A stretch of DNA of 64,000 nucleotides from an uncultured Bacteroidota bacterium (GTDB lineage Bacteria > Bacteroidota > Bacteroidia > Flavobacteriales > Flavobacteriaceae): assembly GCA_902515405.1 (NCBI GenBank), contig CABXUS010000005.1, positions 1 through 64,000 on the forward strand, in the 5' to 3' direction. How positions within the stretch are numbered: the first letter of the stretch is position 1; each line of letters begins with the position of its first letter. Shown here in pieces: positions 1-64,000 of this stretch. Made by a program: the position numbers and the translations under genes. The notes beneath the pieces were generated by a model, which did not search any database, was not told the DNA's origin, and was given only the letters and a program-made list of their open reading frames with translations.

Positions 1-1170
1 GTTGTTTTAGAAAGAATTGATGGACATGCGTATATTGTAAATGACAATGTCCTAAACCTAGCTGGAATAAATAAAAACACTTTGGTTCGTGGAGGATTGG
101 TCTTATTGAAAGATGATAAGCCTACGGGAGTTTTAATCGACAGCCCAATGTCTTTAGTTGATGATGTATTGCCTAACAAAACAATAAATGAAAAAATAAA
201 TGCTTTAAAAACTGCTGAACAAATCTGTTTTAGTTATGGCCTTACAACTGTTGATGATGCAGGATTAAGCCCCGAAATTATTGATATTATAAATAATCTT
301 CATAAATCAGATGATTTAAAAATTAAGATATATGCTATGATTAGCGTATCAAAAAATAATATTAAAAAATTTCAAAAATCAGGTATATTAAAAACGGCTA
401 AACTGAATGTTAGATCATTTAAAGTTTATGGAGATGGTGCGTTAGGTTCCAGAGGAGCAGCACTAAAAAAGCCGTATTGTGATGATCCTCATAATTATGG
501 AATTTTAAGAACTGACATAAATGATTTAAAATACTATGCAAAAGAGATAGCTAAAATGGGATTCCAAATGAATACACATGCTATTGGAGATTCAACTGTT
601 TCAATTCTACTTAATGAATACCAAAAAGTATTATCTGATATTAAAGATCCACGTTGGAGAATTGAGCACTCTCAAGTTATTGATTTAAATGAATTCAAAT
701 TATATAATGATAAAATTTTACCTTCAATTCAACCAACACATGCAACCAGTGATATGTATTGGGCCTATGATAGACTAGGTGAAAGAATTGAGGGTGCATA
801 TGCCTTTAAAGATTTACTTGAAAGATCAAAAAGAGTCGCTCTAGGAACTGATTTTCCAGTAGAAAAAGTTAATCCATTCCATACGTTTTATAGCTCTGTA
901 GAAAGAAAAGACCTAGATGGATATCCAGAAAATGGTTTTCAAATGGAAAATGCGTTGACAAGAGAGGAAACACTTAAAGGCATGACAATATGGGGAGCAT
1001 ATTTTAATTTTGAGGAAAATGAAAAAGGTAGTATAGAAATCGGTAAATCAGCAGATTTTATAGTAATTAATCAAAATATAATGGAAATTGATGCAGATAA
1101 AATTCCTAAAACTAAAGTTTTAAAAACATTTTTAGATGGCAAACTAGTTTATCAAATTGATAACCTGTAA
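1..1170 (+). CDS. YtcJ-type amidohydrolase, 5' end cut by window
   Basis: The reading frame is open from the first base, so the gene starts upstream of the window; 389 residues remain. The fragment begins with an R-x-DGHA motif (residues 5-10 of the fragment). It later shows THAIGDS, RIEHSQ and GTDFPVEKVNPF, the metal-ligand histidines and the aspartate loop of amidohydrolase family 3 (YtcJ/imidazolonepropionase-like). These enzymes hydrolyse C-N bonds of amide or cyclic substrates with bound zinc; the substrate cannot be told from sequence. The C-terminal segment (IGKSADFIVINQN) is the usual composite beta domain that closes this fold. The 3' end overlaps the convergent TonB receptor gene by 19 bp. 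Family assignment is firm; specificity is unknown. Confidence 0.85.
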   Translation, partial: VVLERIDGHAYIVNDNVLNLAGINKNTLVRGGLVLLKDDKPTGVLIDSPMSLVDDVLPNKTINEKINALKTAEQICFSYGLTTVDDAGLSPEIIDIINNLHKSDDLKIKIYAMISVSKNNIKKFQKSGILKTAKLNVRSFKVYGDGALGSRGAALKKPYCDDPHNYGILRTDINDLKYYAKEIAKMGFQMNTHAIGDSTVSILLNEYQKVLSDIKDPRWRIEHSQVIDLNEFKLYNDKILPSIQPTHATSDMYWAYDRLGERIEGAYAFKDLLERSKRVALGTDFPVEKVNPFHTFYSSVERKDLDGYPENGFQMENALTREETLKGMTIWGAYFNFEENEKGSIEIGKSADFIVINQNIMEIDADKIPKTKVLKTFLDGKLVYQIDNL

Positions 1171-2966
1171 CCTAATATAAGGTTTTGTCCTGGCATCTGG
1201 ACGAGATTTGTCTCCCAGTAATATTCATCAAAAATATTATTTAAGTTCAGAAAAAACTCTCCTTTTTCATTAAAAGGTTTATAAATTATATTTGAGTCCA
1301 AAATTCTATAATTTGTTTTATCTGAACGTTCTGCATATCTAAAGACAAAATTTTGAGACAATTTTTTTGAATATTTAAAGGAAATTTTTGAGATAAAATT
1401 ATGCTTTAATGAATTTAGGGAATACTTTGAAAAGCTTATATTATTGATGTATGTATCATCTTCTAAAAATGCATATCCTAATTTTAAGTTAGTAGCATTT
1501 TTAAAATTAAAAATTAAATCGGTTTCAAAACCATTGGTTTTCAAAGACCTAATATTTGTAGCTTGCCATAAATCATTCTCATTATTTTTTACGTAATCAA
1601 TTATATTTTTTGACTCTCTGTTGAAAATGGCAGCTGTTAAAATAAATTTAGAGGAGTTGTATTTAAATCCAAACTCAGTTGAAACAGCACTTTCTGGTTC
1701 TAACTCAGAATTACCTATCGTTGTCCGATCACTGTAATACAAATCAGTGTATGTTGGTATTCTAAAGGTTTTCCCAAAGTTTCCATATAATTTGATCTTT
1801 TCAGAAACATTATATCCTAAATCTATTCCAGGGAATGAATTAGATGATAAATCAGAGAAGTAACTAAAAGAAATGCCTGGCGAGAGAGTTAATTTATCAT
1901 TTATAAGAGAAAAAATATGATTAACATATAAGCTTGTTATTGATCTTTTATGATTACCTAAGTTATTACTAGAAATTGAAACATTTGAAAAGTCAATACC
2001 AAATCCTGTATTTCCAATTGATGATATATAATTAAAATTTACTTCAGCTGAAATTTTATTCGTTTTATGTAGGTTTCTATAAATTGATGGATTACTTCTA
2101 ACATATATATATTCATCTTGATTTCTTCTCCAATATATTTTAGGTTTAATTATTAAATTTCCCGAGCTATATTTAGAGTAAATACCTATCAGACTTGTTT
2201 GTGTCTCTTCATATTGATCAGTAGCAGCTGGTGAAGCATAGAACCCATTAGCCCCGAACTTTCTATTTGATAAAGTAGCTAAAACTATTGTATTAGGGTT
2301 ATTCTTAGATAAACTTGATTTTAAAAATAAATTATCTGTTTTATAATCTGTATTATATTTGTAACCATTTGATTTCTCACGAGAATAATTAATCAAACCT
2401 TTATAATTATCCTTTGATATATTGCCTCTAACAGAGTACTTAAAGTTCCCAAAAGAACCTCCAGAAATATTATTTAAAAAAGCTGAAAACTCTCCTTTTC
2501 TTGTTTTGTAAGCAGACTTAGTAACTATATTAATTGCTCCGTTAAATGCATTTTGACCAAATATTCTTGCAGCAGGTCCTTTAATTATTTCTACTCTTTC
2601 AATTAATTCAATTGGAATTAGCATATTAAGAGTGTGATGACCCGTTTGTGAATCATCCATCTTCATACCATCAAGAAGTAAAAGAGTTTGATCAAACCCC
2701 CCTCCTCTTATATATAAATCTGCTTGAACCCCACCAGCTCCTCTTCTTCTTATATCTAAGCCAACAGATTGCTGTAAAAGATCTATAATATTTGAAGCTC
2801 CACTTTTTATAATATCAGATGAACTGATAATTTCAATAGATCTAAAATTCTTTGAGAACGGTACGTTAATCTTTGAATCTGAAACTATTACTTCATCTAA
2901 TTGCTGATTATTTTGAGAAAATATAGTTAATGAAAAAAAGAGCGATAATGTTAAGATATACTTCAA
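1152..2966 (-). CDS. TonB-dependent outer membrane receptor (BtuB-size)
   Basis: This is a 604-residue outer-membrane active transporter. Residues 1-17 form a signal peptide ending at FSQ. A plug domain follows at about 40-150 (DLLQQSVGLDIRRRG, YIRGGGFDQTLLLLDG, RVEIIKGPAARIFGQNAFNGAINIVTK split over three motifs). The rest is a 22-strand-type barrel with the late NLNNIFDEYYWE motif typical of the family. There is no N-terminal carboxypeptidase-like domain and no SusD partner nearby, and the length matches cobalamin or siderophore receptors rather than SusC. It would import a scarce nutrient using ExbB/ExbD/TonB energy, and an ExbB/ExbD operon lies 6 kb away. The ligand is not deducible; a BtuB role is possible but unproven. 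Confidence 0.85.
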   Translation of the reverse strand: MKYILTLSLFFSLTIFSQNNQQLDEVIVSDSKINVPFSKNFRSIEIISSSDIIKSGASNIIDLLQQSVGLDIRRRGAGGVQADLYIRGGGFDQTLLLLDGMKMDDSQTGHHTLNMLIPIELIERVEIIKGPAARIFGQNAFNGAINIVTKSAYKTRKGEFSAFLNNISGGSFGNFKYSVRGNISKDNYKGLINYSREKSNGYKYNTDYKTDNLFLKSSLSKNNPNTIVLATLSNRKFGANGFYASPAATDQYEETQTSLIGIYSKYSSGNLIIKPKIYWRRNQDEYIYVRSNPSIYRNLHKTNKISAEVNFNYISSIGNTGFGIDFSNVSISSNNLGNHKRSITSLYVNHIFSLINDKLTLSPGISFSYFSDLSSNSFPGIDLGYNVSEKIKLYGNFGKTFRIPTYTDLYYSDRTTIGNSELEPESAVSTEFGFKYNSSKFILTAAIFNRESKNIIDYVKNNENDLWQATNIRSLKTNGFETDLIFNFKNATNLKLGYAFLEDDTYINNISFSKYSLNSLKHNFISKISFKYSKKLSQNFVFRYAERSDKTNYRILDSNIIYKPFNEKGEFFLNLNNIFDEYYWETNLVQMPGQNLILGYRLSI

Positions 2967-2980
2967 AAAAGTATTATTGA

Positions 2981-3253
2981 TTAGTCAACTAATATAATAA
3001 GTTTATTTTTCTTCATTTCAATAACACCAGACTGAATTTCTAATGATGCTTCTTTATTATTTTGAACATTTAAATTTTCTGCAGAATCATTGTCAAAGCT
3101 TCCTATAAGCTTTATTTCACCTTTTTTTAAAGTAGAAACAATTGGTGCATGATTATTTAAAATTTGAAAAGAACCTTCAGATCCAGGAAGTTGTACTGAA
3201 AAAACATCTCCAGTAAATAAAGTTTTTTCAGGACTTACAATTTCTAAAAACAT
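2981..3253 (-). CDS. atpC: ATP synthase F1 epsilon subunit (short form)
   Basis: Epsilon subunit of the F1 ATPase central stalk, coupling gamma rotation to catalysis on the cytoplasmic side. I chose the ATG at 3253 (MFLEIVSPEKTLF), 4 nt after the atpD stop; a longer frame from 3274 would overlap atpD by 17 nt and add seven residues the family lacks. The product has 90 residues and contains only the N-terminal beta-sandwich (GSEGSFQILNNHAPIVSTLKKG across two strands). The C-terminal helical hairpin that inhibits ATP hydrolysis in E. coli is missing. Short epsilons like this are known in Bacteroidota. It is co-transcribed with atpD; the remaining ATP synthase genes are not in the window. Confidence 0.95.
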   Translation of the reverse strand: MFLEIVSPEKTLFTGDVFSVQLPGSEGSFQILNNHAPIVSTLKKGEIKLIGSFDNDSAENLNVQNNKEASLEIQSGVIEMKKNKLIILVD

Positions 3254-3257
3254 AATA

Positions 3258-4790
<1,533 letters not shown>

Positions 4791-4809
4791 TTACTTAATA
4801 TTAGATGTG

Positions 4810-4817
4810 CAAATATA
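4810..4817 (-). promoter_or_regulatory. Bacteroidota -7 promoter box for atpD-atpC
   Basis: Read on the minus strand the octamer is TATATTTG, an exact match to the Bacteroidota consensus TAnnTTTG. It sits 38 nt upstream of the atpD ATG, in an 88-nt gap that otherwise holds only the leader. No clear -33 TTG element is seen at 19-21 nt spacing, so the assignment rests on the -7 box and its position. Confidence 0.55.
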
Positions 4818-4851
4818 GTTTAAACTAATATATTTTTTTTTAAAAAGACAC

Positions 4852-4878
4852 AAAAAAAGGCGTCAAAAAGACGCCTTT
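4852..4878 (-). terminator. Rho-independent terminator of the 960-aa TonB receptor gene
   Basis: An inverted repeat with a 9-bp stem (AAAGGCGTC / GACGCCTTT, arms 4870-4878 and 4856-4864) and a 5-nt loop is followed on the minus strand by a run of seven T. It lies 25 nt past the stop codon of the receptor gene at 4903-7785. It is the clearest intrinsic terminator in the window and isolates that gene from atpD. Confidence 0.9.
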
Positions 4879-4902
4879 ATTAACAATATCTGTTGATATG
4901 TA

Positions 4903-7785
4903 TTACGGATTTAAAGTAAATGTAACATAATACTGACTTCCAATCATTCCAGAACCCGGCATCATCACATAATCTTTACCAGAGATGTTTGTTGCTCCAA
5001 CTTTCACATTACCATTAAGCTCTGGTACTGCAAAATTCATTGCAGCATCAAATACCCAATTAGCTGGAATTTGACCAGACATAAATGTAGAGTCCCAATA
5101 ATAAGAGTCTTGATATCTAGCTGATACATTGAATGCGAAATCATCACTAATTTCTGTTGAACCAAAACTAAACTTGGTTCTTATTTTTGGTGTATTAAAG
5201 AAAGTATCAAAGTTTGGGTCAATGTTAGATCTATCCATTTCATTGTAACTAAATGTAGCTCCAAAATCAAATTTATCATTGATGACTTTAGATTCAAGCC
5301 CTATATTAACACCCATTGTAGTAACAACTTCTTCTGTATTGTTATCAACACTAAAAAGTCTAAAATCACTTACAATAGCACCAGCATATAAAGGAACTGC
5401 AACCTGCTTAGAGGCAATAAAATTATTGAATTTGCTCCAGTGAGCAGCTATATCAATTGAAACTTTTTTACCGTTAAGTCTATATCCTAATTCTCTTGAA
5501 ATTACATGTTGTGGCTCAACAGGATCAAGGCTTGCAGGTGTCAGTATACCATTAAGAAAGTCTTGAGCAACAAATCCACCATTCATAACCATATCTCCAG
5601 TTACAGTGTATTGACTAATGAAATCTGAACCTGTAAATGACATTTTAAATCTATCAATACTGTCAGGAGAAGATCCCATAAGTACACCAGATCCAACATC
5701 CAAACCAATATACATGTCTTGAGTTGAGGGGTTCATAAATCCTGTTTGATAAGAAAGTCTGAAGTTTTGATTTTGAGATAAAGCAATTACAGCACCTAAT
5801 CTTGGAGTGAATGTTCCATCAAAATATTGACTTTTATCATACCTCATAGAACCTGTTAATTTAACAGCACCATCAAATAAATCTCTTTGAACTTGGGTAT
5901 AAACACCAAGTTGTGAAAACTCTATTGGTTCATCATAGTCCGTAAATAATGATCCTCCTGAATTAAGTACATATTGTCTTGCCTGAGCACCAATTTGAAA
6001 ATCGAATCCATTAACTAAATCTGACGCATTATAATTAACTTCAAAATTATTGCTCTTAGAATTATCTTTGATTGCAGCACCACCACCAGAAATTGGAGTT
6101 GTTGTTGCATTATAATAAGCTGTTTTAAAAGCATCACTTCCAGGCACTAACATGTTTTGATCAGCTTGAGATCTTGCAAATGCGTGCGCCCTGTAGTTCA
6201 TCGTTGGTGTAACAAAACTATCGTACATATCTGTATCACCTAAATACAGGATACCTCCCAGCATTTGATTAACAGCAACTAATGGGTTTGGGTTAACTTG
6301 TCCAAATAAATTCAAGAAATAATTTTGTAAATAAATTCCAGCCCATCCACCTAGAATACCACCTGGCTGAGCATTAGCAATTCTACCACCTAATGCAGTT
6401 AAATCATGGGTATTACCAGAATCTTCTATACTTGTATATGCTCTTAAACTAAGATTTTTAGTTTTATATTCAAGTCTATGTTGTTGAATAATAAAGTTTT
6501 TAAGCATATTTCTATTTGTTGCATGATACATTGTATTACCTAAACCAATCTTTGAATTATAAATTAATTCAGAGTTTCCATTGAATCTATAGTGTACAGC
6601 AATATCACCTTTAAAACTTGAGGCTATGCCATCAGTTAGGTCTAATTCTGAATATCCAGTTGTTTGAAGTAATTGATCTCCAAAGAATGCCGGGGCATAA
6701 GCACCCACTAAACCAGAAACTTGAGCTGCCTGCGCAGCACCTATTAAGTTTAACTGAACAAGACCAGGTACAACCAATGATGTAAATGTATCAGTTAAAT
6801 CTAAATTAGCTGCTTGGCTACCATAAACATTTACGCCAACATAATCAGGAAATGATGATGGCTCACCAAACTCCAGGGTTCCAGGAATATATCTTCCATA
6901 TTCATAATTTCTATCACTTAGGTCATTTGCACCCCAATCAATACCCTCAGTATAACTAATATTTGCTTTAACAGCAATTTTATCGGAAAATGCTTTAGCA
7001 AAACGAACTCCTAAGTCGTAATAATGATTATCTCCAGAAACATCCTGTGATGTTACACCATTTGTTAAATATGCGCTTGTTCCTTCAAAATCAAAAGGGT
7101 TTTTAGTGTACATTAAAAGAATACCTTTAAAAGCATTTGCACCATATAAAGCAGATGCAGCACCTGGAAGTAACTCTACAGATTGAAGGTCTAATACACT
7201 AGCTCCAACCAAGTTACCAGCTGCAAAACTCAATCCGGGAGCTTCATTATCCATTCCATCAATCAGTTGAACAAAACCTGTATTATCAATCGTTGAGAAA
7301 CCTCTTACGCTTATTGTTTGTAAGAGTAACCCTCCACTATTAATTTGAACACCTTTTAATCCGCCTAAGCTAGAATAAAAGTCAGCGCCTGTTGATTGAG
7401 CTATATCTTTATAGTCAAACCTTTCAATAGTAACTGGTGAATCAAATAATCTTTGTGGGACCCTAGATGCAGATATAACCACATCATCTAAAAGGTTTTC
7501 AGATTCTTTAAGCACTACCAATAGAACTAAATCACCTGATACAACTGAAACAGTCTCTGTTTGAAAGCCAATACTTGAAACTGAAAGTGAAAAAGGCGGG
7601 GTTTGATTTAATGTTAATGAAAAATCACCGTCGAAGTTAGCAACAGCTCCAGTTGATGAATCGAAAACAATATTAGCTCCAGGAATCGGATTATTATCTT
7701 CATCGACAACAGTTCCTGAAATATTAGTTTGTGCGGATATGACAGTACTTATTAATACTGCCATCATGGACAAAATTCTTTTCAT
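4903..7785 (-). CDS. TonB-dependent receptor with carboxypeptidase-like N-terminal domain
   Basis: A 960-residue outer-membrane receptor. A signal peptide (1-18, ending ISAQ) precedes a CarboxypepD_reg-like beta domain at about 20-95 (ISGTVVDEDNNPIPGANI), typical of Bacteroidota. A plug domain follows at about 105-225 (SVRGFSTIDNTGFVQLIDGMDN, shown as two motifs in the protein), then the barrel, ending in aromatic/TLNP residues. No TonB box partner such as SusD is encoded beside it, so it is not a classical SusCD system. The gene stands alone between a strong terminator and a barrel-protein gene. Its codon use is less AT-extreme than that of the glycan locus, consistent with good expression. 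Substrate unknown; in marine flavobacteria such single receptors may serve peptides or lipids, which is only inference. Confidence 0.88.
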   Translation of the reverse strand: MKRILSMMAVLISTVISAQTNISGTVVDEDNNPIPGANIVFDSSTGAVANFDGDFSLTLNQTPPFSLSVSSIGFQTETVSVVSGDLVLLVVLKESENLLDDVVISASRVPQRLFDSPVTIERFDYKDIAQSTGADFYSSLGGLKGVQINSGGLLLQTISVRGFSTIDNTGFVQLIDGMDNEAPGLSFAAGNLVGASVLDLQSVELLPGAASALYGANAFKGILLMYTKNPFDFEGTSAYLTNGVTSQDVSGDNHYYDLGVRFAKAFSDKIAVKANISYTEGIDWGANDLSDRNYEYGRYIPGTLEFGEPSSFPDYVGVNVYGSQAANLDLTDTFTSLVVPGLVQLNLIGAAQAAQVSGLVGAYAPAFFGDQLLQTTGYSELDLTDGIASSFKGDIAVHYRFNGNSELIYNSKIGLGNTMYHATNRNMLKNFIIQQHRLEYKTKNLSLRAYTSIEDSGNTHDLTALGGRIANAQPGGILGGWAGIYLQNYFLNLFGQVNPNPLVAVNQMLGGILYLGDTDMYDSFVTPTMNYRAHAFARSQADQNMLVPGSDAFKTAYYNATTTPISGGGAAIKDNSKSNNFEVNYNASDLVNGFDFQIGAQARQYVLNSGGSLFTDYDEPIEFSQLGVYTQVQRDLFDGAVKLTGSMRYDKSQYFDGTFTPRLGAVIALSQNQNFRLSYQTGFMNPSTQDMYIGLDVGSGVLMGSSPDSIDRFKMSFTGSDFISQYTVTGDMVMNGGFVAQDFLNGILTPASLDPVEPQHVISRELGYRLNGKKVSIDIAAHWSKFNNFIASKQVAVPLYAGAIVSDFRLFSVDNNTEEVVTTMGVNIGLESKVINDKFDFGATFSYNEMDRSNIDPNFDTFFNTPKIRTKFSFGSTEISDDFAFNVSARYQDSYYWDSTFMSGQIPANWVFDAAMNFAVPELNGNVKVGATNISGKDYVMMPGSGMIGSQYYVTFTLNP

Positions 7786-7901
7786 GTTATAAAATTTAGT
7801 TTTTAGTTGTTTTATATAATCTGTAAATATAAGGGAATTTTATAAAACTATTATTTTTTGACCTCTATAATAGAGAATTTGATAAAAAAATGCTAAATAA
7901 T

Positions 7902-8561
7902 CTATAATATGTAAAAAACAAGTCCAAGTTTAAATTGTTCTAGTTCAAGAGGAAAATTATCAACTTTCTTATTAAAAAAAGGCCTTAATGACTTATACAA
8001 ACCTATGTTCCAAGTATTGTAACCAATATTCAATGTAAAGCCTAATTGATCAATATTAATTGGGATATTATCCAACTTATAAACGTCAGAGTTACTTTCA
8101 TAAGTATAAGATGAAGAAATTAGTCTTGAGTATTTCAAGCCAGTATAAATTCTCCAAAATTTGTAATTGGTTGAAGATGAATTTCTCCACCTAATTTCAA
8201 AAGGGAGCTGTAATTCACTAAAATTAAAGGTGTTTTTTTTTGGAATATCTCTATTGTTTAAAAGATTAATTGTATTCGAACCATCTGATGAAAGTTTCAA
8301 ATTATTATTAAAAGAATTTATCCCTAAACCAACTCCAAAGCCAAAAGCAAACTTGCCAGATTTCGAAAGAGGTATGTCTCTAATAAAGCCTAAATTAAAA
8401 CTTGTAGAGAACTTATTTTCTTTAAAGCTGGTCAATTCATCCCCTAACGAATTGTAATAAACACTTACATAAAATTGATCTTCTCTATAATTATCAAAAT
8501 TATTTTGTGATTTAGATATATATGCTGAAAAAAAGAATACTATTAAAAGAATATTACGCAT
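7902..8561 (-). CDS. PorT-family outer membrane beta-barrel protein
   Basis: A 219-residue protein with a signal peptide (1-18, ending SKSQ) and alternating amphipathic strands. Stretches such as FAFGFGVGLGINSF and GFTLNIGYNTWNIGLY are typical of the OMP_b-brl_2 (PorT-like) family. The start of the mature part (NYREDQFYVSVYYN) resembles flavobacterial members encoded beside exbD genes. It lies 39 nt downstream of the second exbD gene on the same strand, so it may be co-transcribed with the ExbB/ExbD operon. PorT proper is a part of type IX secretion in Porphyromonas; I do not claim that role here. Function unknown. Confidence 0.6.
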   Translation of the reverse strand: MRNILLIVFFFSAYISKSQNNFDNYREDQFYVSVYYNSLGDELTSFKENKFSTSFNLGFIRDIPLSKSGKFAFGFGVGLGINSFNNNLKLSSDGSNTINLLNNRDIPKKNTFNFSELQLPFEIRWRNSSSTNYKFWRIYTGLKYSRLISSSYTYESNSDVYKLDNIPINIDQLGFTLNIGYNTWNIGLYKSLRPFFNKKVDNFPLELEQFKLGLVFYIL

Positions 8562-8600
8562 TTATGTAGTTTAATGCTAATATAAAGGAAAAAGGTAAAT

Positions 8601-9080
8601 CTAATTGTTCTGAGTGAAGTCCCCGATTCTAGTAGTGTAATTAATTTTAAGGGCATTAACTTTTCTAAGTTCTTGTTTAATATCAGAAATTAATCCCATT
8701 TTGGTCTCACCATCAACTTTCAAAGCGGTAGTTAATACATTTTGAAGTTCTTCTCTTTTAGATGCTCTTTCTGCTAAAATATAAGCTCCTACATCTCCTA
8801 CAGTGGCAAATTTATCGTTAAGTTGAATTCTAGGTTGATTACCATATTTATCTTGATATCTTGCACTAGGTTTTCCAGCGTATATATAAATTACTCTATC
8901 TTTTTTGTCAAGCTTTTGAATTTGATCTGCTGCAGGTAATGTGTTTTGAATCATCAATGTATTATCTCTTAATACTGTTGCAACCATAAAGAAAAATAAG
9001 AGCATAAAAACAATATCAGGTAATGATGCTGTAGAAATTTTTGGTAGTTCACCACTACCCTTCTTTTTGAACTTAGACAT
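8601..9080 (-). CDS. exbD: ExbD/TolR-family biopolymer transport protein (second copy)
   Basis: A 159-residue inner-membrane protein with one N-terminal transmembrane helix (about 23-42, PDIVFMLLFFFMVATVL) and a periplasmic domain. The helix carries the conserved proton-pathway aspartate in SLPDIVF. With ExbB it forms the proton-driven motor that energises TonB-dependent receptors or Tol-type envelope functions. It lies 1 nt after the first exbD gene and differs strongly from it, as is usual for the two-ExbD operons of Bacteroidota. The periplasmic part (residues about 45-159) has a lysine-rich region unlike E. coli ExbD, so partners may be lineage-specific. Confidence 0.9.
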   Translation of the reverse strand: MSKFKKKGSGELPKISTASLPDIVFMLLFFFMVATVLRDNTLMIQNTLPAADQIQKLDKKDRVIYIYAGKPSARYQDKYGNQPRIQLNDKFATVGDVGAYILAERASKREELQNVLTTALKVDGETKMGLISDIKQELRKVNALKINYTTRIGDFTQNN

Positions 9081-9081
9081 T

Positions 9082-9705
9082 TTAACTTGTTTTATTAGGT
9101 TCAGCTTCAGATAACTTCATCGGATACATTAGCTTGATTACACTTAATTTTTCCTTTAATTCATCCTTAACTTTTTTATCAGTTCTTGGATCAGTATATT
9201 TTCTATCAGCTTGCACATAATCCATATTTTCCTGTGGATAAAGTCTCATGAACTCTCTATTTCTTAATTCATTATAAGCTGCCACAAGTTCATTTTGAAC
9301 AGATATGTAAACTTTATAATCAGTTTCTCTATCATTTTTAAGTGAAATAATAGCCTTATCTGGGTTGTCAGATGAACTTCTGTCTTTTGAACCTTGACAA
9401 TAATTGCATACTTCTTCAGCTAAACCTCCTCCATTGTCTAAAAAGGATACTGCCTCTCTTCTTAAATTCCTTAATTCCATTAACTTTTCTTCAACTAAAA
9501 TCTGATTGTTCTTATTAACAACGACCGTAAATATATTTCTTTCCTTGATAATAGGTGGATCAATTATTTCTTCCATAGGCGGAAGTTTTCTATTAATACC
9601 TGAGTCAGTTTCAATTGTAGTTGTTACTAAGAAAAAAATCAAAAGCAAAAAAGCTATGTCAGCCATAGATCCTGCATTGACTTCTGGTGCAGACCTTCTT
9701 CCCAT
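9082..9705 (-). CDS. exbD: ExbD/TolR-family biopolymer transport protein (first copy)
   Basis: A 207-residue ExbD with a transmembrane helix at about 13-35 (MADIAFLLLIFFLVTTTI) and the conserved aspartate in MADIAF. The periplasmic domain is enlarged relative to the usual 130-150 residues. It contains a two-cysteine insertion, VCNYCQGSKDRSS near residue 93-105, that could form a disulphide. The gene starts 1 nt after the 149-residue membrane protein gene and ends 1 nt before the second exbD, so the genes are tightly co-translated. Role: stator component with ExbB using the proton motive force to drive outer-membrane processes. Confidence 0.9.
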   Translation of the reverse strand: MGRRSAPEVNAGSMADIAFLLLIFFLVTTTIETDSGINRKLPPMEEIIDPPIIKERNIFTVVVNKNNQILVEEKLMELRNLRREAVSFLDNGGGLAEEVCNYCQGSKDRSSSDNPDKAIISLKNDRETDYKVYISVQNELVAAYNELRNREFMRLYPQENMDYVQADRKYTDPRTDKKVKDELKEKLSVIKLMYPMKLSEAEPNKTS

Positions 9706-9706
9706 A

Positions 9707-10156
9707 TTATTTCTTAAAGAATTTACTAACAGAAAAATATATCATAATCCCACCAGCTATTAGAGTTAATAAATAAAAAGTTCTTATACCAGCCTCAACA
9801 AGTCTTGATCCCAATGCTGAAAGCATTTTTCCATCTTGCATTGGAGTTTCAACTCCAGATGATAACACAAAAGCAACAATAAATACAAACACAAAAGAAC
9901 CAATAGACATACCAGCCTTTTTTAGTCGACTTTTTTCTGAAAAAAGATTTTTTACTGAGAATACAAGAGTCATCAAAACTGTTATGGCAAAGACAAATAA
10001 AGCTAAGTTTATCATAATGGAAACAAATCCATAATTACCCTGCATAGCAGACATTTCAATATATTCATCACCTTGACCAATAATAACACCCAAGACTATT
10101 AGAGCTAATACAGCCAATAATACAACGGAAATATTTGTAATTTTTTGAATATTCAT
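9707..10156 (-). CDS. Conserved small membrane protein of the ExbB/ExbD operon
   Basis: A 149-residue protein with about four hydrophobic helices (roughly 8-27, 45-66, 84-101 and 122-143) and a basic C-terminus (SKFFKK). It lies between exbB and the first exbD with gaps of 1-2 nt, a position conserved in many Bacteroidota proton-channel operons. I do not recognise a named domain. The context suggests an accessory subunit or assembly factor of the ExbB/ExbD motor in the inner membrane. Function is otherwise unknown. Confidence 0.7.
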   Translation of the reverse strand: MNIQKITNISVVLLAVLALIVLGVIIGQGDEYIEMSAMQGNYGFVSIMINLALFVFAITVLMTLVFSVKNLFSEKSRLKKAGMSIGSFVFVFIVAFVLSSGVETPMQDGKMLSALGSRLVEAGIRTFYLLTLIAGGIMIYFSVSKFFKK

Positions 10157-10158
10157 AA

Positions 10159-10959
10159 TTATTTTTTGTATGAAACTAGAATATCAATTAGTGTTATTGA
10201 AGCATCTTCCATATCATTTACAATACCATCGATTTTAGAAACAATATAATTGTAAAAGATTTGAAGAATGATAGCAACTATTAATCCGAATACAGTTGTA
10301 AGTAAGGCAACTTTAATACCTCCAGCAACTAAAGAAGGTTGCATGTCACCAGCAGCTTGAATTTTATCAAATGCTTGGATCATACCAATTACAGTACCCA
10401 TAAACCCAAGCATAGGAGCAAGAGCAATAAATAATGAAATCCATGATACATTTTTTTCTAATTGTCCCATTTGAACGCCGCCATAGGCAACAACTGCTTT
10501 TTCAGCACTTTCAACTCCTTCACCAGCTCTGTCCAGTCCTTGGAAAAAGATTGATGCAACAGGACCTGGTGTGTTTAAACAAAGTTCCTTAGCAGCCTTA
10601 ACTCCTCCAGATTTTAATGCACTTTCAACATCACTTACTAATTTATCAGTATTTGTAGTAGCAAAATTTAGATATATGATTCTTTCAATTGCAATAGCCA
10701 AACCTAAGATTAAACAAGCTAATACAATACCCATAAATCCAGGGCCTCCTTCAATAAATCTATTTTTAAGCTCTTGAGTAAAACCAACAGCCTGTGGTTC
10801 CTCAACAACAGATTGCTCAACTTGCTGCATTGGTTCTGATTCTGTAGCTTCAACCATTTCTGGCTCTTGATCTTGGTCCTGATTAAATGAAGCGAAATTA
10901 ACTTGTCCTATAAATAGAAATATTGAACAAATTAGTGATAATGATAATATTTTTTTCAT
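10159..10959 (-). CDS. exbB: MotA/TolQ/ExbB proton channel protein
   Basis: A 266-residue ExbB/TolQ homologue. An N-terminal hydrophobic segment (1-23) is followed by an acidic, glutamine-rich linker (about 27-58). Then come a transmembrane helix at about 75-95 and the MotA/TolQ/ExbB domain at about 130-255, with GFMGTVIGMIQAF and two more helices. It supplies the pentameric channel around which ExbD helices turn. The gene is first in a run exbB, small membrane protein, exbD, exbD with 1-2 nt gaps. A promoter with both -33 and -7 elements lies just upstream. The long acidic N-terminal linker is typical of Bacteroidota versions. Confidence 0.92.
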   Translation of the reverse strand: MKKILSLSLICSIFLFIGQVNFASFNQDQDQEPEMVEATESEPMQQVEQSVVEEPQAVGFTQELKNRFIEGGPGFMGIVLACLILGLAIAIERIIYLNFATTNTDKLVSDVESALKSGGVKAAKELCLNTPGPVASIFFQGLDRAGEGVESAEKAVVAYGGVQMGQLEKNVSWISLFIALAPMLGFMGTVIGMIQAFDKIQAAGDMQPSLVAGGIKVALLTTVFGLIVAIILQIFYNYIVSKIDGIVNDMEDASITLIDILVSYKK

Positions 10960-10990
10960 GGTTATACTATTATAGTTTTTTTTGGAAATC

Positions 10991-11025
10991 TAAATATATA
11001 CAAAAAAGTTAAAAACTCAAATCAA
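10991..11025 (-). promoter_or_regulatory. Putative promoter of the exbB operon
   Basis: On the minus strand TTGATTTG (11018-11025) is followed after exactly 19 nt by TATATTTA (10991-10998). This fits the Bacteroidota TTG-N19-21-TAnnTTTG promoter with one mismatch in the -7 box. The -7 box ends 31 nt before the exbB ATG. Confidence 0.5.
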
Positions 11026-11080
11026 TTGTAAACTGGATTTAAATGATATAAATAATTATAATTAGGTGTTATGATAGTGT

Positions 11081-12304
11081 CTATCTAATCATTTTCTGTT
11101 TTTTACCGTAAGTAAAAGATCTCCATAACCATTCTAATGGACCAAATCTAAATTTTTCAAGCCATGGTTTTGACCAAATAAGCTGTAACATCCAAATTAG
11201 TAATACAATAATAACTTGCATCCATCTATCTATTTGACCAAATAAACCAAATCCAAATCCAAAAAATAACGTAACACATATTAGTGATTGTGAAATATAG
11301 TTTGTCAGTGCCATGCGACCCACGGCCGCTAATCTATTTTTCAAAAAGTATAAAATATTTGAGTTTATAATTATCATAAATATTGACATGTATCCAATAC
11401 TCAAGAATAAGCTTCCCCAGTAATTGAATTGTGATCCTAAGAACATTGAATATTTCCAATTCCAATCAGCATTAAAATTTTTAATTACACCAATAATTAT
11501 AAGTGTAAGTCCAATTGGTAATAAAGTCAATGAAAGCTTTTTATAAAAAGTATTAGACTTTTTTGAAATAAAAAACCCCCACTTATATAACGACATACCA
11601 ATAAGCATTAGTCCACTAACTCGCCAAAACCCATACAATGAAAAGAAATAATTGGTCTGCAAATATGTGGCAACAGCTGAATTATGTTGAATTTGTTGTG
11701 ATAAACTTCCAGTTAGCATCCCAACTTCATAGTTAATTCTTTCAATCGCAGGAGTCCAAGATTGTGCAGTTTCAGATAGTGATTCAACTGGCCAGTAATT
11801 GATTGAACTTGCGAAAAATAAATATATTATTGATTGAATACTGAAAATAAAAAATCCTAAAATCATCTGTAATGATGGTTTTAATTTTCGTAAAGGGAAA
11901 AGAATTAAAGCACATAAAGAGTAGGTTACTAGAATATCTCCATACCAAATCAAATGTGCATGAATCAGTCCTAAAACCAATAACCAAAAGGTTCTTTTGT
12001 AATGTAATCCAGCTGATTTTCCAGTTTTTATTTCAGATCTTGATGTAACTAAAATAATTCCTGCACCAAAAAGAATTGAGAATATATTCATAAACTTCAT
12101 GTCAGTAAACACATGACTTAAAATCCATACCCATTTATTAATTCCGTTTAAATCCCCGAAGGCCATAGGGTTTGAATATGCAGAGCCTGGCATTGAAAAA
12201 CTTTGTATGTTCATGATCAAAATTCCCAGAATAGCAATTCCTCTTATGATGTCTAAAGATTGAATCCTTTCATTTATTACAGTTGGTGATAATATTGAAG
12301 CCAT
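11081..12304 (-). CDS. DUF418-family multi-pass membrane protein
   Basis: A 407-residue protein with about ten hydrophobic helices. The N-terminus RIQSLDIIRGIAILGILIMN is the hallmark of the DUF418/heparan-alpha-glucosaminide-acyltransferase-like superfamily. The late segment GRMALTNYISQSLICV and the C-terminal FGPLEWLWRSFTYGK are typical of DUF418. Members are inner-membrane proteins, some proposed to be acyltransferases or transporters, with no established function. The gene stands alone between the exbB promoter region and a small divergent gene. The family call is solid; the role is unknown. Confidence 0.88.
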   Translation of the reverse strand: MASILSPTVINERIQSLDIIRGIAILGILIMNIQSFSMPGSAYSNPMAFGDLNGINKWVWILSHVFTDMKFMNIFSILFGAGIILVTSRSEIKTGKSAGLHYKRTFWLLVLGLIHAHLIWYGDILVTYSLCALILFPLRKLKPSLQMILGFFIFSIQSIIYLFFASSINYWPVESLSETAQSWTPAIERINYEVGMLTGSLSQQIQHNSAVATYLQTNYFFSLYGFWRVSGLMLIGMSLYKWGFFISKKSNTFYKKLSLTLLPIGLTLIIIGVIKNFNADWNWKYSMFLGSQFNYWGSLFLSIGYMSIFMIIINSNILYFLKNRLAAVGRMALTNYISQSLICVTLFFGFGFGLFGQIDRWMQVIIVLLIWMLQLIWSKPWLEKFRFGPLEWLWRSFTYGKKQKMIR

Positions 12305-12422
12305 CTATTTTATATTTAGCACATACTCATTCTTTAATTTATAATAGAAAATTTAATATAACTCTAATGTATAATTATAAATTAAATAACAACAAAATAA
12401 TTAGAAAACTCTAATATATCAA

Positions 12423-12671
12423 ATGATGCTGTATTTTATTGAAAATAATATGACTGATTATTTTCTGATTTATGAAATATTGGGTGAGGTAGGGATATTT
12501 CAAAATAAGTTTCAAAGGGATGTTAGCTCAAGTCTAAAACAGATTAGTAGTGCTATTCATTCAATAAATAACAATTTAGAAAGGATTAACAGTAAATTAA
12601 ATTATCAAAATTTAGTTTTAACATACAATACTATACAACTGCACAATATTAAAAAGTCATTGAAGCATTAA
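12423..12671 (+). CDS. Small coiled-coil hypothetical protein
   Basis: A frame of 82 codons, or 73 from the internal ATG at 12450 (MTDYFLIYEILGE). The segment VSSSLKQISSAIHSINNNLERINSKLNYQN has a heptad-like pattern of I/L/V suggesting a short coiled coil. There is no signal peptide, membrane helix or recognised domain. It lies alone between divergent DUF418 and the tRNA-Ser, and nothing longer competes in other frames. The amino-acid make-up is plausible for a real small protein, but no independent support is visible. Confidence 0.4.
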   Translation: MMLYFIENNMTDYFLIYEILGEVGIFQNKFQRDVSSSLKQISSAIHSINNNLERINSKLNYQNLVLTYNTIQLHNIKKSLKH

Positions 12672-12704
12672 TTTTTGTCAATTATAAGTTAAAATATGGG
12701 TTAG

Positions 12705-12792
12705 CAGAGAGGAAGGGATTCGAACCCTCGATACGCTATTAACATATACACGCTTTCCAAGCGTGCGCCTTAAGCCACTCGGCCACCTCTCT
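12705..12792 (-). tRNA. tRNA-Ser (GGA)
   Basis: On the minus strand a class II tRNA folds cleanly. The 7-bp acceptor stem pairs AGAGAGG with CCTCTCT, followed by TG and a GCCGAGTGG D-arm. The anticodon stem CACGC/GCGTG encloses the GGA anticodon. A long variable arm and a GGTTCGAATCC T-arm follow, with discriminator G. CCA is not encoded. It reads UCC and UCU serine codons. Confidence 0.96.
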
Positions 12793-12811
12793 AATTTCGC
12801 CAAAAATAGTT

Positions 12812-13585
12812 TTATTTATTAAAATTAAAAACATCATTAGCATTCAATGATGTTTGATAGATTATTTCTTCACTTTTAAGATTATATATCTCAGATAGTT
12901 TATCAATAACATACATAATATAAGAGCTTTCATTTCTTTTTCCTCGAAAAGGTGCTGGCGACAAGTACGGTGCATCGGTTTCCAATACAATATTTTTTAT
13001 GTTTATTTTATTTAAAAACTTATCTAAACCTCCATTTTTAAATGTAACTACACCACCTATACCAATTTTAAAATTCAAATCAGCTAATTTATTAGCATCA
13101 TCAAAGGTTCCAGTAAAACAATGTAAAATTCCCCTTAATTTATCACAATTATATTTTAATAAAATTTCATAAATATCATCAAAAGCCTCTCTGCAATGAA
13201 TAACAACTGGGAGATCAAGTTCAAGAGCCAGCTCTATTTGCTTTTGAAAAGCTATTTTTTGATTATCAAAAAATGAAAGATCCCAATGCTTATCTAAACC
13301 AATTTCACCAATTGCTACATAATTGTTTGTTTTTAAATTTTCTTTTACAATTTTTAATTCCTTTTCATATTCATTATTGACATAAACAGGATGGAGGCCA
13401 GCCATTAAAAAAATATTTGAAGGATATTTACTGTAAGCTTTAATCATCCTTTTGTTATATTTTGAGCTTATCGAAGGAAAAACAAATTTTTTAACTCCAC
13501 ATTTAAAGGATCTTTCCATTACTTCATCAAAATCATCTTCAAATTGTTCTAAATATAAATGAGTATGTGTATCAATTATCTCCAT
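12812..13585 (-). CDS. tatD: TatD-family metal-dependent hydrolase
   Basis: A 257-residue TIM-barrel enzyme. It has the metal ligands of TatD DNases: DTHTHLY at residues 4-10, GEIGLDKHW near 95, VIHCREAF near 130, LHCFTGTF near 156 and LETDAPYLSP near 202. Members remove nucleotides from DNA 3' ends or act in DNA degradation and D-Tyr-tRNA-type quality control; they are cytoplasmic. The length matches the family (about 255-265). Its 5' end faces a retropepsin-like gene on the opposite strand. The exact substrate in this organism is not known. Confidence 0.93.
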   Translation of the reverse strand: MEIIDTHTHLYLEQFEDDFDEVMERSFKCGVKKFVFPSISSKYNKRMIKAYSKYPSNIFLMAGLHPVYVNNEYEKELKIVKENLKTNNYVAIGEIGLDKHWDLSFFDNQKIAFQKQIELALELDLPVVIHCREAFDDIYEILLKYNCDKLRGILHCFTGTFDDANKLADLNFKIGIGGVVTFKNGGLDKFLNKINIKNIVLETDAPYLSPAPFRGKRNESSYIMYVIDKLSEIYNLKSEEIIYQTSLNANDVFNFNK

Positions 13586-13621
13586 TGGCTTAAAGTTATT
13601 ACATTAGTTGAAAATTATAAT

Positions 13622-14059
13622 TTGAAATTAAATGCATTTTTAAAACATAGTGAATACTCATCTGTTAAGTTACAGAGATTAAAAACTAATCACATACAAA
13701 TTGAAGCTAAAATTAATGGAGTTAAGGGAGTTTTTATCCTTGATACTGGAGCTTCAAATTCATGCGTAGATATAAAACTTGGAGGTTTTTTTAAAATACA
13801 ATCCAGTGAAAGTTCTGAAAAGGCATCCAGTGCAACATCTGAAATCTCTAATACATTAATATCAAAAAATAACAATATAAAAATTGGAAAATGGAATAAT
13901 AAAAAGTTTCAAATAGTATTATTTGATATGTCTTATATTAATAAAACATTAATAGAGCAAGGTTCAGAAAATGTTTCTGGTATTATTGGATCTGACTTAT
14001 TAAAAAAGGGAAAAGGAATAATAGACTATTCCAGTAATAGGTTGTTTTTAAAAAATTAA
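13622..14059 (+). CDS. Retropepsin-like aspartic protease (clan AA)
   Basis: Single-lobe aspartic protease of 145 residues. The active-site motif [13 protein letters not shown] carries the catalytic Asp, and the C-terminal part has [16 protein letters not shown], the psi-loop and final strand of retropepsins. One Asp per chain means it must dimerise to be active. I chose the TTG start at 13622 because the sequence from there fits the family's usual N-terminus. The ATG at 13559 would overlap the start of divergent tatD. No signal peptide or membrane helix is seen, so it is probably cytoplasmic. Its 3' end overlaps convergent sucB by 4 nt. Substrate unknown. Confidence 0.8.
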
Positions 14060-15273
14060 ATTTCTAATGACTTTTTGATATCATTATCCATAAGGCCTTC
14101 AGTAGGATTTTCCAACAATTCCTTTATTTTTAGTAGAAAGCCAACTGATTCCTTACCGTCAATTATTCTATGATCATAGCTTAGTGCAAGGTACATCATA
14201 GGATGAATTTCAACTTTTCCTTCAACTGCAATAGGTCTTTCAATTATATTATGCATTCCTAGTATAGCAGATTGAGGTGGATTTAAAATTGGGGTCGAGA
14301 GCATCGATCCAAAAACACCACCATTTGAAATGGTAAATGTTCCGCCAGACATATCCTCAACTGTAATTAATCCATCACGAGCCCGAATCGCAAGTCTTTT
14401 AATTTCTTTTTCAATTCCAGAAAAAGTAAGTTTTTGTGCATCCCTTACAACTGGAACCATTAATCCTTTTGGACCAGAAACTGCTATGCTTATATCATAA
14501 AAATCAAATTTTATTTGTTGATCACCATCAATCATAGAATGAACATCAGGAAAATCTTTTAAAGCACAAACAACTGCTTTAGAAAAAAAACTCATAAAGC
14601 CCAGGCTTACATCATGCCTTGATTTAAAAGTCTCTTTATATTTTTTTCTAATTTCAAAAATTGGAGTCATATTAACTTCGTTGAATGTAGTTAACATAGC
14701 TGTTTGATTTTTTACAGCTACTAATCTTTGTGAAACTTTTCTTCTTAGAAGTGACATTTTTGAAGATTCTACTTTTCTGTTTTTTGATATACTATCTACA
14801 TCAACTTTAGGTAAGGCTTTTAATGCATCCTCTTTTGAAATTCTTCCATTTTTACCAGACCCAATTACATCTTCAGATTTAATTCCTTTTTCATCCAAAA
14901 TTTTTCTAGCAGCTGGCGAAGGAGATCCTGAAGCAAAAGTTATGTCTTTTTCAATATTAACTAGAGTATCTTTTTTTGAATCCTTAACAATTTCAATTTT
15001 TGTGTTTTCTTCATTAGTCTTTTTTGATGTTTTTTTTCCGGATGTGTCTATTAAACAAACTATATTACCAACAAGTACTGTATCTCCTTCTTCAGCTTTA
15101 AGGGTTATTATTCCACTTTCTTGGGCAGGTAAATCTAATGTAGCTTTATCTGAATCTACTTCAGCAATCGTTTGATCCTTTTCTACATAATCTCCATCCT
15201 TAACAAGCCACTGTGCAATTTCAACTTCTGAAATTGATTCACCAGGGGATGGAACAGGCATCTCAACAATCAT
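14056..15273 (-). CDS. sucB: 2-oxoglutarate dehydrogenase E2, dihydrolipoyl succinyltransferase
   Basis: E2 core of the TCA-cycle 2-oxoglutarate dehydrogenase complex, 405 residues. An N-terminal lipoyl domain (1-76) carries the lipoylated Lys in [12 protein letters not shown] peripheral subunit-binding domain follows at about 115-150 ([22 protein letters not shown]). The catalytic acyltransferase domain (about 170-400) ends with the active-site motif [13 protein letters not shown]. It transfers succinyl from lipoate to CoA. It is the last gene of a run that starts with the E1 gene sucA 7 kb upstream; four unrelated genes lie between the two partners. Confidence 0.95.
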
Positions 15274-15314
15274 CTATATATGTTTTTAATTTTAAATTTA
15301 ACACTTTTAATTTT

Positions 15315-16388
15315 TTAATTTGAGATAGTTGCAGCATTAATTTCTTGATCACTTTTTAGTACAATAAATGATGATATTGCGTTGTAAGCATTTTTATTAT
15401 TATACCCTGGTGTTCCTAAAAAGTCATTTACCCATGGTTCAAAATAATATTCAAATTCTAAATTACTACTTGAAATATCACTATCAAATTTATCAATCCT
15501 AACAGGCACAATCATCCCAGGACACCAGCCTGCCCTATCAGGCGACCAATTACCACCTTGGTTTTTTATTGGATTAGAAGCACAACCAATTGGTCCCATA
15601 TAATGATTAAACTTATTAGTATTATTTATTTTTATTTTATGTGTTCTAAAACACCATTCTGCGCATGCCCTTCCATTACTGTCAGCAGGCGTAGCGTGAC
15701 CCCATCCAGAAATAATAGTTCTAAAATGAGCGCTTTTTATATTTGCTCCAATAGAAATAGATTTTTTTAAATCAAATTTTGTCTCATCAAGTTGTGTATT
15801 TCCATTTTCACCACCATATGGCACACCTCCTAATGAATTATTATTAAATTGGATAACTGGGCTTATTTGGTAATATTTATAGTCTGGGTTTCCATCCAAA
15901 AAATCAAACTCTAAAGAAATAACCCATCCACTAGCTACCCATGTTTCAGCAAATATTTTTAATTCAACATTTCCAGTAAGAATTGTTTTAAAATCAGTAA
16001 CATCAACTTCCAATCCTCTATCTAATACTGAATTTCCAACTCCATATGGTGTAATATGTCTAGCCATTTCAAACCACTGATTAGTGTCTTGATTTTTAAC
16101 AAGTATGTTTGCATAACGATCCCATGGGTCACATCCGCCAGATGGGCACTCTAACCTTACAAACATTTTAATTCTTTCAATATTGGAATTATCAGTATGA
16201 AGATCAAACTTTTTTGAGGCAGACTGGCTATATCCAGATCCCCAGGCTAATCTTTGTTTGCTAAAAGCAGGGTAATTATATATAAGCTGAATTCCCTCTT
16301 CAGGAATTACAACATCAGAGGAAGATTCATCAACTCCGCAACTTATTGTAATAAATAAAAAAATAAAAAATTTAAACTTTAAATCCAT
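15315..16388 (-). CDS. PNGase F, peptide-N-glycosidase lipoprotein
   Basis: Peptide-N4-(N-acetylglucosaminyl)asparagine amidase F, which removes whole N-linked glycans from glycoproteins. Residues 1-17 form a lipoprotein signal (ITISC, Cys17), so the enzyme is probably anchored in the outer membrane. The rest matches the Elizabethkingia enzyme over its two jelly-roll domains: WDRYAN (Asp90), ITPYGVGN, RGLEVDVTDFK, AETW (Glu148), ISGWGHATP, CAEWCFRTH (Glu244), and DRAGWCPGM. Asp90 and Glu148 are 58 apart, the spacing of catalytic Asp60 and Glu118 in the known enzyme; Glu244 corresponds to Glu206. Length 357 is normal. It overlaps the upstream methyltransferase gene by 10 nt. Likely role: deglycosylating algal or other eukaryotic glycoproteins. 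Confidence 0.93.
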   Translation of the reverse strand: MDLKFKFFIFLFITISCGVDESSSDVVIPEEGIQLIYNYPAFSKQRLAWGSGYSQSASKKFDLHTDNSNIERIKMFVRLECPSGGCDPWDRYANILVKNQDTNQWFEMARHITPYGVGNSVLDRGLEVDVTDFKTILTGNVELKIFAETWVASGWVISLEFDFLDGNPDYKYYQISPVIQFNNNSLGGVPYGGENGNTQLDETKFDLKKSISIGANIKSAHFRTIISGWGHATPADSNGRACAEWCFRTHKIKINNTNKFNHYMGPIGCASNPIKNQGGNWSPDRAGWCPGMIVPVRIDKFDSDISSSNLEFEYYFEPWVNDFLGTPGYNNKNAYNAISSFIVLKSDQEINAATISN

Positions 16389-16834
16389 CTATCTACTTTT
16401 TTACAATAGTTTTCAAAATTTTCGCCAAATTTTTTTCTCATTTCATATTCTTCAGGCTCAATTTGAAATTTATTTATATAAAATATAAAAGAGGGTATAA
16501 TAATACAACCTATTAAGCTTAATTTATAAAATGTAAAAGAAATAATTAAAAATAACATTCCTAGATACATTGGGTTTCTAGTAATTCTATAAATACCAGT
16601 AATTACTAATGAAGAAGTCTTGGATGGTTTAGTTGGGTCTACTGTAGTCTTAGTTTTTGCAAACTTAAACAGTGCAAAAGCAATTATTATTAAACCAATT
16701 ACTAAAAATAGTATTGAAATATAAGTATTCCAATCTTCAAAAAAATTAAATTCTCTTTCAAAAAAATATATAATTAAAATACATAACAGTGTTATTATTG
16801 GGGGAGGTACTTTTGTTTCTAGATTTAGTTTCAT
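16379..16834 (-). CDS. Isoprenylcysteine carboxyl methyltransferase-like membrane protein
   Basis: A 151-residue integral membrane protein with about four helices. The motif GIYRITRNPMYLGMLFLIISF near residue 79-99 and the C-terminal EPEEYEMRKKFGENFENYCKKV are the conserved core of the ICMT/PEMT family, which binds S-adenosylmethionine at the membrane. Bacterial members methylate lipids or small hydrophobic molecules; the substrate is unknown. It sits 14 nt after ahcY and two genes after metK, so a SAM-using enzyme, the SAM synthetase and the SAH hydrolase appear in one run. That link is suggestive only. Confidence 0.82.
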   Translation of the reverse strand: MKLNLETKVPPPIITLLCILIIYFFEREFNFFEDWNTYISILFLVIGLIIIAFALFKFAKTKTTVDPTKPSKTSSLVITGIYRITRNPMYLGMLFLIISFTFYKLSLIGCIIIPSFIFYINKFQIEPEEYEMRKKFGENFENYCKKVDRWI

Positions 16835-16848
16835 TTTTAACTTAGTTT

Positions 16849-18162
16849 TTAATATCTATAATAATTTGGTTTAAATGGTCCTTCTATTTTTACTCCAATA
16901 TAACTTGCTTGTTCGTCAGATAATTCATCAAGTTCAACTCCTAATTTATTAAGATGAAGTTTTGCAACCTTTTCATCCAAATGTTTAGGCAACATATAGA
17001 CTTCATTTTTATAATTTTTACTGTTAAACCATAATTCAATTTGAGCTAAAACTTGGTTAGTAAAAGAATTACTCATAACAAAACTAGGGTGACCAGTAGC
17101 ACATCCCAAATTTACAAGCCTTCCTTCCGCAAGAACAATTATTTCTTTGTTATCAAAACTGTAAAGATCAACTTGAGGCTTAATTTCAATTTTAGAACTT
17201 CCATAGTTTTTATTTAACCATGACATATCAATTTCATTATCAAAATGACCAATATTGCAAACAATGGTTTTATCCTTCATTAATCTAAAATGTTTTTCCT
17301 TGATAATGTCTTTGTTCCCTGTTGCAGTAACAACAATATCAGCATTTGAAATTATACTTTTCATTCTTTTTACCTCAAATCCATCCATTGCAGCTTGCAA
17401 AGCACAAATAGGATCAATTTCACAAACAGTGACAATTGCACCAGCTCCAGAGAAAGATGCTACAGTTCCTTTACCCACATCTCCGTATCCAGCTACAACA
17501 ACTCTTTTTCCGGCTATCATAATATCGGTAGCTCTTCTAATTGCATCAACAGCACTTTCTTTACATCCATATTTATTATCAAATTTAGATTTAGTTACAG
17601 AATCATTTATATTAATTGCTGGGATAGGCAGTGTTCCTTTTTTCATTCTTTCATAAAGCCTATGAACACCTGTTGTTGTCTCCTCAGACAAGCCCTTAAT
17701 ATTATTAACTAATTCAGGATATTTATCTAGAACTAAATTTGTTAAATCTCCTCCATCATCCAAAATCATATTTAAGGGGTTTTTATTCTCTCCAAAAAAT
17801 AAGGTTTGTTCAATACACCAATTAAATTCATCTTCATTCATACCTTTCCAAGCATAAACAGAAATACCTGATGCTGCTATTGCTGCTGCTGCATGATCCT
17901 GAGTTGAAAAAATATTACAAGAACTCCATGTAACATCAGCTCCTAATTCTACTAAAGTTTCTATTAATACTGCGGTTTGAATAGTCATATGTAAACAACC
18001 CGCTATTCTAGCTCCACTTAAAGGTTTTTTGCCCTTATACTCATCTCTTAATGACATAAGACCAGGCATTTCAGCTTCTGCAAGATTTATTTCTTTTCTA
18101 CCCCACTCAGCAAGAGAGATATCCTTTACTTTATATTTTAAATAACGCTTTTTATTACTCAT
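16849..18162 (-). CDS. ahcY: Adenosylhomocysteinase (SAH hydrolase)
   Basis: Reversibly cleaves S-adenosylhomocysteine to adenosine and homocysteine, relieving product inhibition of methyltransferases. The 437-residue protein has [17 protein letters not shown] in the substrate domain, the NAD-binding [16 protein letters not shown] near 222-237, [12 protein letters not shown], and the C-terminal KPNYYRY that reaches into the neighbouring subunit's NAD site. Length and motifs are canonical. It follows metK by 4 nt, joining SAM synthesis to SAH removal in one transcript. Confidence 0.97.
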
Positions 18163-18166
18163 TAAT

Positions 18167-19417
18167 TTATAATTTAAAATTTTTAATTATTTCTTGAACA
18201 AAATCTAATTTTTCCCATGTAAAAAGTTCAACTTCTATTGTTTTTATTTTACCAGAAACTGACTTAAATGTCTTATTAACTATTTTGTTTTTTCTTCCCA
18301 TATGTCCATATGCAGCTGTTTCAAAATAAATAGGGTTTCTTAATTTTAACCTTTTTTCAATATGGTATGGTCTCATATCAAATATTTCTTCAATTTTTTT
18401 TGAAATTTCACTATCAGATAAATTAATTTTTGAAGTACCAAAAGTATTAACAAAAATAGCTGTTGGTTTTGCAACTCCGATTGCATAGCTTACTTGAACC
18501 ATACATTCGTCCGCAACACCCGCAGCAACTAGATTTTTTGCTATATGCCTGGTTGCATAAGCAGCACTTCTGTCTACTTTACTAGGATCTTTACCTGAAA
18601 ATGCTCCACCACCATGTGCGCCTTTCCCACCATAAGTATCTACAATTATTTTTCTTCCAGTTAAGCCAGTATCCCCATGAGGACCACCAATAACAAATTT
18701 CCCTGTAGGGTTAATATGATATTGTATTTGTTTGTTGAAATACTGCTTATATTTTGGATATTTTTTTATTATTCTTGGAATTAATATAGATATTAAATCC
18801 GATTTTATCTTCGATAACATCAAATCTTCTTTATCAAAATCATCATGTTGTGTTGAAATTACTATTGAAACTATTTTTTCTGGTTTATTATCCTTTGAAT
18901 ACTGAATAGTAACTTGAGATTTTGAATCAGGCCTAAGATATTTAATATCTTTTTTTTCTCTTCTTAATTCCGCTAATTCTATAAGTAATTTATGAGACAA
19001 ATCTAAGGTCAAAGGCATAAAATCTTCTGTTTCATTACAAGCATATCCAAACATGATACCTTGATCGCCAGCCCCTTGATCTTCAATGATTTTTTTTTCA
19101 ACTCCTTGGCTAATATCAGGAGATTGTTTGTGAATATATGATAATATTCCACATGAATTACCATCAAATAAATATTCACTTTTATCATATCCAATCTTAT
19201 TAATCACCTCTCTTGCAATTGATTGAATATTTAAATAAACTTTTGAATTGACTTCACCAGCCAAAATAACTTGTCCAGTAGTAACCAGAGTCTCACAAGC
19301 TACTTTAGAATTTTTATCAAAAGCTAAAAAATTGTCAATTAATGCATCACTAATTTGATCCGCAATCTTATCGGGATGTCCCTCACTAACTGACTCTGAA
19401 GTAAATAAATAACTCAT
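18167..19417 (-). CDS. metK: S-adenosylmethionine synthetase
   Basis: Makes SAM from methionine and ATP in the cytoplasm. The 416 residues show [21 protein letters not shown] at the N-terminus, [12 protein letters not shown] near 113-124, the P-loop-like [18 protein letters not shown] and [13 protein letters not shown]. It is slightly longer than the E. coli enzyme (384), with extra residues in the middle ([12 protein letters not shown] onwards) as in other Bacteroidota. Its ATG overlaps the sucA stop (TAATG), so translation is probably coupled to the E1 gene. There is no SAM riboswitch because there is no leader. Confidence 0.97.
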
Positions 19418-22149
19418 TATTTCATGTTATTTTTTGACTTATCAAAAACATACTCAATAACTTCATTATGTCTTTTTTCAAATCTAGCTTTACTTCCTGA
19501 AGCTGGTGAACCATAAAATCTTCTTGATGCAACTCTAAAATTCTTCGCATCTTCAAAGTGCATAAGTAAATGACCCCAAGCGCCCATATTTCTAGGTTCT
19601 TCTTGTGCCCACACTATCTCATCATAGGAATAGCTTTCAATTATATTATTAATTTCTTTTACAGGTAATGGAAATAATTGCTCAATTCTAACAATAGCTA
19701 CATCTAAAATTTTATTTACTCTTTTAAAATGTAGAAGATCATAATAAAATTTACCACTACAAAAGACTAAAGATTTTATGTTTTTTTCTTTATCCTTATC
19801 ATCTATTACAGCTGAAAATTTACCATTAATTAGATCACTAGTTTTTGAAATTACTTTTGGATGCCTTAGTAAACTTTTTGGAGTTAATAACACAAGAGGT
19901 TTTCTAAATTTTGTTGAGAGCTGCCTTCTGAGAATATGAAATAAATTTGAGGGAGTTGTACAATTTGCAACATACATATTATCCTTAGCACATAATTGTA
20001 AATATCTCTCTAATCTTGCTGAAGAATGTTCAGCACCTTGCCCTTCATATCCGTGAGGCAACATTAAAATCAATCCATTTTGAAGTTTCCACTTATCTTC
20101 TGCCGAAGATAAATACTGGTCAATCATGATTTGAGCTCCATTGCTAAAATCTCCAAATTGTGCTTCCCATATTGTTAAAGTATTTGGAGCTGCCAATGCA
20201 TATCCATACTCAAAACCCATAACCCCATACTCAGATAATGAAGAATTAAATATTTGAAATGAACCTTGATCTTTTTTAATATTATTTAATGGTATGTATT
20301 CCTTTTCTGTGTTTTCTGTTTTTAAAATAGCATGACGATGAGAAAACGTACCCCTTTCAACATCTTGGCCTGAAATCCTTATGTTATAATTCTCATTTAA
20401 CAAAGTTCCATATGCTAGAAGCTCAGCAATTGCCCAATCTATTTTATCTTGTTCAAAAAACATTTTATTTCTTTCATTCATCAAGCGAACAACTTTTTTT
20501 AGATATAACTCGGGGTTTTCAAGCTTAAAAATATTTTTTGCAACCTTATTAATATCTTGTTGATTTACAGATGTTAAAAAATTCTTAAGCATATCTTTTT
20601 TCTTAACCCTAGAAAGTCCTTTCCACTCATGTTTCATAAAAGGAGTTATAACAACATTTTTTTCCTTCTTAGAGTTTGAAAGGTCATCGTCTAAATCCTT
20701 ACCATAATCAATTTCTATTTTTTTAATTTCATTTTTATCAATAATTTTTTCTTTTAAAAGTTGGCTTGAATATATTTCTTTGACGGTTGGGTGACTTGAA
20801 ATAGATTTATATAATTTTGGTTGTGTAAATCGTGGTTCATCTCCTTCGTTATGACCATACTTCCTATAACCTAATAAATCAATAAAAACATCTCTTTCAT
20901 ATTTCATTCTATATTCTACAGCAAAATTAGCAGCGTGAACTACAGCTTCTACATCATCAGCATTTACATGAAGGATAGGACAAAGATTTGCTTTACCAAC
21001 ATCGGTACAATAAGTAGAAGATCTTGCATCTATATAATTTGTAGTAAAACCAATTTGATTATTTACAACAATATGTATAGTACCTGATGTTTTATATCCC
21101 TTTAATCTTTCCATTTGGATTACTTCATAAACTACCCCTTGTCCTGAAATTGCGGCATCACCATGTATTATTACTGGTAATACATTTTTGGGAATATCTT
21201 TATGATATTTATCTTGTTTTGCCCTAGAAATACCCTGAACTATTGGTCCAACAGATTCAAGGTGAGATGGGTTTGGGGCTAGATTCATATATACATTAAG
21301 TCCAGTGTCATACCTTATTTTAGAAGTCCATCCAAGATGATATTTTACATCCCCATCAAAAATTTGCTCTTCATAATCTTTTCCATCAAATTCATTGAAA
21401 ATTTCTTTTGCAGGTTTTCCAAAAATATTTGAAAGCGTATTAAGTCTTCCCCTATGTGCCATTCCAACTACAAATTCTTTCACACCCATAACAGCAGCAT
21501 TTTCAAAAATTGAATCTAAAGCGGGTATTAGACTTTCCCCACCCTCTAGAGAAAATCTCTTTTGACCAACATATTTTTTTTGTAAAAATTGCTCAAAACT
21601 AGTTGCTTGAACTAATTTTTTTAAAATATGTTTTTTTTGCGTATTTGAAAAATTAGGTCTATTGCTATTTTTATTAAGCCATTTCTGAATCCATTCAATT
21701 CTTTCAGGTGTTCTAATATACATGTACTCAGTTCCAATAGAATCACAATAAATTCTTTCAAGATGAATTAAAATATTGGAAAGTGAGGTATTTCCAATAC
21801 CAATTATTTCACCAGCATTAAATTTTAATTCTAAATCATCTTTTGAAAGTTCAAAGTTTTCTAAATCAAGAGTAGGAACATATTTTCTTCTTTCTCTTAC
21901 AGGGTTTGTTTTGGTAAATAAATGACCACGAGTTCGATATGCATTTATAAGTTTAATAACCTTAAATTCTTTTAAAATATTTTCTGGTATTTGATTTTCT
22001 TTTTCGGAAGCTTTATCGATTCCAAATTCAAAACCTTGAAAAAATGCACGCCAAGTTGGCTCAACTGAATCTGGATTAATTAGATATTTATCGTATAATT
22101 CAGCAAAATAAGCTGTATGAGCAGTATTTAAAAATGAATAGGGATCCAT
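19417..22149 (-). CDS. sucA: 2-oxoglutarate dehydrogenase E1 component
   Basis: Thiamine-diphosphate E1 subunit that decarboxylates 2-oxoglutarate and succinylates the E2 lipoate. The 910 residues contain the N-terminal recruiting helix ([17 protein letters not shown]), AHRGRLNTL near 232, [13 protein letters not shown], the C-terminal transketolase-like segment ([29 protein letters not shown]) and [12 protein letters not shown]. Length is typical. It opens a same-strand run that ends with its partner sucB. The 59-nt gap upstream has no clear promoter box. Confidence 0.97.
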
Positions 22150-22208
22150 AAATACTTTATCTGCATAAAATTACAACTAATCTATAATTTAAAATAGAAT
22201 ATTTTAAA

Positions 22209-22691
22209 TTATCTACCATAATCATCACTTAGTCTAACAATATCATTTTCATCAGAGGGGTTTGAACTATCAGTATGCTGCCAAATCTCTGCAATTACTG
22301 CAAAATCATCTAACCCCACAAGTCTATGTCTTTCTCCTTCTTTTAATTTGATTTGGTCACCAGTAATCAAATTTTTTAAAGGTTTTTCATTATTATCAAG
22401 ACTCTTTGAAATTCCAACTTCTCCTTTAAAAACTTTCCATATTTCAGCTCTTCTATTATGATATTGCCATGATAGTTTTGAATTGGGGTTTACAATCAAA
22501 ATTTTTGGACTAAGTTTCCCCCCAATTTTTAGAGTTTCTACATTAATTCCATTAAAAAAGGTGTTTGCAAAATCCTGAGCTTGAGATTCATCGATTACTA
22601 AAAATCCTCCCCAAGGCCTATCAAAATCCTTTGAAATTATTTCAAAGCCTAACTCTATAATCTCACCCTCAATTTCAGTTAAATAATTCAT
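22209..22691 (-). CDS. Cupin-type mannose-6-phosphate isomerase-like protein
   Basis: A 160-residue single-cupin protein related to the C-terminal cupin of type II phosphomannose isomerases. Metal-binding motifs are QYHNRRAEIWKVFKGE near residue 76-91 and HRLVGLDD, followed by IAEIWQHTDSSNPSDENDIVRL (in two parts), typical of the flavobacterial group. It may interconvert mannose-6-phosphate and fructose-6-phosphate, feeding GDP-mannose for gmd in the glycan locus 8 kb away, but the catalytic activity is not proven for this short form. It lies 59 nt upstream of sucA. Confidence 0.75.
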   Translation of the reverse strand: MNYLTEIEGEIIELGFEIISKDFDRPWGGFLVIDESQAQDFANTFFNGINVETLKIGGKLSPKILIVNPNSKLSWQYHNRRAEIWKVFKGEVGISKSLDNNEKPLKNLITGDQIKLKEGERHRLVGLDDFAVIAEIWQHTDSSNPSDENDIVRLSDDYGR

Positions 22692-22761
22692 ATTTTAAAG
22701 TTATCTAAATTTTAACAAAAAAGTCTTGAATTAAGTATTATTTCAATGTATTTTTAAATAG

Positions 22762-24021
22762 ATGTTTGCTCTAATAGATTGTAATAATTTTTATGTCTCC
22801 TGTGAAAGAGTTTTCAATCCACAACTCGATAAAAAACCTGTTGTAGTTTTATCTAATAATGATGGATGTGCAATATCCAGAAGTAATGAAGCAAAAGCTC
22901 TTGGCATACCAATGGGAGCACCAGCTTTTAAATACGAAAAGGTATTTCGAAAAAATAATATTCAAGTATTTTCTTCAAATTTTCCACTATATGGCGATAT
23001 GAGCAGTAGAGTTATGAGTATACTTTCGAAATTCAGTCCAAATATTGAAATATACAGTATTGATGAGGCTTTTTTAAAATTTGAAGGATTTGAAAATTAT
23101 GATTTAGAATCCTACTGCCAAAATATAAAAGATATGGTATTTAAATGGACAGGAATACCGATAAGTATAGGAATTGCACCAACAAAAGCACTAGCAAAAG
23201 TTTCCAATCGAATCTCTAAAAAATTTCCAAATAAAACAAAAGGAGTTTATTTAATGAACTCAGAAGAAAAAAGAATTAAAGCTTTAAAATGGCTGAAAAT
23301 TCAAGATGTTTGGGGTATTGGTTTTAGACACTATGAAAGGCTAAAAAAATATAAAGTAAATAATGCATATGATTTTATTTTATTGCCAGATAATTGGGTT
23401 AGAAAAAAAATGAGTGTGGTAGGTTTAAGGTTAAAAAAAGAATTAGAAGGAAAATCTGTGTTGGATTTAGAAGAAGTTAAATCTCCAAAAAAAGCAATTG
23501 CTACAACTAGAAGTTTTGAAGGTACAATAACTGATTATGAAAAAATAAAAGAACGAATATCAACTTTTGCTGTTTGCTGTGCTGAAAAACTGAGAGCTCA
23601 AAATAGTAACTGTAATTCTATATATGTGTTTGTAAAAAGTAATAAATTTCAAAAAAATAAAACTCAATACAGGAATGGAATATTAATGACTATCCCCTAC
23701 TCTACAAATTCAAATATCGTAATTAGTAAGTATGCAATTGAAGGATTACAGAAAATATTTAAAAAAGGGATTAATTATAAAAAAGTAGGAGCTATAGTAA
23801 TGGGGTTAGATTCATCAGGTAGTCATCAACTCAGTCTATTTGAGAATGAAAATCCAAAACATAAATATCTGATGAAAACTATAGACTATATTCAAAAAAC
23901 AGAGGGACAAAGTAAAATTAAGCTCGCCTCTCAAGACTTAAGAAAAAGATGGAAGATGAAACAAGAAAAATTAAGTCCAAATTATACATGCAAGATAGAC
24001 CAAATCATAAAGGTGAAATGA
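22762..24021 (+). CDS. umuC: Y-family DNA polymerase V catalytic subunit
   Basis: Error-prone translesion polymerase, 419 residues. Catalytic motifs are [14 protein letters not shown] at residues 4-17 and [13 protein letters not shown] near 97-109. [15 protein letters not shown] and the helix-hairpin region [12 protein letters not shown] follow. The C-terminal [14 protein letters not shown] is the standard UmuC ending. It acts with UmuD' at stalled forks. umuD overlaps its stop codon by 4 nt, giving the order umuC-umuD, the reverse of E. coli. The 70-nt upstream gap shows no recognisable SOS box. Confidence 0.95.
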
Positions 24022-24036
24022 AACAAGAAAAATTAA
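23956..24036 (+). repeat. 19-bp direct repeat joining umuC end and umuD start
   Basis: The 19-mer ATGAAACAAGAAAAATTAA occurs at 23956-23974 and again at 24018-24036. The copies are 62 bp apart, so they lie in different frames relative to umuC. Each copy is nevertheless read as MKQEKL in its own gene: inside the UmuC C-terminus and as the first residues of UmuD. Confidence 0.9.
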
Positions 24037-24449
24037 CTTTTTTAAAGCCAGGAAAGGGAAATTCATTAGGGCAATGGCTAATAGAGCAAGGAATATCCGC
24101 GGGATTTCCTTCTCCAGCTGATGACTTCAAAGAAATAAGAATTAGCTTAGATAAGGAGCTTGTAAAAAATAAAGAGGCTACATTTTATGCTAAGGTAAGT
24201 GGAGATTCAATGATTGATGCGGGGCTAGATGATGGGGACTTACTGGTAATCGATAGATCATTAGATCCTAAAAATGGGAAAATAGCAATTTGTTTTATTG
24301 ATAGAGAATTTACAGTAAAAAGAATAAAAAAAGAAAGAAATAAACTGTACTTAATGCCAGAAAATAAAAAATATAAGCCGATTGAATTAAAAGAAGAAAA
24401 TGAACTGATTATATGGGGAATTGTAGAGTATGTAATTAAGAAAGTTTAA
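24018..24449 (+). CDS. umuD: UmuD-type self-cleaving polymerase V subunit
   Basis: LexA-family serine autoprotease that becomes UmuD' and partners UmuC. I use the ATG at 24018, overlapping the umuC stop (ATGA), giving 143 residues; an upstream in-frame ATG at 23949 lies deep in umuC. The cleavage site is Ala28-Gly29 ([10 protein letters not shown]), where E. coli UmuD has Cys-Gly. Catalytic Ser64 lies in SGDSMIDAG and Lys101 in EFTVKRI. The Ser-Lys spacing of 37 and the site-Ser spacing of 36 equal those of E. coli UmuD. All residues needed for RecA-stimulated self-cleavage are therefore present. Confidence 0.95.
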
Positions 24450-24547
24450 CTCTGTTCATACATCATTTAATAATCTTTATAATCTCCTGAAGTGACATTA
24501 CTTATCCATTCTTGATTTTTTAAAATTATAACCTTAGATAGTATAAT

Positions 24548-25315
24548 TTATTTGGTTTTAAAAATAGATCTAAAGGCATAAAAACAAAAACAAAAACAAG
24601 ATTTTAAAAGACTTAAGTGTTCAATATTTCTGTAAATAAACCATTGTCTTAGTGCTTTTTTTATTTTATTTCTAGAAATTGAATTTGGTGTGATTCTATA
24701 TTTAGTAAGAGGTAATGAAATTACATGAGCTTTCTCATCAGTGTTCTTTAATAATTTTAACCAAAATGCGTAATCTTGGCCTGTTCTGATAGATGGAATA
24801 TTCATTAGACCATTAAATTTTGATTTATTTAACATTACTGTGGAACAACCAAGAGTTGCTTTTTTTAAAAGCATATCTTCATAAGAAAAAGCACCCTTCT
24901 GCGAAGTGTCAACACTTTTACCTGTAAAATTTCCATTTTTATCTATTATATCATATCCTGAAAAACTAAAAGCAATTTTATTACTTTTCATGAAAAACAA
25001 TTGTTTTTCAAGTTTTTCTTTAACCCAAATATCGTCACTATCTAGAAAAGCTAAATAGGTATACTTACTCTCTATAATAGCAGTATTTCGTGTAAATGCG
25101 GCACCTTTATTTTCTGTGTTTTTTATTAATTTTATTCTACTATCTAAAGAAATAAAAGATTCTATAATACTTGCTGTGTTATCATATGAAAAATCGTCTA
25201 CTAAAATTAATTCCCACTTTTCATAGGTTTGATTTAAAACAGATTGAATAGTTTCTTCAATATATTCCGCAGAATTATAAGAAGGTGTAATAATTGATAT
25301 GTAATCATTTTTCAT
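24548..25315 (-). CDS. Family 2 glycosyltransferase
   Basis: A 255-residue GT-A transferase. IITPSYNSAEYIEETIQSVL at residues 8-27, VDDFSYDNT near 41 and the DSDD metal-binding motif (LAFLDSDDIW, near 88-97) are clear. It would add one sugar to the lipid-linked repeat unit at the cytoplasmic membrane face. It is the last gene of the left glycan cluster. The C-terminal hydrophobic, Cys-rich stretch (SCFCFCFYAFRSIF) may touch the membrane. Donor and acceptor are unknown. Confidence 0.9.
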   Translation of the reverse strand: MKNDYISIITPSYNSAEYIEETIQSVLNQTYEKWELILVDDFSYDNTASIIESFISLDSRIKLIKNTENKGAAFTRNTAIIESKYTYLAFLDSDDIWVKEKLEKQLFFMKSNKIAFSFSGYDIIDKNGNFTGKSVDTSQKGAFSYEDMLLKKATLGCSTVMLNKSKFNGLMNIPSIRTGQDYAFWLKLLKNTDEKAHVISLPLTKYRITPNSISRNKIKKALRQWFIYRNIEHLSLLKSCFCFCFYAFRSIFKTK

Positions 25316-25382
25316 TAATTATAGATTTTTTAGGACTCAATGTTGAATTTAATAAATAATTAAATCTTTGTAAGATATAACT

Positions 25383-26168
25383 TTATACTACTTTAAGAAT
25401 ATCCTTATTTGAGTAAAAACCTAATTTACTCATAAGGATTTTGGGAATAACAACTTCAGTTGAGCCATCTAGACAATGTGCTGCCCACCACGAAAAAGTA
25501 CTAGGAGCACAAAATAATTTTTTAGCAGACACTAAATGTTTAAAGTCATCTATTGCTGTTTCCGACTTTATTATCTTGGTATTTTTTATATCAATAAAAA
25601 AACTGGTTGCTTCTTCAACACTATCTGTAACAATTAAAATTTCACTTTTTTCGTGTCTTAAAAATTTCTTAATATCCGTATAATATCTTTCATATTTCAA
25701 TGCCCAAACTGAGTCTCCTCTCCTGTAATGAACAACTGTATAATCAGGAAAATACGAATATCTTGTTCTTAAGACTAGCCCTAAATCTAAAAGCTCTTTT
25801 TTATACTCTTTTAAAAAACTCTTATATTGAAAATAACTAAAGATATTTTTTGAACAATTGACTGAAAATTTATTTTTTGAGTTATAAAAAGCAACTCTTT
25901 TTAAATTTAATTTAAAGAATTTACTAAAGGCTAGTAAAAATAAATTAAATAGATCAGATAGAATTGAGTTTTTAAGAATAGATTCTTGATTAATTAAATC
26001 TAAATAAATAGGTTCATGAATTTTCCACTTTAGAAACTTTGTAATAATATTATTTTCTGTTAATGTAGTTTTAAACATAACCGATTCACCATTTTTAATC
26101 AAGATATTATAAGCCAATATTTGAAATAATGTGTTTCCAAAGCCTCCCATTAACCAAATTTTTTTCAT
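25383..26168 (-). CDS. GT11 alpha-1,2-fucosyltransferase-like enzyme
   Basis: A 261-residue glycosyltransferase of family GT11. It starts with MGGFGNTLFQILAY (GGfGN-lFQ motif). It carries the donor-binding HYRRGD at 147-152 and STFSWWAA at 223-230, which define bacterial alpha-1,2-fucosyltransferases. The donor is normally GDP-L-fucose. Because the nearby sugar genes point to GDP-colitose (3-deoxyfucose) instead, it may transfer colitose; that is inference. The gene is in one run with the polymerase, flippase and colitose-type genes. Confidence 0.85.
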   Translation of the reverse strand: MKKIWLMGGFGNTLFQILAYNILIKNGESVMFKTTLTENNIITKFLKWKIHEPIYLDLINQESILKNSILSDLFNLFLLAFSKFFKLNLKRVAFYNSKNKFSVNCSKNIFSYFQYKSFLKEYKKELLDLGLVLRTRYSYFPDYTVVHYRRGDSVWALKYERYYTDIKKFLRHEKSEILIVTDSVEEATSFFIDIKNTKIIKSETAIDDFKHLVSAKKLFCAPSTFSWWAAHCLDGSTEVVIPKILMSKLGFYSNKDILKVV

Positions 26169-26222
26169 TTTTTATAATTTTAAAAGTTATGTTTTAAGGT
26201 ATTATGATGATTAATATTTTGG

Positions 26223-27359
26223 TTATATTAAAATTAAAAGTAAAAATCTAGAATCAATGAGATCTCCACTAACCATAGAATTAAGAAATAGAAAAATTAG
26301 AAGTTGTTTTTCAAATAATTTAAGATTAGGATTATTTAACATATTATATATTTTTAATAGGAGAATATAAACAATGCCTAACCCAAAAATACCTAATTCT
26401 GAGATAAGTTCTAGAAATAAATTGTGTGGATACTCAGACATATAAAAATCATTTGATTCAATTATCTGTGTTGCAGGGACATAATTACCGAAACCAACTC
26501 CAAATGGGTTTTCTAAAAAAACTCTAATAGCCATTCTCCATCTTTCAATTCTGCCAATACTTGATGTTGCATCTAATAAATCAACCGAAAATATAGAAGA
26601 TAACCTTGGTCCTAATATTTCAATTATAATCTCAAAAGACACAATCGATAAGCAAAGTATTAAAATGCCAATTAAAAAAGTTTTAAAACTAAAATCTGAA
26701 ATATATTTATATAAAACAGATACTATTAAAAAAATAAATGGTCCTTTAGAACCAGCCTTAATAATCAACAATAAAGAAAAGATAGCAAGAATCCATTTGA
26801 GAATATTATTTTTTATAAAGTTAAAACATAAAATAAGGAATACACATATCCATCTTGAGAATACAATTGGCCCACCTCCAAGGATTGCCATACGCTCAGA
26901 ATCAATATTGAATTGAGATATACCAAAAATAAAGAATACTGAGCAAGCAAAAAATAAAGCATAATAAAAATTTTTGTCTAAACCATTTACATACTTATAA
27001 AAAACAATTGGCGCTAATACCAAAAATAAATACATTATTTTGTTAAACGAATAATTATCAGTTTCATTAAATCCGTAATGAATAAATAGTATTGAAGAAT
27101 ATATAGTTGTTACAATTAGCAACAAGAAAAAAAAAGAAAAATTTTTATTAATTTTTTTCTTGCTGAGGACATAAAAAAAAGCAAAAAATGTAGGAATAAG
27201 ATTTATAAATATTATAAAATTAAAGCCATAAATTGATAATCTTGAATCGTATATTCTTCCAACCATTATTAAGGAAATAATAGAAAATGCCCATATTAAA
27301 CTGAAAAAATTTTTGGTTAAGTATGAAGAGTTTGAGTAAGTTTTATTTAATCTATCCAA
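26223..27359 (-). CDS. O-antigen polymerase/ligase-like protein (first Wzy)
   Basis: A 378-residue membrane protein with about ten helices and a periplasmic loop, FGNYVPATQIIESNDFYMSEYPHNLFLELISELG (about 306-339), which carries the PHN(L/F) motif of O-antigen ligase/Wzy_C proteins. It probably polymerises or ligates repeat units on undecaprenyl diphosphate at the outer face of the inner membrane. It lies 11 nt after the flippase gene. The locus carries a second protein of the same kind at 45343-46728. Whether this copy is polymerase or ligase cannot be decided from sequence. Confidence 0.8.
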   Translation of the reverse strand: MDRLNKTYSNSSYLTKNFFSLIWAFSIISLIMVGRIYDSRLSIYGFNFIIFINLIPTFFAFFYVLSKKKINKNFSFFFLLLIVTTIYSSILFIHYGFNETDNYSFNKIMYLFLVLAPIVFYKYVNGLDKNFYYALFFACSVFFIFGISQFNIDSERMAILGGGPIVFSRWICVFLILCFNFIKNNILKWILAIFSLLLIIKAGSKGPFIFLIVSVLYKYISDFSFKTFLIGILILCLSIVSFEIIIEILGPRLSSIFSVDLLDATSSIGRIERWRMAIRVFLENPFGVGFGNYVPATQIIESNDFYMSEYPHNLFLELISELGIFGLGIVYILLLKIYNMLNNPNLKLFEKQLLIFLFLNSMVSGDLIDSRFLLLILI

Positions 27360-27369
27360 AATTATTGTT

Positions 27370-28470
27370 TCAATAATCTTTTACAAAATATAAAACCATG
27401 ATGAAATAATAAAATATAAAACTAAATATTAAAGGTATCGAGTCTAAGAACTTATAACTTAATTTATTAGCTAATTTGGCTTGAAACGATAAATCAAAAT
27501 AACCTAAAATTAGAATTGGGATTATTAGAAATAATGATAGTTTTAATGGGCCTTGAAGTTGGAATGTGTAATCATAAAAAAATACATTATTTGGAGTAAA
27601 CAGTATTAATATGAAAATTCCTATGAAGAAAATTGTTGAAAATAGCCAATATATTTTTTTCATTTTTTTACTTAATGTAAAAGTTTGAATTTGTTGTTTT
27701 ATTAATTGACTATTTAAATTTTTACTAAAAACAGTATAAAAAGTTAATACAATAAGCATTGAATAATTAATCAAAGCCATTTGATTTATAAAAAAAAGGG
27801 AGGAAAAAATTCTAATTATTAAAACAAAAAAAAGAACATTATTGACGGAAATAAATCTAGCAACGGATTTTTTTATAAAATCAGGTTTTAAACTATAGTT
27901 TAAAAACTTAATTTCGATATCTTTCCAAACAAAAAAAAGAATCAAAACTATATTAAAAATTATAGAAATTAACCTTGAATAAATTAAACCAATAACACCA
28001 TAATCAATTAAAACAAATGTTAAGACTAAATAAACTAGACCATTTAAAAATGCTACTATTAAAAATTCTTTTCTTTTATCTAAATAAATTAATATTGAAT
28101 ATAAAATTGAATTGATGATTAAAGGAATTGTAACAATTGATATTACAATCATTAAATGAATCTTATCATTCGAATCAAATAATATGTAGTTATAAAAAAA
28201 AAGAATTAAAGGTATAATTAGAATAGATATAATTATTTGAAAATTCAACTTAATTACTACACCTTTTTTTTCTAACCAAATTGGAAACGCTATAGAATTT
28301 ATAATGGAAGTATCGGAAAAAAAAATTAAAATACTTAATATAGCTATAAGTGAAAAATAAAAACTTATTTCATAAGAATAACCAAATTCAGAGAGTATTA
28401 GTAACTCTCTAATAATTCCAAATAGTTTTGCGAATATAGTCCCTAAAACTAAGTATTTAAATCCTCTCAA
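27370..28470 (-). CDS. Wzx-like flippase (first copy, short)
   Basis: A 366-residue very hydrophobic protein with about ten helices. Its N-terminus FKYLVLGTIFAKLFGIIRELLILSEFG resembles the MurJ/Wzx (MVF/MATE) superfamily start. Typical Wzx proteins have 12-14 helices in 400-480 residues, so this one is short and may lack the last helices, or may be a compact variant. It lies between colD-type and wzy genes, the usual place for the repeat-unit flippase. No frameshift is visible at the 3' end. Confidence 0.7.
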   Translation of the reverse strand: MRGFKYLVLGTIFAKLFGIIRELLILSEFGYSYEISFYFSLIAILSILIFFSDTSIINSIAFPIWLEKKGVVIKLNFQIIISILIIPLILFFYNYILFDSNDKIHLMIVISIVTIPLIINSILYSILIYLDKRKEFLIVAFLNGLVYLVLTFVLIDYGVIGLIYSRLISIIFNIVLILFFVWKDIEIKFLNYSLKPDFIKKSVARFISVNNVLFFVLIIRIFSSLFFINQMALINYSMLIVLTFYTVFSKNLNSQLIKQQIQTFTLSKKMKKIYWLFSTIFFIGIFILILFTPNNVFFYDYTFQLQGPLKLSLFLIIPILILGYFDLSFQAKLANKLSYKFLDSIPLIFSFIFYYFIMVLYFVKDY

Positions 28471-28514
28471 ATTTTTGATTGATTTTATTAGAGATTATTA
28501 TTTTTATAAAATTA

Positions 28515-29669
28515 TTAACCAATAATTCTTTTAAGATAATTAAGTTCTTTAGTTAAATCCGTGTGAGAATTTCCCACAAAAAGACCACTATCGTGAAGTT
28601 TATCTGCATTATCTAAATTATTATGTATTGAATAATTAAAATATTTCATAACTTGATTTCTAGTAAAGTTTCCAGTAACTATAGGTCTACAATCAATATT
28701 ATTATTGCCAAGTAATTTAATAATACTTTTTCTGCTTATTGATTTATCATTAATTATTAATGAAAAACCAAACCATGAGCTTTCACCTATTTCTTTTTGA
28801 ATTATAAATCGATCATCATTTTTAAATAATTTAATAAAAACTTGTGCGTTTTCTCTCCTCATATCAATGAAACTAGGAAGTTTTTTTAATTGTTCAATAC
28901 CTATAGCTCCAGACATTTCAAGTGGTCTTACATTATATCCAGGTAAAACAAAACGAAAGGATTCTTCAAACCACTCATCTGACTTATTTGAAACATGGTT
29001 TTTATCAGGTAAATTTCTTGTCCAACCATGCGCTCTTAGACATAATAATATGTGGTAGTATTCCTCATCATCAGTTAAAACCATACCACCTTCCATAGTT
29101 GCTATATGATGAGAAAAAAATGAACTAAATGTTCCCATCAGACCAAAAGTTCCAGTAAATTTCCCGTCTAATTTCGCCCCCATTGACTCACAATTATCTT
29201 CGATTATAACTATGTCTTTATCCTTAATTAAACCATTAATAATGTTAAAATCATTAGAATTCCCTAGAAGATTAACAACCATTATCCCTTTTGTTTTAGA
29301 ATTAATAGCACTTTCTAAATCAACTAAATTGTAATTAAGTGTATCAATATCAATATCTACGAATTTTAAATTTAAACCATATTGTTGGAGTGGAAAATAT
29401 GTAGTTGACCATGAAACTGCTGGAACGATAATTTCATCACCTAACTTTAGTTTAGGGTTTTTTGAAAAAAATAAAGATGCAACCATTAATAAATTTGCAG
29501 TAGAACCTGAACTACACATAACACCATATTTAGATCCAAAAAATGATGCAAACTGTTTTTCATATTCCTCAACTTTAGGACCCATTGAAAATTTATCTGT
29601 ATAAATAACTTCTTGAATAGCATTAATTTCTTCTTTACCCCACGTAGATGTTGCTAATTTATATTCCAT
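28515..29669 (-). CDS. colD: ColD-type GDP-4-keto-6-deoxymannose 3-dehydratase
   Basis: A 384-residue PLP enzyme of the DegT/DnrJ/EryC1/StrS fold. Instead of the catalytic Lys it has His: FFSHHIATMEGGMV puts His at 187-188. E. coli ColD (388 residues) uses His188 to remove the C-3 hydroxyl of GDP-4-keto-6-deoxymannose rather than to transfer an amino group. VPAVSWSTTYFPL, IEDNCESMGAKLDGKFTG and CLRAHGWTRNLPDKN are further family motifs. gmd, which makes its substrate, and a reductase gene precede it in one run with 1-11 nt overlaps. Product would be GDP-4-keto-3,6-dideoxymannose, the colitose precursor. Confidence 0.88.
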   Translation of the reverse strand: MEYKLATSTWGKEEINAIQEVIYTDKFSMGPKVEEYEKQFASFFGSKYGVMCSSGSTANLLMVASLFFSKNPKLKLGDEIIVPAVSWSTTYFPLQQYGLNLKFVDIDIDTLNYNLVDLESAINSKTKGIMVVNLLGNSNDFNIINGLIKDKDIVIIEDNCESMGAKLDGKFTGTFGLMGTFSSFFSHHIATMEGGMVLTDDEEYYHILLCLRAHGWTRNLPDKNHVSNKSDEWFEESFRFVLPGYNVRPLEMSGAIGIEQLKKLPSFIDMRRENAQVFIKLFKNDDRFIIQKEIGESSWFGFSLIINDKSISRKSIIKLLGNNNIDCRPIVTGNFTRNQVMKYFNYSIHNNLDNADKLHDSGLFVGNSHTDLTKELNYLKRIIG

Positions 29670-30579
29670 AATTCTCTAAATAATATTTATATGTTTTTGT
29701 TAATCCTTCCTTAAGAGTATGCTTCGGTTTCCATCCCATTTTAACTTGTTTTTTTATCGAACATTGTTTTCTTTTCATTCCAGATGGCTTAGTAAGATCA
29801 AAAACAAAATCGCCACTATAACCAACTATGGAAGAAATTTCGTTGTAATAGTCTAAAATTGAATAATCAATTCCAAGACCAACGTTTGTGTAATAGTCAA
29901 GAGAATTATAGTTATTTAAGCTATGATTAATAAAATCAGCTAAATCTTCGGCATACATAAATTCTCTTCTTGAAGTTCCATCTCCCCATATTTCAGCATT
30001 TTCTTCCCTTAGTTTAGCTAAATGAAGTTTTCTAATAACAGCAGGAATCATATGAGAATTTTCGGGATCAAATTTATCCCACATTCCGTAAAGATTACAT
30101 GGGATTATAGTCTTATAATCAAAATTAAACTCTTTTTTAGCATATTCACATAACTTTGCTACTGTGATTTTAGCAATTGCATATCCTTCATTAGTTGGCT
30201 CTAAAACTCCAGTCAAAATATCTTCTTCTTCTAGCTCTCTTTCAAAATCCTTAGGATACATACAAGAACTTCCTAAATTTATTAATTTCTTAATATTATC
30301 AGCAATTGCAGCTTCAATTACATTAGACCCCATTATTAAATTTCGGCTTAAAAAAGAATATGGATATTTTATATTAGCCTGAATACCACCAACTAAACCA
30401 GCACAATGGATGATAGCATCTGGTTTTTTTAATTTAAAATAATGTTTAACTGCAATGTTATCCAATAAATTTAAATCTGAGCTAGTTGGATAAAACAATT
30501 TATGATTAGTGTTTTTTTTTAAAAAGTGAACCAGGTTTTTTCCAACCATACCACTTCCTCCAGTAATTAATATTTTCAT
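29659..30579 (-). CDS. GDP-fucose synthase family reductase, probably ColC
   Basis: A 306-residue short-chain dehydrogenase. GGSGMVGKNLVHFL binds NADPH, SSCMYPKDFE holds the Ser, and EPTNEGYAIAK the Tyr-x3-Lys pair; NLYGMWDKFDPENSHMIP follows. This is the GDP-L-fucose synthase (Fcl) family, which epimerises and reduces GDP-4-keto-6-deoxymannose. Because the next gene encodes a ColD-type 3-dehydratase, the likely job is ColC: C-5 epimerisation and C-4 reduction giving GDP-L-colitose. Fcl activity giving GDP-L-fucose remains possible. It overlaps gmd by 1 nt and colD by 11 nt. Confidence 0.82.
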   Translation of the reverse strand: MKILITGGSGMVGKNLVHFLKKNTNHKLFYPTSSDLNLLDNIAVKHYFKLKKPDAIIHCAGLVGGIQANIKYPYSFLSRNLIMGSNVIEAAIADNIKKLINLGSSCMYPKDFERELEEEDILTGVLEPTNEGYAIAKITVAKLCEYAKKEFNFDYKTIIPCNLYGMWDKFDPENSHMIPAVIRKLHLAKLREENAEIWGDGTSRREFMYAEDLADFINHSLNNYNSLDYYTNVGLGIDYSILDYYNEISSIVGYSGDFVFDLTKPSGMKRKQCSIKKQVKMGWKPKHTLKEGLTKTYKYYLENYGI

Positions 30580-31694
30580 TATTCGAAATAATTATTGATT
30601 TTGAATCCACCTTCAAATAGATACTTGTCCTTAGTCATTAGTTTTAGGTCAGATTTCATCATATCATTTACTAATTCCTCCAATTCTATTTCAGGTATCC
30701 AACCTAATTTTTCTTTAGCCTTTGTAGCATCACCAATTAAGAGATCAACTTCTGTAGGACGGAAGTATTTTGGGTCAATGCTTAATACTTCCCTTCCAAT
30801 TTCTATTTGAAATTTTGGATTTGAACATAATTTTATTCTAGCTAGTTCATCCAGACCACTTCCCTCAAATTCCAATTCTACACCAATATGTTTGAACGCC
30901 ATTATTACAAAATCGCGAATAGTGGTAGTCCTTCCTGTAGCAATTACCCAATCTTCAGCTTTTTCGGCTTGAAGAATCATCCACATCATTCTTATGTGGT
31001 CCTTTGCATGACCCCAATCTCTTTTGGAATCAAGATTTCCTAAGTAGATTTTATCCTGAAGCCCTAGGGCAATTCTTGAAACTGCTCTTGTAATTTTTCT
31101 AGTTACAAATGTTTCACCTCGGATTGGAGATTCATGATTAAAAAGTATCCCATTTGAAGCAAAAATTCCATAAGCCTCTCTATAATTTACTGTAATCCAA
31201 TAGGCATACATTTTTGCGACGGCATAAGGAGATCTTGGATAAAAAGGGGTTGTCTCCTTTTGGGGGATTTCTTGAACTAGACCATATAACTCCGAGGTTG
31301 ATGCTTGATAGATCTTAGTCTTTTTCTCAAGTCCTAATAATCGAATAGCTTCGAGTAATCTCAAAGTTCCAATACCATCTACGTCAGCTACATACTCAGG
31401 CATATCAAATGAAACACGAACATGAGACATTGCAGCAAGATTATAAATCTCATCGGGTTGGATTTCCTTTATTAATCTTATAAGATTAGTACTATCTGTC
31501 ATGTCTCCATAATGGAGAATGAATTTTTGATCTTCAATATGTGGATCCTCATACAGGTGATCAATTCGATCAGTATTAAATAAGGAAGTTCTTCGTTTTA
31601 AACCATGAACGGTGTACCCCTTTTTTAGTAAAAATTCAGAAAGATAAGCTCCATCTTGACCTGTAACCCCTGTTATAAATGCTACTTTTTTCAT
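30579..31694 (-). CDS. gmd: GDP-mannose 4,6-dehydratase
   Basis: Converts GDP-D-mannose to GDP-4-keto-6-deoxy-D-mannose, the branch point for fucose, colitose and related sugars. The 371 residues contain [16 protein letters not shown] (NADP site), [15 protein letters not shown], the catalytic Thr/Glu region [31 protein letters not shown] (Tyr-x3-Lys) and [16 protein letters not shown]. It is canonical in length. It opens the gmd-colC-colD run, 12 nt downstream of ugd. It needs GDP-mannose, whose synthesis genes manB and manC are not in the window. Confidence 0.97.
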
Positions 31695-31706
31695 TTTAAA
31701 TATTTT

Positions 31707-33029
31707 TTATTTACCAATTCTATAATATTCTAAACCCTTATTATTTAAATCGTAAGCTATATATTGATTACGTCCATCAAAAATAACCGGAGTTTTCAAT
31801 TGTGTTTTTATCTCTTCAAAATCAGGCGATCGAAACTCTTTCCATTCGGTGAGCAGTACTAGTGCATCTGAATCTTTTAAAACATCATATTTCGAGGCCA
31901 CATACGTTATGTTTTTAATTCCTTTTAGGTAATGCTCTTTAGCTTCATCAATCGCCTTCGGATCATAGGTTTTTATTTTGGCACCTCGTTTCACTAGTTC
32001 TTTTATTACATAGATAGCTGGTGCTTCTCTCATATCATCAGTTCCTGGCTTGAATGCCAAGCCCCAAATACCAAAAGTAAAACCCTTTAGGTCTTCTCCA
32101 AATCGATTAATAATTTTTTGGGCAACTACAAATTTTTGGGCATCGTTTACTTCTTCAACTGCTATGATTAATTTTGCATGATAATCGTGTTCTTTAGCAA
32201 TTTTTGTTAATGCTTTTACATCCTTTGGAAAACAAGAACCTCCATAGCCTGCACCAGGATAAATGAAACTATAACCAATACGCTGGTCCGAACCAATACC
32301 GATTCGTACTAGATTGGCATCAGCTCCTACCTTTTCACAGATATTGGCAATTTCGTTTATAAATGATATTTTAGTTGCTAGCATTGCATTGGCAGCATAC
32401 TTGGTCATCTCAGCAGAACGAATATCCATGATAATAAAGCGGTCATGAGATCTAAAAAAGGGTGAGTATAATTCTTTCATTTTTTTAGATGCTGTCTCAG
32501 AATCTACTCCAATAACCACACGATCTGGCTTCATGAAATCTGCAATAGCAGCTCCCTCTTTTAAAAATTCAGGATTAGAAACCACATCAAACTCTAAATC
32601 AGAATTTCGTATATCTAACTCTTTTTGAATGGTCGCCTTTACCTTATCTGCAGTCCCAATAGGAACGGTTGACTTGTCAACAACAATCAATCTTTTTTGC
32701 ATCGACTGACCTATCGATTTTGCTACAGCTAATACATATTGTAGGTCTGCAGACCCATCATTTCCCATGGGAGTTCCAACGGCTATAAATGCTATTTCAG
32801 AATTGTGCAGAGCTTTATCTAATTCTGTTGTAAAAAACAAGTTTTTATTTTCTACATTTTTTAAAACCATAGTCTCTAAACCTGGTTCAAATATTGAAAT
32901 AATTCCTTGGTTTAGTTTTTCAATTTTAACGGGGTCTATATCAACACAAGTAACTCTGTTTCCCATTTCTGCAAAACAGGTTCCTGAAACGAGCCCAACA
33001 TATCCAGATCCTACAACAGTAATATTCAT
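31707..33029 (-). CDS. ugd: UDP-glucose 6-dehydrogenase
   Basis: Oxidises UDP-glucose to UDP-glucuronate with two NAD. The 440 residues show VVGSGYVGLVSGTCFAEMG (NAD), VDKSTVPIGTADKV, SNPEFLKEGAAIADF, the catalytic Cys in GYGGSCFPKDVKAL near 255-268 and the C-terminal GLAFKPGTDDMREAP domain. The DNA looks noticeably richer in G and C than the glycosyltransferase genes around it. Its product is the substrate of the UDP-xylose synthase encoded at 36047-36982. It overlaps the next upstream gene by 4 nt (ATGA). Confidence 0.95.
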   Translation of the reverse strand: MNITVVGSGYVGLVSGTCFAEMGNRVTCVDIDPVKIEKLNQGIISIFEPGLETMVLKNVENKNLFFTTELDKALHNSEIAFIAVGTPMGNDGSADLQYVLAVAKSIGQSMQKRLIVVDKSTVPIGTADKVKATIQKELDIRNSDLEFDVVSNPEFLKEGAAIADFMKPDRVVIGVDSETASKKMKELYSPFFRSHDRFIIMDIRSAEMTKYAANAMLATKISFINEIANICEKVGADANLVRIGIGSDQRIGYSFIYPGAGYGGSCFPKDVKALTKIAKEHDYHAKLIIAVEEVNDAQKFVVAQKIINRFGEDLKGFTFGIWGLAFKPGTDDMREAPAIYVIKELVKRGAKIKTYDPKAIDEAKEHYLKGIKNITYVASKYDVLKDSDALVLLTEWKEFRSPDFEEIKTQLKTPVIFDGRNQYIAYDLNNKGLEYYRIGK

Positions 33030-33898
33030 TTATTTTTTTCTTTATTACCGACGGTAGTCATGTTAATTTTTTTTTTATAACTCACAGATCTTCCCTCTTT
33101 TAACTCCCAATCTTTCTCTGGTCTTACTTTTAGGTTCGTAGCCCAGCCACCCGCAACGGAATTTAATTCAATATTGTTTTTTTTAGAAAAAGATAAAAGT
33201 GCATTGACATCTTTAGGAAAACATGTTCCTCCATATCCAAGCTTTCCGTCATGCCCAGGAACATTTAAATGACTGTCACCTATTCTTCCATCAGAGACAA
33301 AACCTCTTAGCGCATCTTCCCAATTCGCTCCAATTTTATCACATAAGAGTCTAAACTCATTCATGATACTCACTTTTGTCGCAAAAAAAGTGTTGTTCAT
33401 GTATTTAGTAAGCTCAGCTGTTTTTGAATCCGTTTGAATTATATTTTTAATTTTAAATCTTTGATTAAATAAGGTTTTTGCTTTTTCAGTTAATTTGGAC
33501 TGCCCACCTAAAATAATTCTGGATTGAGTAAGCATGTCTAACTTCGCCGTTCTTTCAGTTAAAAATTCTGGAGAAAAAATAATTTTAAAGTTTGAGTATT
33601 TTTTAGATAATTTTTCTGTAGTTCCAGGTAAAACAGTAGATTTTAGTATATATACTGGCTTATTAGTTGCATTCTCAAAAGCATTTTCAACATATGACAA
33701 ATCTTGAGAACCATCCTTAAACATAGGGGTTGGGACGCAAATAAATACAAAATTACAATTATGTACAGACTGTAAATCATCCACAGTCTTCAAAGGATTT
33801 GTATCGTATACATAAATATGGGAAACTGAGGAAAAAGCAAATGAAATAGCTTCACCCACGAAACCATTTCCAATAATACCTACTTTATATTTTTTCAT
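33026..33898 (-). CDS. Short UDP-glucose dehydrogenase-like protein
   Basis: A 290-residue relative of nucleotide-sugar dehydrogenases. It has the NAD motif GIIGNGFVGEAISFAF, SPEFLTERTAKLDM, the dimerisation region LTKYMNNTFFATKVSIMNEF and the catalytic Cys in GYGGTCFPKDVNAL near 230-243. The C-terminal UDP-binding domain present in full-length enzymes (about 420-450 residues) is absent; instead a short basic tail follows. Such short forms occur in other marine bacteria and phages, so this need not be a broken gene. Activity without the C-terminal domain is uncertain. It is translationally coupled to ugd by a 4-nt overlap. Confidence 0.78.
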   Translation of the reverse strand: MKKYKVGIIGNGFVGEAISFAFSSVSHIYVYDTNPLKTVDDLQSVHNCNFVFICVPTPMFKDGSQDLSYVENAFENATNKPVYILKSTVLPGTTEKLSKKYSNFKIIFSPEFLTERTAKLDMLTQSRIILGGQSKLTEKAKTLFNQRFKIKNIIQTDSKTAELTKYMNNTFFATKVSIMNEFRLLCDKIGANWEDALRGFVSDGRIGDSHLNVPGHDGKLGYGGTCFPKDVNALLSFSKKNNIELNSVAGGWATNLKVRPEKDWELKEGRSVSYKKKINMTTVGNKEKNK

Positions 33899-33966
33899 TT
33901 AAATATCAATTAATCTTAGCTTATATAATGGATTCACAATTTTTTTAAAATATTTTTAAAAATAAT

Positions 33967-34041
33967 TTAAGCTTCAAAAATAGTTAATGACTTTCGTTTT
34001 AAAAGCTTATTTGAAACAAAAAAATCAATTTTTTTCATCAT
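33967..34041 (-). other. 24-codon open frame after the aminotransferase gene
   Basis: A short frame starts at an ATG overlapping the TGA of the aminotransferase gene (ATGATG) and reads MMKKIDFFVSNKLLKRKSLT before a TAA four codons later. The start context is that of a translationally coupled gene, but the product is only 24 residues and no family is recognised. It could be the start of a lost gene; the 70 nt that follow show nothing. Confidence 0.2.
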
Positions 34042-35171
34042 ATATTTTTAAAAAAAGTTAAAACTTTTTCAACTATTTTAGTTTGGCTAGAATTTTCAAT
34101 CTCAGAGTGAATTGGTAGAGAAAAAACTGAATTACAAAGGCGCTCAATATTATCAATTTCAAAATTTAGTTCAACAAAGTTTGAAAAAGCTTCTTGTTTG
34201 TACAAAGGAACTGGATAGTATATCATTGCAGGTATTGCATTATTTGAAAGATAATCAATTATACTATTTCTCAATTTTTTTTCAATTTTTAAAGTATATT
34301 GATGAAAAACATGGTTTGAATTTGAAGACCTGTAAGGTGTTACTAATTCATTTATATTCTTAAATGAATCATCATATATATCAGCCATTTTTAATCTGTT
34401 TAAATTATATTGATCTAAATATTTCAGTTTAATATTCAAAATTGCTGCCTGGATTGAATCGAGTCTAGAATTACAACCCGTTAGTTTATGATAGTATTTT
34501 TTATTTTGACCATGATTTGCAATCATTTTCATTTTTAAAAAAAGTTCTTCATTATTTGTAAAAATTGCTCCTCCATCTCCATAGCATCCCAAATTTTTAG
34601 ATGGAAAGAAAGATGTAGTTCCTATATCACCAATAGTACCAGTTTTTTTTGTTTCACCATTAGAAAATTTATAATTACAACCAATAGCTTGAGCATTATC
34701 CTCAATTACAAACAAATTATATTTTTTAGCGAGAGTAATAATCTCCTCCATATCAGCTGATTGACCAAAAAGGTGAACAGGTACAATTGCTTTTGTCTTT
34801 GAATTAATTAATGGTTCAATGTGTTTAGCTTTTATATTAAAAGATTCATAATCTACATTTGCCATCACTGGTTTTAATCCTAAAAGAGCTATAACCTCTG
34901 CAGTTGCAACATAGGTAAATGAAGGACATATAACTTCATCTCCTGGCTCTAATTCACAGGCCATTAAAGCAATCTGCAACGCATCAGTTCCATTTCCACA
35001 AGGAATAACATGATTACATCCCATGTAATTTTTTAAATTTTCCTGAAATTCTTGAACTTTTGGACCATTAATAAATTTAGTAGATTGAATTGTCTGTAAT
35101 ACTTCATTGTCAATTTCATTTTTTATTTTTAGATATTGACTTTTTAAGTCAACCATTTGTATATCACTCAT
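34038..35171 (-). CDS. WbpE/WlbC-like sugar aminotransferase
   Basis: A 377-residue DegT-family PLP enzyme. It has a normal catalytic Lys in TSFFPSKNLGCYGDGGA near 184-200, unlike the His-type enzyme at 28515. MVDLKSQYLKIKNEID at the start, GNGTDALQIAL and IEDNAQAIGC are typical of enzymes that put an amino group on C-3 of UDP-hexuluronic acids (WbpE/WlbC group). Such enzymes need a UDP-GlcNAc 6-dehydrogenase upstream, and the decayed gene ending 2 nt before this start appears to be exactly that. The pathway is thus probably broken or supplied from elsewhere. Confidence 0.85.
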   Translation of the reverse strand: MSDIQMVDLKSQYLKIKNEIDNEVLQTIQSTKFINGPKVQEFQENLKNYMGCNHVIPCGNGTDALQIALMACELEPGDEVICPSFTYVATAEVIALLGLKPVMANVDYESFNIKAKHIEPLINSKTKAIVPVHLFGQSADMEEIITLAKKYNLFVIEDNAQAIGCNYKFSNGETKKTGTIGDIGTTSFFPSKNLGCYGDGGAIFTNNEELFLKMKMIANHGQNKKYYHKLTGCNSRLDSIQAAILNIKLKYLDQYNLNRLKMADIYDDSFKNINELVTPYRSSNSNHVFHQYTLKIEKKLRNSIIDYLSNNAIPAMIYYPVPLYKQEAFSNFVELNFEIDNIERLCNSVFSLPIHSEIENSSQTKIVEKVLTFFKNI

Positions 35172-35173
35172 AA

Positions 35174-35382
35174 TTACAGTCTAGAGTTTAACTTATCTTT
35201 TTTGAAAAATACTTTTAAATCAAACACAACTAAGTTTTCGTTTTTTTCAAAGCTTTTAAATCAAGCTAACTAAATTTTAAATGTTTAACTGCCAAAATAA
35301 TCCCAGGTTTGTATTTTAAAAAATTACATTTTGTTGCTGCAGAGTAACCAACAAATCCTTGACCTACTATTACTGTATTCAT
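35174..35382 (-). pseudogene. Relic of a nucleotide-sugar dehydrogenase (WbpA/TviB type)
   Basis: The 333-nt gap upstream of the aminotransferase translates on the minus strand to MNTVIVGQGFVGYSAATKC, an intact Rossmann start. After a short junction it continues KPGIILAVKHLKFS, stop, LDLKALKK, a frameshift at a poly-A run, then NENLVVFDLKVFFKKDKLN and SRL stop. The second half matches the C-terminal end of UDP-GlcNAc/ManNAc dehydrogenases (pattern ILAVaHkeF ... vvyDvKg ... RL). About 1.1 kb of the middle is gone. The relic's stop lies 2 nt before the aminotransferase ATG, an operon-type junction. The 120 nt further upstream (35383-35504) hold nothing recognisable. Confidence 0.72.
35212..35264. 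repeat. Short imperfect direct repeat inside the decayed dehydrogenase
   Basis: CTTTTAAATCAA occurs at 35212-35223 and 35253-35264, 41 bp apart. The similarity continues imperfectly to the right of each copy (AACTAAGTTTT versus AACTAAATTTT), so the region may include a small tandem duplication that came with gene decay. Confidence 0.5.
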
Positions 35383-35504
35383 TAATTAAATTTAATTATT
35401 CTTACGATTTTTTACTAATTCTTATGAGAAAAACATGACATTAATAAAAAGCTTCGCTAGATGAACCACAAAGATTCAATAAAATTATTTATAAAAAAAA
35501 TCAA

Positions 35505-36014
35505 TTAATTACTAAAAACTAATAATTTATCAATTTTTATTTTTGAGCTAGACGAAGATATAATAACAACTTTTTTATTTAACAAATTAGATAATCTAAT
35601 CTCCAAATCTGATATGTAATCAAGATTTAAATTATTTCCAGTAATTAAAACATCTATTTGATCGGTGTATATCCCATTTGCAAAATCACCAAGTAAAAAA
35701 ATTTCTCTAACTGAACCCATTCTTTCTAAAACTGTTGAAACCAAATCTTCTATACCTAAATATTTTTTTACAATATTTTGAAGATCGTAAAAAAGTGGAT
35801 GATTTTTATTTGCTTGATATACAACTTTGTTTTGAACAGTTTTTTTTATCAAAAAATTGGCTTTTGTTAAATTATTTAATTCCTTTCTAACTGAATTTGT
35901 TGACTCGGAAAATTCATCAGCCAGTTGATTTAAATATCCTGTATTAGCTATATTTACAAAAAACTTAATTAATAGCTTTTGTCTTGTTTGAGATTTAATT
36001 ATACTTTCAATCAT
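35505..36014 (-). CDS. Winged-helix regulator with nucleotidyltransferase-like domain
   Basis: A 169-residue two-part protein. Residues about 1-75 form an ArsR-like winged helix (LLIKFFVNIANTGYLNQLADEFSES, in two helices, then NSVRKELNNLTKANFLIKK). Residues about 95-165 resemble a minimal nucleotidyltransferase fold (IFLLGDFANGIYTDQIDVLI). The usual GS...DxD signature is altered to GD...DQID, so catalysis is doubtful. Such proteins recur at the edges of flavobacterial polysaccharide loci. It is divergent from the UDP-xylose synthase gene with only 32 nt between starts, so it may control that gene and its own. Role inferred. Confidence 0.65.
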   Translation of the reverse strand: MIESIIKSQTRQKLLIKFFVNIANTGYLNQLADEFSESTNSVRKELNNLTKANFLIKKTVQNKVVYQANKNHPLFYDLQNIVKKYLGIEDLVSTVLERMGSVREIFLLGDFANGIYTDQIDVLITGNNLNLDYISDLEIRLSNLLNKKVVIISSSSSKIKIDKLLVFSN

Positions 36015-36046
36015 TAATCAAGTAATAAAAGTACTAAAAAAACGTA

Positions 36047-36982
36047 TTGAAAACAACATTAATTACTGGTTGTGCTGGATTTATTGGATCTCACTTAACA
36101 GATTTTTTATTGAAAAAAAAACATAAAATTATTGGAATAGATAATTTATTGACTGGAGATGAGAGGAATTTACATCATTTAAAAGATAATAAAGACTTTA
36201 AATTTATAAAGCATGATGTATGTAAAAATCTTGAGATTGATTATGATATAGATTATATCCTACATTTTGCCTCTACAGCAAGCCCAACTGATTATTTAAA
36301 ATATCCGATTAGAACATTGCAAATTGGTTCAATTGGTACTGAGCAGATTCTAAAATTAGCCTTAAAGAAAAATGCTACTGTTTTGGTTGCATCAACTTCC
36401 GAAGTTTATGGAGATCCACTTGAACATCCTCAAAAAGAGACCTATTTTGGAAATGTAAACCCAATTGGACCAAGAGGAGTTTATGATGAAGCTAAAAGAT
36501 ATCTGGAAGCAATAACAATGGCTTACCATTCGAAAATGAATCTTGATTGTAAGATTGTAAGAATTTTTAACACATATGGGCCTAGAATGAGGGTGGGTGA
36601 TGGTAGGGCAATTCCAAATTTTATAAATCAAATTATTAATAATAATGATATTACAATTTACGGAGATGGATCACAAACAAGATCTTTTTGCTATATTGAT
36701 GATACAATAAAGGGTATATATAAAGTTTTAAAATCAAATTATAATTTACCTATAAATATTGGAAATCCTGATGAATATTCAATAAATGAACTTGTAAATA
36801 TTTTAAAAAAACTTATACCAAATTCATGTAATACTATTTACTTTGATTTACCAGAAAATGACCCTAAAGTGAGAAAACCAAATATTTCTTTAGCCAAAAA
36901 AATTATTAAATGGGAGCCTAATTATAATCTAATTGATGGATTAAATAGTACAATAAATTATTTTTTAAAATTAGACAAGTAA
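36047..36982 (+). CDS. UDP-glucuronate decarboxylase (UDP-xylose synthase)
   Basis: A 311-residue NAD-dependent short-chain enzyme that turns UDP-glucuronate into UDP-xylose. It has TGCAGFIGSHLTDFLL, HFASTASPTDYLKYP, STSEVYGDPLEHPQKE, the catalytic Tyr in GPRGVYDEAKRYLEA and FNTYGPRMRVGDGRAIPNF, all diagnostic of the UXS group rather than of UDP-Glc 4-epimerases. The start is TTG at 36047; no ATG fits the N-terminal strand. Together with ugd it gives a two-step route from UDP-glucose to UDP-xylose, so xylose may be part of the glycan. Its end meets convergent CotH with no gap. Confidence 0.9.
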   Translation: MKTTLITGCAGFIGSHLTDFLLKKKHKIIGIDNLLTGDERNLHHLKDNKDFKFIKHDVCKNLEIDYDIDYILHFASTASPTDYLKYPIRTLQIGSIGTEQILKLALKKNATVLVASTSEVYGDPLEHPQKETYFGNVNPIGPRGVYDEAKRYLEAITMAYHSKMNLDCKIVRIFNTYGPRMRVGDGRAIPNFINQIINNNDITIYGDGSQTRSFCYIDDTIKGIYKVLKSNYNLPINIGNPDEYSINELVNILKKLIPNSCNTIYFDLPENDPKVRKPNISLAKKIIKWEPNYNLIDGLNSTINYFLKLDK

Positions 36983-38209
36983 TCAAAGTTTATTAATTTC
37001 AGTAAACAACCAATCCATCCGATTACTAATCCAATCTTCTAAATATGACTGTTCATCTTCAAAGGAGTTTCCAATAAAATAATTTGGCCAGATATATTTT
37101 CCTAAAAGATTCCAAACGGATTCGTTATTAATTCTTGATTGCTTAATCAGATTAGAATATCTCTCAACTTTTTCTAATAACATATATTTATTAATGTAAA
37201 AATAGTTATATCTTAATTTTACTTTGTCAATAAATTTTTCATCCTCAAAGAGTCTTTCAATCCATAAGCTATTTTTTACCCAGAAACCATCAATTTTTTC
37301 ATTATTGTTATAGTTTATGTTTCCAAAAGCAATATCAAAGTCCCACAAAGGACCCATCTTTAATTTTTCACCTGAAACATAGTTCATATAAACACTACTA
37401 AAAAAAATTGCATCATTATTTTTTGCAATTTCATTTATAATATACCAGTCAACAAAAGAATCAACATCTAAATATTTTGAGTATCCTAAAATGGGGTCTT
37501 TAAAATTATCACCATAAAGTATATTTTCTGTTTTATTTATATACGACTCTATCTCTTTAAGCTCATCAGACCCCCAAGCTAAGTCTGGGTCTTTTACTAC
37601 AAATAACAATCTTTTATTAGTCCAAAAAGCAATATCATCACTATCGATTCTATCGAGCTGGTCAACCTCGATTAGAAATCCTTCATCACCAATTTTTACT
37701 CGATTATCTTTTCCAGTTTCAACCTTTTCCATAAATTGATATAGACCTTTATCCTTACCATTAATTTTAACTTCTGCAAAATGAAATGCAGTTGTAAAAT
37801 CCAAAATACTCATGTAACCCAATTCACATGCAATTGCATTCCTAATCATAGTTTTATCTGAATAATTAGCCAGCATTAACCACTTTTTATCCTCAGGCAT
37901 GTCAAATAAACTATACTTTTCATCAAATTTAAATTGGTAGGATTTTTTTGGAAAATTCCATGTAGAATTTCCTCTTCCTCTAATTTTAATTGGAGATGAA
38001 AAACTCTCAAATTCATAATCTTTTGGAAAAAAATCAAAAGTCCCAGTAATATATTCATCTTTGGAAATTATATCTTGAAAGTCTTCGGTTTGGATATTTA
38101 TTTTAGGGAGTTCTTTTACAATTTGATTACAACAGTTTAATTCTTCAGCGTTACAACTTAATAAAATTGGTAATATTATATAAATAAATTTATGTTTCAT
38201 TTTTAACAA
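36983..38209 (-). CDS. CotH kinase-family lipoprotein
   Basis: A 408-residue lipoprotein: signal peptide with lipobox LPILLSC (Cys19), then a CotH kinase domain at about 60-380. Motifs include KIRGRGNSTWNFPKKSYQFK, DKKWLMLANYSDKTMIRN and GPLWDFDIAFG with the metal-binding Asp residues. CotH proteins are atypical kinases known to phosphorylate spore-coat proteins in Bacillus; in non-sporulating bacteria their targets are unknown. Its location at the periplasmic or cell-surface side and beside a lectin-like lipoprotein and Wzi suggests work on surface proteins or glycans. An in-frame ATG at 38200 could also be the start. Confidence 0.88.
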   Translation of the reverse strand: MLKMKHKFIYIILPILLSCNAEELNCCNQIVKELPKINIQTEDFQDIISKDEYITGTFDFFPKDYEFESFSSPIKIRGRGNSTWNFPKKSYQFKFDEKYSLFDMPEDKKWLMLANYSDKTMIRNAIACELGYMSILDFTTAFHFAEVKINGKDKGLYQFMEKVETGKDNRVKIGDEGFLIEVDQLDRIDSDDIAFWTNKRLLFVVKDPDLAWGSDELKEIESYINKTENILYGDNFKDPILGYSKYLDVDSFVDWYIINEIAKNNDAIFFSSVYMNYVSGEKLKMGPLWDFDIAFGNINYNNNEKIDGFWVKNSLWIERLFEDEKFIDKVKLRYNYFYINKYMLLEKVERYSNLIKQSRINNESVWNLLGKYIWPNYFIGNSFEDEQSYLEDWISNRMDWLFTEINKL

Positions 38210-38240
38210 ATAAATAAAAAATATTTAACATATAATAATG

Positions 38241-38248
38241 TACTTTTG
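38241..38248 (+). promoter_or_regulatory. Bacteroidota -7 box before the lectin-like lipoprotein gene
   Basis: TACTTTTG matches TAnnTTTG exactly and ends 7 nt before the ATG at 38256, which would give a very short or absent leader. No TTG is seen at the -33 position, so the call is tentative. It lies in the 46-nt gap between divergent genes. Confidence 0.4.
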
Positions 38249-38255
38249 ATGTTTA

Positions 38256-38948
38256 ATGAAAATAGTTTTAACATTATTTCTACTGATATTATTAGGTTGT
38301 TCATATCCAGAAATTAGCTCTGACAAACTTGCATATCAAAATAATTTTGAAAATAATGATTTATCCGATATTGATGGTGGAAATCTATCTTCATTTAATA
38401 ACACAACTGTTTTAGGCGATTACAATAATGATGGGTTCACTATACACTTAAATGATGTTGGCAAGCATGATTATATATTTATTTCATTTGATCTTTATAT
38501 TCATGGCTCTTGGGATGGTAATTTTAATGGTAATTCTGATTCAAGTAGAGTTCCGGACAAATGGATTATGGAATTGAACCCAGAAATGAATGTTCATAAT
38601 GATTTCTCTTACAATAAGTTTGAAACAACTTTTTCTAATAGCGCTTGTTTTGGAAATTATTGTTTAAAACAATCTTATCCTCAAAATTATCCTTTTTCTA
38701 ATAATCCAAAAACTGGGTCTCTTAATACAGATTTACCTAGAAAATGCTTTGGATTTTTTGGGGGACCATCCACAACATTATACAAAATTGAAAAGGGTTT
38801 TAGGAGTTCTGGTAATGCAGTTGTTATAAGATTTTACGATCAACTTTGGCAACCAAATGCTATTGATAAAGATGGTATAAGTAAGGAAAAGTGTGATGAA
38901 AGTTGGTCAATTGATAATATTTCTATAAGGGTTATAAAATACGAATGA
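38256..38948 (+). CDS. Lectin-like beta-sandwich lipoprotein
   Basis: A 230-residue lipoprotein with lipobox LILLGC (Cys15). The mature part (TVLGDYNNDGFTIHLNDVGKHDYIFISFDLYIHGSWDGNF and DKWIMELN, separate strands) follows the pattern LGxFg...L.L..l..H....SFDLYi..SWDG....PD.W, seen in secreted concanavalin-like or laminin-G-like domains. Four cysteines (SACFGNYCLK, RKCFGF, KEKCDES) may form disulphides. No enzyme motif was recognised. It overlaps the Wzi-like gene by 4 nt, so the two are co-translated and the protein may bind surface glycan. The domain call is by pattern and needs a profile search. Confidence 0.6.
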   Translation: MKIVLTLFLLILLGCSYPEISSDKLAYQNNFENNDLSDIDGGNLSSFNNTTVLGDYNNDGFTIHLNDVGKHDYIFISFDLYIHGSWDGNFNGNSDSSRVPDKWIMELNPEMNVHNDFSYNKFETTFSNSACFGNYCLKQSYPQNYPFSNNPKTGSLNTDLPRKCFGFFGGPSTTLYKIEKGFRSSGNAVVIRFYDQLWQPNAIDKDGISKEKCDESWSIDNISIRVIKYE

Positions 38949-40648
38949 AAAGTTTTTTTTATTTAATATTTACTTTTAATATAATTATTAGTTTAAATGG
39001 GCAAGTAGTTAACTTGAACGAAAGTTCTATTATAGAAGATATAAGAGATCAATTACTGATAGGTAATATAAATTCAAATATTACTTTTAGTAGTCAGCCA
39101 ATAAGCTTAGAAAATTTTGACTCAAATGAATTAAAAAAACTGAAATTAAATAAATATGCTCCATCAATTTTTAAATATTTAAATGGTAAGATTGATTTCA
39201 AAATACTTCCAGTTGATTATAATTTAGAATTCAGTTCTAATCATCCTTATAATAGGAATAATGGTACAATGATTCCTAACAAAGGTTTTCAACACATTCT
39301 TAGTTTAGGACTTTACGCAAAAATTGGACCCCTTTATATTACAATAAAACCTGAGCATCATTATGCAGAAAATAAAAGTTTTGATGGATTTTGGGATAAA
39401 CACAGGGATATTATTTGGGAGAGAAGATACATATTGTGGAATAGAATTGATTTGCCAGAAAGACATGGAAACATTAGACATAATGAAACACATATTGGTC
39501 AATCAAGCATAAGACTTAATTTTAAAAACCTAAGCCTTGGTATTTCAAATGAAAACCTATGGTGGGGACCATCAATGCGCAATAGTATTATGTTAAGTAA
39601 TAATGCAAGAGGATTTAAACATATAAGTTTTAATACTATTAAACCAATCGAAACAAAAATTGGAGATTTTGAATGGCAACTAATTTCTGCAAGATTGGAA
39701 AATTCAGGATATAAGCCATCTGGATTTGACAGAAAAAGTGCAGGATTCCCTATATACATTCCAAAAATTAATCAATCAGGTGAAACTGATGATTGGAGAT
39801 ATATGCAAGCTTTATTGCTTTCATACTCACCTAAATGGATTGAAGGGTTAAATTTTGGCTATATAAGGTGGGTACAATTTTATAGTGCGTTGGTTGAAGG
39901 AAGATATTGGTGGATGAGTGGTAACACTAATTATTTTCCAGTTTTTTCTAATTTATTTCGAAAGAATGATATTAACCCGTCTCATGAGGCTCAAACTGAT
40001 CAAGCCGCTGGATTATTTCTTAGATGGTTATGGGCGGATTCAAATACAGAAATCTACACTGAGTACCACTTCAATGATTCAAAAGTAAATTTAAGAGATC
40101 TTTTGTTAGATTCGAGACATGCTAGAGCTTTTACAATAGGATTTCAAAAATTTTTCAAAAAAAGTTCATTAAAACTAAACTTTGAATGGACTCAAATGGA
40201 ACAAACTGGGGGAAGAATTTTAAGAGATGCTGGGTCATGGTATGCGCATCATTTTGTATATGATGGTTTTACCAATAAAGGAGAGGTTATTGGTTCGAGT
40301 ATTGGACCTGGAAGCAATTCACAATATATTTCAATAACAAAACTCAAAGAAAAATTTAAGTTAAGTTTAGGCTTAGAAATTATTCATCATGATAATGATT
40401 TTTATTACTTATCCTTTGAAAATTCAAAAGATTTTAGGAGATACTGGAAAGACTATAATTTTAATTTAAAATACCAAAGGAGGCTTAAAAATATACAATT
40501 TTCATTGGATATGTTTTATATAAGAAGTTTAAATTATCAGTGGGGATTGGAAGAAAGTGCTACAAATTATTATATTCCAGGGATTGATAAAAATAATTTT
40601 CATTCTAGTTTAAAATTAACTTATTTTATTCCCTTCATTAAGTCATAA
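38945..40648 (+). CDS. Wzi-like capsule assembly outer membrane protein
   Basis: A 567-residue protein with a signal peptide (1-20, ending SLNG) and a long beta-barrel pattern. Motifs IGQSSIRLNFKNLSLGISNENLWWGPSMRNSIMLSNNARG (read as NLWWGP core) and YTEYHFNDSKVNLRDLLLD match the Capsule_assembly_Wzi family of Bacteroidota. Wzi in E. coli is a lectin-like barrel that helps hold capsule at the cell surface. Here it follows a lectin-like lipoprotein with a 4-nt overlap. The 3' end overlaps the convergent glycosyltransferase gene by 28 bp. Confidence 0.88.
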   Translation: MKSFFYLIFTFNIIISLNGQVVNLNESSIIEDIRDQLLIGNINSNITFSSQPISLENFDSNELKKLKLNKYAPSIFKYLNGKIDFKILPVDYNLEFSSNHPYNRNNGTMIPNKGFQHILSLGLYAKIGPLYITIKPEHHYAENKSFDGFWDKHRDIIWERRYILWNRIDLPERHGNIRHNETHIGQSSIRLNFKNLSLGISNENLWWGPSMRNSIMLSNNARGFKHISFNTIKPIETKIGDFEWQLISARLENSGYKPSGFDRKSAGFPIYIPKINQSGETDDWRYMQALLLSYSPKWIEGLNFGYIRWVQFYSALVEGRYWWMSGNTNYFPVFSNLFRKNDINPSHEAQTDQAAGLFLRWLWADSNTEIYTEYHFNDSKVNLRDLLLDSRHARAFTIGFQKFFKKSSLKLNFEWTQMEQTGGRILRDAGSWYAHHFVYDGFTNKGEVIGSSIGPGSNSQYISITKLKEKFKLSLGLEIIHHDNDFYYLSFENSKDFRRYWKDYNFNLKYQRRLKNIQFSLDMFYIRSLNYQWGLEESATNYYIPGIDKNNFHSSLKLTYFIPFIKS

Positions 40649-41727
40649 AAAACCAAACAGTATTGTTCAGTTATATAATCCCAATTATATTTCTTTGAAA
40701 TTGTATAAGAACTATTTTTTAATGGATTATAGGTTTTTTCAAAAGAGTTTATTGAATTTAAAATTGATATAGAATTTTTTTTAAAAAAAGTAGATTTTTT
40801 ATTTTCAAGCATTTCTCTATTAAAAGAGGTATCCAATGCAATTATCTCACAATTCAAATCCAAAGCATTAATCATTGTAGGATTTGTACCTCCAAATTCA
40901 TGTCCATGTATATATCCAAAACAATTTTTATATAATTGAGTTAAACTTTCTTGACAATTTATATATCCTGTCAAAATAATTTTATCACTAGCCATTGATT
41001 TAATCATTTTGGCATAAATGTCTTCGTATGGAACATCCCCAACTATAACTAACTTTTGTTTCGATTTTGACTTTAAAAAACTCTTACAAATTAAATTTGA
41101 GTTGTTATCAGGTATTAATCTCCCGACAATTAAATAATAACTTTTTTCCTCCAGATTATATTTTTTGAGTATTGTTTTATCTTTAGTATTAGTCATTGTA
41201 GATCCATAAGCAATTACTGTAGAATCTTTTTTAAATCTTTTTTTATAAATCTCATTCATTTTGAATGAATCTGTTATTATTTTATCAAAAAAAATTGTCG
41301 ACAACTTAGATGCAAATGAAAAATACATTGAGCCAAGGCCTTTCCACTTTGGCCTAAGCCATTCTAATCCATCTACATTAATACAAGTTTTTTTTTGTAA
41401 AATTTTTGTCAGAATTCCAAATGGTCCATTAGCAGAATTAACAACTAGGATAACATCAAAATTTGAGAAACATATATGAATAAATGAGAATAATGAATTT
41501 AGAATTTGTGATAAAAATTTTGTTTCAATTGATGGTGTGTATATTAATTCAATTCCATTAACATGTCTTGGTTTGTTTATAAATAGTGCTCTGTGACAAT
41601 ACACTCTCACGTTATGCCCTTTTTTAACTAATCTTTCACTAAGCTCCTTCACTAATGTTTCATATCCTGAGTATACATATGGATAGCCTCTTGAGCCTAT
41701 AATTGCTATTTTTAATTTTTTACTCAA
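40621..41727 (-). CDS. DUF1972-family glycosyltransferase
   Basis: A 368-residue GT-B enzyme. The N-terminus IAIIGSRGYPYVYSGYETLVKEL is the DUF1972 signature of GT4-like rhamnosyl- and related transferases such as WchF. The C-terminal half contains VGRLIPDNNSNLICKSF and HGHEFGGTNPTMINALDLNC, the nucleotide-sugar site. It probably adds an early sugar, possibly dTDP-rhamnose-derived, to the lipid-linked unit. It is the last gene of the right-hand minus-strand cluster, separated from it by a decayed glycosyltransferase and a plus-strand gene. Confidence 0.87.
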   Translation of the reverse strand: MSKKLKIAIIGSRGYPYVYSGYETLVKELSERLVKKGHNVRVYCHRALFINKPRHVNGIELIYTPSIETKFLSQILNSLFSFIHICFSNFDVILVVNSANGPFGILTKILQKKTCINVDGLEWLRPKWKGLGSMYFSFASKLSTIFFDKIITDSFKMNEIYKKRFKKDSTVIAYGSTMTNTKDKTILKKYNLEEKSYYLIVGRLIPDNNSNLICKSFLKSKSKQKLVIVGDVPYEDIYAKMIKSMASDKIILTGYINCQESLTQLYKNCFGYIHGHEFGGTNPTMINALDLNCEIIALDTSFNREMLENKKSTFFKKNSISILNSINSFEKTYNPLKNSSYTISKKYNWDYITEQYCLVFYDLMKGIK

Positions 41728-41742
41728 TTGTTTTAAAGATTT

Positions 41743-41978
41743 TTATTTTAAATTTTTTAATAGAAAACTTTCAATATTATAAGAAAATGTATCATCAATA
41801 TTTCTTTTTTGAAGTTTTTATTTTTTATATAATTTAAAAATTTTTAATTGATTCATCAATCAAATCATCATTAATTATTAAGCCATTTTAGCACTTATTT
41901 GATATTTCATATCCTCTGCCAAGATTATTTGTAATTATTGGTGTTTTAAATTGAAAAACTTCAAAAATAACAAAAGCT
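41743..41978 (-). pseudogene. C-terminal remnant of a GT4 glycosyltransferase
   Basis: Most of the 295-nt gap 41728-42022 is coding debris on the minus strand: AFVIFEVFQFKTPIITNNLG, RGYEISNKC, stop, NGLIINDDLIDESIKNF, stop, then after a frame change LQKRNIDDTFSYNIESFLLK and a final stop. The first part lines up with the intact neighbour at 43166-44293 (PTVIFEAIQSGTPVITNNLG ... AYEILNNGKNGLIIENN). Two stops and one frameshift show it is dead. The N-terminal domain, about 250 codons, is missing entirely; the plus-strand nucleotidyltransferase gene now starts 44 nt upstream of the remnant. Confidence 0.85.
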
Positions 41979-42022
41979 TTTATTATCTAGATATTTAAAA
42001 ATTTAATTTAAGTTAACTTTAT

Positions 42023-43009
42023 ATGATTTTGAAAAATGTTAAAACATTCATAATTGAGTTATTATTTGATAAGCATATTAGCTTTATACCTAATCTTGAT
42101 AATAATTTTTTTTGGGAAAATCTTGTCAAGATAGGTTCAAATCAAGTTATAATTCCTGCAATATACTTTAAATTAAAAGAAAGGAATCTTTTAAATAAAA
42201 TCCCTCTTGAATTAAAAAAATATCTTAATGAAATATATACTTTCAATAATGAAAGAAACAAAAATATTTTAATTGAAATCAATAAAATTGAAAAGGAATT
42301 AAAAAAAAATAAAATAGATTTTGTTTTTTTAAAAGGATCTTCACTATTAAAAACAATTTATAAGAAAAATATTGGAATTAGAATGATGCATGATATTGAT
42401 ATCCTAATTAAAAAAAACCAAATCATTAAAGCAAAAAAAAAACTAAATAATCTTAATTATAAAGATAGAGGATTTGAAAATAAAATAGTTAAAAATCTAC
42501 ACTTACCAATTCTTATAAATAAAGATAAGAACATTGGTGTTGAAATACATTATGAATTAACTAAGGAAAATTCATTTTTTGATTATAATAAAATATTTGA
42601 AAATAATAATCTAAACATATTAAGCATAAATGAGAATTTATATCATATTATATTAAACTTAGAAAAAATTGACCATGGATCTTTACTTGGGACAATCAAC
42701 TTAAGAACAAAATTTGATTTTTTTAATTTAAATAAATTAAAAAATGATTTTAGTTTTAATAGAAATATTTATACCAAGAGATTTAAAACTAAAGTTGATT
42801 ATTTAAATATTTACGATGAATTACGAGTTAAAAATTTATACTATTACTACTTAGTTTTCAATAAAACAATTCCAGGAAAAATTTCAACAATTATATTAAA
42901 ATTTTTTATCAATTTAAAACTAATTTTTATGCAAGTTTTAGAACTTATTATTAACTCCCAATACAGGAAAAATATTTTAAAAAAAATAAAATATAAAGCT
43001 GGAAAATAA
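42023..43009 (+). CDS. NTP_transf_5-family nucleotidyltransferase-like protein
   Basis: A 328-residue protein. Its middle part matches the uncharacterised nucleotidyltransferase family PF14907: IDFVFLKGSSLLKTIYKKN (near 102-120), GIRMMHDIDILIKKNQI with the DxD metal site, and LPILINKDKNIGVEIHYELT with a third acidic position. Such proteins are common in polysaccharide loci, with unknown substrate. The gene is extremely AT-rich and Lys/Asn/Ile-rich even for this locus. It is the only plus-strand gene in a 12-kb minus-strand cluster and appears to replace the N-terminal half of the decayed glycosyltransferase, suggesting a later insertion. Confidence 0.8.
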   Translation: MILKNVKTFIIELLFDKHISFIPNLDNNFFWENLVKIGSNQVIIPAIYFKLKERNLLNKIPLELKKYLNEIYTFNNERNKNILIEINKIEKELKKNKIDFVFLKGSSLLKTIYKKNIGIRMMHDIDILIKKNQIIKAKKKLNNLNYKDRGFENKIVKNLHLPILINKDKNIGVEIHYELTKENSFFDYNKIFENNNLNILSINENLYHIILNLEKIDHGSLLGTINLRTKFDFFNLNKLKNDFSFNRNIYTKRFKTKVDYLNIYDELRVKNLYYYYLVFNKTIPGKISTIILKFFINLKLIFMQVLELIINSQYRKNILKKIKYKAGK

Positions 43010-43165
43010 AATATTTGGAAAAGTTGATATTATAAATTATTTAATTTAAAGTAAAAAACCTTAATAGTATCTAATAAAATATCTATAATAAAAAATTATT
43101 TTTCTAAATCAAAAGTTTAGTAAACATAAGGATATTATATTGAGCCTGTGATAGAAATTTTTAAT

Positions 43166-44293
43166 TTACTCTACAATTGTATTTAAGATTTTTTTTCTAA
43201 ACTCAAGAAAAGAAAATTTTTTACAAATATAATCAAAAGCTAATTTAACATTTTCTTCTTGAAGCCTTTGTTTATTTATGTAATCCAATATTGTTTCAGC
43301 AGAATTTTGGATTAGATTATTTTCAATAATTAATCCATTTTTTCCGTTATTTAAAATTTCATAAGCACCACCAAGATTATTAGTTATAACTGGTGTTCCG
43401 CTTTGTATTGCCTCAAAAATAACTGTTGGAAATGGATCAGGAGATATTGGCGTATGTATAAAAAAGTTGGATTTAGTTAAAATAGTAGTAATATCTTCTC
43501 TAAAACCAATAAATGTAATTCTATCATCTAATCCCCTGTCTTTAATATTCAATTTTAATTGACATAAATATTTTTCATAATGAGTTAATGTATCTCCAAC
43601 AATTTGTAAATGAATTTTATTATTTTTTTTACATAAAACATCAAATAATCTAATTAATAATTCATGACCTTTATATGGAATTATTCTAGATACGGATGTG
43701 AATATTATTTTCTTCTGATCAAGGTTTTTTTGCTTTATCTTTTTATAATTAAATCCATTATTAATAGTATTTACTTTAAATTCTTTTAAACCTGTTTTTA
43801 TCCAAAAATCAGTAACAGATTTTGAAACACAGATAATATTTCTAGAGAAATTATTTAAAAAAGTGGTAATAAATTTTGCATAAATATAATTACTGTTAGG
43901 TATTTCATGAATATGATGGATTGAAGGTTTCCCAACAAATTTGGCTGCAATTGATGGACTTATTACTGTAGATGTATTTGTGTATACTAAATCAATTTGA
44001 TTTTTTTTTAAAAAGCGTTTAATATAAAGTGATGATTTTATTATAAAATAAAGACGGTTTATCAACCCAAAAATATTAAAGTATTTTTTTCTAAAAACTC
44101 CAAGGTTAATAATTTTAAGATTTGTTTTTTTTATTATTTCATTATTATTTAATGGACCCTCATTTGGTAATAATAAATAAATATCATATCCATTTTTAAT
44201 AAAAATATCTATAGTAGAAATTAAAACTTTACTAGCTCCGTAATTATCATTTGAACTATGCGCTATTAATATTTTTTTAATAGTGTTTTTCAA
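43166..44293 (-). CDS. Family 4 glycosyltransferase
   Basis: A GT-B transferase of 375 residues from the TTG at 44293 (LKNTIKKILIAHSSNDNYGA), which overlaps the upstream gene by 17 nt; a longer frame from 44362 adds residues with no counterpart in the family. The N-terminal acceptor domain has DNYGASKVL. The C-terminal donor domain has SVSRIIPYKGHELLIRLF, GDTLTHYEKYL and PFPTVIFEAIQSGTPVITNNLGGAYE with the E-x7-E motif. The sugar is unknown. The nearest visible relative is the dead copy at 41743-41978. Confidence 0.88.
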   Translation of the reverse strand: MKNTIKKILIAHSSNDNYGASKVLISTIDIFIKNGYDIYLLLPNEGPLNNNEIIKKTNLKIINLGVFRKKYFNIFGLINRLYFIIKSSLYIKRFLKKNQIDLVYTNTSTVISPSIAAKFVGKPSIHHIHEIPNSNYIYAKFITTFLNNFSRNIICVSKSVTDFWIKTGLKEFKVNTINNGFNYKKIKQKNLDQKKIIFTSVSRIIPYKGHELLIRLFDVLCKKNNKIHLQIVGDTLTHYEKYLCQLKLNIKDRGLDDRITFIGFREDITTILTKSNFFIHTPISPDPFPTVIFEAIQSGTPVITNNLGGAYEILNNGKNGLIIENNLIQNSAETILDYINKQRLQEENVKLAFDYICKKFSFLEFRKKILNTIVE

Positions 44294-45368
44294 ATCCTTT
44301 AATAAAGTTTTTTTGATTAAATAACTTAGCTCTTTTATTTCCTTTAGAAACAAGGCTTCCAAAAAGAATTTTATTCTTTATAATTAATTTCAACTTATTG
44401 TACAAATCATTATAATTTTGCTTTTTAAAATAAATTACAGAGTCTCCCCCAATCTCTTCAAATATTTTAATATCTGAACATATAACTGGAATTTGAGCCC
44501 TCATAGCTTCTATCAATGGTATTCCAAATCCTTCATCAATTGATGGAAAAACATAACAGAGAGCATTATTATAATAATTAATAGCTTGTTTTTTATTTAT
44601 ATATCCAGGCATAGTTATGGATAATGTTAAATTATTTTTTGAAATATATCTTTTAATCTCTTTGTAGATTTGCTTATTACCATTGAAATTTTTTGACCCT
44701 GCGAGTACTAATTTTAGATTTGAGCTAGTATTATCTTTAAATAATTTAAATGCTTTGACAAGAGTCAGTAAATCTTTTCTCTTTTCAAATGTTCCAATAT
44801 GTAAAATATAATCCTTTGAACTGTTTTTTTTATTATCATAATAAATTCTTTCAGAACTTTGATATAAATAAGTAATTTTTTTATTGTGAAAAATATTTTT
44901 CAAACCGAGTTTTGAATAACTACTTGTCGTTACAATCTCAGCATTTCTTAATAACCCAAGTTGTATAAGCCTAATGAAATAATTACGCCATAAGATTGGA
45001 TAGTTTTTAGAATATTTCCAAAAAAAGTTATCGTGAATAACTACTATTTTTTTACATCTTGAAAAAATTGGAGCAACATAATCAGGACAAATTAAAATAT
45101 CTGCTGAACTGGAAAGTAATTTTACAGGTAATATTATTTGTTTCCAAATAAGATATCTGATTTGAAAAATCCATCTTATAAATCTGTATTTAGAATTAAT
45201 AAAAAACTGTTTATTTTTTAACTTATCTATATCATGAGAAAAGATATACTCCACATCACTTCTTCCAAATTTCTTTGATGCAGTAACTAATTCTTCAATA
45301 TATGTTTTTATACCTGAAAGTGCAGTGATATAATAAAAAACATCAATATATACTTTTATTTTTTTCAA
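44277..45368 (-). CDS. Family 4 glycosyltransferase
   Basis: A GT-B transferase of 363 residues from the TTG at 45368 (LKKIKVYIDVFYYITALSGI). The frame could extend to 45407, but that would overlap the polymerase gene by 65 nt. Motifs: VTTSSYSKLGLKNIF, ILHIGTFEKRKDLLTLVKAF, VLAGSKNFNGNK and VFPSIDEGFGIPLIEAMRAQ with the E-x7-E pair. This arrangement resembles mannosyl- or rhamnosyltransferases of the WbaZ type, without proof of donor. It is coupled to both neighbours by overlaps. Confidence 0.88.
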   Translation of the reverse strand: MKKIKVYIDVFYYITALSGIKTYIEELVTASKKFGRSDVEYIFSHDIDKLKNKQFFINSKYRFIRWIFQIRYLIWKQIILPVKLLSSSADILICPDYVAPIFSRCKKIVVIHDNFFWKYSKNYPILWRNYFIRLIQLGLLRNAEIVTTSSYSKLGLKNIFHNKKITYLYQSSERIYYDNKKNSSKDYILHIGTFEKRKDLLTLVKAFKLFKDNTSSNLKLVLAGSKNFNGNKQIYKEIKRYISKNNLTLSITMPGYINKKQAINYYNNALCYVFPSIDEGFGIPLIEAMRAQIPVICSDIKIFEEIGGDSVIYFKKQNYNDLYNKLKLIIKNKILFGSLVSKGNKRAKLFNQKNFIKGFEKHY

Positions 45369-46728
45369 ATTTAATTTCTGTATATCTTGATTCAATATAT
45401 CCAGCAAAAAACCAAGTAGTTAAAGATACGAAAAGGTATAGTTCTGCGTTAGAAGTTAATAAAGGCAGTAATAATCCAAACTTTGTACATGCAACAATAA
45501 ATGATATATGTTTATCAAGATTTGATGTCTTTAAATAAACTTGGGAACTTCTTCTGATTATAAAATATAAAATTGAGGCGTATAGAATAATAGATAAAAG
45601 TCCCATTTGAACTCCAAATATCAAAAATTGATTTTCACCTCCAACCTTTATTGTTTGATCAACCCCACTTGCGTTTCCACTCATAGCTAATCCTATTCCA
45701 AATGGATTTTCTAGAATAGATAAAGTACCTTCAATCCATTCAACTAAGTGTCCTAATGAAGACGTATTTTCAAATTTTATAGTATCAACTATAAGATATC
45801 TTATTTCATCTGATCCAAATGAAACTAAACTTAAAGTTGATAACAGAAATGCTGCAATAATAAAAAATAAAATTTTATAATTTTTATTTAATATTAACCC
45901 AAATAAAATAATTCCAACACATGCAACAATAGCTCCTCTTGAAAATGAAAAAAAGAAAGCAGAAGTAACCATAAAAAGCAAAAAGTAATTAATGTTCCTT
46001 TTATTATTCCAAAAATTAAAAATTAATAATGAAGTCAATAATAACAATGAGGCTGATAACTCCAATGGGTCTGCAAAAAAAGCTGCATATCTAGGAGATG
46101 AGCCTTGTGATTCAAATGACCAACTCAAACCATAGTTTCCTTGGGAATCAATTTCATTAATAATAGTATTATAATTTGAAAAATCAATTATAGTGTGAAA
46201 GTGTGTGGATAAAATAAATTCAAAGCATAAAAAAAATGTAAATGATAAAATCAAATACTTAAGTGTTTTTTTAATTGTATTAAAAAATACTTGATCAATT
46301 TTTATATTCCTTCCAATCAAATAAGTTATTGAAATTATATATAAGTTTTTTGCATAGATCAGTTTGGAAAAAATATCTGCCTCTCCTAAAGGAATTAAAG
46401 CATATATGGTTACAAGAAAAGTAAAGAATAAAATTAACTTATCTACTAATGAAAATTTAAATAATCTTTTAAATAAATGGGTATTTTTTCCAAAAAGGAA
46501 TATCATAAAAGCATATATAAATATTAGGTCTTTAGATAACTTAATTATTGTAACAATAATTTCACTATCAAATATCTTAAATGCTTGAGATTGAAGAGTT
46601 GTATAAATCGGAAGACAAGTACATATATATATAATTATATATTCAATTTTTCCTCTAGATATCTTATCAATTGTGTATATAAAAATTATAAAATAAAAAA
46701 TAATAAATAAAAGACCAATTAATATCAT
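45343..46728 (-). CDS. O-antigen polymerase-like protein (second Wzy)
   Basis: A 461-residue membrane protein with about twelve helices. A periplasmic loop holds the segment LVEWIEGTLSILENPFGIGLAMSGNASGVDQTIKVGGENQF (about 345-385), where NPFGIGLG-type motifs of O-antigen ligase/polymerase proteins lie. It probably polymerises the repeat unit exported by Wzx in the right-hand cluster. Its stop and start overlap the adjacent genes (26 and 4 nt). It differs clearly from the shorter 378-residue copy at 26223-27359. Confidence 0.8.
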   Translation of the reverse strand: MILIGLLFIIFYFIIFIYTIDKISRGKIEYIIIYICTCLPIYTTLQSQAFKIFDSEIIVTIIKLSKDLIFIYAFMIFLFGKNTHLFKRLFKFSLVDKLILFFTFLVTIYALIPLGEADIFSKLIYAKNLYIISITYLIGRNIKIDQVFFNTIKKTLKYLILSFTFFLCFEFILSTHFHTIIDFSNYNTIINEIDSQGNYGLSWSFESQGSSPRYAAFFADPLELSASLLLLTSLLIFNFWNNKRNINYFLLFMVTSAFFFSFSRGAIVACVGIILFGLILNKNYKILFFIIAAFLLSTLSLVSFGSDEIRYLIVDTIKFENTSSLGHLVEWIEGTLSILENPFGIGLAMSGNASGVDQTIKVGGENQFLIFGVQMGLLSIILYASILYFIIRRSSQVYLKTSNLDKHISFIVACTKFGLLLPLLTSNAELYLFVSLTTWFFAGYIESRYTEIKFEKNKSIY

Positions 46729-47627
46729 TTTTTAATTTTAAAAGCATCCATAACCCCATTTAAAACCATTTTAAATTTTTTAAACCTTAATCTAAATAAA
46801 AAATATATTAAATAAGATGATATTTTAATTAACTGATATATAAAAACTCCAATTATATTAAATGATTTTGAATGTTTTTTTAAAAGTAAAATATGATTTC
46901 GAATATTCAGATAATGGACATATGGTGATAAATTTCCTTCGCCTTGATAAATAGATTTTGATGAAGATGACTCAAAGTGTTGTAAATATGAATCATTCAT
47001 CATGCCAACAGAATAACCAAATGTTTTAAGACGAATAGAGAAATCGATATCTTCATAATAAGCAAAAAATCTTTCATCAAAATAACCAACTTCATAAAAA
47101 ATTTCTGACTTGATTAAAACACAGCATCCAGTAAACCAATCAGTAGAACCGCTATTACCTTTGAAATCTTTAAAACTTTTCCCCTTTTTAAGGGTTTGAA
47201 AAGTTCCAAAAAAATTATTTATAGTTCCACCTGCATTCCAAATCTTAGTTCCATCATAATTTAAAATCAAGGGTTGTATTATTTTTTGATTTAAAGTATT
47301 TGAATAATTAATTAATGTTTTGAGTAAGTCATTATTTATTAAAGTATCATTATTTAATAGCATTATATAATCATAATTATTTTCTAATGCATATTTTATT
47401 CCCTGATTATTTGCTTTAGCAAAACCATGATTAATTTTATTTTTAATTATGTGAATTTTTTCACTTTTATTCAATTGATCAGACATCGTTTTTTGATACT
47501 CATTATCAATCAAAATAATTTTAAAATTTTTGAATGAACTGTTTAGAACTGATTCAATACAATTTGATGTAAAATCATACTTTTTCCAATTAACAATTAT
47601 AATGGCTATTGATATATTATCTGACAT
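46725..47627 (-). CDS. Family 2 glycosyltransferase (rhamnosyltransferase-like)
   Basis: A 300-residue GT-A enzyme. IIIVNWKKYDFTSNCIESVL at 9-28, MLLNNDTLINNDL near 92-104, and GYFDERFFAYYEDIDFSIRLK near 177-197 (ED motif) are the signature of the WbbL-like GT2 group that often adds rhamnose. dTDP-rhamnose would come from rmlACDB in the same locus. It overlaps the polymerase gene by 4 nt and the flippase gene by 11 nt. Confidence 0.88.
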   Translation of the reverse strand: MSDNISIAIIIVNWKKYDFTSNCIESVLNSSFKNFKIILIDNEYQKTMSDQLNKSEKIHIIKNKINHGFAKANNQGIKYALENNYDYIMLLNNDTLINNDLLKTLINYSNTLNQKIIQPLILNYDGTKIWNAGGTINNFFGTFQTLKKGKSFKDFKGNSGSTDWFTGCCVLIKSEIFYEVGYFDERFFAYYEDIDFSIRLKTFGYSVGMMNDSYLQHFESSSSKSIYQGEGNLSPYVHYLNIRNHILLLKKHSKSFNIIGVFIYQLIKISSYLIYFLFRLRFKKFKMVLNGVMDAFKIKK

Positions 47628-48846
47628 TTTTTAATAGAATTGAATGTATTACAAATGAGAAAATTTCTGTCAAAATTAACGCAATTGCTAATCCATAACC
47701 TCCATAATGATATGAAAGAATAATTGAAGATAATGACATAAAAAATAGTGTAAAAAATGTAGCTTTATTTAATAAAGCTTTATAATTATTCACCAAAATA
47801 TAATTAATATTTTTAAAATTTAACATAGCTAAAAAAGGAATAAAAGATAAAATGGTTAAAATATTAGAGCTATATTCGATTTTTTCATTTGCAAAAATTT
47901 GTATAATGAAATCAGCGAAAAATATCATTAGCAAAGCTAAAAAAAATGTAAATAGTAGTCCAAAATTAAAATATTTTGAAATATACTTGTTAAAGTCTGA
48001 TTTAGATTTTTTAAATAAATTAGATGCCTTTTGAAGGCCAGATTGTATAAAAAAAACTGGAATCATTCTGATGAGAAAAGCTATTTTATAAGCTAAAGTG
48101 AACCTGCCTAATTCTTTGTGATTTATAAAAAAAGATAATATAATAAGAGCGCTATTTAATGTCAAATGAGTAGAGGAAGAGGAAAGAAAAAGCACAAAAT
48201 TTTCATTTATTCTATTTTTTAAATTTATTAATGAAAATCTAGTTTTGGGAAAACTATAATTTATAAAGTGATTTAACCAAAAGATAAAAACAAATAATAA
48301 TGCAGTAAAGCCATAAAAAAAGTTTGCCAAATATGCTTCATCAGAACTTAATACAAAAAAATATATTAGAACTATATACAAAGATTTTGAGAAAAAATTA
48401 ATTACTGCTTGGGGAAAAATTTTATTCTTCCCTTGTAAAAAAAATAATGGATTTAATGCCTCATTTAAAAGAATTATAAATGAAAAAATTAAAATTTTAT
48501 AAAAATTATCTGAACTAAAAAAAATAATTAAAGGTGTGCTAATAAGAAAAATTATTAAAGCATTAAAAATTCTTAAACTTAAAATATCCCTAATTATAAA
48601 ATTTTCAGCCTCTAGGCTTTTTGATTCTGTAATTTTTATTGGTCCGTTTAAATTATACCCATAACTAACAATAATTGATAATATTATAATTATAGAAAAG
48701 GCTAAATGAATCAGTCCAAAATTTTCATCTCCAAGTCTTTGAAAAAGAATTGGTGTATATATTATTGTAGCGAAAATATTTACTCCTTGATTTAATGAAA
48801 GATTGAAAAAATTTTTATAAAAAATAGATTTAGTCAAAGAAGACAT
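47617..48846 (-). CDS. Wzx-like polysaccharide flippase (second copy)
   Basis: A 409-residue membrane protein with about 12 helices. The N-terminal pattern FFNLSLNQGVNIFATIIYTPILFQRLGDENFGLIHLAFSI (in two helices) is typical of the Polysacc_synt/Wzx family. It would move undecaprenyl-linked repeat units across the inner membrane before polymerisation. It sits after Wzz and before a GT2 gene in the right cluster, and is longer than the flippase-like protein at 27370-28470. Confidence 0.87.
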   Translation of the reverse strand: MSSLTKSIFYKNFFNLSLNQGVNIFATIIYTPILFQRLGDENFGLIHLAFSIIIILSIIVSYGYNLNGPIKITESKSLEAENFIIRDILSLRIFNALIIFLISTPLIIFFSSDNFYKILIFSFIILLNEALNPLFFLQGKNKIFPQAVINFFSKSLYIVLIYFFVLSSDEAYLANFFYGFTALLFVFIFWLNHFINYSFPKTRFSLINLKNRINENFVLFLSSSSTHLTLNSALIILSFFINHKELGRFTLAYKIAFLIRMIPVFFIQSGLQKASNLFKKSKSDFNKYISKYFNFGLLFTFFLALLMIFFADFIIQIFANEKIEYSSNILTILSFIPFLAMLNFKNINYILVNNYKALLNKATFFTLFFMSLSSIILSYHYGGYGLAIALILTEIFSFVIHSILLKNVR

Positions 48847-48869
48847 AACATAGTTTATATAAAAATAAA

Positions 48870-49919
48870 CTATTTAATCAATGAATTGTAAAACCTTAAT
48901 AATGAAAAGTAAAAAATTGCAATTAATAGTCCTCCAAAAAGTCCATAAAATAAACATTCAAAAAATTTTAATCTAGAATTTTCTAAGGGAAGATTTGGTT
49001 TATCAATAATTTGAATTAATGGTGTCTTATTCCTGTGAGTTACTTTAGCGAGTTCCAATTGTGTTACAATTTCTTGATAAATTGCCCCGTTTGCTTGAAC
49101 ATCTACAAGAGCTTTTTGATAAGGTACTAATGAGACTTTAGTCAGAGGATTTGGATTAGGTATACTTTGATCTTTTTCAGCTAGAATTAAAATTGATTTA
49201 TCTAAAACCTTTTTTACGCTATCGGCTTGTCTTTGTAAAATTTTTAGGTTTTCACCAGTTTTCCTAGTTTTTGTTTTAAAATAGAAGTTATTTACAATAG
49301 ATACCAAGTTTTCATTAAATGACTTTGCAAAAAGCTCATCCTTGTGGTCAAATCCAATTTCTAAAATTGTTGTTTTTCTGCTTGGCTTATCAACCATTAA
49401 GTACTTTTCCTTTATGATTTTTACTGCCTCAAATAATACACTGTCATGCAATCTGGACTTTGACCTTAGTAATGATTCATTTGAAAAGTCAATTCCTAAA
49501 TTATTCCATTTTTTATTAATTTTTTCTTCTTGTCCAAACCTATTAATTAATAATTCATTTTTATTTCCAAATAAAGAATTAGTTAATAAAGTTTCTTTTA
49601 TCATTGATGAGGACCTGTAAAGCTCTTGGATATTGTCAATTTGGAAAAGGCTGCTGGCATCGATAAAGCTTGAAGCATTAATTCCAGCAAGAGAAGCTAA
49701 GGATGATATATCTGCAATTGAATTTGAGGAGGACTCGCTATCTAAAACAAATGAGGTTCTTGCATAATGAGTAGGTGATTTAACATAATTATATATTAAT
49801 GAAATTACCAATATAGATAAGGATAAAATAATTATCTTCTTAGAATTCTCTAAGAAATAATTTAACCAGTTTTTAATTGACTCTATGACAAATAAAATCG
49901 AATATTCTTTGTTATCCAT
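48870..49919 (-). CDS. Wzz-type chain length determinant
   Basis: A 349-residue inner-membrane protein: one helix at about 28-47 (IIILSLSILVISLIYNYV), a large periplasmic coiled-coil domain (about 55-310) and a second helix at about 320-342. The segment IQIIDKPNLPLENSRLKFFECLF before the last helix is the proline-rich Wzz motif. It sets glycan chain length with Wzy and bridges to the exporter. There is no C-terminal tyrosine kinase domain, and no separate BY-kinase gene is in the window. It follows wza by 4 nt. Confidence 0.9.
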   Translation of the reverse strand: MDNKEYSILFVIESIKNWLNYFLENSKKIIILSLSILVISLIYNYVKSPTHYARTSFVLDSESSSNSIADISSLASLAGINASSFIDASSLFQIDNIQELYRSSSMIKETLLTNSLFGNKNELLINRFGQEEKINKKWNNLGIDFSNESLLRSKSRLHDSVLFEAVKIIKEKYLMVDKPSRKTTILEIGFDHKDELFAKSFNENLVSIVNNFYFKTKTRKTGENLKILQRQADSVKKVLDKSILILAEKDQSIPNPNPLTKVSLVPYQKALVDVQANGAIYQEIVTQLELAKVTHRNKTPLIQIIDKPNLPLENSRLKFFECLFYGLFGGLLIAIFYFSLLRFYNSLIK

Positions 49920-49923
49920 TTAA

Positions 49924-52470
49924 TTAATTAATCTGATTAATTGCTAAAATTAAAGCAGCAAGTCCAGTGGTAAAATTTAAAATTTGAGAAGCGGCTAATG
50001 GGTTCTTTAACGATTTTTTTGGGACTATAACTTCACATCCTGGTTCAGCCTTTGGAAATAAATTAAAAAATAATAATTTTTTAGTTCTTGACACATCACC
50101 ATTTGCGTAAACTACATATGTACCACTTCTTTTAGCTTTTGTATCAAAACCACCAGCAGAATTTATATAAAATTTCAATCCTCTTAGAGGAATGTGTCTT
50201 ACAGTTGTTGGGTATAATAACTCGCCTCTTAATCTAATAGTTTCTAACCTCTTAGGAACTACAATGATATCTCCATCTTCAATTAATAAATCTGACCTTG
50301 TGCCAGAATCTTGTAATATTTTTTCTAAGTCAATTCCTATTGACTCTGATTTAGCGAATGGTATGTCATCTTCAGAAATTGCATTTCTTTTTACAATTTC
50401 ACTAATTCTTTCTTTTTTTACATAACTAGAAAAATCTTGATTTGAGTTATCTTCAGACTTAAATTTTTCTAGATCTTCATCAATTCTGATTATTAAAAGT
50501 TTTTCAGATTCAGTTAAATTTTCATGATTCAAAGAAATTTTATTTTTAAGATTATTTAAATCTTCAATTTGTTTTTGAATATCAGAATAGTTTTCGGCAA
50601 ACTCAGTCTTTCTAATTATTGTAGCCCCTTTTAAATAAGCAAATTCATTTAATCCACCTGCTCTTTGAATTATATCAGAAATTCGTTCTTTTTTTGAGGA
50701 AATAGCATATTTACCAGGATAGATAACTTCACCTTCGACTCTTATAAATTTTATAGTCTCAATATTTGGATCTTTTCTAATAACAACATTATCAAAAGGC
50801 ATAAGAGTAAAATCAGAACTAGATTTCAAATCATTAATATTGACATAGAAAACTTCTGAACTTTTTTGAGAATTATTTGATGATTTAGTTCTAGAAATTT
50901 CAATATTATTTAGAGTTGCATTTTTTCTAACCCCACCGGCTAAAAGAATTAAATCATCTAAATCTAGATTAACAGAAAAAGGATATACTCCAGGTTTATT
51001 TACTGCTCCAGAAATTTCAATATAACTATCATCCTTTAAATCATTAACTGATAATACATTTAATATGTCATCATTTTTAAGGTAAATTGGGGAATCAGAT
51101 TTATTCATTTGATCTAAAATATTAAATGAAATATTAGTTGTTGAATAATCATTATTTGTTCTTGTTATGAATGCTCTATCCATAAAAGTATCAGGTTTTA
51201 AACCTTCTGCCTTTTCAATTAATTCTTTTACAGTCATGTTTTCATCAAGAGAAAAAGTTCCAGGCTTAAAAACAGAGCCTTTAACTACCAATCTATTTTC
51301 AAATTTTTCAATAACCTTATCAATTTTAATAATATCCCCCGATTTAAGTTGAAAGAATTCAAATTGATCTTTATTTACATCTACAATTTTATATTTATTA
51401 TCTATTATTCTAGTAATCTTCACAGATTTAGAATAAGCCTTTTCAGTAAAACCACCAGCATATTTCAAAAGATTAGAAATTGTTTCTCCTAATTTAATTT
51501 CAAATTTTCCTGGATTTTTAACTCCTTTTGATATTGTTACTCTATTTGTATACGGACCAACAACTATCAAATCATTATTTTCTAATCTAACATTAGAGGA
51601 CCCATCACCGTTTGATAAAAATTTATAGATATCAACTGTATTTATTAACTTATTATTTCTGTAATGTTTAACTTCTCTTAAAGTTGCATTCTCAGTAATA
51701 CCACCTGCTAAATAAATTGCATTATAAACTGTATTAAAAGCACTAAAATTATAGGTTCCAGGCAGATTAACCTCTCCAACTATATTAATTCTAACTACTC
51801 TAGGGATGCCAACTGAAATATTTACAAATGTTTTAGCGGAAGCAATACCTTTATAAATCTTTTTAAGTCTTAAAACTAATCTTCTCTTTGCATCATTAAT
51901 GTTTAAGCCAGATACATTTATTGGGCCAAAATTCTCTAATATTAAATCTCCATCAGGACTTATCTCTGCCTGATAATAATTTTCAGATTGTCCATAAATA
52001 TCAATAAATAATTTATCTCCAGGACCTAATATATAATCAGGTGGAGTTGGTAAGTTTAAGTTAGATTGAAAAGATAAAAAATTATTACCACTAAAAACTT
52101 CAAATCCATATATATCACTCTTTAATTCTCTGAATACCTCAATTTCTTCCTCCCATTTTTGTCTCATTCTAGTATCTTCCAACGGAGTCGATGCATTTTG
52201 AGCTACATAGGATTTATTTTGAGCCACTTTAAGTTTTTTATCTAATTTATTAATATCAGAATCAGAATAGCCTTTAGATTTAGCCATCTTTAATAAATCT
52301 GATTGGGTTAATCCTTGAGCTTTTGCTCTTCTAATCAATAATTCCATTTCTGAACTGCTTAATTCACGAAAATCTTTGCTAGAAATATCTTCAAATGTTT
52401 GAGAATACTGAAAGTTATTTGACATTAAAGTCAAAATAAAAATGAGTAAAAATGTTACTTTTTTTAACAT
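49924..52470 (-). CDS. Wza-like polysaccharide export protein with six SLBB repeats
   Basis: An 848-residue outer-membrane polysaccharide exporter of the OPX family. It has a signal peptide (1-24), a helical region (about 38-90), then the Poly_export domain at about 136-220 (PPDYILGPGDKLFIDIYG). About six SLBB beta-grasp repeats follow, each with a Pro-Gly turn (VNLPGTYNF, GVKNPGKFE, VFKPGTFSL, AVNKPGVYPF, VIYPGKYAI, ELLYPTTV). A C-terminal hydrophobic helix (NFTTGLAALILAINQI) may anchor it. It is much larger than E. coli Wza (379), as is usual in Bacteroidota. It opens the minus-strand export operon. Confidence 0.93.
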   Translation of the reverse strand: MLKKVTFLLIFILTLMSNNFQYSQTFEDISSKDFRELSSSEMELLIRRAKAQGLTQSDLLKMAKSKGYSDSDINKLDKKLKVAQNKSYVAQNASTPLEDTRMRQKWEEEIEVFRELKSDIYGFEVFSGNNFLSFQSNLNLPTPPDYILGPGDKLFIDIYGQSENYYQAEISPDGDLILENFGPINVSGLNINDAKRRLVLRLKKIYKGIASAKTFVNISVGIPRVVRINIVGEVNLPGTYNFSAFNTVYNAIYLAGGITENATLREVKHYRNNKLINTVDIYKFLSNGDGSSNVRLENNDLIVVGPYTNRVTISKGVKNPGKFEIKLGETISNLLKYAGGFTEKAYSKSVKITRIIDNKYKIVDVNKDQFEFFQLKSGDIIKIDKVIEKFENRLVVKGSVFKPGTFSLDENMTVKELIEKAEGLKPDTFMDRAFITRTNNDYSTTNISFNILDQMNKSDSPIYLKNDDILNVLSVNDLKDDSYIEISGAVNKPGVYPFSVNLDLDDLILLAGGVRKNATLNNIEISRTKSSNNSQKSSEVFYVNINDLKSSSDFTLMPFDNVVIRKDPNIETIKFIRVEGEVIYPGKYAISSKKERISDIIQRAGGLNEFAYLKGATIIRKTEFAENYSDIQKQIEDLNNLKNKISLNHENLTESEKLLIIRIDEDLEKFKSEDNSNQDFSSYVKKERISEIVKRNAISEDDIPFAKSESIGIDLEKILQDSGTRSDLLIEDGDIIVVPKRLETIRLRGELLYPTTVRHIPLRGLKFYINSAGGFDTKAKRSGTYVVYANGDVSRTKKLLFFNLFPKAEPGCEVIVPKKSLKNPLAASQILNFTTGLAALILAINQIN

Positions 52471-52492
52471 AACATTGGTCCTAGAAGGAAAG

Positions 52493-52500
52493 CGAATATA
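52493..52500 (-). promoter_or_regulatory. Possible -7 box of the wza operon
   Basis: On the minus strand the octamer TATATTCG differs from TAnnTTTG at one position and lies 23 nt upstream of the wza ATG. The 122-nt gap is the only divergent control region of the right cluster. No -33 element was found, so the call is weak. Confidence 0.25.
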
Positions 52501-52592
52501 ACTAAAATCTTATAAATTAAAATTTTACAGAGTTAGATATAAAAAAAATAGCATTTTTTTTAGATAAAATTCAATAATACATAAATTGCAGT

Positions 52593-53186
52593 ATGATTAA
52601 ATATTTTTTTAAATTATTAATTCTTTTTTCAATTACTCTTTCAAGTCAAACAGAATTAAAGTTTAATTTGGCTTCTGCTCCTTTTTTAGTGCCTAATATA
52701 GGTATTGAAGTAAAAATTACTGAAAAACTTGGATATCAGCTAGATACAAGTGCTTCATTCTATAATAATATTGAAGGTTCTCCTTTTCATATGACACAAA
52801 TTTTTAACGAGTTGAGATATTACCCCAACAAAAATAAAAAAAGAAATTTTTTTATTGGTGCACATATTGGATATGGAATGTATAACTTAAGATTACCCAG
52901 ATGGATTGTAAATATTTCTGGAAGCGAATATAAAGAAGAAGGAAGCTATCAATATGGAAGAAATGCATATTATGGAATTACAATTGGAAAAAAAATCCCA
53001 CTAAAAAATGAAAGATTTAACCTTGAACTTTTTGTTGGGGGTGGCTCATCTCAATCAAATTATAAATATTATAATGAAGAAGAACAAAGAATATTTGCTA
53101 TAACTAATTATAGGAGAAAATTTAATAAAAGTGGTGAAGAATTACCATACAGAGGTGGGCTAATGTTAACTTATAAATTAAATTAA
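52593..53186 (+). CDS. DUF3575-type outer membrane barrel protein
   Basis: A 197-residue protein with a signal peptide (1-18, ending TLSSQ) and an 8-strand barrel pattern. The motifs FNLASAPFLVPNIGIEVKIT, FNELRYYPNK and FFIGAHIGYGMYNL match DUF3575 proteins, which in Bacteroides are often encoded near fimbrial or surface loci. Function unknown; a surface or assembly role in the glycan locus is inference. It ends 1 nt into the rmlA start and so probably belongs to the rml operon. Confidence 0.75.
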   Translation: MIKYFFKLLILFSITLSSQTELKFNLASAPFLVPNIGIEVKITEKLGYQLDTSASFYNNIEGSPFHMTQIFNELRYYPNKNKKRNFFIGAHIGYGMYNLRLPRWIVNISGSEYKEEGSYQYGRNAYYGITIGKKIPLKNERFNLELFVGGGSSQSNYKYYNEEEQRIFAITNYRRKFNKSGEELPYRGGLMLTYKLN

Positions 53187-54064
53187 TGAAGGGAATAATT
53201 TTAGCAGGTGGAAGTGGAACAAGACTATATCCTTTAACTATTGGACAATCTAAACAATTACTCGCTATTCATGATAAACCCATGATTTATTATCCTCTAT
53301 CAGTTTTAATGTTAGCCGGAATTAAAGATGTACTTATAATTTCAACACCAGAAGATTTACCTAATTTTAAAAGGCTACTTTCAAATGGGTCTCAATTAGG
53401 AATGAATTTTTCATATGAAGTTCAAATTCAACCTAAAGGTATTGCAGAAGCATTTATTATAGGAGAAAAATTTATTGGCAATGATTCTGTTTGCTTGATT
53501 CTTGGTGATAATATATTCTATGGAAGTGGTTTTACTAAAATTTTAAAAAAATCTGTAGAAGATATTGAAATAAATAAAAAAGCAAAGGTGTTTGGCTACT
53601 ATGTAAATAATCCTTCTAGATATGGGGTCGTTAAAAATGATGAAAAAGGAAATGTTATTAGTTTGGAAGAAAAACCAAAAAACCCAAGGAGTAACTATGC
53701 TGTTGTTGGATTATATTTTTATCCAAATAATGTAATTGATATAGCTAAGAACATAAAACCTAGTACTAGAGGAGAGCTTGAAATTACTTCAGTAAATAAC
53801 TCATTTCTTAAAAATAAAAGTCTAATAGTAGAATTGTTTGATAAAAACTTTACTTGGCTTGACTCAGGAACGCATGAATCTATGCTTGAAGCTTCAAACT
53901 ACATTCATACTATTGAAAAAAGAACGGGGTTAAAGATCGCTTGTATCGAAGAGATAGCCTTTAAACTTGGATTCATAAATAAGAAAAAATTTAATAAGAT
54001 TATAAATTACATTGGAGATAATCAATATGGTGAATATCTAAAAAAAATTAATGATGGAATTTGA
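53186..54064 (+). CDS. rmlA: Glucose-1-phosphate thymidylyltransferase
   Basis: First enzyme of dTDP-L-rhamnose synthesis: makes dTDP-glucose from glucose-1-phosphate and dTTP. The 292 residues start with KGIILAGGSGTRLYPLT (nucleotide site) and include SKQLLAIHDKPMIYYPLS, LGDNIFYGSG with the metal-binding Asp, and FTWLDSGTHESMLEAS. Length and motifs are canonical. It overlaps rmlC by 14 nt and heads the run rmlA-rmlC-rmlD-rmlB. Confidence 0.97.
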   Translation: MKGIILAGGSGTRLYPLTIGQSKQLLAIHDKPMIYYPLSVLMLAGIKDVLIISTPEDLPNFKRLLSNGSQLGMNFSYEVQIQPKGIAEAFIIGEKFIGNDSVCLILGDNIFYGSGFTKILKKSVEDIEINKKAKVFGYYVNNPSRYGVVKNDEKGNVISLEEKPKNPRSNYAVVGLYFYPNNVIDIAKNIKPSTRGELEITSVNNSFLKNKSLIVELFDKNFTWLDSGTHESMLEASNYIHTIEKRTGLKIACIEEIAFKLGFINKKKFNKIINYIGDNQYGEYLKKINDGI

Positions 54065-54608
54065 AAAAGTTGGTATTGAAGGTCTAGTTTTATGTAAACC
54101 AAAAGTCATTGAAGATGAAAGGGGATTCTTTTCGGAAACTTTTAGAAAAGATCTTCTAGAAAATTTTATCTCTAAAAAATTAGATTTTTGCCAACATAAT
54201 ACATCTGAATCAAGTTTTGGAGTTTTAAGAGGTCTTCATTTTCAAACTGCACCAAAACCTCAAACAAAACTTATATCTGTCTCACATGGTGAAATTTTAG
54301 ATGTTGCTTTGGATATAAGAAAAGATTCACCAAATTATGGAAAATATTATTCTGTAATATTAAATGATACTAATAATTTTCAGTTATTGGTTCCAAAAGG
54401 TTTTGCTCATGGATTTATATCACTCAGTGAAATTGTAAGAGTTAACTACCAAGTTGATAATTATTACAGTAATAAAAATGAATTTACAATAAATCCTTTT
54501 GATAAAGATTTGAAAATAAATTGGATTCTTGAAAAAAATCAAATAATTATTAATGATAAGGACCAATCATCAATAAAATTATCTCAATCACCAACTTATA
54601 AATTTTAA
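54051..54608 (+). CDS. rmlC: dTDP-4-dehydrorhamnose 3,5-epimerase
   Basis: A 185-residue cupin that epimerises dTDP-4-keto-6-deoxyglucose at C-3 and C-5. Diagnostic parts are DERGFFSETFRKDL, QHNTSESSFGVLRGLHFQ with the catalytic His, LDVALDIRKDSPNYGKY and VPKGFAHGF. Either of two adjacent ATG codons (54051, 54054) may start it. The overlap with rmlA suggests translational coupling. Confidence 0.96.
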   Translation: MMEFEKVGIEGLVLCKPKVIEDERGFFSETFRKDLLENFISKKLDFCQHNTSESSFGVLRGLHFQTAPKPQTKLISVSHGEILDVALDIRKDSPNYGKYYSVILNDTNNFQLLVPKGFAHGFISLSEIVRVNYQVDNYYSNKNEFTINPFDKDLKINWILEKNQIIINDKDQSSIKLSQSPTYKF

Positions 54609-54609
54609 T

Positions 54610-55461
54610 ATGAATGTTTTAGTAACTGGAGCTAATGGCCAACTGGGGCAAGAATTTAAAAATAATATTACTAAATCAGATTTTGAATTTTATTTTGCGA
54701 ATGAAAATGAATTAGACATTACTAACAAAAATGATATCTTAAAATATGTAAATAAAAGAGGAATTAATTTTATATTAAATTGTGCTGCATATACAGATGT
54801 TAATGAATCAGAATTAAATAAGGAATTAGCACTAAATGTTAATTCATATGCAGTTAAAAATTTAGTTGAAATTTGTGAAGAAAAAAGACTTAAAATGATT
54901 CATTTTTCAACGGATTATGTATACAACTCAGAAAGTTTAGATCCAATTAAAGAAGACAGAAACGTTAATCCTATTAACTATTATGGATACTCAAAAAGAG
55001 AAGGTGAAAAGTTTATTGAAAATTCATCATCTGAATCAATTATTATTAGAACATCATGGTTATACTCAAATTATAAAAATAATTTTGTGAAAACTATAAT
55101 TAATAAAGGAATTGATAATGAAAAACTATATGTTGTTAATGACCAATTTGGTTGCCCAACATATGCAAAAGATTTGGTAAATGTAATATTTCATATAATA
55201 GATTCAGGAATAAAACCTAATTATAAAATTTATAATTTTTCAAATGAAGGTTTTACAAATTGGTATGATTTTGCAAAAAAAATATTTGAATTAAAAAAAA
55301 TTAATTCCCTAATTATGCCAGTTAATTCGGAAAATTACAAGACTATAGCGAAAAGACCTAAATATTTAGTAACTGACAAATCAAGAATAAAAGATATATT
55401 TAATGTGAATATTAGAAATTGGGAAGAAGCCTTAAAAGAATTTATTTTTAATTATAAATGA
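54610..55461 (+). CDS. rmlD: dTDP-4-dehydrorhamnose reductase
   Basis: Last step of dTDP-L-rhamnose synthesis, NADPH-dependent. The 283 residues show VTGANGQLGQEFKNN, LNCAAYTDVNESE, HFSTDYVYNSES, the catalytic pair in NYYGYSKREGEKF and RTSWLYSNYKNNFVKT. It starts 1 nt after rmlC and overlaps rmlB by 4 nt. Typical length. Confidence 0.96.
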   Translation: MNVLVTGANGQLGQEFKNNITKSDFEFYFANENELDITNKNDILKYVNKRGINFILNCAAYTDVNESELNKELALNVNSYAVKNLVEICEEKRLKMIHFSTDYVYNSESLDPIKEDRNVNPINYYGYSKREGEKFIENSSSESIIIRTSWLYSNYKNNFVKTIINKGIDNEKLYVVNDQFGCPTYAKDLVNVIFHIIDSGIKPNYKIYNFSNEGFTNWYDFAKKIFELKKINSLIMPVNSENYKTIAKRPKYLVTDKSRIKDIFNVNIRNWEEALKEFIFNYK

Positions 55462-56444
55462 AAAACATATTAATTACGGGAGGAGCTGGATTCATTGGAT
55501 CACATGTTGTAAAAAGGTTTGTGAACAACTACCCTGAATATAATATTTATAATATAGATAAACTTACTTATGCTGGTAACTTAAATAATTTAAATGAGAT
55601 AGAAAATAAAGAAAACTATACTTTTTTTAAAATTGACATTAATAATCATGAAGAAATATTAAAGTTATTTAATGAGAATAACATAACTGATGTAATTCAC
55701 TTAGCAGCTGAATCCCATGTTGACAGATCAATTGAAAGTTCATTTGAATTTGCAAAAACAAATGTATTGGGGACATTGTCATTATTAGAAGCTAGTAAAA
55801 AATCGTGGAACCTATCTTCAAAAAATAATATTTTTTACCATATTTCAACTGATGAAGTTTACGGCTCTTTAGGATTAAAAGGCTCATTTAATGAAAAAAC
55901 AAAGTATGATCCAAATTCACCCTATTCAGCATCGAAAGCTTCTTCTGATCATTTTGTTAGAGCATATAATAAAACTTTTAGTCTTCCTATATTAATTTCA
56001 AACTGTTCTAATAATTACGGACCTTTTCAACACAATGAAAAACTTATTCCAAATATTATAAATTCACTTATAAAAGGTGAAAAAATTCCAATTTATGGTG
56101 ATGGTAAAAACATTAGAGATTGGCTTTTTGTTAATGATCATTGTGATGCAATTGAATTGATTTTTAAAAAGGGGATTATAGGTCAAACTTACAATATAGG
56201 TAGTGGTTATGAAATTTCAAATATTGATTTGGCTCAATTAATTATTAAAATTTATGATAATATAAAATTAAATACCTCTGAATCATCAAAAAAATTAATT
56301 GAATTTGTTGATGATAGACTAGGACATGATTTCAGGTATTCAATTGACTTTTCTAAAATTAAAAACAATCTTGGTTGGAAACCAAAAACAAACTTTCAAG
56401 AAGGGATATTAGAAACTATTAAGTGGTACTTGAAAAAGAATTAA
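55458..56444 (+). CDS. rmlB: dTDP-glucose 4,6-dehydratase
   Basis: Second enzyme of the pathway, producing dTDP-4-keto-6-deoxyglucose. In its 328 residues are ITGGAGFIGSHVVKRF, HLAAESHVDRSIE, the active-site STDEVYGSLG, SPYSASKASSDHFVRAY and SNCSNNYGPFQHNEKLIP. Its 3' end overlaps the convergent priming transferase gene by 26 bp. The gene order A-C-D-B is common in Bacteroidota. Confidence 0.97.
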   Translation: MKNILITGGAGFIGSHVVKRFVNNYPEYNIYNIDKLTYAGNLNNLNEIENKENYTFFKIDINNHEEILKLFNENNITDVIHLAAESHVDRSIESSFEFAKTNVLGTLSLLEASKKSWNLSSKNNIFYHISTDEVYGSLGLKGSFNEKTKYDPNSPYSASKASSDHFVRAYNKTFSLPILISNCSNNYGPFQHNEKLIPNIINSLIKGEKIPIYGDGKNIRDWLFVNDHCDAIELIFKKGIIGQTYNIGSGYEISNIDLAQLIIKIYDNIKLNTSESSKKLIEFVDDRLGHDFRYSIDFSKIKNNLGWKPKTNFQEGILETIKWYLKKN

Positions 56445-57798
56445 TCATTAAAATTCCTAAAGCAGTTTTTAAACAAATTTTTAAGTCAAACAGAATTGAC
56501 CAGTTTTTAAAATAATATCTATCAAGTTTAACTCTAGATGACATGTCATTTAAACCATAAATTTTTCCTCTAAAACCCCTTATCTGTGCAAGTCCTGTTA
56601 TACCTGGCTTAAATTGGTGTCTTTTACTAAATCTTTCTACTTTTTTTGAGAACTTTTCATTCAACTTTATCGGATGAGGACGAGGTCCTACTACAGACAT
56701 GTCCCCAAATAACACATTAATGAATTGAGGCATTTCGTCTAAAGCTGAAATTCTCAAAAATTTACCAAATTTTGTGAGCCTTTTATCATTATTGTCAGCA
56801 AACTTTATGTCTTCATCTTCATTCAAAATCATTGATCTAAACTTATAACAATAAAAAATTTTACCAACTAAACCGTTTCTTTTTTGCCTAAAAATTACTG
56901 GACCTTTGGATTGATATTTTATAATAATTCCAAAAATTAAATACATCCATGAAACAAAAAATACTAATACAAAAAGTGAGAAAATAATATCAAAAAATCT
57001 TTTTAGAGCCTTATTGTACCATAGGTCAAGAGGTAGTTGATTTACTTCAATAACGGGAATATTATAAAGTTTTTTAATAAAAAAGTTTTTAAACTCATAA
57101 TTAGCAAGCTCTGGTAGCAATTTAACAGAAATTAAATTTTGATCACAAAAATTGATGAGTTCTTTTTGTACTTTGTGAGGGAGCATACATGAAATAAAAA
57201 TTTCGTCAAATTTATTATGATTTTTGTAAAAATCATTTATTAATCCTAAGTAAGAAATTTGATAATTTTTTTTTATTTTCTTTAAACTAAAAACTCCATT
57301 TGATCTATATCCTAAATGAGTGTTTTCACTAATTGTTCTATAGAACTCTTTTCCCATTTTATCATAACCAATAATTGCAACATATTTAATATTTCCACCA
57401 TAAGACCTATAACTGTCAAGTATAAAGTGAATTAAAATTCTGTGTAAAATAATTAAAAAAGAAAAAACAGATAAGGCAAAAAATATGGATTCAATTGAAA
57501 AAGTAAAATAATCAACAAATAAATTACCTATTGCAACTACAGAAAATAATATAAAAATTGATTTTAAGGCAGTTTGTAAAGTATTTAAATATGAAACACC
57601 TCTTCCAATATTATAAGATTTAGTATATATATTGGTTAAAATCCAAAATATTACAATTAAAGTATTATAAAAGTTCCAACTTGTAAATGTTAGATAATGC
57701 ATGAAAGAACTTACAAGTGAAATTATAATCAATTCACTTAAAACAAAAATAATCGGAAAAAATACATTAAACCTATTCATGTATTCAAAACTAGTCAA
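56419..57798 (-). CDS. WcaJ-type polyprenyl-phosphate sugar-1-phosphate transferase
   Basis: The 459-residue priming enzyme that loads the first sugar-1-phosphate onto undecaprenyl phosphate. The N-terminal half has four helices (about 12-130) and a CoA-binding-like domain (VAIIGYDKMGKEFYRTI). The C-terminal bacterial sugar transferase domain (about 265-455) has KRFFDIIFSLFVL, GPVIFRQKRNGLVGKIFYCYKFRSM (catalytic region, in two parts), LRISALDEMPQFINVL and GPRPHPIKLNEKF. It is the only priming transferase in the window, though two flippase/polymerase sets are present. It lies next to tRNA-Leu at the locus edge. Confidence 0.93.
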   Translation of the reverse strand: MTSFEYMNRFNVFFPIIFVLSELIIISLVSSFMHYLTFTSWNFYNTLIVIFWILTNIYTKSYNIGRGVSYLNTLQTALKSIFILFSVVAIGNLFVDYFTFSIESIFFALSVFSFLIILHRILIHFILDSYRSYGGNIKYVAIIGYDKMGKEFYRTISENTHLGYRSNGVFSLKKIKKNYQISYLGLINDFYKNHNKFDEIFISCMLPHKVQKELINFCDQNLISVKLLPELANYEFKNFFIKKLYNIPVIEVNQLPLDLWYNKALKRFFDIIFSLFVLVFFVSWMYLIFGIIIKYQSKGPVIFRQKRNGLVGKIFYCYKFRSMILNEDEDIKFADNNDKRLTKFGKFLRISALDEMPQFINVLFGDMSVVGPRPHPIKLNEKFSKKVERFSKRHQFKPGITGLAQIRGFRGKIYGLNDMSSRVKLDRYYFKNWSILFDLKICLKTALGILMINSFSSTT

Positions 57799-57813
57799 AT
57801 TATTTTAAAATAG

Positions 57814-57897
57814 TACTTCGAGTGGGAATCGAACCCACACTCTGTTGCCAGAACTGGATTTTGAATCCAGCGCGTCTACCAATTCCGCCACCGAAGT
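57814..57897 (-). tRNA. tRNA-Leu (CAA)
   Basis: Minus-strand class II tRNA of 84 nt. Acceptor ACTTCGG pairs with TCGAAGT (one G-T), followed by TG and the leucine-type D-arm GCGGAATTGGTAGACGC. The anticodon arm is CTGGA-TTCAAAA-TCCAG with anticodon CAA. A variable arm and GGGTTCGATTCCC T-arm follow, with discriminator A. No encoded CCA. It reads UUG. Confidence 0.96.
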
Positions 57898-57953
57898 AAA
57901 GGAATCAAATTTATAAAAAGTTTTCATTTTAATACTTTCTGTTAAATTATTAT

Positions 57954-57961
57954 TAAATTTG
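57954..57961 (+). promoter_or_regulatory. Bacteroidota -7 box before prs
   Basis: TAAATTTG matches TAnnTTTG exactly and lies 17 nt upstream of the prs ATG, in the short gap between tRNA-Leu and prs on opposite strands. No -33 TTG at the expected spacing. Confidence 0.45.
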
Positions 57962-57978
57962 ACCCCCAATAAAAAACA

Positions 57979-58920
57979 ATGGTGAGTCAAGGTCCAATAG
58001 CAAAAATTTTTTCATGTACTCAGAGTCTTGAATTATCGAAAGAAATTTCTAAAAAGTACGGAGTTAAAATTGGCAATGTAAATTTCTCTCATTACAGTGA
58101 TGGAGAATTTCAACCATCATTTGAAGAATCAGTTAGAGGTGCTAGATTGTTTATTATCGGTTCAACGCAACCCAGTTCTGAAAATTTAATGGAAATGCTT
58201 TTAATGATTGATGCCGCTAAAAGATCTTCTGCAAGACATATTACAGCAGTAATTCCTTACTTTGGTTGGGCTAGACAGGATAGAAAAGATAAGCCAAGAG
58301 TTCCAATTGGTGCTAAACTAATAGCTAATTTAATTGAAGCTGCAGGCGCTACGCGTCTTATAACAATGGATCTTCATGCAGATCAAATCCAAGGATTTTT
58401 TGAAATACCTGTTGATCATTTATATGCTTCAACCATTTTCATTCCCTATATTGAATCTTTAAATTTAAATGGACTTACAATAGCTTCACCTGATATGGGC
58501 GGTTCTAAAAGAGCTTACGCATATTCAAGGTTTTTGAAAAGTAATGTTGTTATTTGCTACAAACAAAGAAAAAAGGCTAATGTAGTTTCACATATGGAAT
58601 TGATTGGAGAAGTTAATGGGAAAAATGTTGTTATTGTAGATGATATGGTTGATACCGCTGGAACTTTAACTAAAGCTGCTAATCTAATGATGGAGAGAGG
58701 GGCCAAATCAGTACGAGCAATATGTACACATGCTTTACTGTCTGGTAATGCATATGAAAATATTGAAAAATCAAAACTTAAAGAATTAATAGTTACAGAT
58801 TCTATTCCTCAACAAAAAAAATCTGATAAAGTCAAAGTACTTACATGCTCAAAATTATTTGCAGATGTTATGCAAAATGTTAATAGTAATAAATCAATAA
58901 ATTCATTTTTTATAAAGTAA
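57979..58920 (+). CDS. prs: Ribose-phosphate pyrophosphokinase
   Basis: Makes PRPP from ribose-5-phosphate and ATP for nucleotide, His and Trp synthesis. In 313 residues: SDGEFQPSFEESVRGARLFI near the N-terminus, YFGWARQDRKDKPR (ATP site), MDLHADQIQGFFEIPVDHLYA (divalent cation and catalytic region, split here), and the PRPP loop VVIVDDMVDTAGTLTKAA near 214-231. Canonical length. It is followed 6 nt later by rplY, the common prs-rplY pairing of bacteria. Confidence 0.97.
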   Translation: MVSQGPIAKIFSCTQSLELSKEISKKYGVKIGNVNFSHYSDGEFQPSFEESVRGARLFIIGSTQPSSENLMEMLLMIDAAKRSSARHITAVIPYFGWARQDRKDKPRVPIGAKLIANLIEAAGATRLITMDLHADQIQGFFEIPVDHLYASTIFIPYIESLNLNGLTIASPDMGGSKRAYAYSRFLKSNVVICYKQRKKANVVSHMELIGEVNGKNVVIVDDMVDTAGTLTKAANLMMERGAKSVRAICTHALLSGNAYENIEKSKLKELIVTDSIPQQKKSDKVKVLTCSKLFADVMQNVNSNKSINSFFIK

Positions 58921-58926
58921 AATATC

Positions 58927-59640
58927 ATGAAATCAATCACAATCAATGGATCACAAAGAGAAAGCCTAGGGAAGTCTTCGACCAAAGCCCTACGTAATGC
59001 TGGAAAGGTTCCTTGCGTAGTATACGGTGGGGAAAAACCAGTGCATTTTTCATCAGATGAAATAAGTTTTTCTAAATTAATTTATACACCAAATGCTCAC
59101 ACTGTGGTCATTTCATTAGACGGGAAAGAAGAAATTAATGCTGTCATACAAGATATTCAATTTCATCCTGTCTCTGAAAAAATCTTACATATAGATTTTT
59201 TCCAACTATTCGAGAATAAGGAAATTAACATGAATATACCTGTTAAATTTAGTGGAAATGCCCCTGGCGTAAGACTTGAAGGTGGACTTTTATTTAAGAA
59301 TAAAAGAAAACTTTTTGTTAAAGCTTTTCCGAAAAACTTACCAGATTTTATTTCGGTTGATATATCAAAACTTAAATTAAATGACAAGGTTACAATTCAG
59401 GATCTTTTAAGTGATGATTATAGTTTTATTCATCCTGAGAATATGGTTGTTTGCCAAGTTAAAATGTCGAGAGCATCACTATCTCTTGAGACTGAAGGAG
59501 ATGAAGAAGAAGGAGAAGAAGGAGAAGAAGGAGAAGAAGGTACAGAGGGATCTGATGCTTCTGAAAAGGGAGGTGAAAAATCAGATAGTAAAGATTCTGG
59601 TGGAGATAAATCTTCTGATTCAGAAAAGAAAGAAGGTTAA
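58927..59640 (+). CDS. rplY: 50S ribosomal protein L25/Ctc with acidic tail
   Basis: A 237-residue 5S-rRNA-binding ribosomal protein of the CTC type. The N-terminal L25 domain is at about 1-90 ([22 protein letters not shown]) and the C-terminal beta domain at about 95-180 ([19 protein letters not shown], in the linker). The last 50 residues are a low-complexity acidic tail ([15 protein letters not shown], then Ser/Lys/Gly/Asp). The tail is encoded by a 9-bp tandem repeat. The family often ends in an acidic tail, but this one is long and repetitive. Confidence 0.95.
59503..59540 (+). repeat. 9-bp tandem repeat coding Glu-Glu-Gly in rplY
   Basis: About four copies of GAAGAAGGA (the first one triplet longer) run head to tail and encode repeated EEG. 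Slippage would change the tail length in steps of three residues without shifting the frame. Confidence 0.85.
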
Positions 59641-59726
59641 CATCCTTATAATTTAATTTAGGAGAAATCTTAGGTATATTTATATAGGGTCAAAAACCTT
59701 TTATACTTTTACTTAAATTACAAATT

Positions 59727-60335
59727 TTGCTTTCAGTTTTTAAATATTTTAGAAAAAATAGTTCCTCTGAAAATTCTAAGAGTTTTCTCATTGTAGGATT
59801 AGGTAATGTAGGTTTAGAATATGAAAATACCCGTCACAATGTTGGCTTTGAAATAATAAATAAACTTTCAAAAAAAATTGAAGGTTCATTTGAAACTCAA
59901 AAGTATGGTGAAATTCACAAATCAAAATATGGTGGCAAACAATTATTTTTACTTAAGCCTAACACATTCATGAATCTAAGTGGGAAAGCAGTAAAATATT
60001 GGTTGAGTAAAGAAAAAATTAATTCTAAAAATTTAATAGTTATTGTCGATGATTTAAACCTTGATTTTGGCATCTCAAGATTAAGGCCCAATGGATCTGA
60101 TGGTGGGCATAATGGATTGAAGAGTATTATTAAATCATTGAATAATTCAAAATTTACTCGACTTAGGTTTGGTATAGGGAATAACTTTAAAAAAGAAAAT
60201 CAGGTAGATTTTGTTTTAAGTAAATGGAATAATGATGAATCTTTAAAAATTGATGAACTAGCTATTAAAAATGTAGAAATTATTTTATCAATTTTAAAAA
60301 ATGGAATCGAGTTTTCAATGAATAAGTTTAATTAG
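59727..60335 (+). CDS. pth: Peptidyl-tRNA hydrolase
   Basis: Cleaves peptidyl-tRNA released from stalled ribosomes. The 202 residues include LIVGLGNVGLEYENTRHNVGFEI with the catalytic His, KPNTFMNLSGKAV, IVVDDLNLDFG and GSDGGHNGLKSIIKSL. A short basic N-terminal extension (LSVFKYFRKNSSSENSK) precedes the core, as in other flavobacteria, and the start is TTG at 59727. It directly abuts ribF with no gap. The 86-nt gap before it holds no clear terminator. Confidence 0.95.
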   Translation: MLSVFKYFRKNSSSENSKSFLIVGLGNVGLEYENTRHNVGFEIINKLSKKIEGSFETQKYGEIHKSKYGGKQLFLLKPNTFMNLSGKAVKYWLSKEKINSKNLIVIVDDLNLDFGISRLRPNGSDGGHNGLKSIIKSLNNSKFTRLRFGIGNNFKKENQVDFVLSKWNNDESLKIDELAIKNVEIILSILKNGIEFSMNKFN

Positions 60336-61271
60336 ATGATAGTTACCAAGAATTTAAAAAATGCAAAATCAAAAGAGCCTAGTATTTTAACTCTTGGAAC
60401 ATTTGATGGAGTTCATAAAGGACATGAAAAAATTATCAAAAGATTAATTAATGAATCGAAAAAATCAAACTTAAAATCATTAATATTAACTTTTTTTCCT
60501 CATCCAAGAAATGTAATTAATTCTAATTCAGAAGTTAAATCAATAAGCACATTAGAGGAAAAAACAGAAATATTTTCCAAATTGGGAGTTCAAGAATTAA
60601 TTATTCAAGATTTTGATAAATCTTTTTCGAATATAAGAGCTGAAGAATTTATTGAACTTTTAGTAAATAATTTAAATCTAAAAAAAATAATTGTTGGTTA
60701 CAATCATAAGTTTGGTAAAAATAGATCTGCTGATATTAATTCTTTAAAAAATTATGGTTCTAAATATAGTTTTGAAGTAATTGAAATTGAAGCTTTTGAA
60801 ATAGAAGACATTAAAATAAGTTCAACAAAAATCAGAAATTCTATAGAATCCGGGGAAATTCATAAATGCAACTCATTTCTTGGTTATAATTTTAATATTA
60901 AAGGTAAAGTAGTTAAAGGAAAATCAATAGGAAAAGCAATTGGTTTTCCAACAGCAAATATTGTTTTAGATGAGGATTATAAAATAATCCCAAAAAATGG
61001 AGTCTATTTGATTAAAAGTATAATTGAAAATGAAAAACTTTATGGGATGATGAATATTGGTTTTAATCCAACTTTTGGCATAAATAAAAAAACTACTGAA
61101 GTGAATTTTTTTAATTATGATAAAGATTTATATGGCATAATCCTAAAAGTTGAACTCATAAAATTTATTAGAGATGAAATTAAGTTTAGTGATGTTAAGG
61201 AACTTCAGTATCAACTAAAATCTGATAGAGAAAATTGTATAGATTATATAAATTCAACTTATAATAACTAG
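60336..61271 (+). CDS. ribF: Bifunctional riboflavin kinase/FAD synthetase
   Basis: Phosphorylates riboflavin to FMN and adenylates FMN to FAD. The 311 residues have an N-terminal FAD synthetase half (TLGTFDGVHKGHEKII, FFPHPRNVI, VGYNHKFGKNR, STKIRNSIESG) and a C-terminal riboflavin kinase half (GKSIGKAIGFPTANI, NGVYLIKS, MMNIGFNPTFG). Canonical architecture and length. It follows pth directly. Confidence 0.96.
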   Translation: MIVTKNLKNAKSKEPSILTLGTFDGVHKGHEKIIKRLINESKKSNLKSLILTFFPHPRNVINSNSEVKSISTLEEKTEIFSKLGVQELIIQDFDKSFSNIRAEEFIELLVNNLNLKKIIVGYNHKFGKNRSADINSLKNYGSKYSFEVIEIEAFEIEDIKISSTKIRNSIESGEIHKCNSFLGYNFNIKGKVVKGKSIGKAIGFPTANIVLDEDYKIIPKNGVYLIKSIIENEKLYGMMNIGFNPTFGINKKTTEVNFFNYDKDLYGIILKVELIKFIRDEIKFSDVKELQYQLKSDRENCIDYINSTYNN

Positions 61272-61276
61272 TTTTG
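61269..61276 (+). promoter_or_regulatory. Possible -7 box before serS
   Basis: TAGTTTTG matches TAnnTTTG exactly, overlaps the ribF stop codon and lies 10 nt before the serS ATG. No -33 element at proper spacing was found, so serS may equally be read from upstream. Confidence 0.3.
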
Positions 61277-61286
61277 TTACAGTATT

Positions 61287-62555
61287 ATGTTACAAGTAAA
61301 ATTCATAAAAGAAAATTTCTCTAAAGTAGTTGATAGTCTAAAAAAAAGGAATAAAGACTTTTCCTCGGATTTAAAAAAAATTATTGATCTTAATGATAAT
61401 AGAAAAGAATATCAATTAAAACTAGACAATCATTTATCTATGGTTAATAATTTATCTAAACAAATTGGTGAATTATTTAAAAATAATAAATCAACTGATG
61501 CAAATAGGTTAAAAAAAGAGGTTGAAGATGTAAAACCTGATATAAAAAAATTACAAGATTTGTTAATTAATACAAATAGTGATTTAAATGAACTTTTATG
61601 CTCAATACCTAACGTTCCAAATGAGATTGTTAAGAAAGGTAAAGATGAAATTGACAATGAAGTTGTATTTGAGAGTAAAATAAAATCTTACGATCTGGAT
61701 TTAAATGAGCATTGGAATCTTGCAGAAAAATTTAATATTGTGAATTTTGAATTAGGTAATAAAGTTACTGGATCAGGCTTTCCTGTTTATATTAATAAAG
61801 GAGCTAAACTTCAAAGAGCTTTAATAAATTATTTTTTAGATAAAAATACCTCTGCAGGTTATGTTGAAGTTCAACCCCCGATTTTGGTTAATGAAGATTC
61901 TGCCTTTGCCACAGGACAACTACCCGATAAAGAAGGCCAAATGTATCATATTAATAATGATAATTTATATTTAATTCCAACGGCTGAGGTACCCATAACA
62001 AATTTTTATAGAAATAGTATTTTAAATTCAAGTGAATTACCAATTAAATTAACAGGATATACTCCTTGTTTTAGAAGAGAAGCTGGAAGTTATGGAAAAG
62101 ATGTTAGAGGATTAAACAGACTGCATCAGTTTGATAAAGTTGAAATTGTTAGAATTGAAAAACCTGAAAATTCATATAAAGTTTTAGATGAAATGGTAAA
62201 TCATGTAAAGAAAATTTTAGAGGAATTAGAATTGCCTTTTAGAATTCTTAAGCTATGTGGCGGAGATTTAGGCTTTACTTCTTGTTTAACTTATGATTTT
62301 GAAGTATACTCAATGGCTCAAAAAAAATGGTTAGAAGTTAGTTCTGTTTCAAATTTTGAAAATTATCAATCTAATAGATTGAAGCTGAGAATCAAATTAA
62401 ATGAAAATGACAAGGTTCTCGCTCATACACTTAATGGTAGTGCTCTTGCATTACCTAGAATTGTTGCAAGTATAATTGAAAACAATCAAACAGAAAACGG
62501 AATTACTATTCCAAAAGTTCTTCATAAATATACTGGCTTTAAAACCATTAATTAA
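61287..62555 (+). CDS. serS: Seryl-tRNA synthetase
   Basis: Charges tRNA-Ser, including the tRNA-Ser(GGA) at 12705. The 422 residues comprise the N-terminal antiparallel coiled-coil arm (about 1-110) that grips the long variable arm, and the class II core: GFPVYINKGAKLQRALINYFLD (in parts), LIPTAEVPITNFY, FRREAGSYGKDVRGLNRLHQFDKVE (motif 2, in parts) and the motif 3 region LNGSALALPRIVASIIEN. Canonical. Confidence 0.97.
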   Translation: MLQVKFIKENFSKVVDSLKKRNKDFSSDLKKIIDLNDNRKEYQLKLDNHLSMVNNLSKQIGELFKNNKSTDANRLKKEVEDVKPDIKKLQDLLINTNSDLNELLCSIPNVPNEIVKKGKDEIDNEVVFESKIKSYDLDLNEHWNLAEKFNIVNFELGNKVTGSGFPVYINKGAKLQRALINYFLDKNTSAGYVEVQPPILVNEDSAFATGQLPDKEGQMYHINNDNLYLIPTAEVPITNFYRNSILNSSELPIKLTGYTPCFRREAGSYGKDVRGLNRLHQFDKVEIVRIEKPENSYKVLDEMVNHVKKILEELELPFRILKLCGGDLGFTSCLTYDFEVYSMAQKKWLEVSSVSNFENYQSNRLKLRIKLNENDKVLAHTLNGSALALPRIVASIIENNQTENGITIPKVLHKYTGFKTIN

Positions 62556-62577
62556 TCATCAATAATTTTTATAAATT

Positions 62578-63351
62578 TTGAATTTAGTTAAGCCTAAAAA
62601 AAAATTTGGTCAGAATTTTTTGACTGATAAAAATATTGCTGAAAAAATAGTTTCTTACTTATCATATAAAGAAGCAAAAACTATAATTGAGATTGGACCA
62701 GGTAAGGGCATATTATCTAAAATGATTATGAATTTACCTGTTGATAATAAAAAATTTGTTGAGATTGATTTAGATTGTGTTGAATATTTAAAAAAACAAT
62801 TTCCAAAAATTCAAAATGATATTATAAATGAAGATTTTTTAAAAATTGATATTACTAAGTTTAAAAATCCTTTGTCAATTATAGGTAACTTCCCATATAA
62901 TATTTCATCACAAATTTTATTTAAAATATATGAAAATAAAGATGTAGTAAATGAAATGGTAGGAATGTTTCAATATGAAGTTGCTGAAAGAATTTGTTCA
63001 AATTTTGGGTCAAAAAAATATGGGATTTTATCCGTTTTGATTCAAGCTTTTTTTAATGTAAAACTTTTAAAAAAAATTAAACCTGAATCTTTTAATCCAA
63101 TTCCAAAAGTCTATTCTGCAGTAATCAGGATTACAAAAAAAACTAACAATATAAATTGTGATGAAAATCTTTTTAAAAATGTTGTAAAATTATCATTTGG
63201 ACAGAGAAGAAAAACTCTTTGGAATAGCCTTAAAACCTTGAATATTCCTCAAATTAAAAAAGAAGATACTATCTTTGCCAAAAGACCAGAGCAACTTAGT
63301 GTCGCTGATTTTATTTATTTAACTAATTTGGTTAGTAATGAAAACATTTGA
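62578..63351 (+). CDS. rsmA: 16S rRNA dimethyladenosine transferase
   Basis: KsgA methylates two adjacent adenosines near the 3' end of 16S rRNA using SAM. In 257 residues: KKKFGQNFLTDKNIAEKIV, the SAM site IEIGPGKGILSKMI, IGNFPYNISSQILFKIY with the catalytic NFPY (usually NLPY), and the C-terminal FGQRRKTLWNSL. The start is TTG at 62578. Its last 14 nt overlap mgtE. Confidence 0.95.
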   Translation: MNLVKPKKKFGQNFLTDKNIAEKIVSYLSYKEAKTIIEIGPGKGILSKMIMNLPVDNKKFVEIDLDCVEYLKKQFPKIQNDIINEDFLKIDITKFKNPLSIIGNFPYNISSQILFKIYENKDVVNEMVGMFQYEVAERICSNFGSKKYGILSVLIQAFFNVKLLKKIKPESFNPIPKVYSAVIRITKKTNNINCDENLFKNVVKLSFGQRRKTLWNSLKTLNIPQIKKEDTIFAKRPEQLSVADFIYLTNLVSNENI

Positions 63352-64000
63352 ACTTTCAAAAGAAATTATTCAAGAGATCAGCAATCTTATATCTAATAAG
63401 AAAAATAAGGAAATAAAAAAATTAGTTGATGGAATTCATTATGCAGATTTAGCAGAAATTATAAATGAGTTAGAGTCAACTGAAAGGATTTATTTAATAA
63501 AAATTATTGACAGTGATAAAACTTCAGATGTTTTAACTGAAGTTGATGAAGATGTAAGAGATGAAATATTAAAAACCCTTTCTGAAAAGGAAATTGCTGG
63601 TGAGATTAAGGAACTTGATAGTGATGATGCTGTAGATATACTTTCTGAACTTTCAGATGAAAAACAAGAAAAAGTAATTTCCCTAATAAAAGATGAAAGC
63701 ATTACTGAAAATATTAGAGAACTTCTAAATTATGATGAAGATAGTGCAGGTGGATTGATGGCAAAAGAACTTATAAGTGTAAATGAAAATTGGAGTGTTT
63801 TAAAATGTTTAAGAGAAATCAGAAAACAGGCCAAGGATATTAAGAGAGTCCATTCAATTTATGTTTTAAATAAGAAAAAAATATTAATAGGTAGGTTATC
63901 ATTAAAAGATTTGATTACTTCTCCTTCAAAAAGTAAAATTCAAGAAATTTATATCCCCAAAGTTGATTATGTTCATGTAGATGACTCAGCAGATGAAGTT
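63338..64000 (+). CDS. mgtE: MgtE magnesium transporter, 3' end cut by window
   Basis: The first 221 residues of an MgtE-type Mg2+ channel. The ATG at 63338 overlaps rsmA by 14 nt. The N-terminal superhelical domain (about 20-130) has YADLAEIINELES, LTEVDEDVRDEIL, LDSDDAVDILSEL and NYDEDSAGGLMAKELISV. A CBS domain follows from about 145 (VHSIYVLNKKKILIGRLSLKDLI, in two strands). These cytosolic parts sense Mg2+ and gate the pore. The membrane part lies beyond the window. Confidence 0.95.
   Translation, partial: MKTFELSKEIIQEISNLISNKKNKEIKKLVDGIHYADLAEIINELESTERIYLIKIIDSDKTSDVLTEVDEDVRDEILKTLSEKEIAGEIKELDSDDAVDILSELSDEKQEKVISLIKDESITENIRELLNYDEDSAGGLMAKELISVNENWSVLKCLREIRKQAKDIKRVHSIYVLNKKKILIGRLSLKDLITSPSKSKIQEIYIPKVDYVHVDDSADEV

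Follow-up and report, generated by a model that had tools for sequence, protein, structure and literature searches.

The known enzymes nearest to the protein reported here are PNGase F/EMTypeI of Elizabethkingia (structures 1PNF, 1PGS, and 3PMS), PNGase F-II together with the group 2 PNGases of Bacteroides (4R4X and 7ZGN), and the group 1 PNGases of Bacteroides (3KS7 and 4QHB). In PNGase F the residue Glu118 blocks core alpha-1,3-fucose, and type II PNGases have a Gly at position 118 and an N-terminal bowl-like domain (PMC9522356); Arg61 of PNGase F contributes to chitobiose binding (PMC12753239). According to a 2023 review, enzymes with specificity for the N-glycans of algae and protists still await discovery (PMC10154615), and our literature search found no paper on a PNGase in the flavobacterial group considered here.

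The window, by which we mean the whole 64,000-nucleotide stretch that was analysed, belongs to an assembly of 1.12 Mb in 48 contigs that is 72% complete. On its minus strand we found an open reading frame of 357 codons encoding a 357-residue, full-length PNGase F homolog (Table 1). A phmmer search against 1PNF gave an E-value of 4.3e-107, with residues 38–357 of the window protein covering the whole 1PNF chain at ~50% identity; this bears out the near end-to-end likeness to Elizabethkingia PNGase F proposed in a first-pass annotation of this DNA, which had given the exact coordinates of the frame without its strand. Chance similarity was ruled out by this E-value (4e-107). The profile check proposed in the same annotation came out in its favor, as both N-glycanase domains scored over their curated Pfam cut-offs (PF09112, 36.3 bits against a cut-off of 25; PF09113, 31.7 bits against 22.4); an NCBIfam search with the protein returned no match. 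An AlphaFold2 model built with 29 homologs (mean pLDDT 83) had the double jelly-roll fold, and Foldseek comparisons of this model to PNGase F structures gave TM-scores of 0.82–0.83 (query) and 0.94–0.95 (target) with an rmsd of ~2 Å (2.2). Comparing the catalytic part with those of sister species gave dN values of ~0.09–0.13 and dS values >1.2 (dN/dS <0.11), and the gene is under purifying selection; a pseudogene was ruled out by the open frame and this ratio. The window protein is a genuine type I PNGase F and a predicted lipoprotein, and it is probably active as an amidase. Membership in the PNGase F family (EC 3.5.1.52) makes it an already known kind of protein, and its context is one of insertion into an operon, enrichment in a genus, loss of a domain, and lack of the mannosidases searched for.

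Table 1. Features of the PNGase gene and its operon (window coordinates; residue numbers are those of the window protein unless PNGase F is named)
Feature	Coordinates	Strand	Basis or remark
sucA (2-oxoglutarate dehydrogenase E1), first of run	19417..22149	-	sequence, synteny
metK (S-adenosylmethionine synthetase)	18167..19417	-	sequence, synteny
sahH (adenosylhomocysteinase)	16849..18162	-	sequence, synteny
PEMT/isoprenylcysteine-type methyltransferase	16379..16834	-	Pfam PEMT; 10-base overlap with PNGase start
PNGase F-type amidase, predicted lipoprotein, 357 aa	15315..16388	-	ORF, Pfam, phmmer, model
Predicted signal peptide, residues 1-16, MDLKFKFFIFLFITIS	16341..16388	-	sequence, aligned with other precursors
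Lipobox Cys17, then GVDESSSD (LES-like acidic stretch)	16338..16340	-	C17 invariant, 29 sequences
Junction Glu30/Glu31, site of missing 101-residue Ig-like domain of sister proteins	16296..16301	-	alignments
Catalytic Asp90 (= Asp60 of PNGase F)	16119..16121	-	invariant in 82/82
Catalytic Glu148 (= Glu118 of PNGase F)	15945..15947	-	Glu 80/82, Asp 2/82
Catalytic Glu244 (= Glu206 of PNGase F)	15657..15659	-	invariant in 82/82
odhB/sucB (2-oxoglutarate dehydrogenase E2)	14056..15273	-	41 bases past PNGase stop; synteny, empty sites

We aligned 82 sequences: the 1PNF chain, whose numbering is used below, and 81 proteins from the genomes or the window. The three acids that the first-pass annotation had called conserved lined up with Asp60, Glu118, and Glu206 of 1PNF, and the Asp–Glu spacing of 58 it had pointed out is the same in 1PNF (Asp60/Glu118). 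Trp59, Trp120, Trp191, and Arg248 were invariant, as were the cysteines checked (51, 56, 204, 208, and 252), and Arg61 is retained in the window protein. With Elizabethkingia PNGase F/EMTypeI the window protein shares its fold, the length of its catalytic part, its catalytic acids, its checked cysteines, a lipobox Cys in the precursor, and the lack of an extra domain, while differing by eight inserted residues between its two jelly rolls, a few more residues near the C-terminus, a marine host, and a place in a sucA-odhB operon. PNGase F-II and the group 2 Bacteroides PNGases have the same superfamily fold (TMq 0.61–0.66); in contrast to these, the window protein has Glu118 instead of Gly and no bowl-like domain, with ~40 residues including the signal peptide preceding its catalytic part. 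We rejected assignment to the type II (EMTypeII, Bacteroides group 2) or plant-type PNGases, since Glu118 is kept and the bowl-like domain is absent. The group 1 Bacteroides PNGases share the fold and a predicted type I specificity, but are 14–15% identical to the window protein, with Asp at position 118 and an insert between the jelly rolls.

If the Asp60-, Glu118-, and Glu206-type residues work as they do in 1PNF, the enzyme would hydrolyse the GlcNAc–Asn bond of N-glycoproteins or glycopeptides, converting Asn to Asp. It should act on N-glycans of the high-mannose and complex types that lack core alpha-1,3-fucose, and those with core alpha-1,3-fucose should be resistant because Glu118 is kept (the bowl-like domain is also absent). 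The Man9-type N-glycans of diatoms would be a plausible, fitting substrate: they dominate the N-glycan profile of Phaeodactylum (PMC8678454), a profile that was itself made with PNGase F and could miss fucosylated forms. Double jelly-roll folds with other functions are known (PMC8812541), and the window protein might in principle have kept the PNGase F fold and lost N-glycan cleavage; every catalytic and substrate-binding residue checked is intact, however, including Arg61, and with purifying selection acting on the gene we regard such a loss as very improbable. In about one-third of the PNGase F relatives Arg61 is replaced by Val, Met, or Thr, often together with Asn in place of Asp57 (L031, L033, and L034 from genomes G017, G019, and G016; L032, L035, L044–L055, and others). 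These relatives keep the three catalytic acids, and their specificity may differ from that of PNGase F.

The solved PNGase F chains have 314 residues and the Elizabethkingia open reading frame is ~40 residues longer; the known enzyme was therefore recovered without its leader. One Elizabethkingia precursor from the public genomes (L090) reads MKKLL...AGIVSC followed by KGVDSAT, and a second (L092) is nearly identical; both have the lipobox Cys, and this column was invariant in 29 of 29 homologs from Flavobacteriaceae, Weeksellaceae, and Bacteroidales. While the first-pass annotation correctly placed a lipobox Cys at residue 17 of what is a predicted lipoprotein, its view that this separates the protein from a secreted known enzyme was contradicted by these precursors, and we discarded the lipobox as a distinguishing feature. 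Because the Elizabethkingia precursors and all aligned homologs share the Cys, predicted lipid anchoring looks like the norm of the PNGase F family. The window lipobox, T-I-S-C, is atypical and matches the classical L-x-x-C weakly. The lipoprotein export signal (LES) of Bacteroidota, made up of polar or acidic residues at +2 to +6, sends lipoproteins to the surface and has the consensus SDDFE in F. johnsoniae (PMC5080379); the stretch GVDES of the window protein, with acids at +4 and +5, is a weak instance of it compared to relatives of the CSSDDSS type. This weakness would suit a periplasmic enzyme acting on imported glycopeptides, and the gut Bacteroides PNGases are predicted to be periplasmic (PMC9522356). 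Against such a location, the Cys and acidic residues are kept across the family and resemble the flavobacterial export signal (PMC5080379); we consider the periplasm unlikely and infer that the window lipoprotein is exposed at the surface.

PNGases at the same locus in other species of the genus (L021–L030 and L095) are 66–85% identical to the window protein over the catalytic part but have ~100 extra residues past the lipobox. These congener proteins are ~460–470 residues long, and all have one Ig-like domain between the lipobox and the catalytic part (Pfam Cep192_D4 over the cut-off; NCBIfam choice-of-anchor D, under its cut-off); PNGase homologs of other genera have zero, one, or two such domains. 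Relative to its congeners, the window protein has a gap of exactly 101 residues between Glu30 and Glu31, corresponding to an in-frame deletion of 101 codons. In a catalytic-domain tree it was nested among the congeners (6-row clade, 100/99; 12-row clade, 100/100), and the Ig-like domain was therefore lost in the window lineage. Given that 11 of 11 same-locus congeners, and with them the nearest relatives (85% identity), have the domain, the short N-terminus could instead reflect a binning or assembly artefact behind which the real protein keeps it. Such an artefact seems quite unlikely to us, as the deletion is exactly in frame with collinear flanks and the remaining linker is similar to that of Elizabethkingia PNGase F, and we retain the reading of a domain loss.

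The PNGase gene is fifth in a run of six co-directional, tightly packed genes, sucA-metK-sahH-PEMT-PNGase-odhB (Table 1). The first-pass description of a gene standing alone therefore holds with respect to glycan genes and fails with respect to isolation. Eleven congener loci (L021–L030 and L095) have the PNGase between sucA and odhB; in one of them (L025) no further gene intervenes and the sucA-PNGase-odhB gaps are 6 and 1 bases. The empty site was seen in congeners G003 and G017 and in G026, from another genus, where sucA and odhB are adjacent and 12 bases apart. Because congeners and another genus show this uninterrupted junction, the parsimonious reading is that a single clade gained the PNGase by insertion into its ancestral sucA-odhB operon. 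In congener G019 a 345-residue methyltransferase-like open reading frame lies between sucA and odhB on the opposite strand (L125, 2929–3966), so this congener has a different insert at the junction.

Genomes of the genus are mostly single-cell and metagenome assemblies (AG-series isolates, MED-G60, MED-G118, and NAT254), and the isolate-name prefixes together with the company of marine flavobacteria suggest that the host is an open-ocean organism. We found the PNGase family in at least 15 of 23 congener species genomes, as against nine of 150 other Flavobacteriaceae genera represented by one genome each. The congener genomes are 55–87% complete (assemblies of 0.9–1.5 Mb), which makes single absences weak, and with such completeness 15 of 23, taken alone, looks near-universal. 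A simple core gene of the genus was nonetheless rejected, as G003 has an empty sucA-odhB site and the clade of G016, G017, and G019 has a diverged copy (~60% identity, with Asn57 and Val61), which in G017 and G019 is outside the sucA-odhB site. A search of genus-diverse genomes identified 92 relatives, and among the 80 kept nearly all were from Flavobacteriia.

Consistent with the earlier remark that no N-glycan exoglycosidase or SusCD genes are nearby, a search of the window's contig for SusD, GH92, GH20, GH18, GH130, and GH38 gave no match; the neighbors belong to central metabolism, and the related gene nearest to the PNGase is a TonB receptor without SusD (4906–7785). The contig thus shows no SusC/D and exoglycosidases beside the PNGase, the composition of an N-glycan polysaccharide utilization locus. 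Our glycosidase search covered GH92, GH38, GH130, GH18, and GH20. GH92 was found in one of the 23 congener genomes (G019), GH38 in none, and GH130 in none over the cut-off. A sub-clade of six PNGase-bearing genomes (loci L025–L030; G005, G007, G008, G009, G010, and G021), each 57–87% complete, had no GH18, GH20, GH92, or GH38 (0/6), and from the completeness values the chance that one family was present yet independently missed in all six is ~2 in 10,000. For the four families searched, these six-genome absences point to feeding on the protein more than on the glycan.

It could be argued that the N-glycan is harvested all the same, being imported by a distant SusC/D and cut by GH20 or GH18 enzymes of the same genome: SusD genes lie on two other contigs of the window genome (C2 and C8), which also encodes two GH18 proteins and has a GH20 next to the SusD on C2, and GH92 lies near the PNGase at four of 80 loci elsewhere. 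However, the C2 and C8 loci hold one and four sulfatases, respectively, and a GH43, which points to sulfated polysaccharide; the best solved relatives of the two GH18 proteins are chitinases; GH92, GH38, and GH130 were not found; and the PNGase-bearing sub-clade lacks GH18, GH20, and GH92. We therefore think glycan harvesting improbable and continue to favor protein use, with some GlcNAc use by the window genome possible given the two GH18 proteins and the GH20 beside SusD. A hidden N-glycan utilization locus elsewhere in the genome was likewise unsupported, since the SusD loci found come with sulfatases and GH92 was not found. These two loci, one with SusC/D, GH20, GH43, one sulfatase, an FGGY kinase, and a sodium symporter (L109, C2:66000–85900) and one with SusC/D and four sulfatases (L110, C8:14000–33900), probably serve the use of sulfated algal polysaccharides. 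Most of the 80 PNGase loci are without nearby glycan genes. The four with GH92 within ~8 kb (L044, L049, L060, and L073), which support the link of the family to N-glycans, are candidate marine N-glycan utilisation loci; their hosts are Hyunsoonleella, Seonamhaeicola, Polaribacter, and Flaviramulus, and two of them also have SusC-like genes.

Taking these lines together, the explanation we consider best, and likely to be right as a whole, is that of a deglycosylating lipoprotein with operon-linked expression that serves protein feeding. Its place inside the sucA-odhB operon would make expression steady and growth-linked, not glycan-induced. The most likely role would be to strip glycoproteins for digestion and uptake of their protein; the released glycan would be at best partly used because the needed mannosidases, among the families searched, were not found in the genus. 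Algae and other eukaryotes would be the source of substrate. A bolder version, which we put forward tentatively and with more doubt than confidence, is that in marine flavobacteria of one small-genome lineage a constitutive PNGase inserted in the 2-oxoglutarate dehydrogenase operon unmasks glycoproteins as amino-acid food and the intact N-glycan is discarded into the water, i.e., deglycosylation for protein and not for sugar. With a PNGase in at least 15 of 23 species genomes of a marine genus, mostly within an operon of housekeeping genes and with the matching mannosidases apparently missing, deglycosylation of glycoproteins would be commonplace among certain marine bacteria and might supply seawater with free N-glycans. 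New PNGase F variants from marine organisms can also be readily drawn from this genus.

Two further observations concern the window and the wider family. Positions 24548–35171 and 36047–52470 of the window form a surface polysaccharide biosynthesis region, with genes for a Wzy-type ligase, DegT aminotransferases, a GDP-mannose dehydratase, Wzi, UDP-glucose/GDP-mannose dehydrogenases, and an SLBB/Poly_export protein. In other families of the order there are distant PNGase-like proteins of 640–1185 residues (L017–L020 and further matches in G041–G059), one of which (L020) keeps a WD and a CCEW motif and has a C-terminal end resembling a type IX sorting domain.
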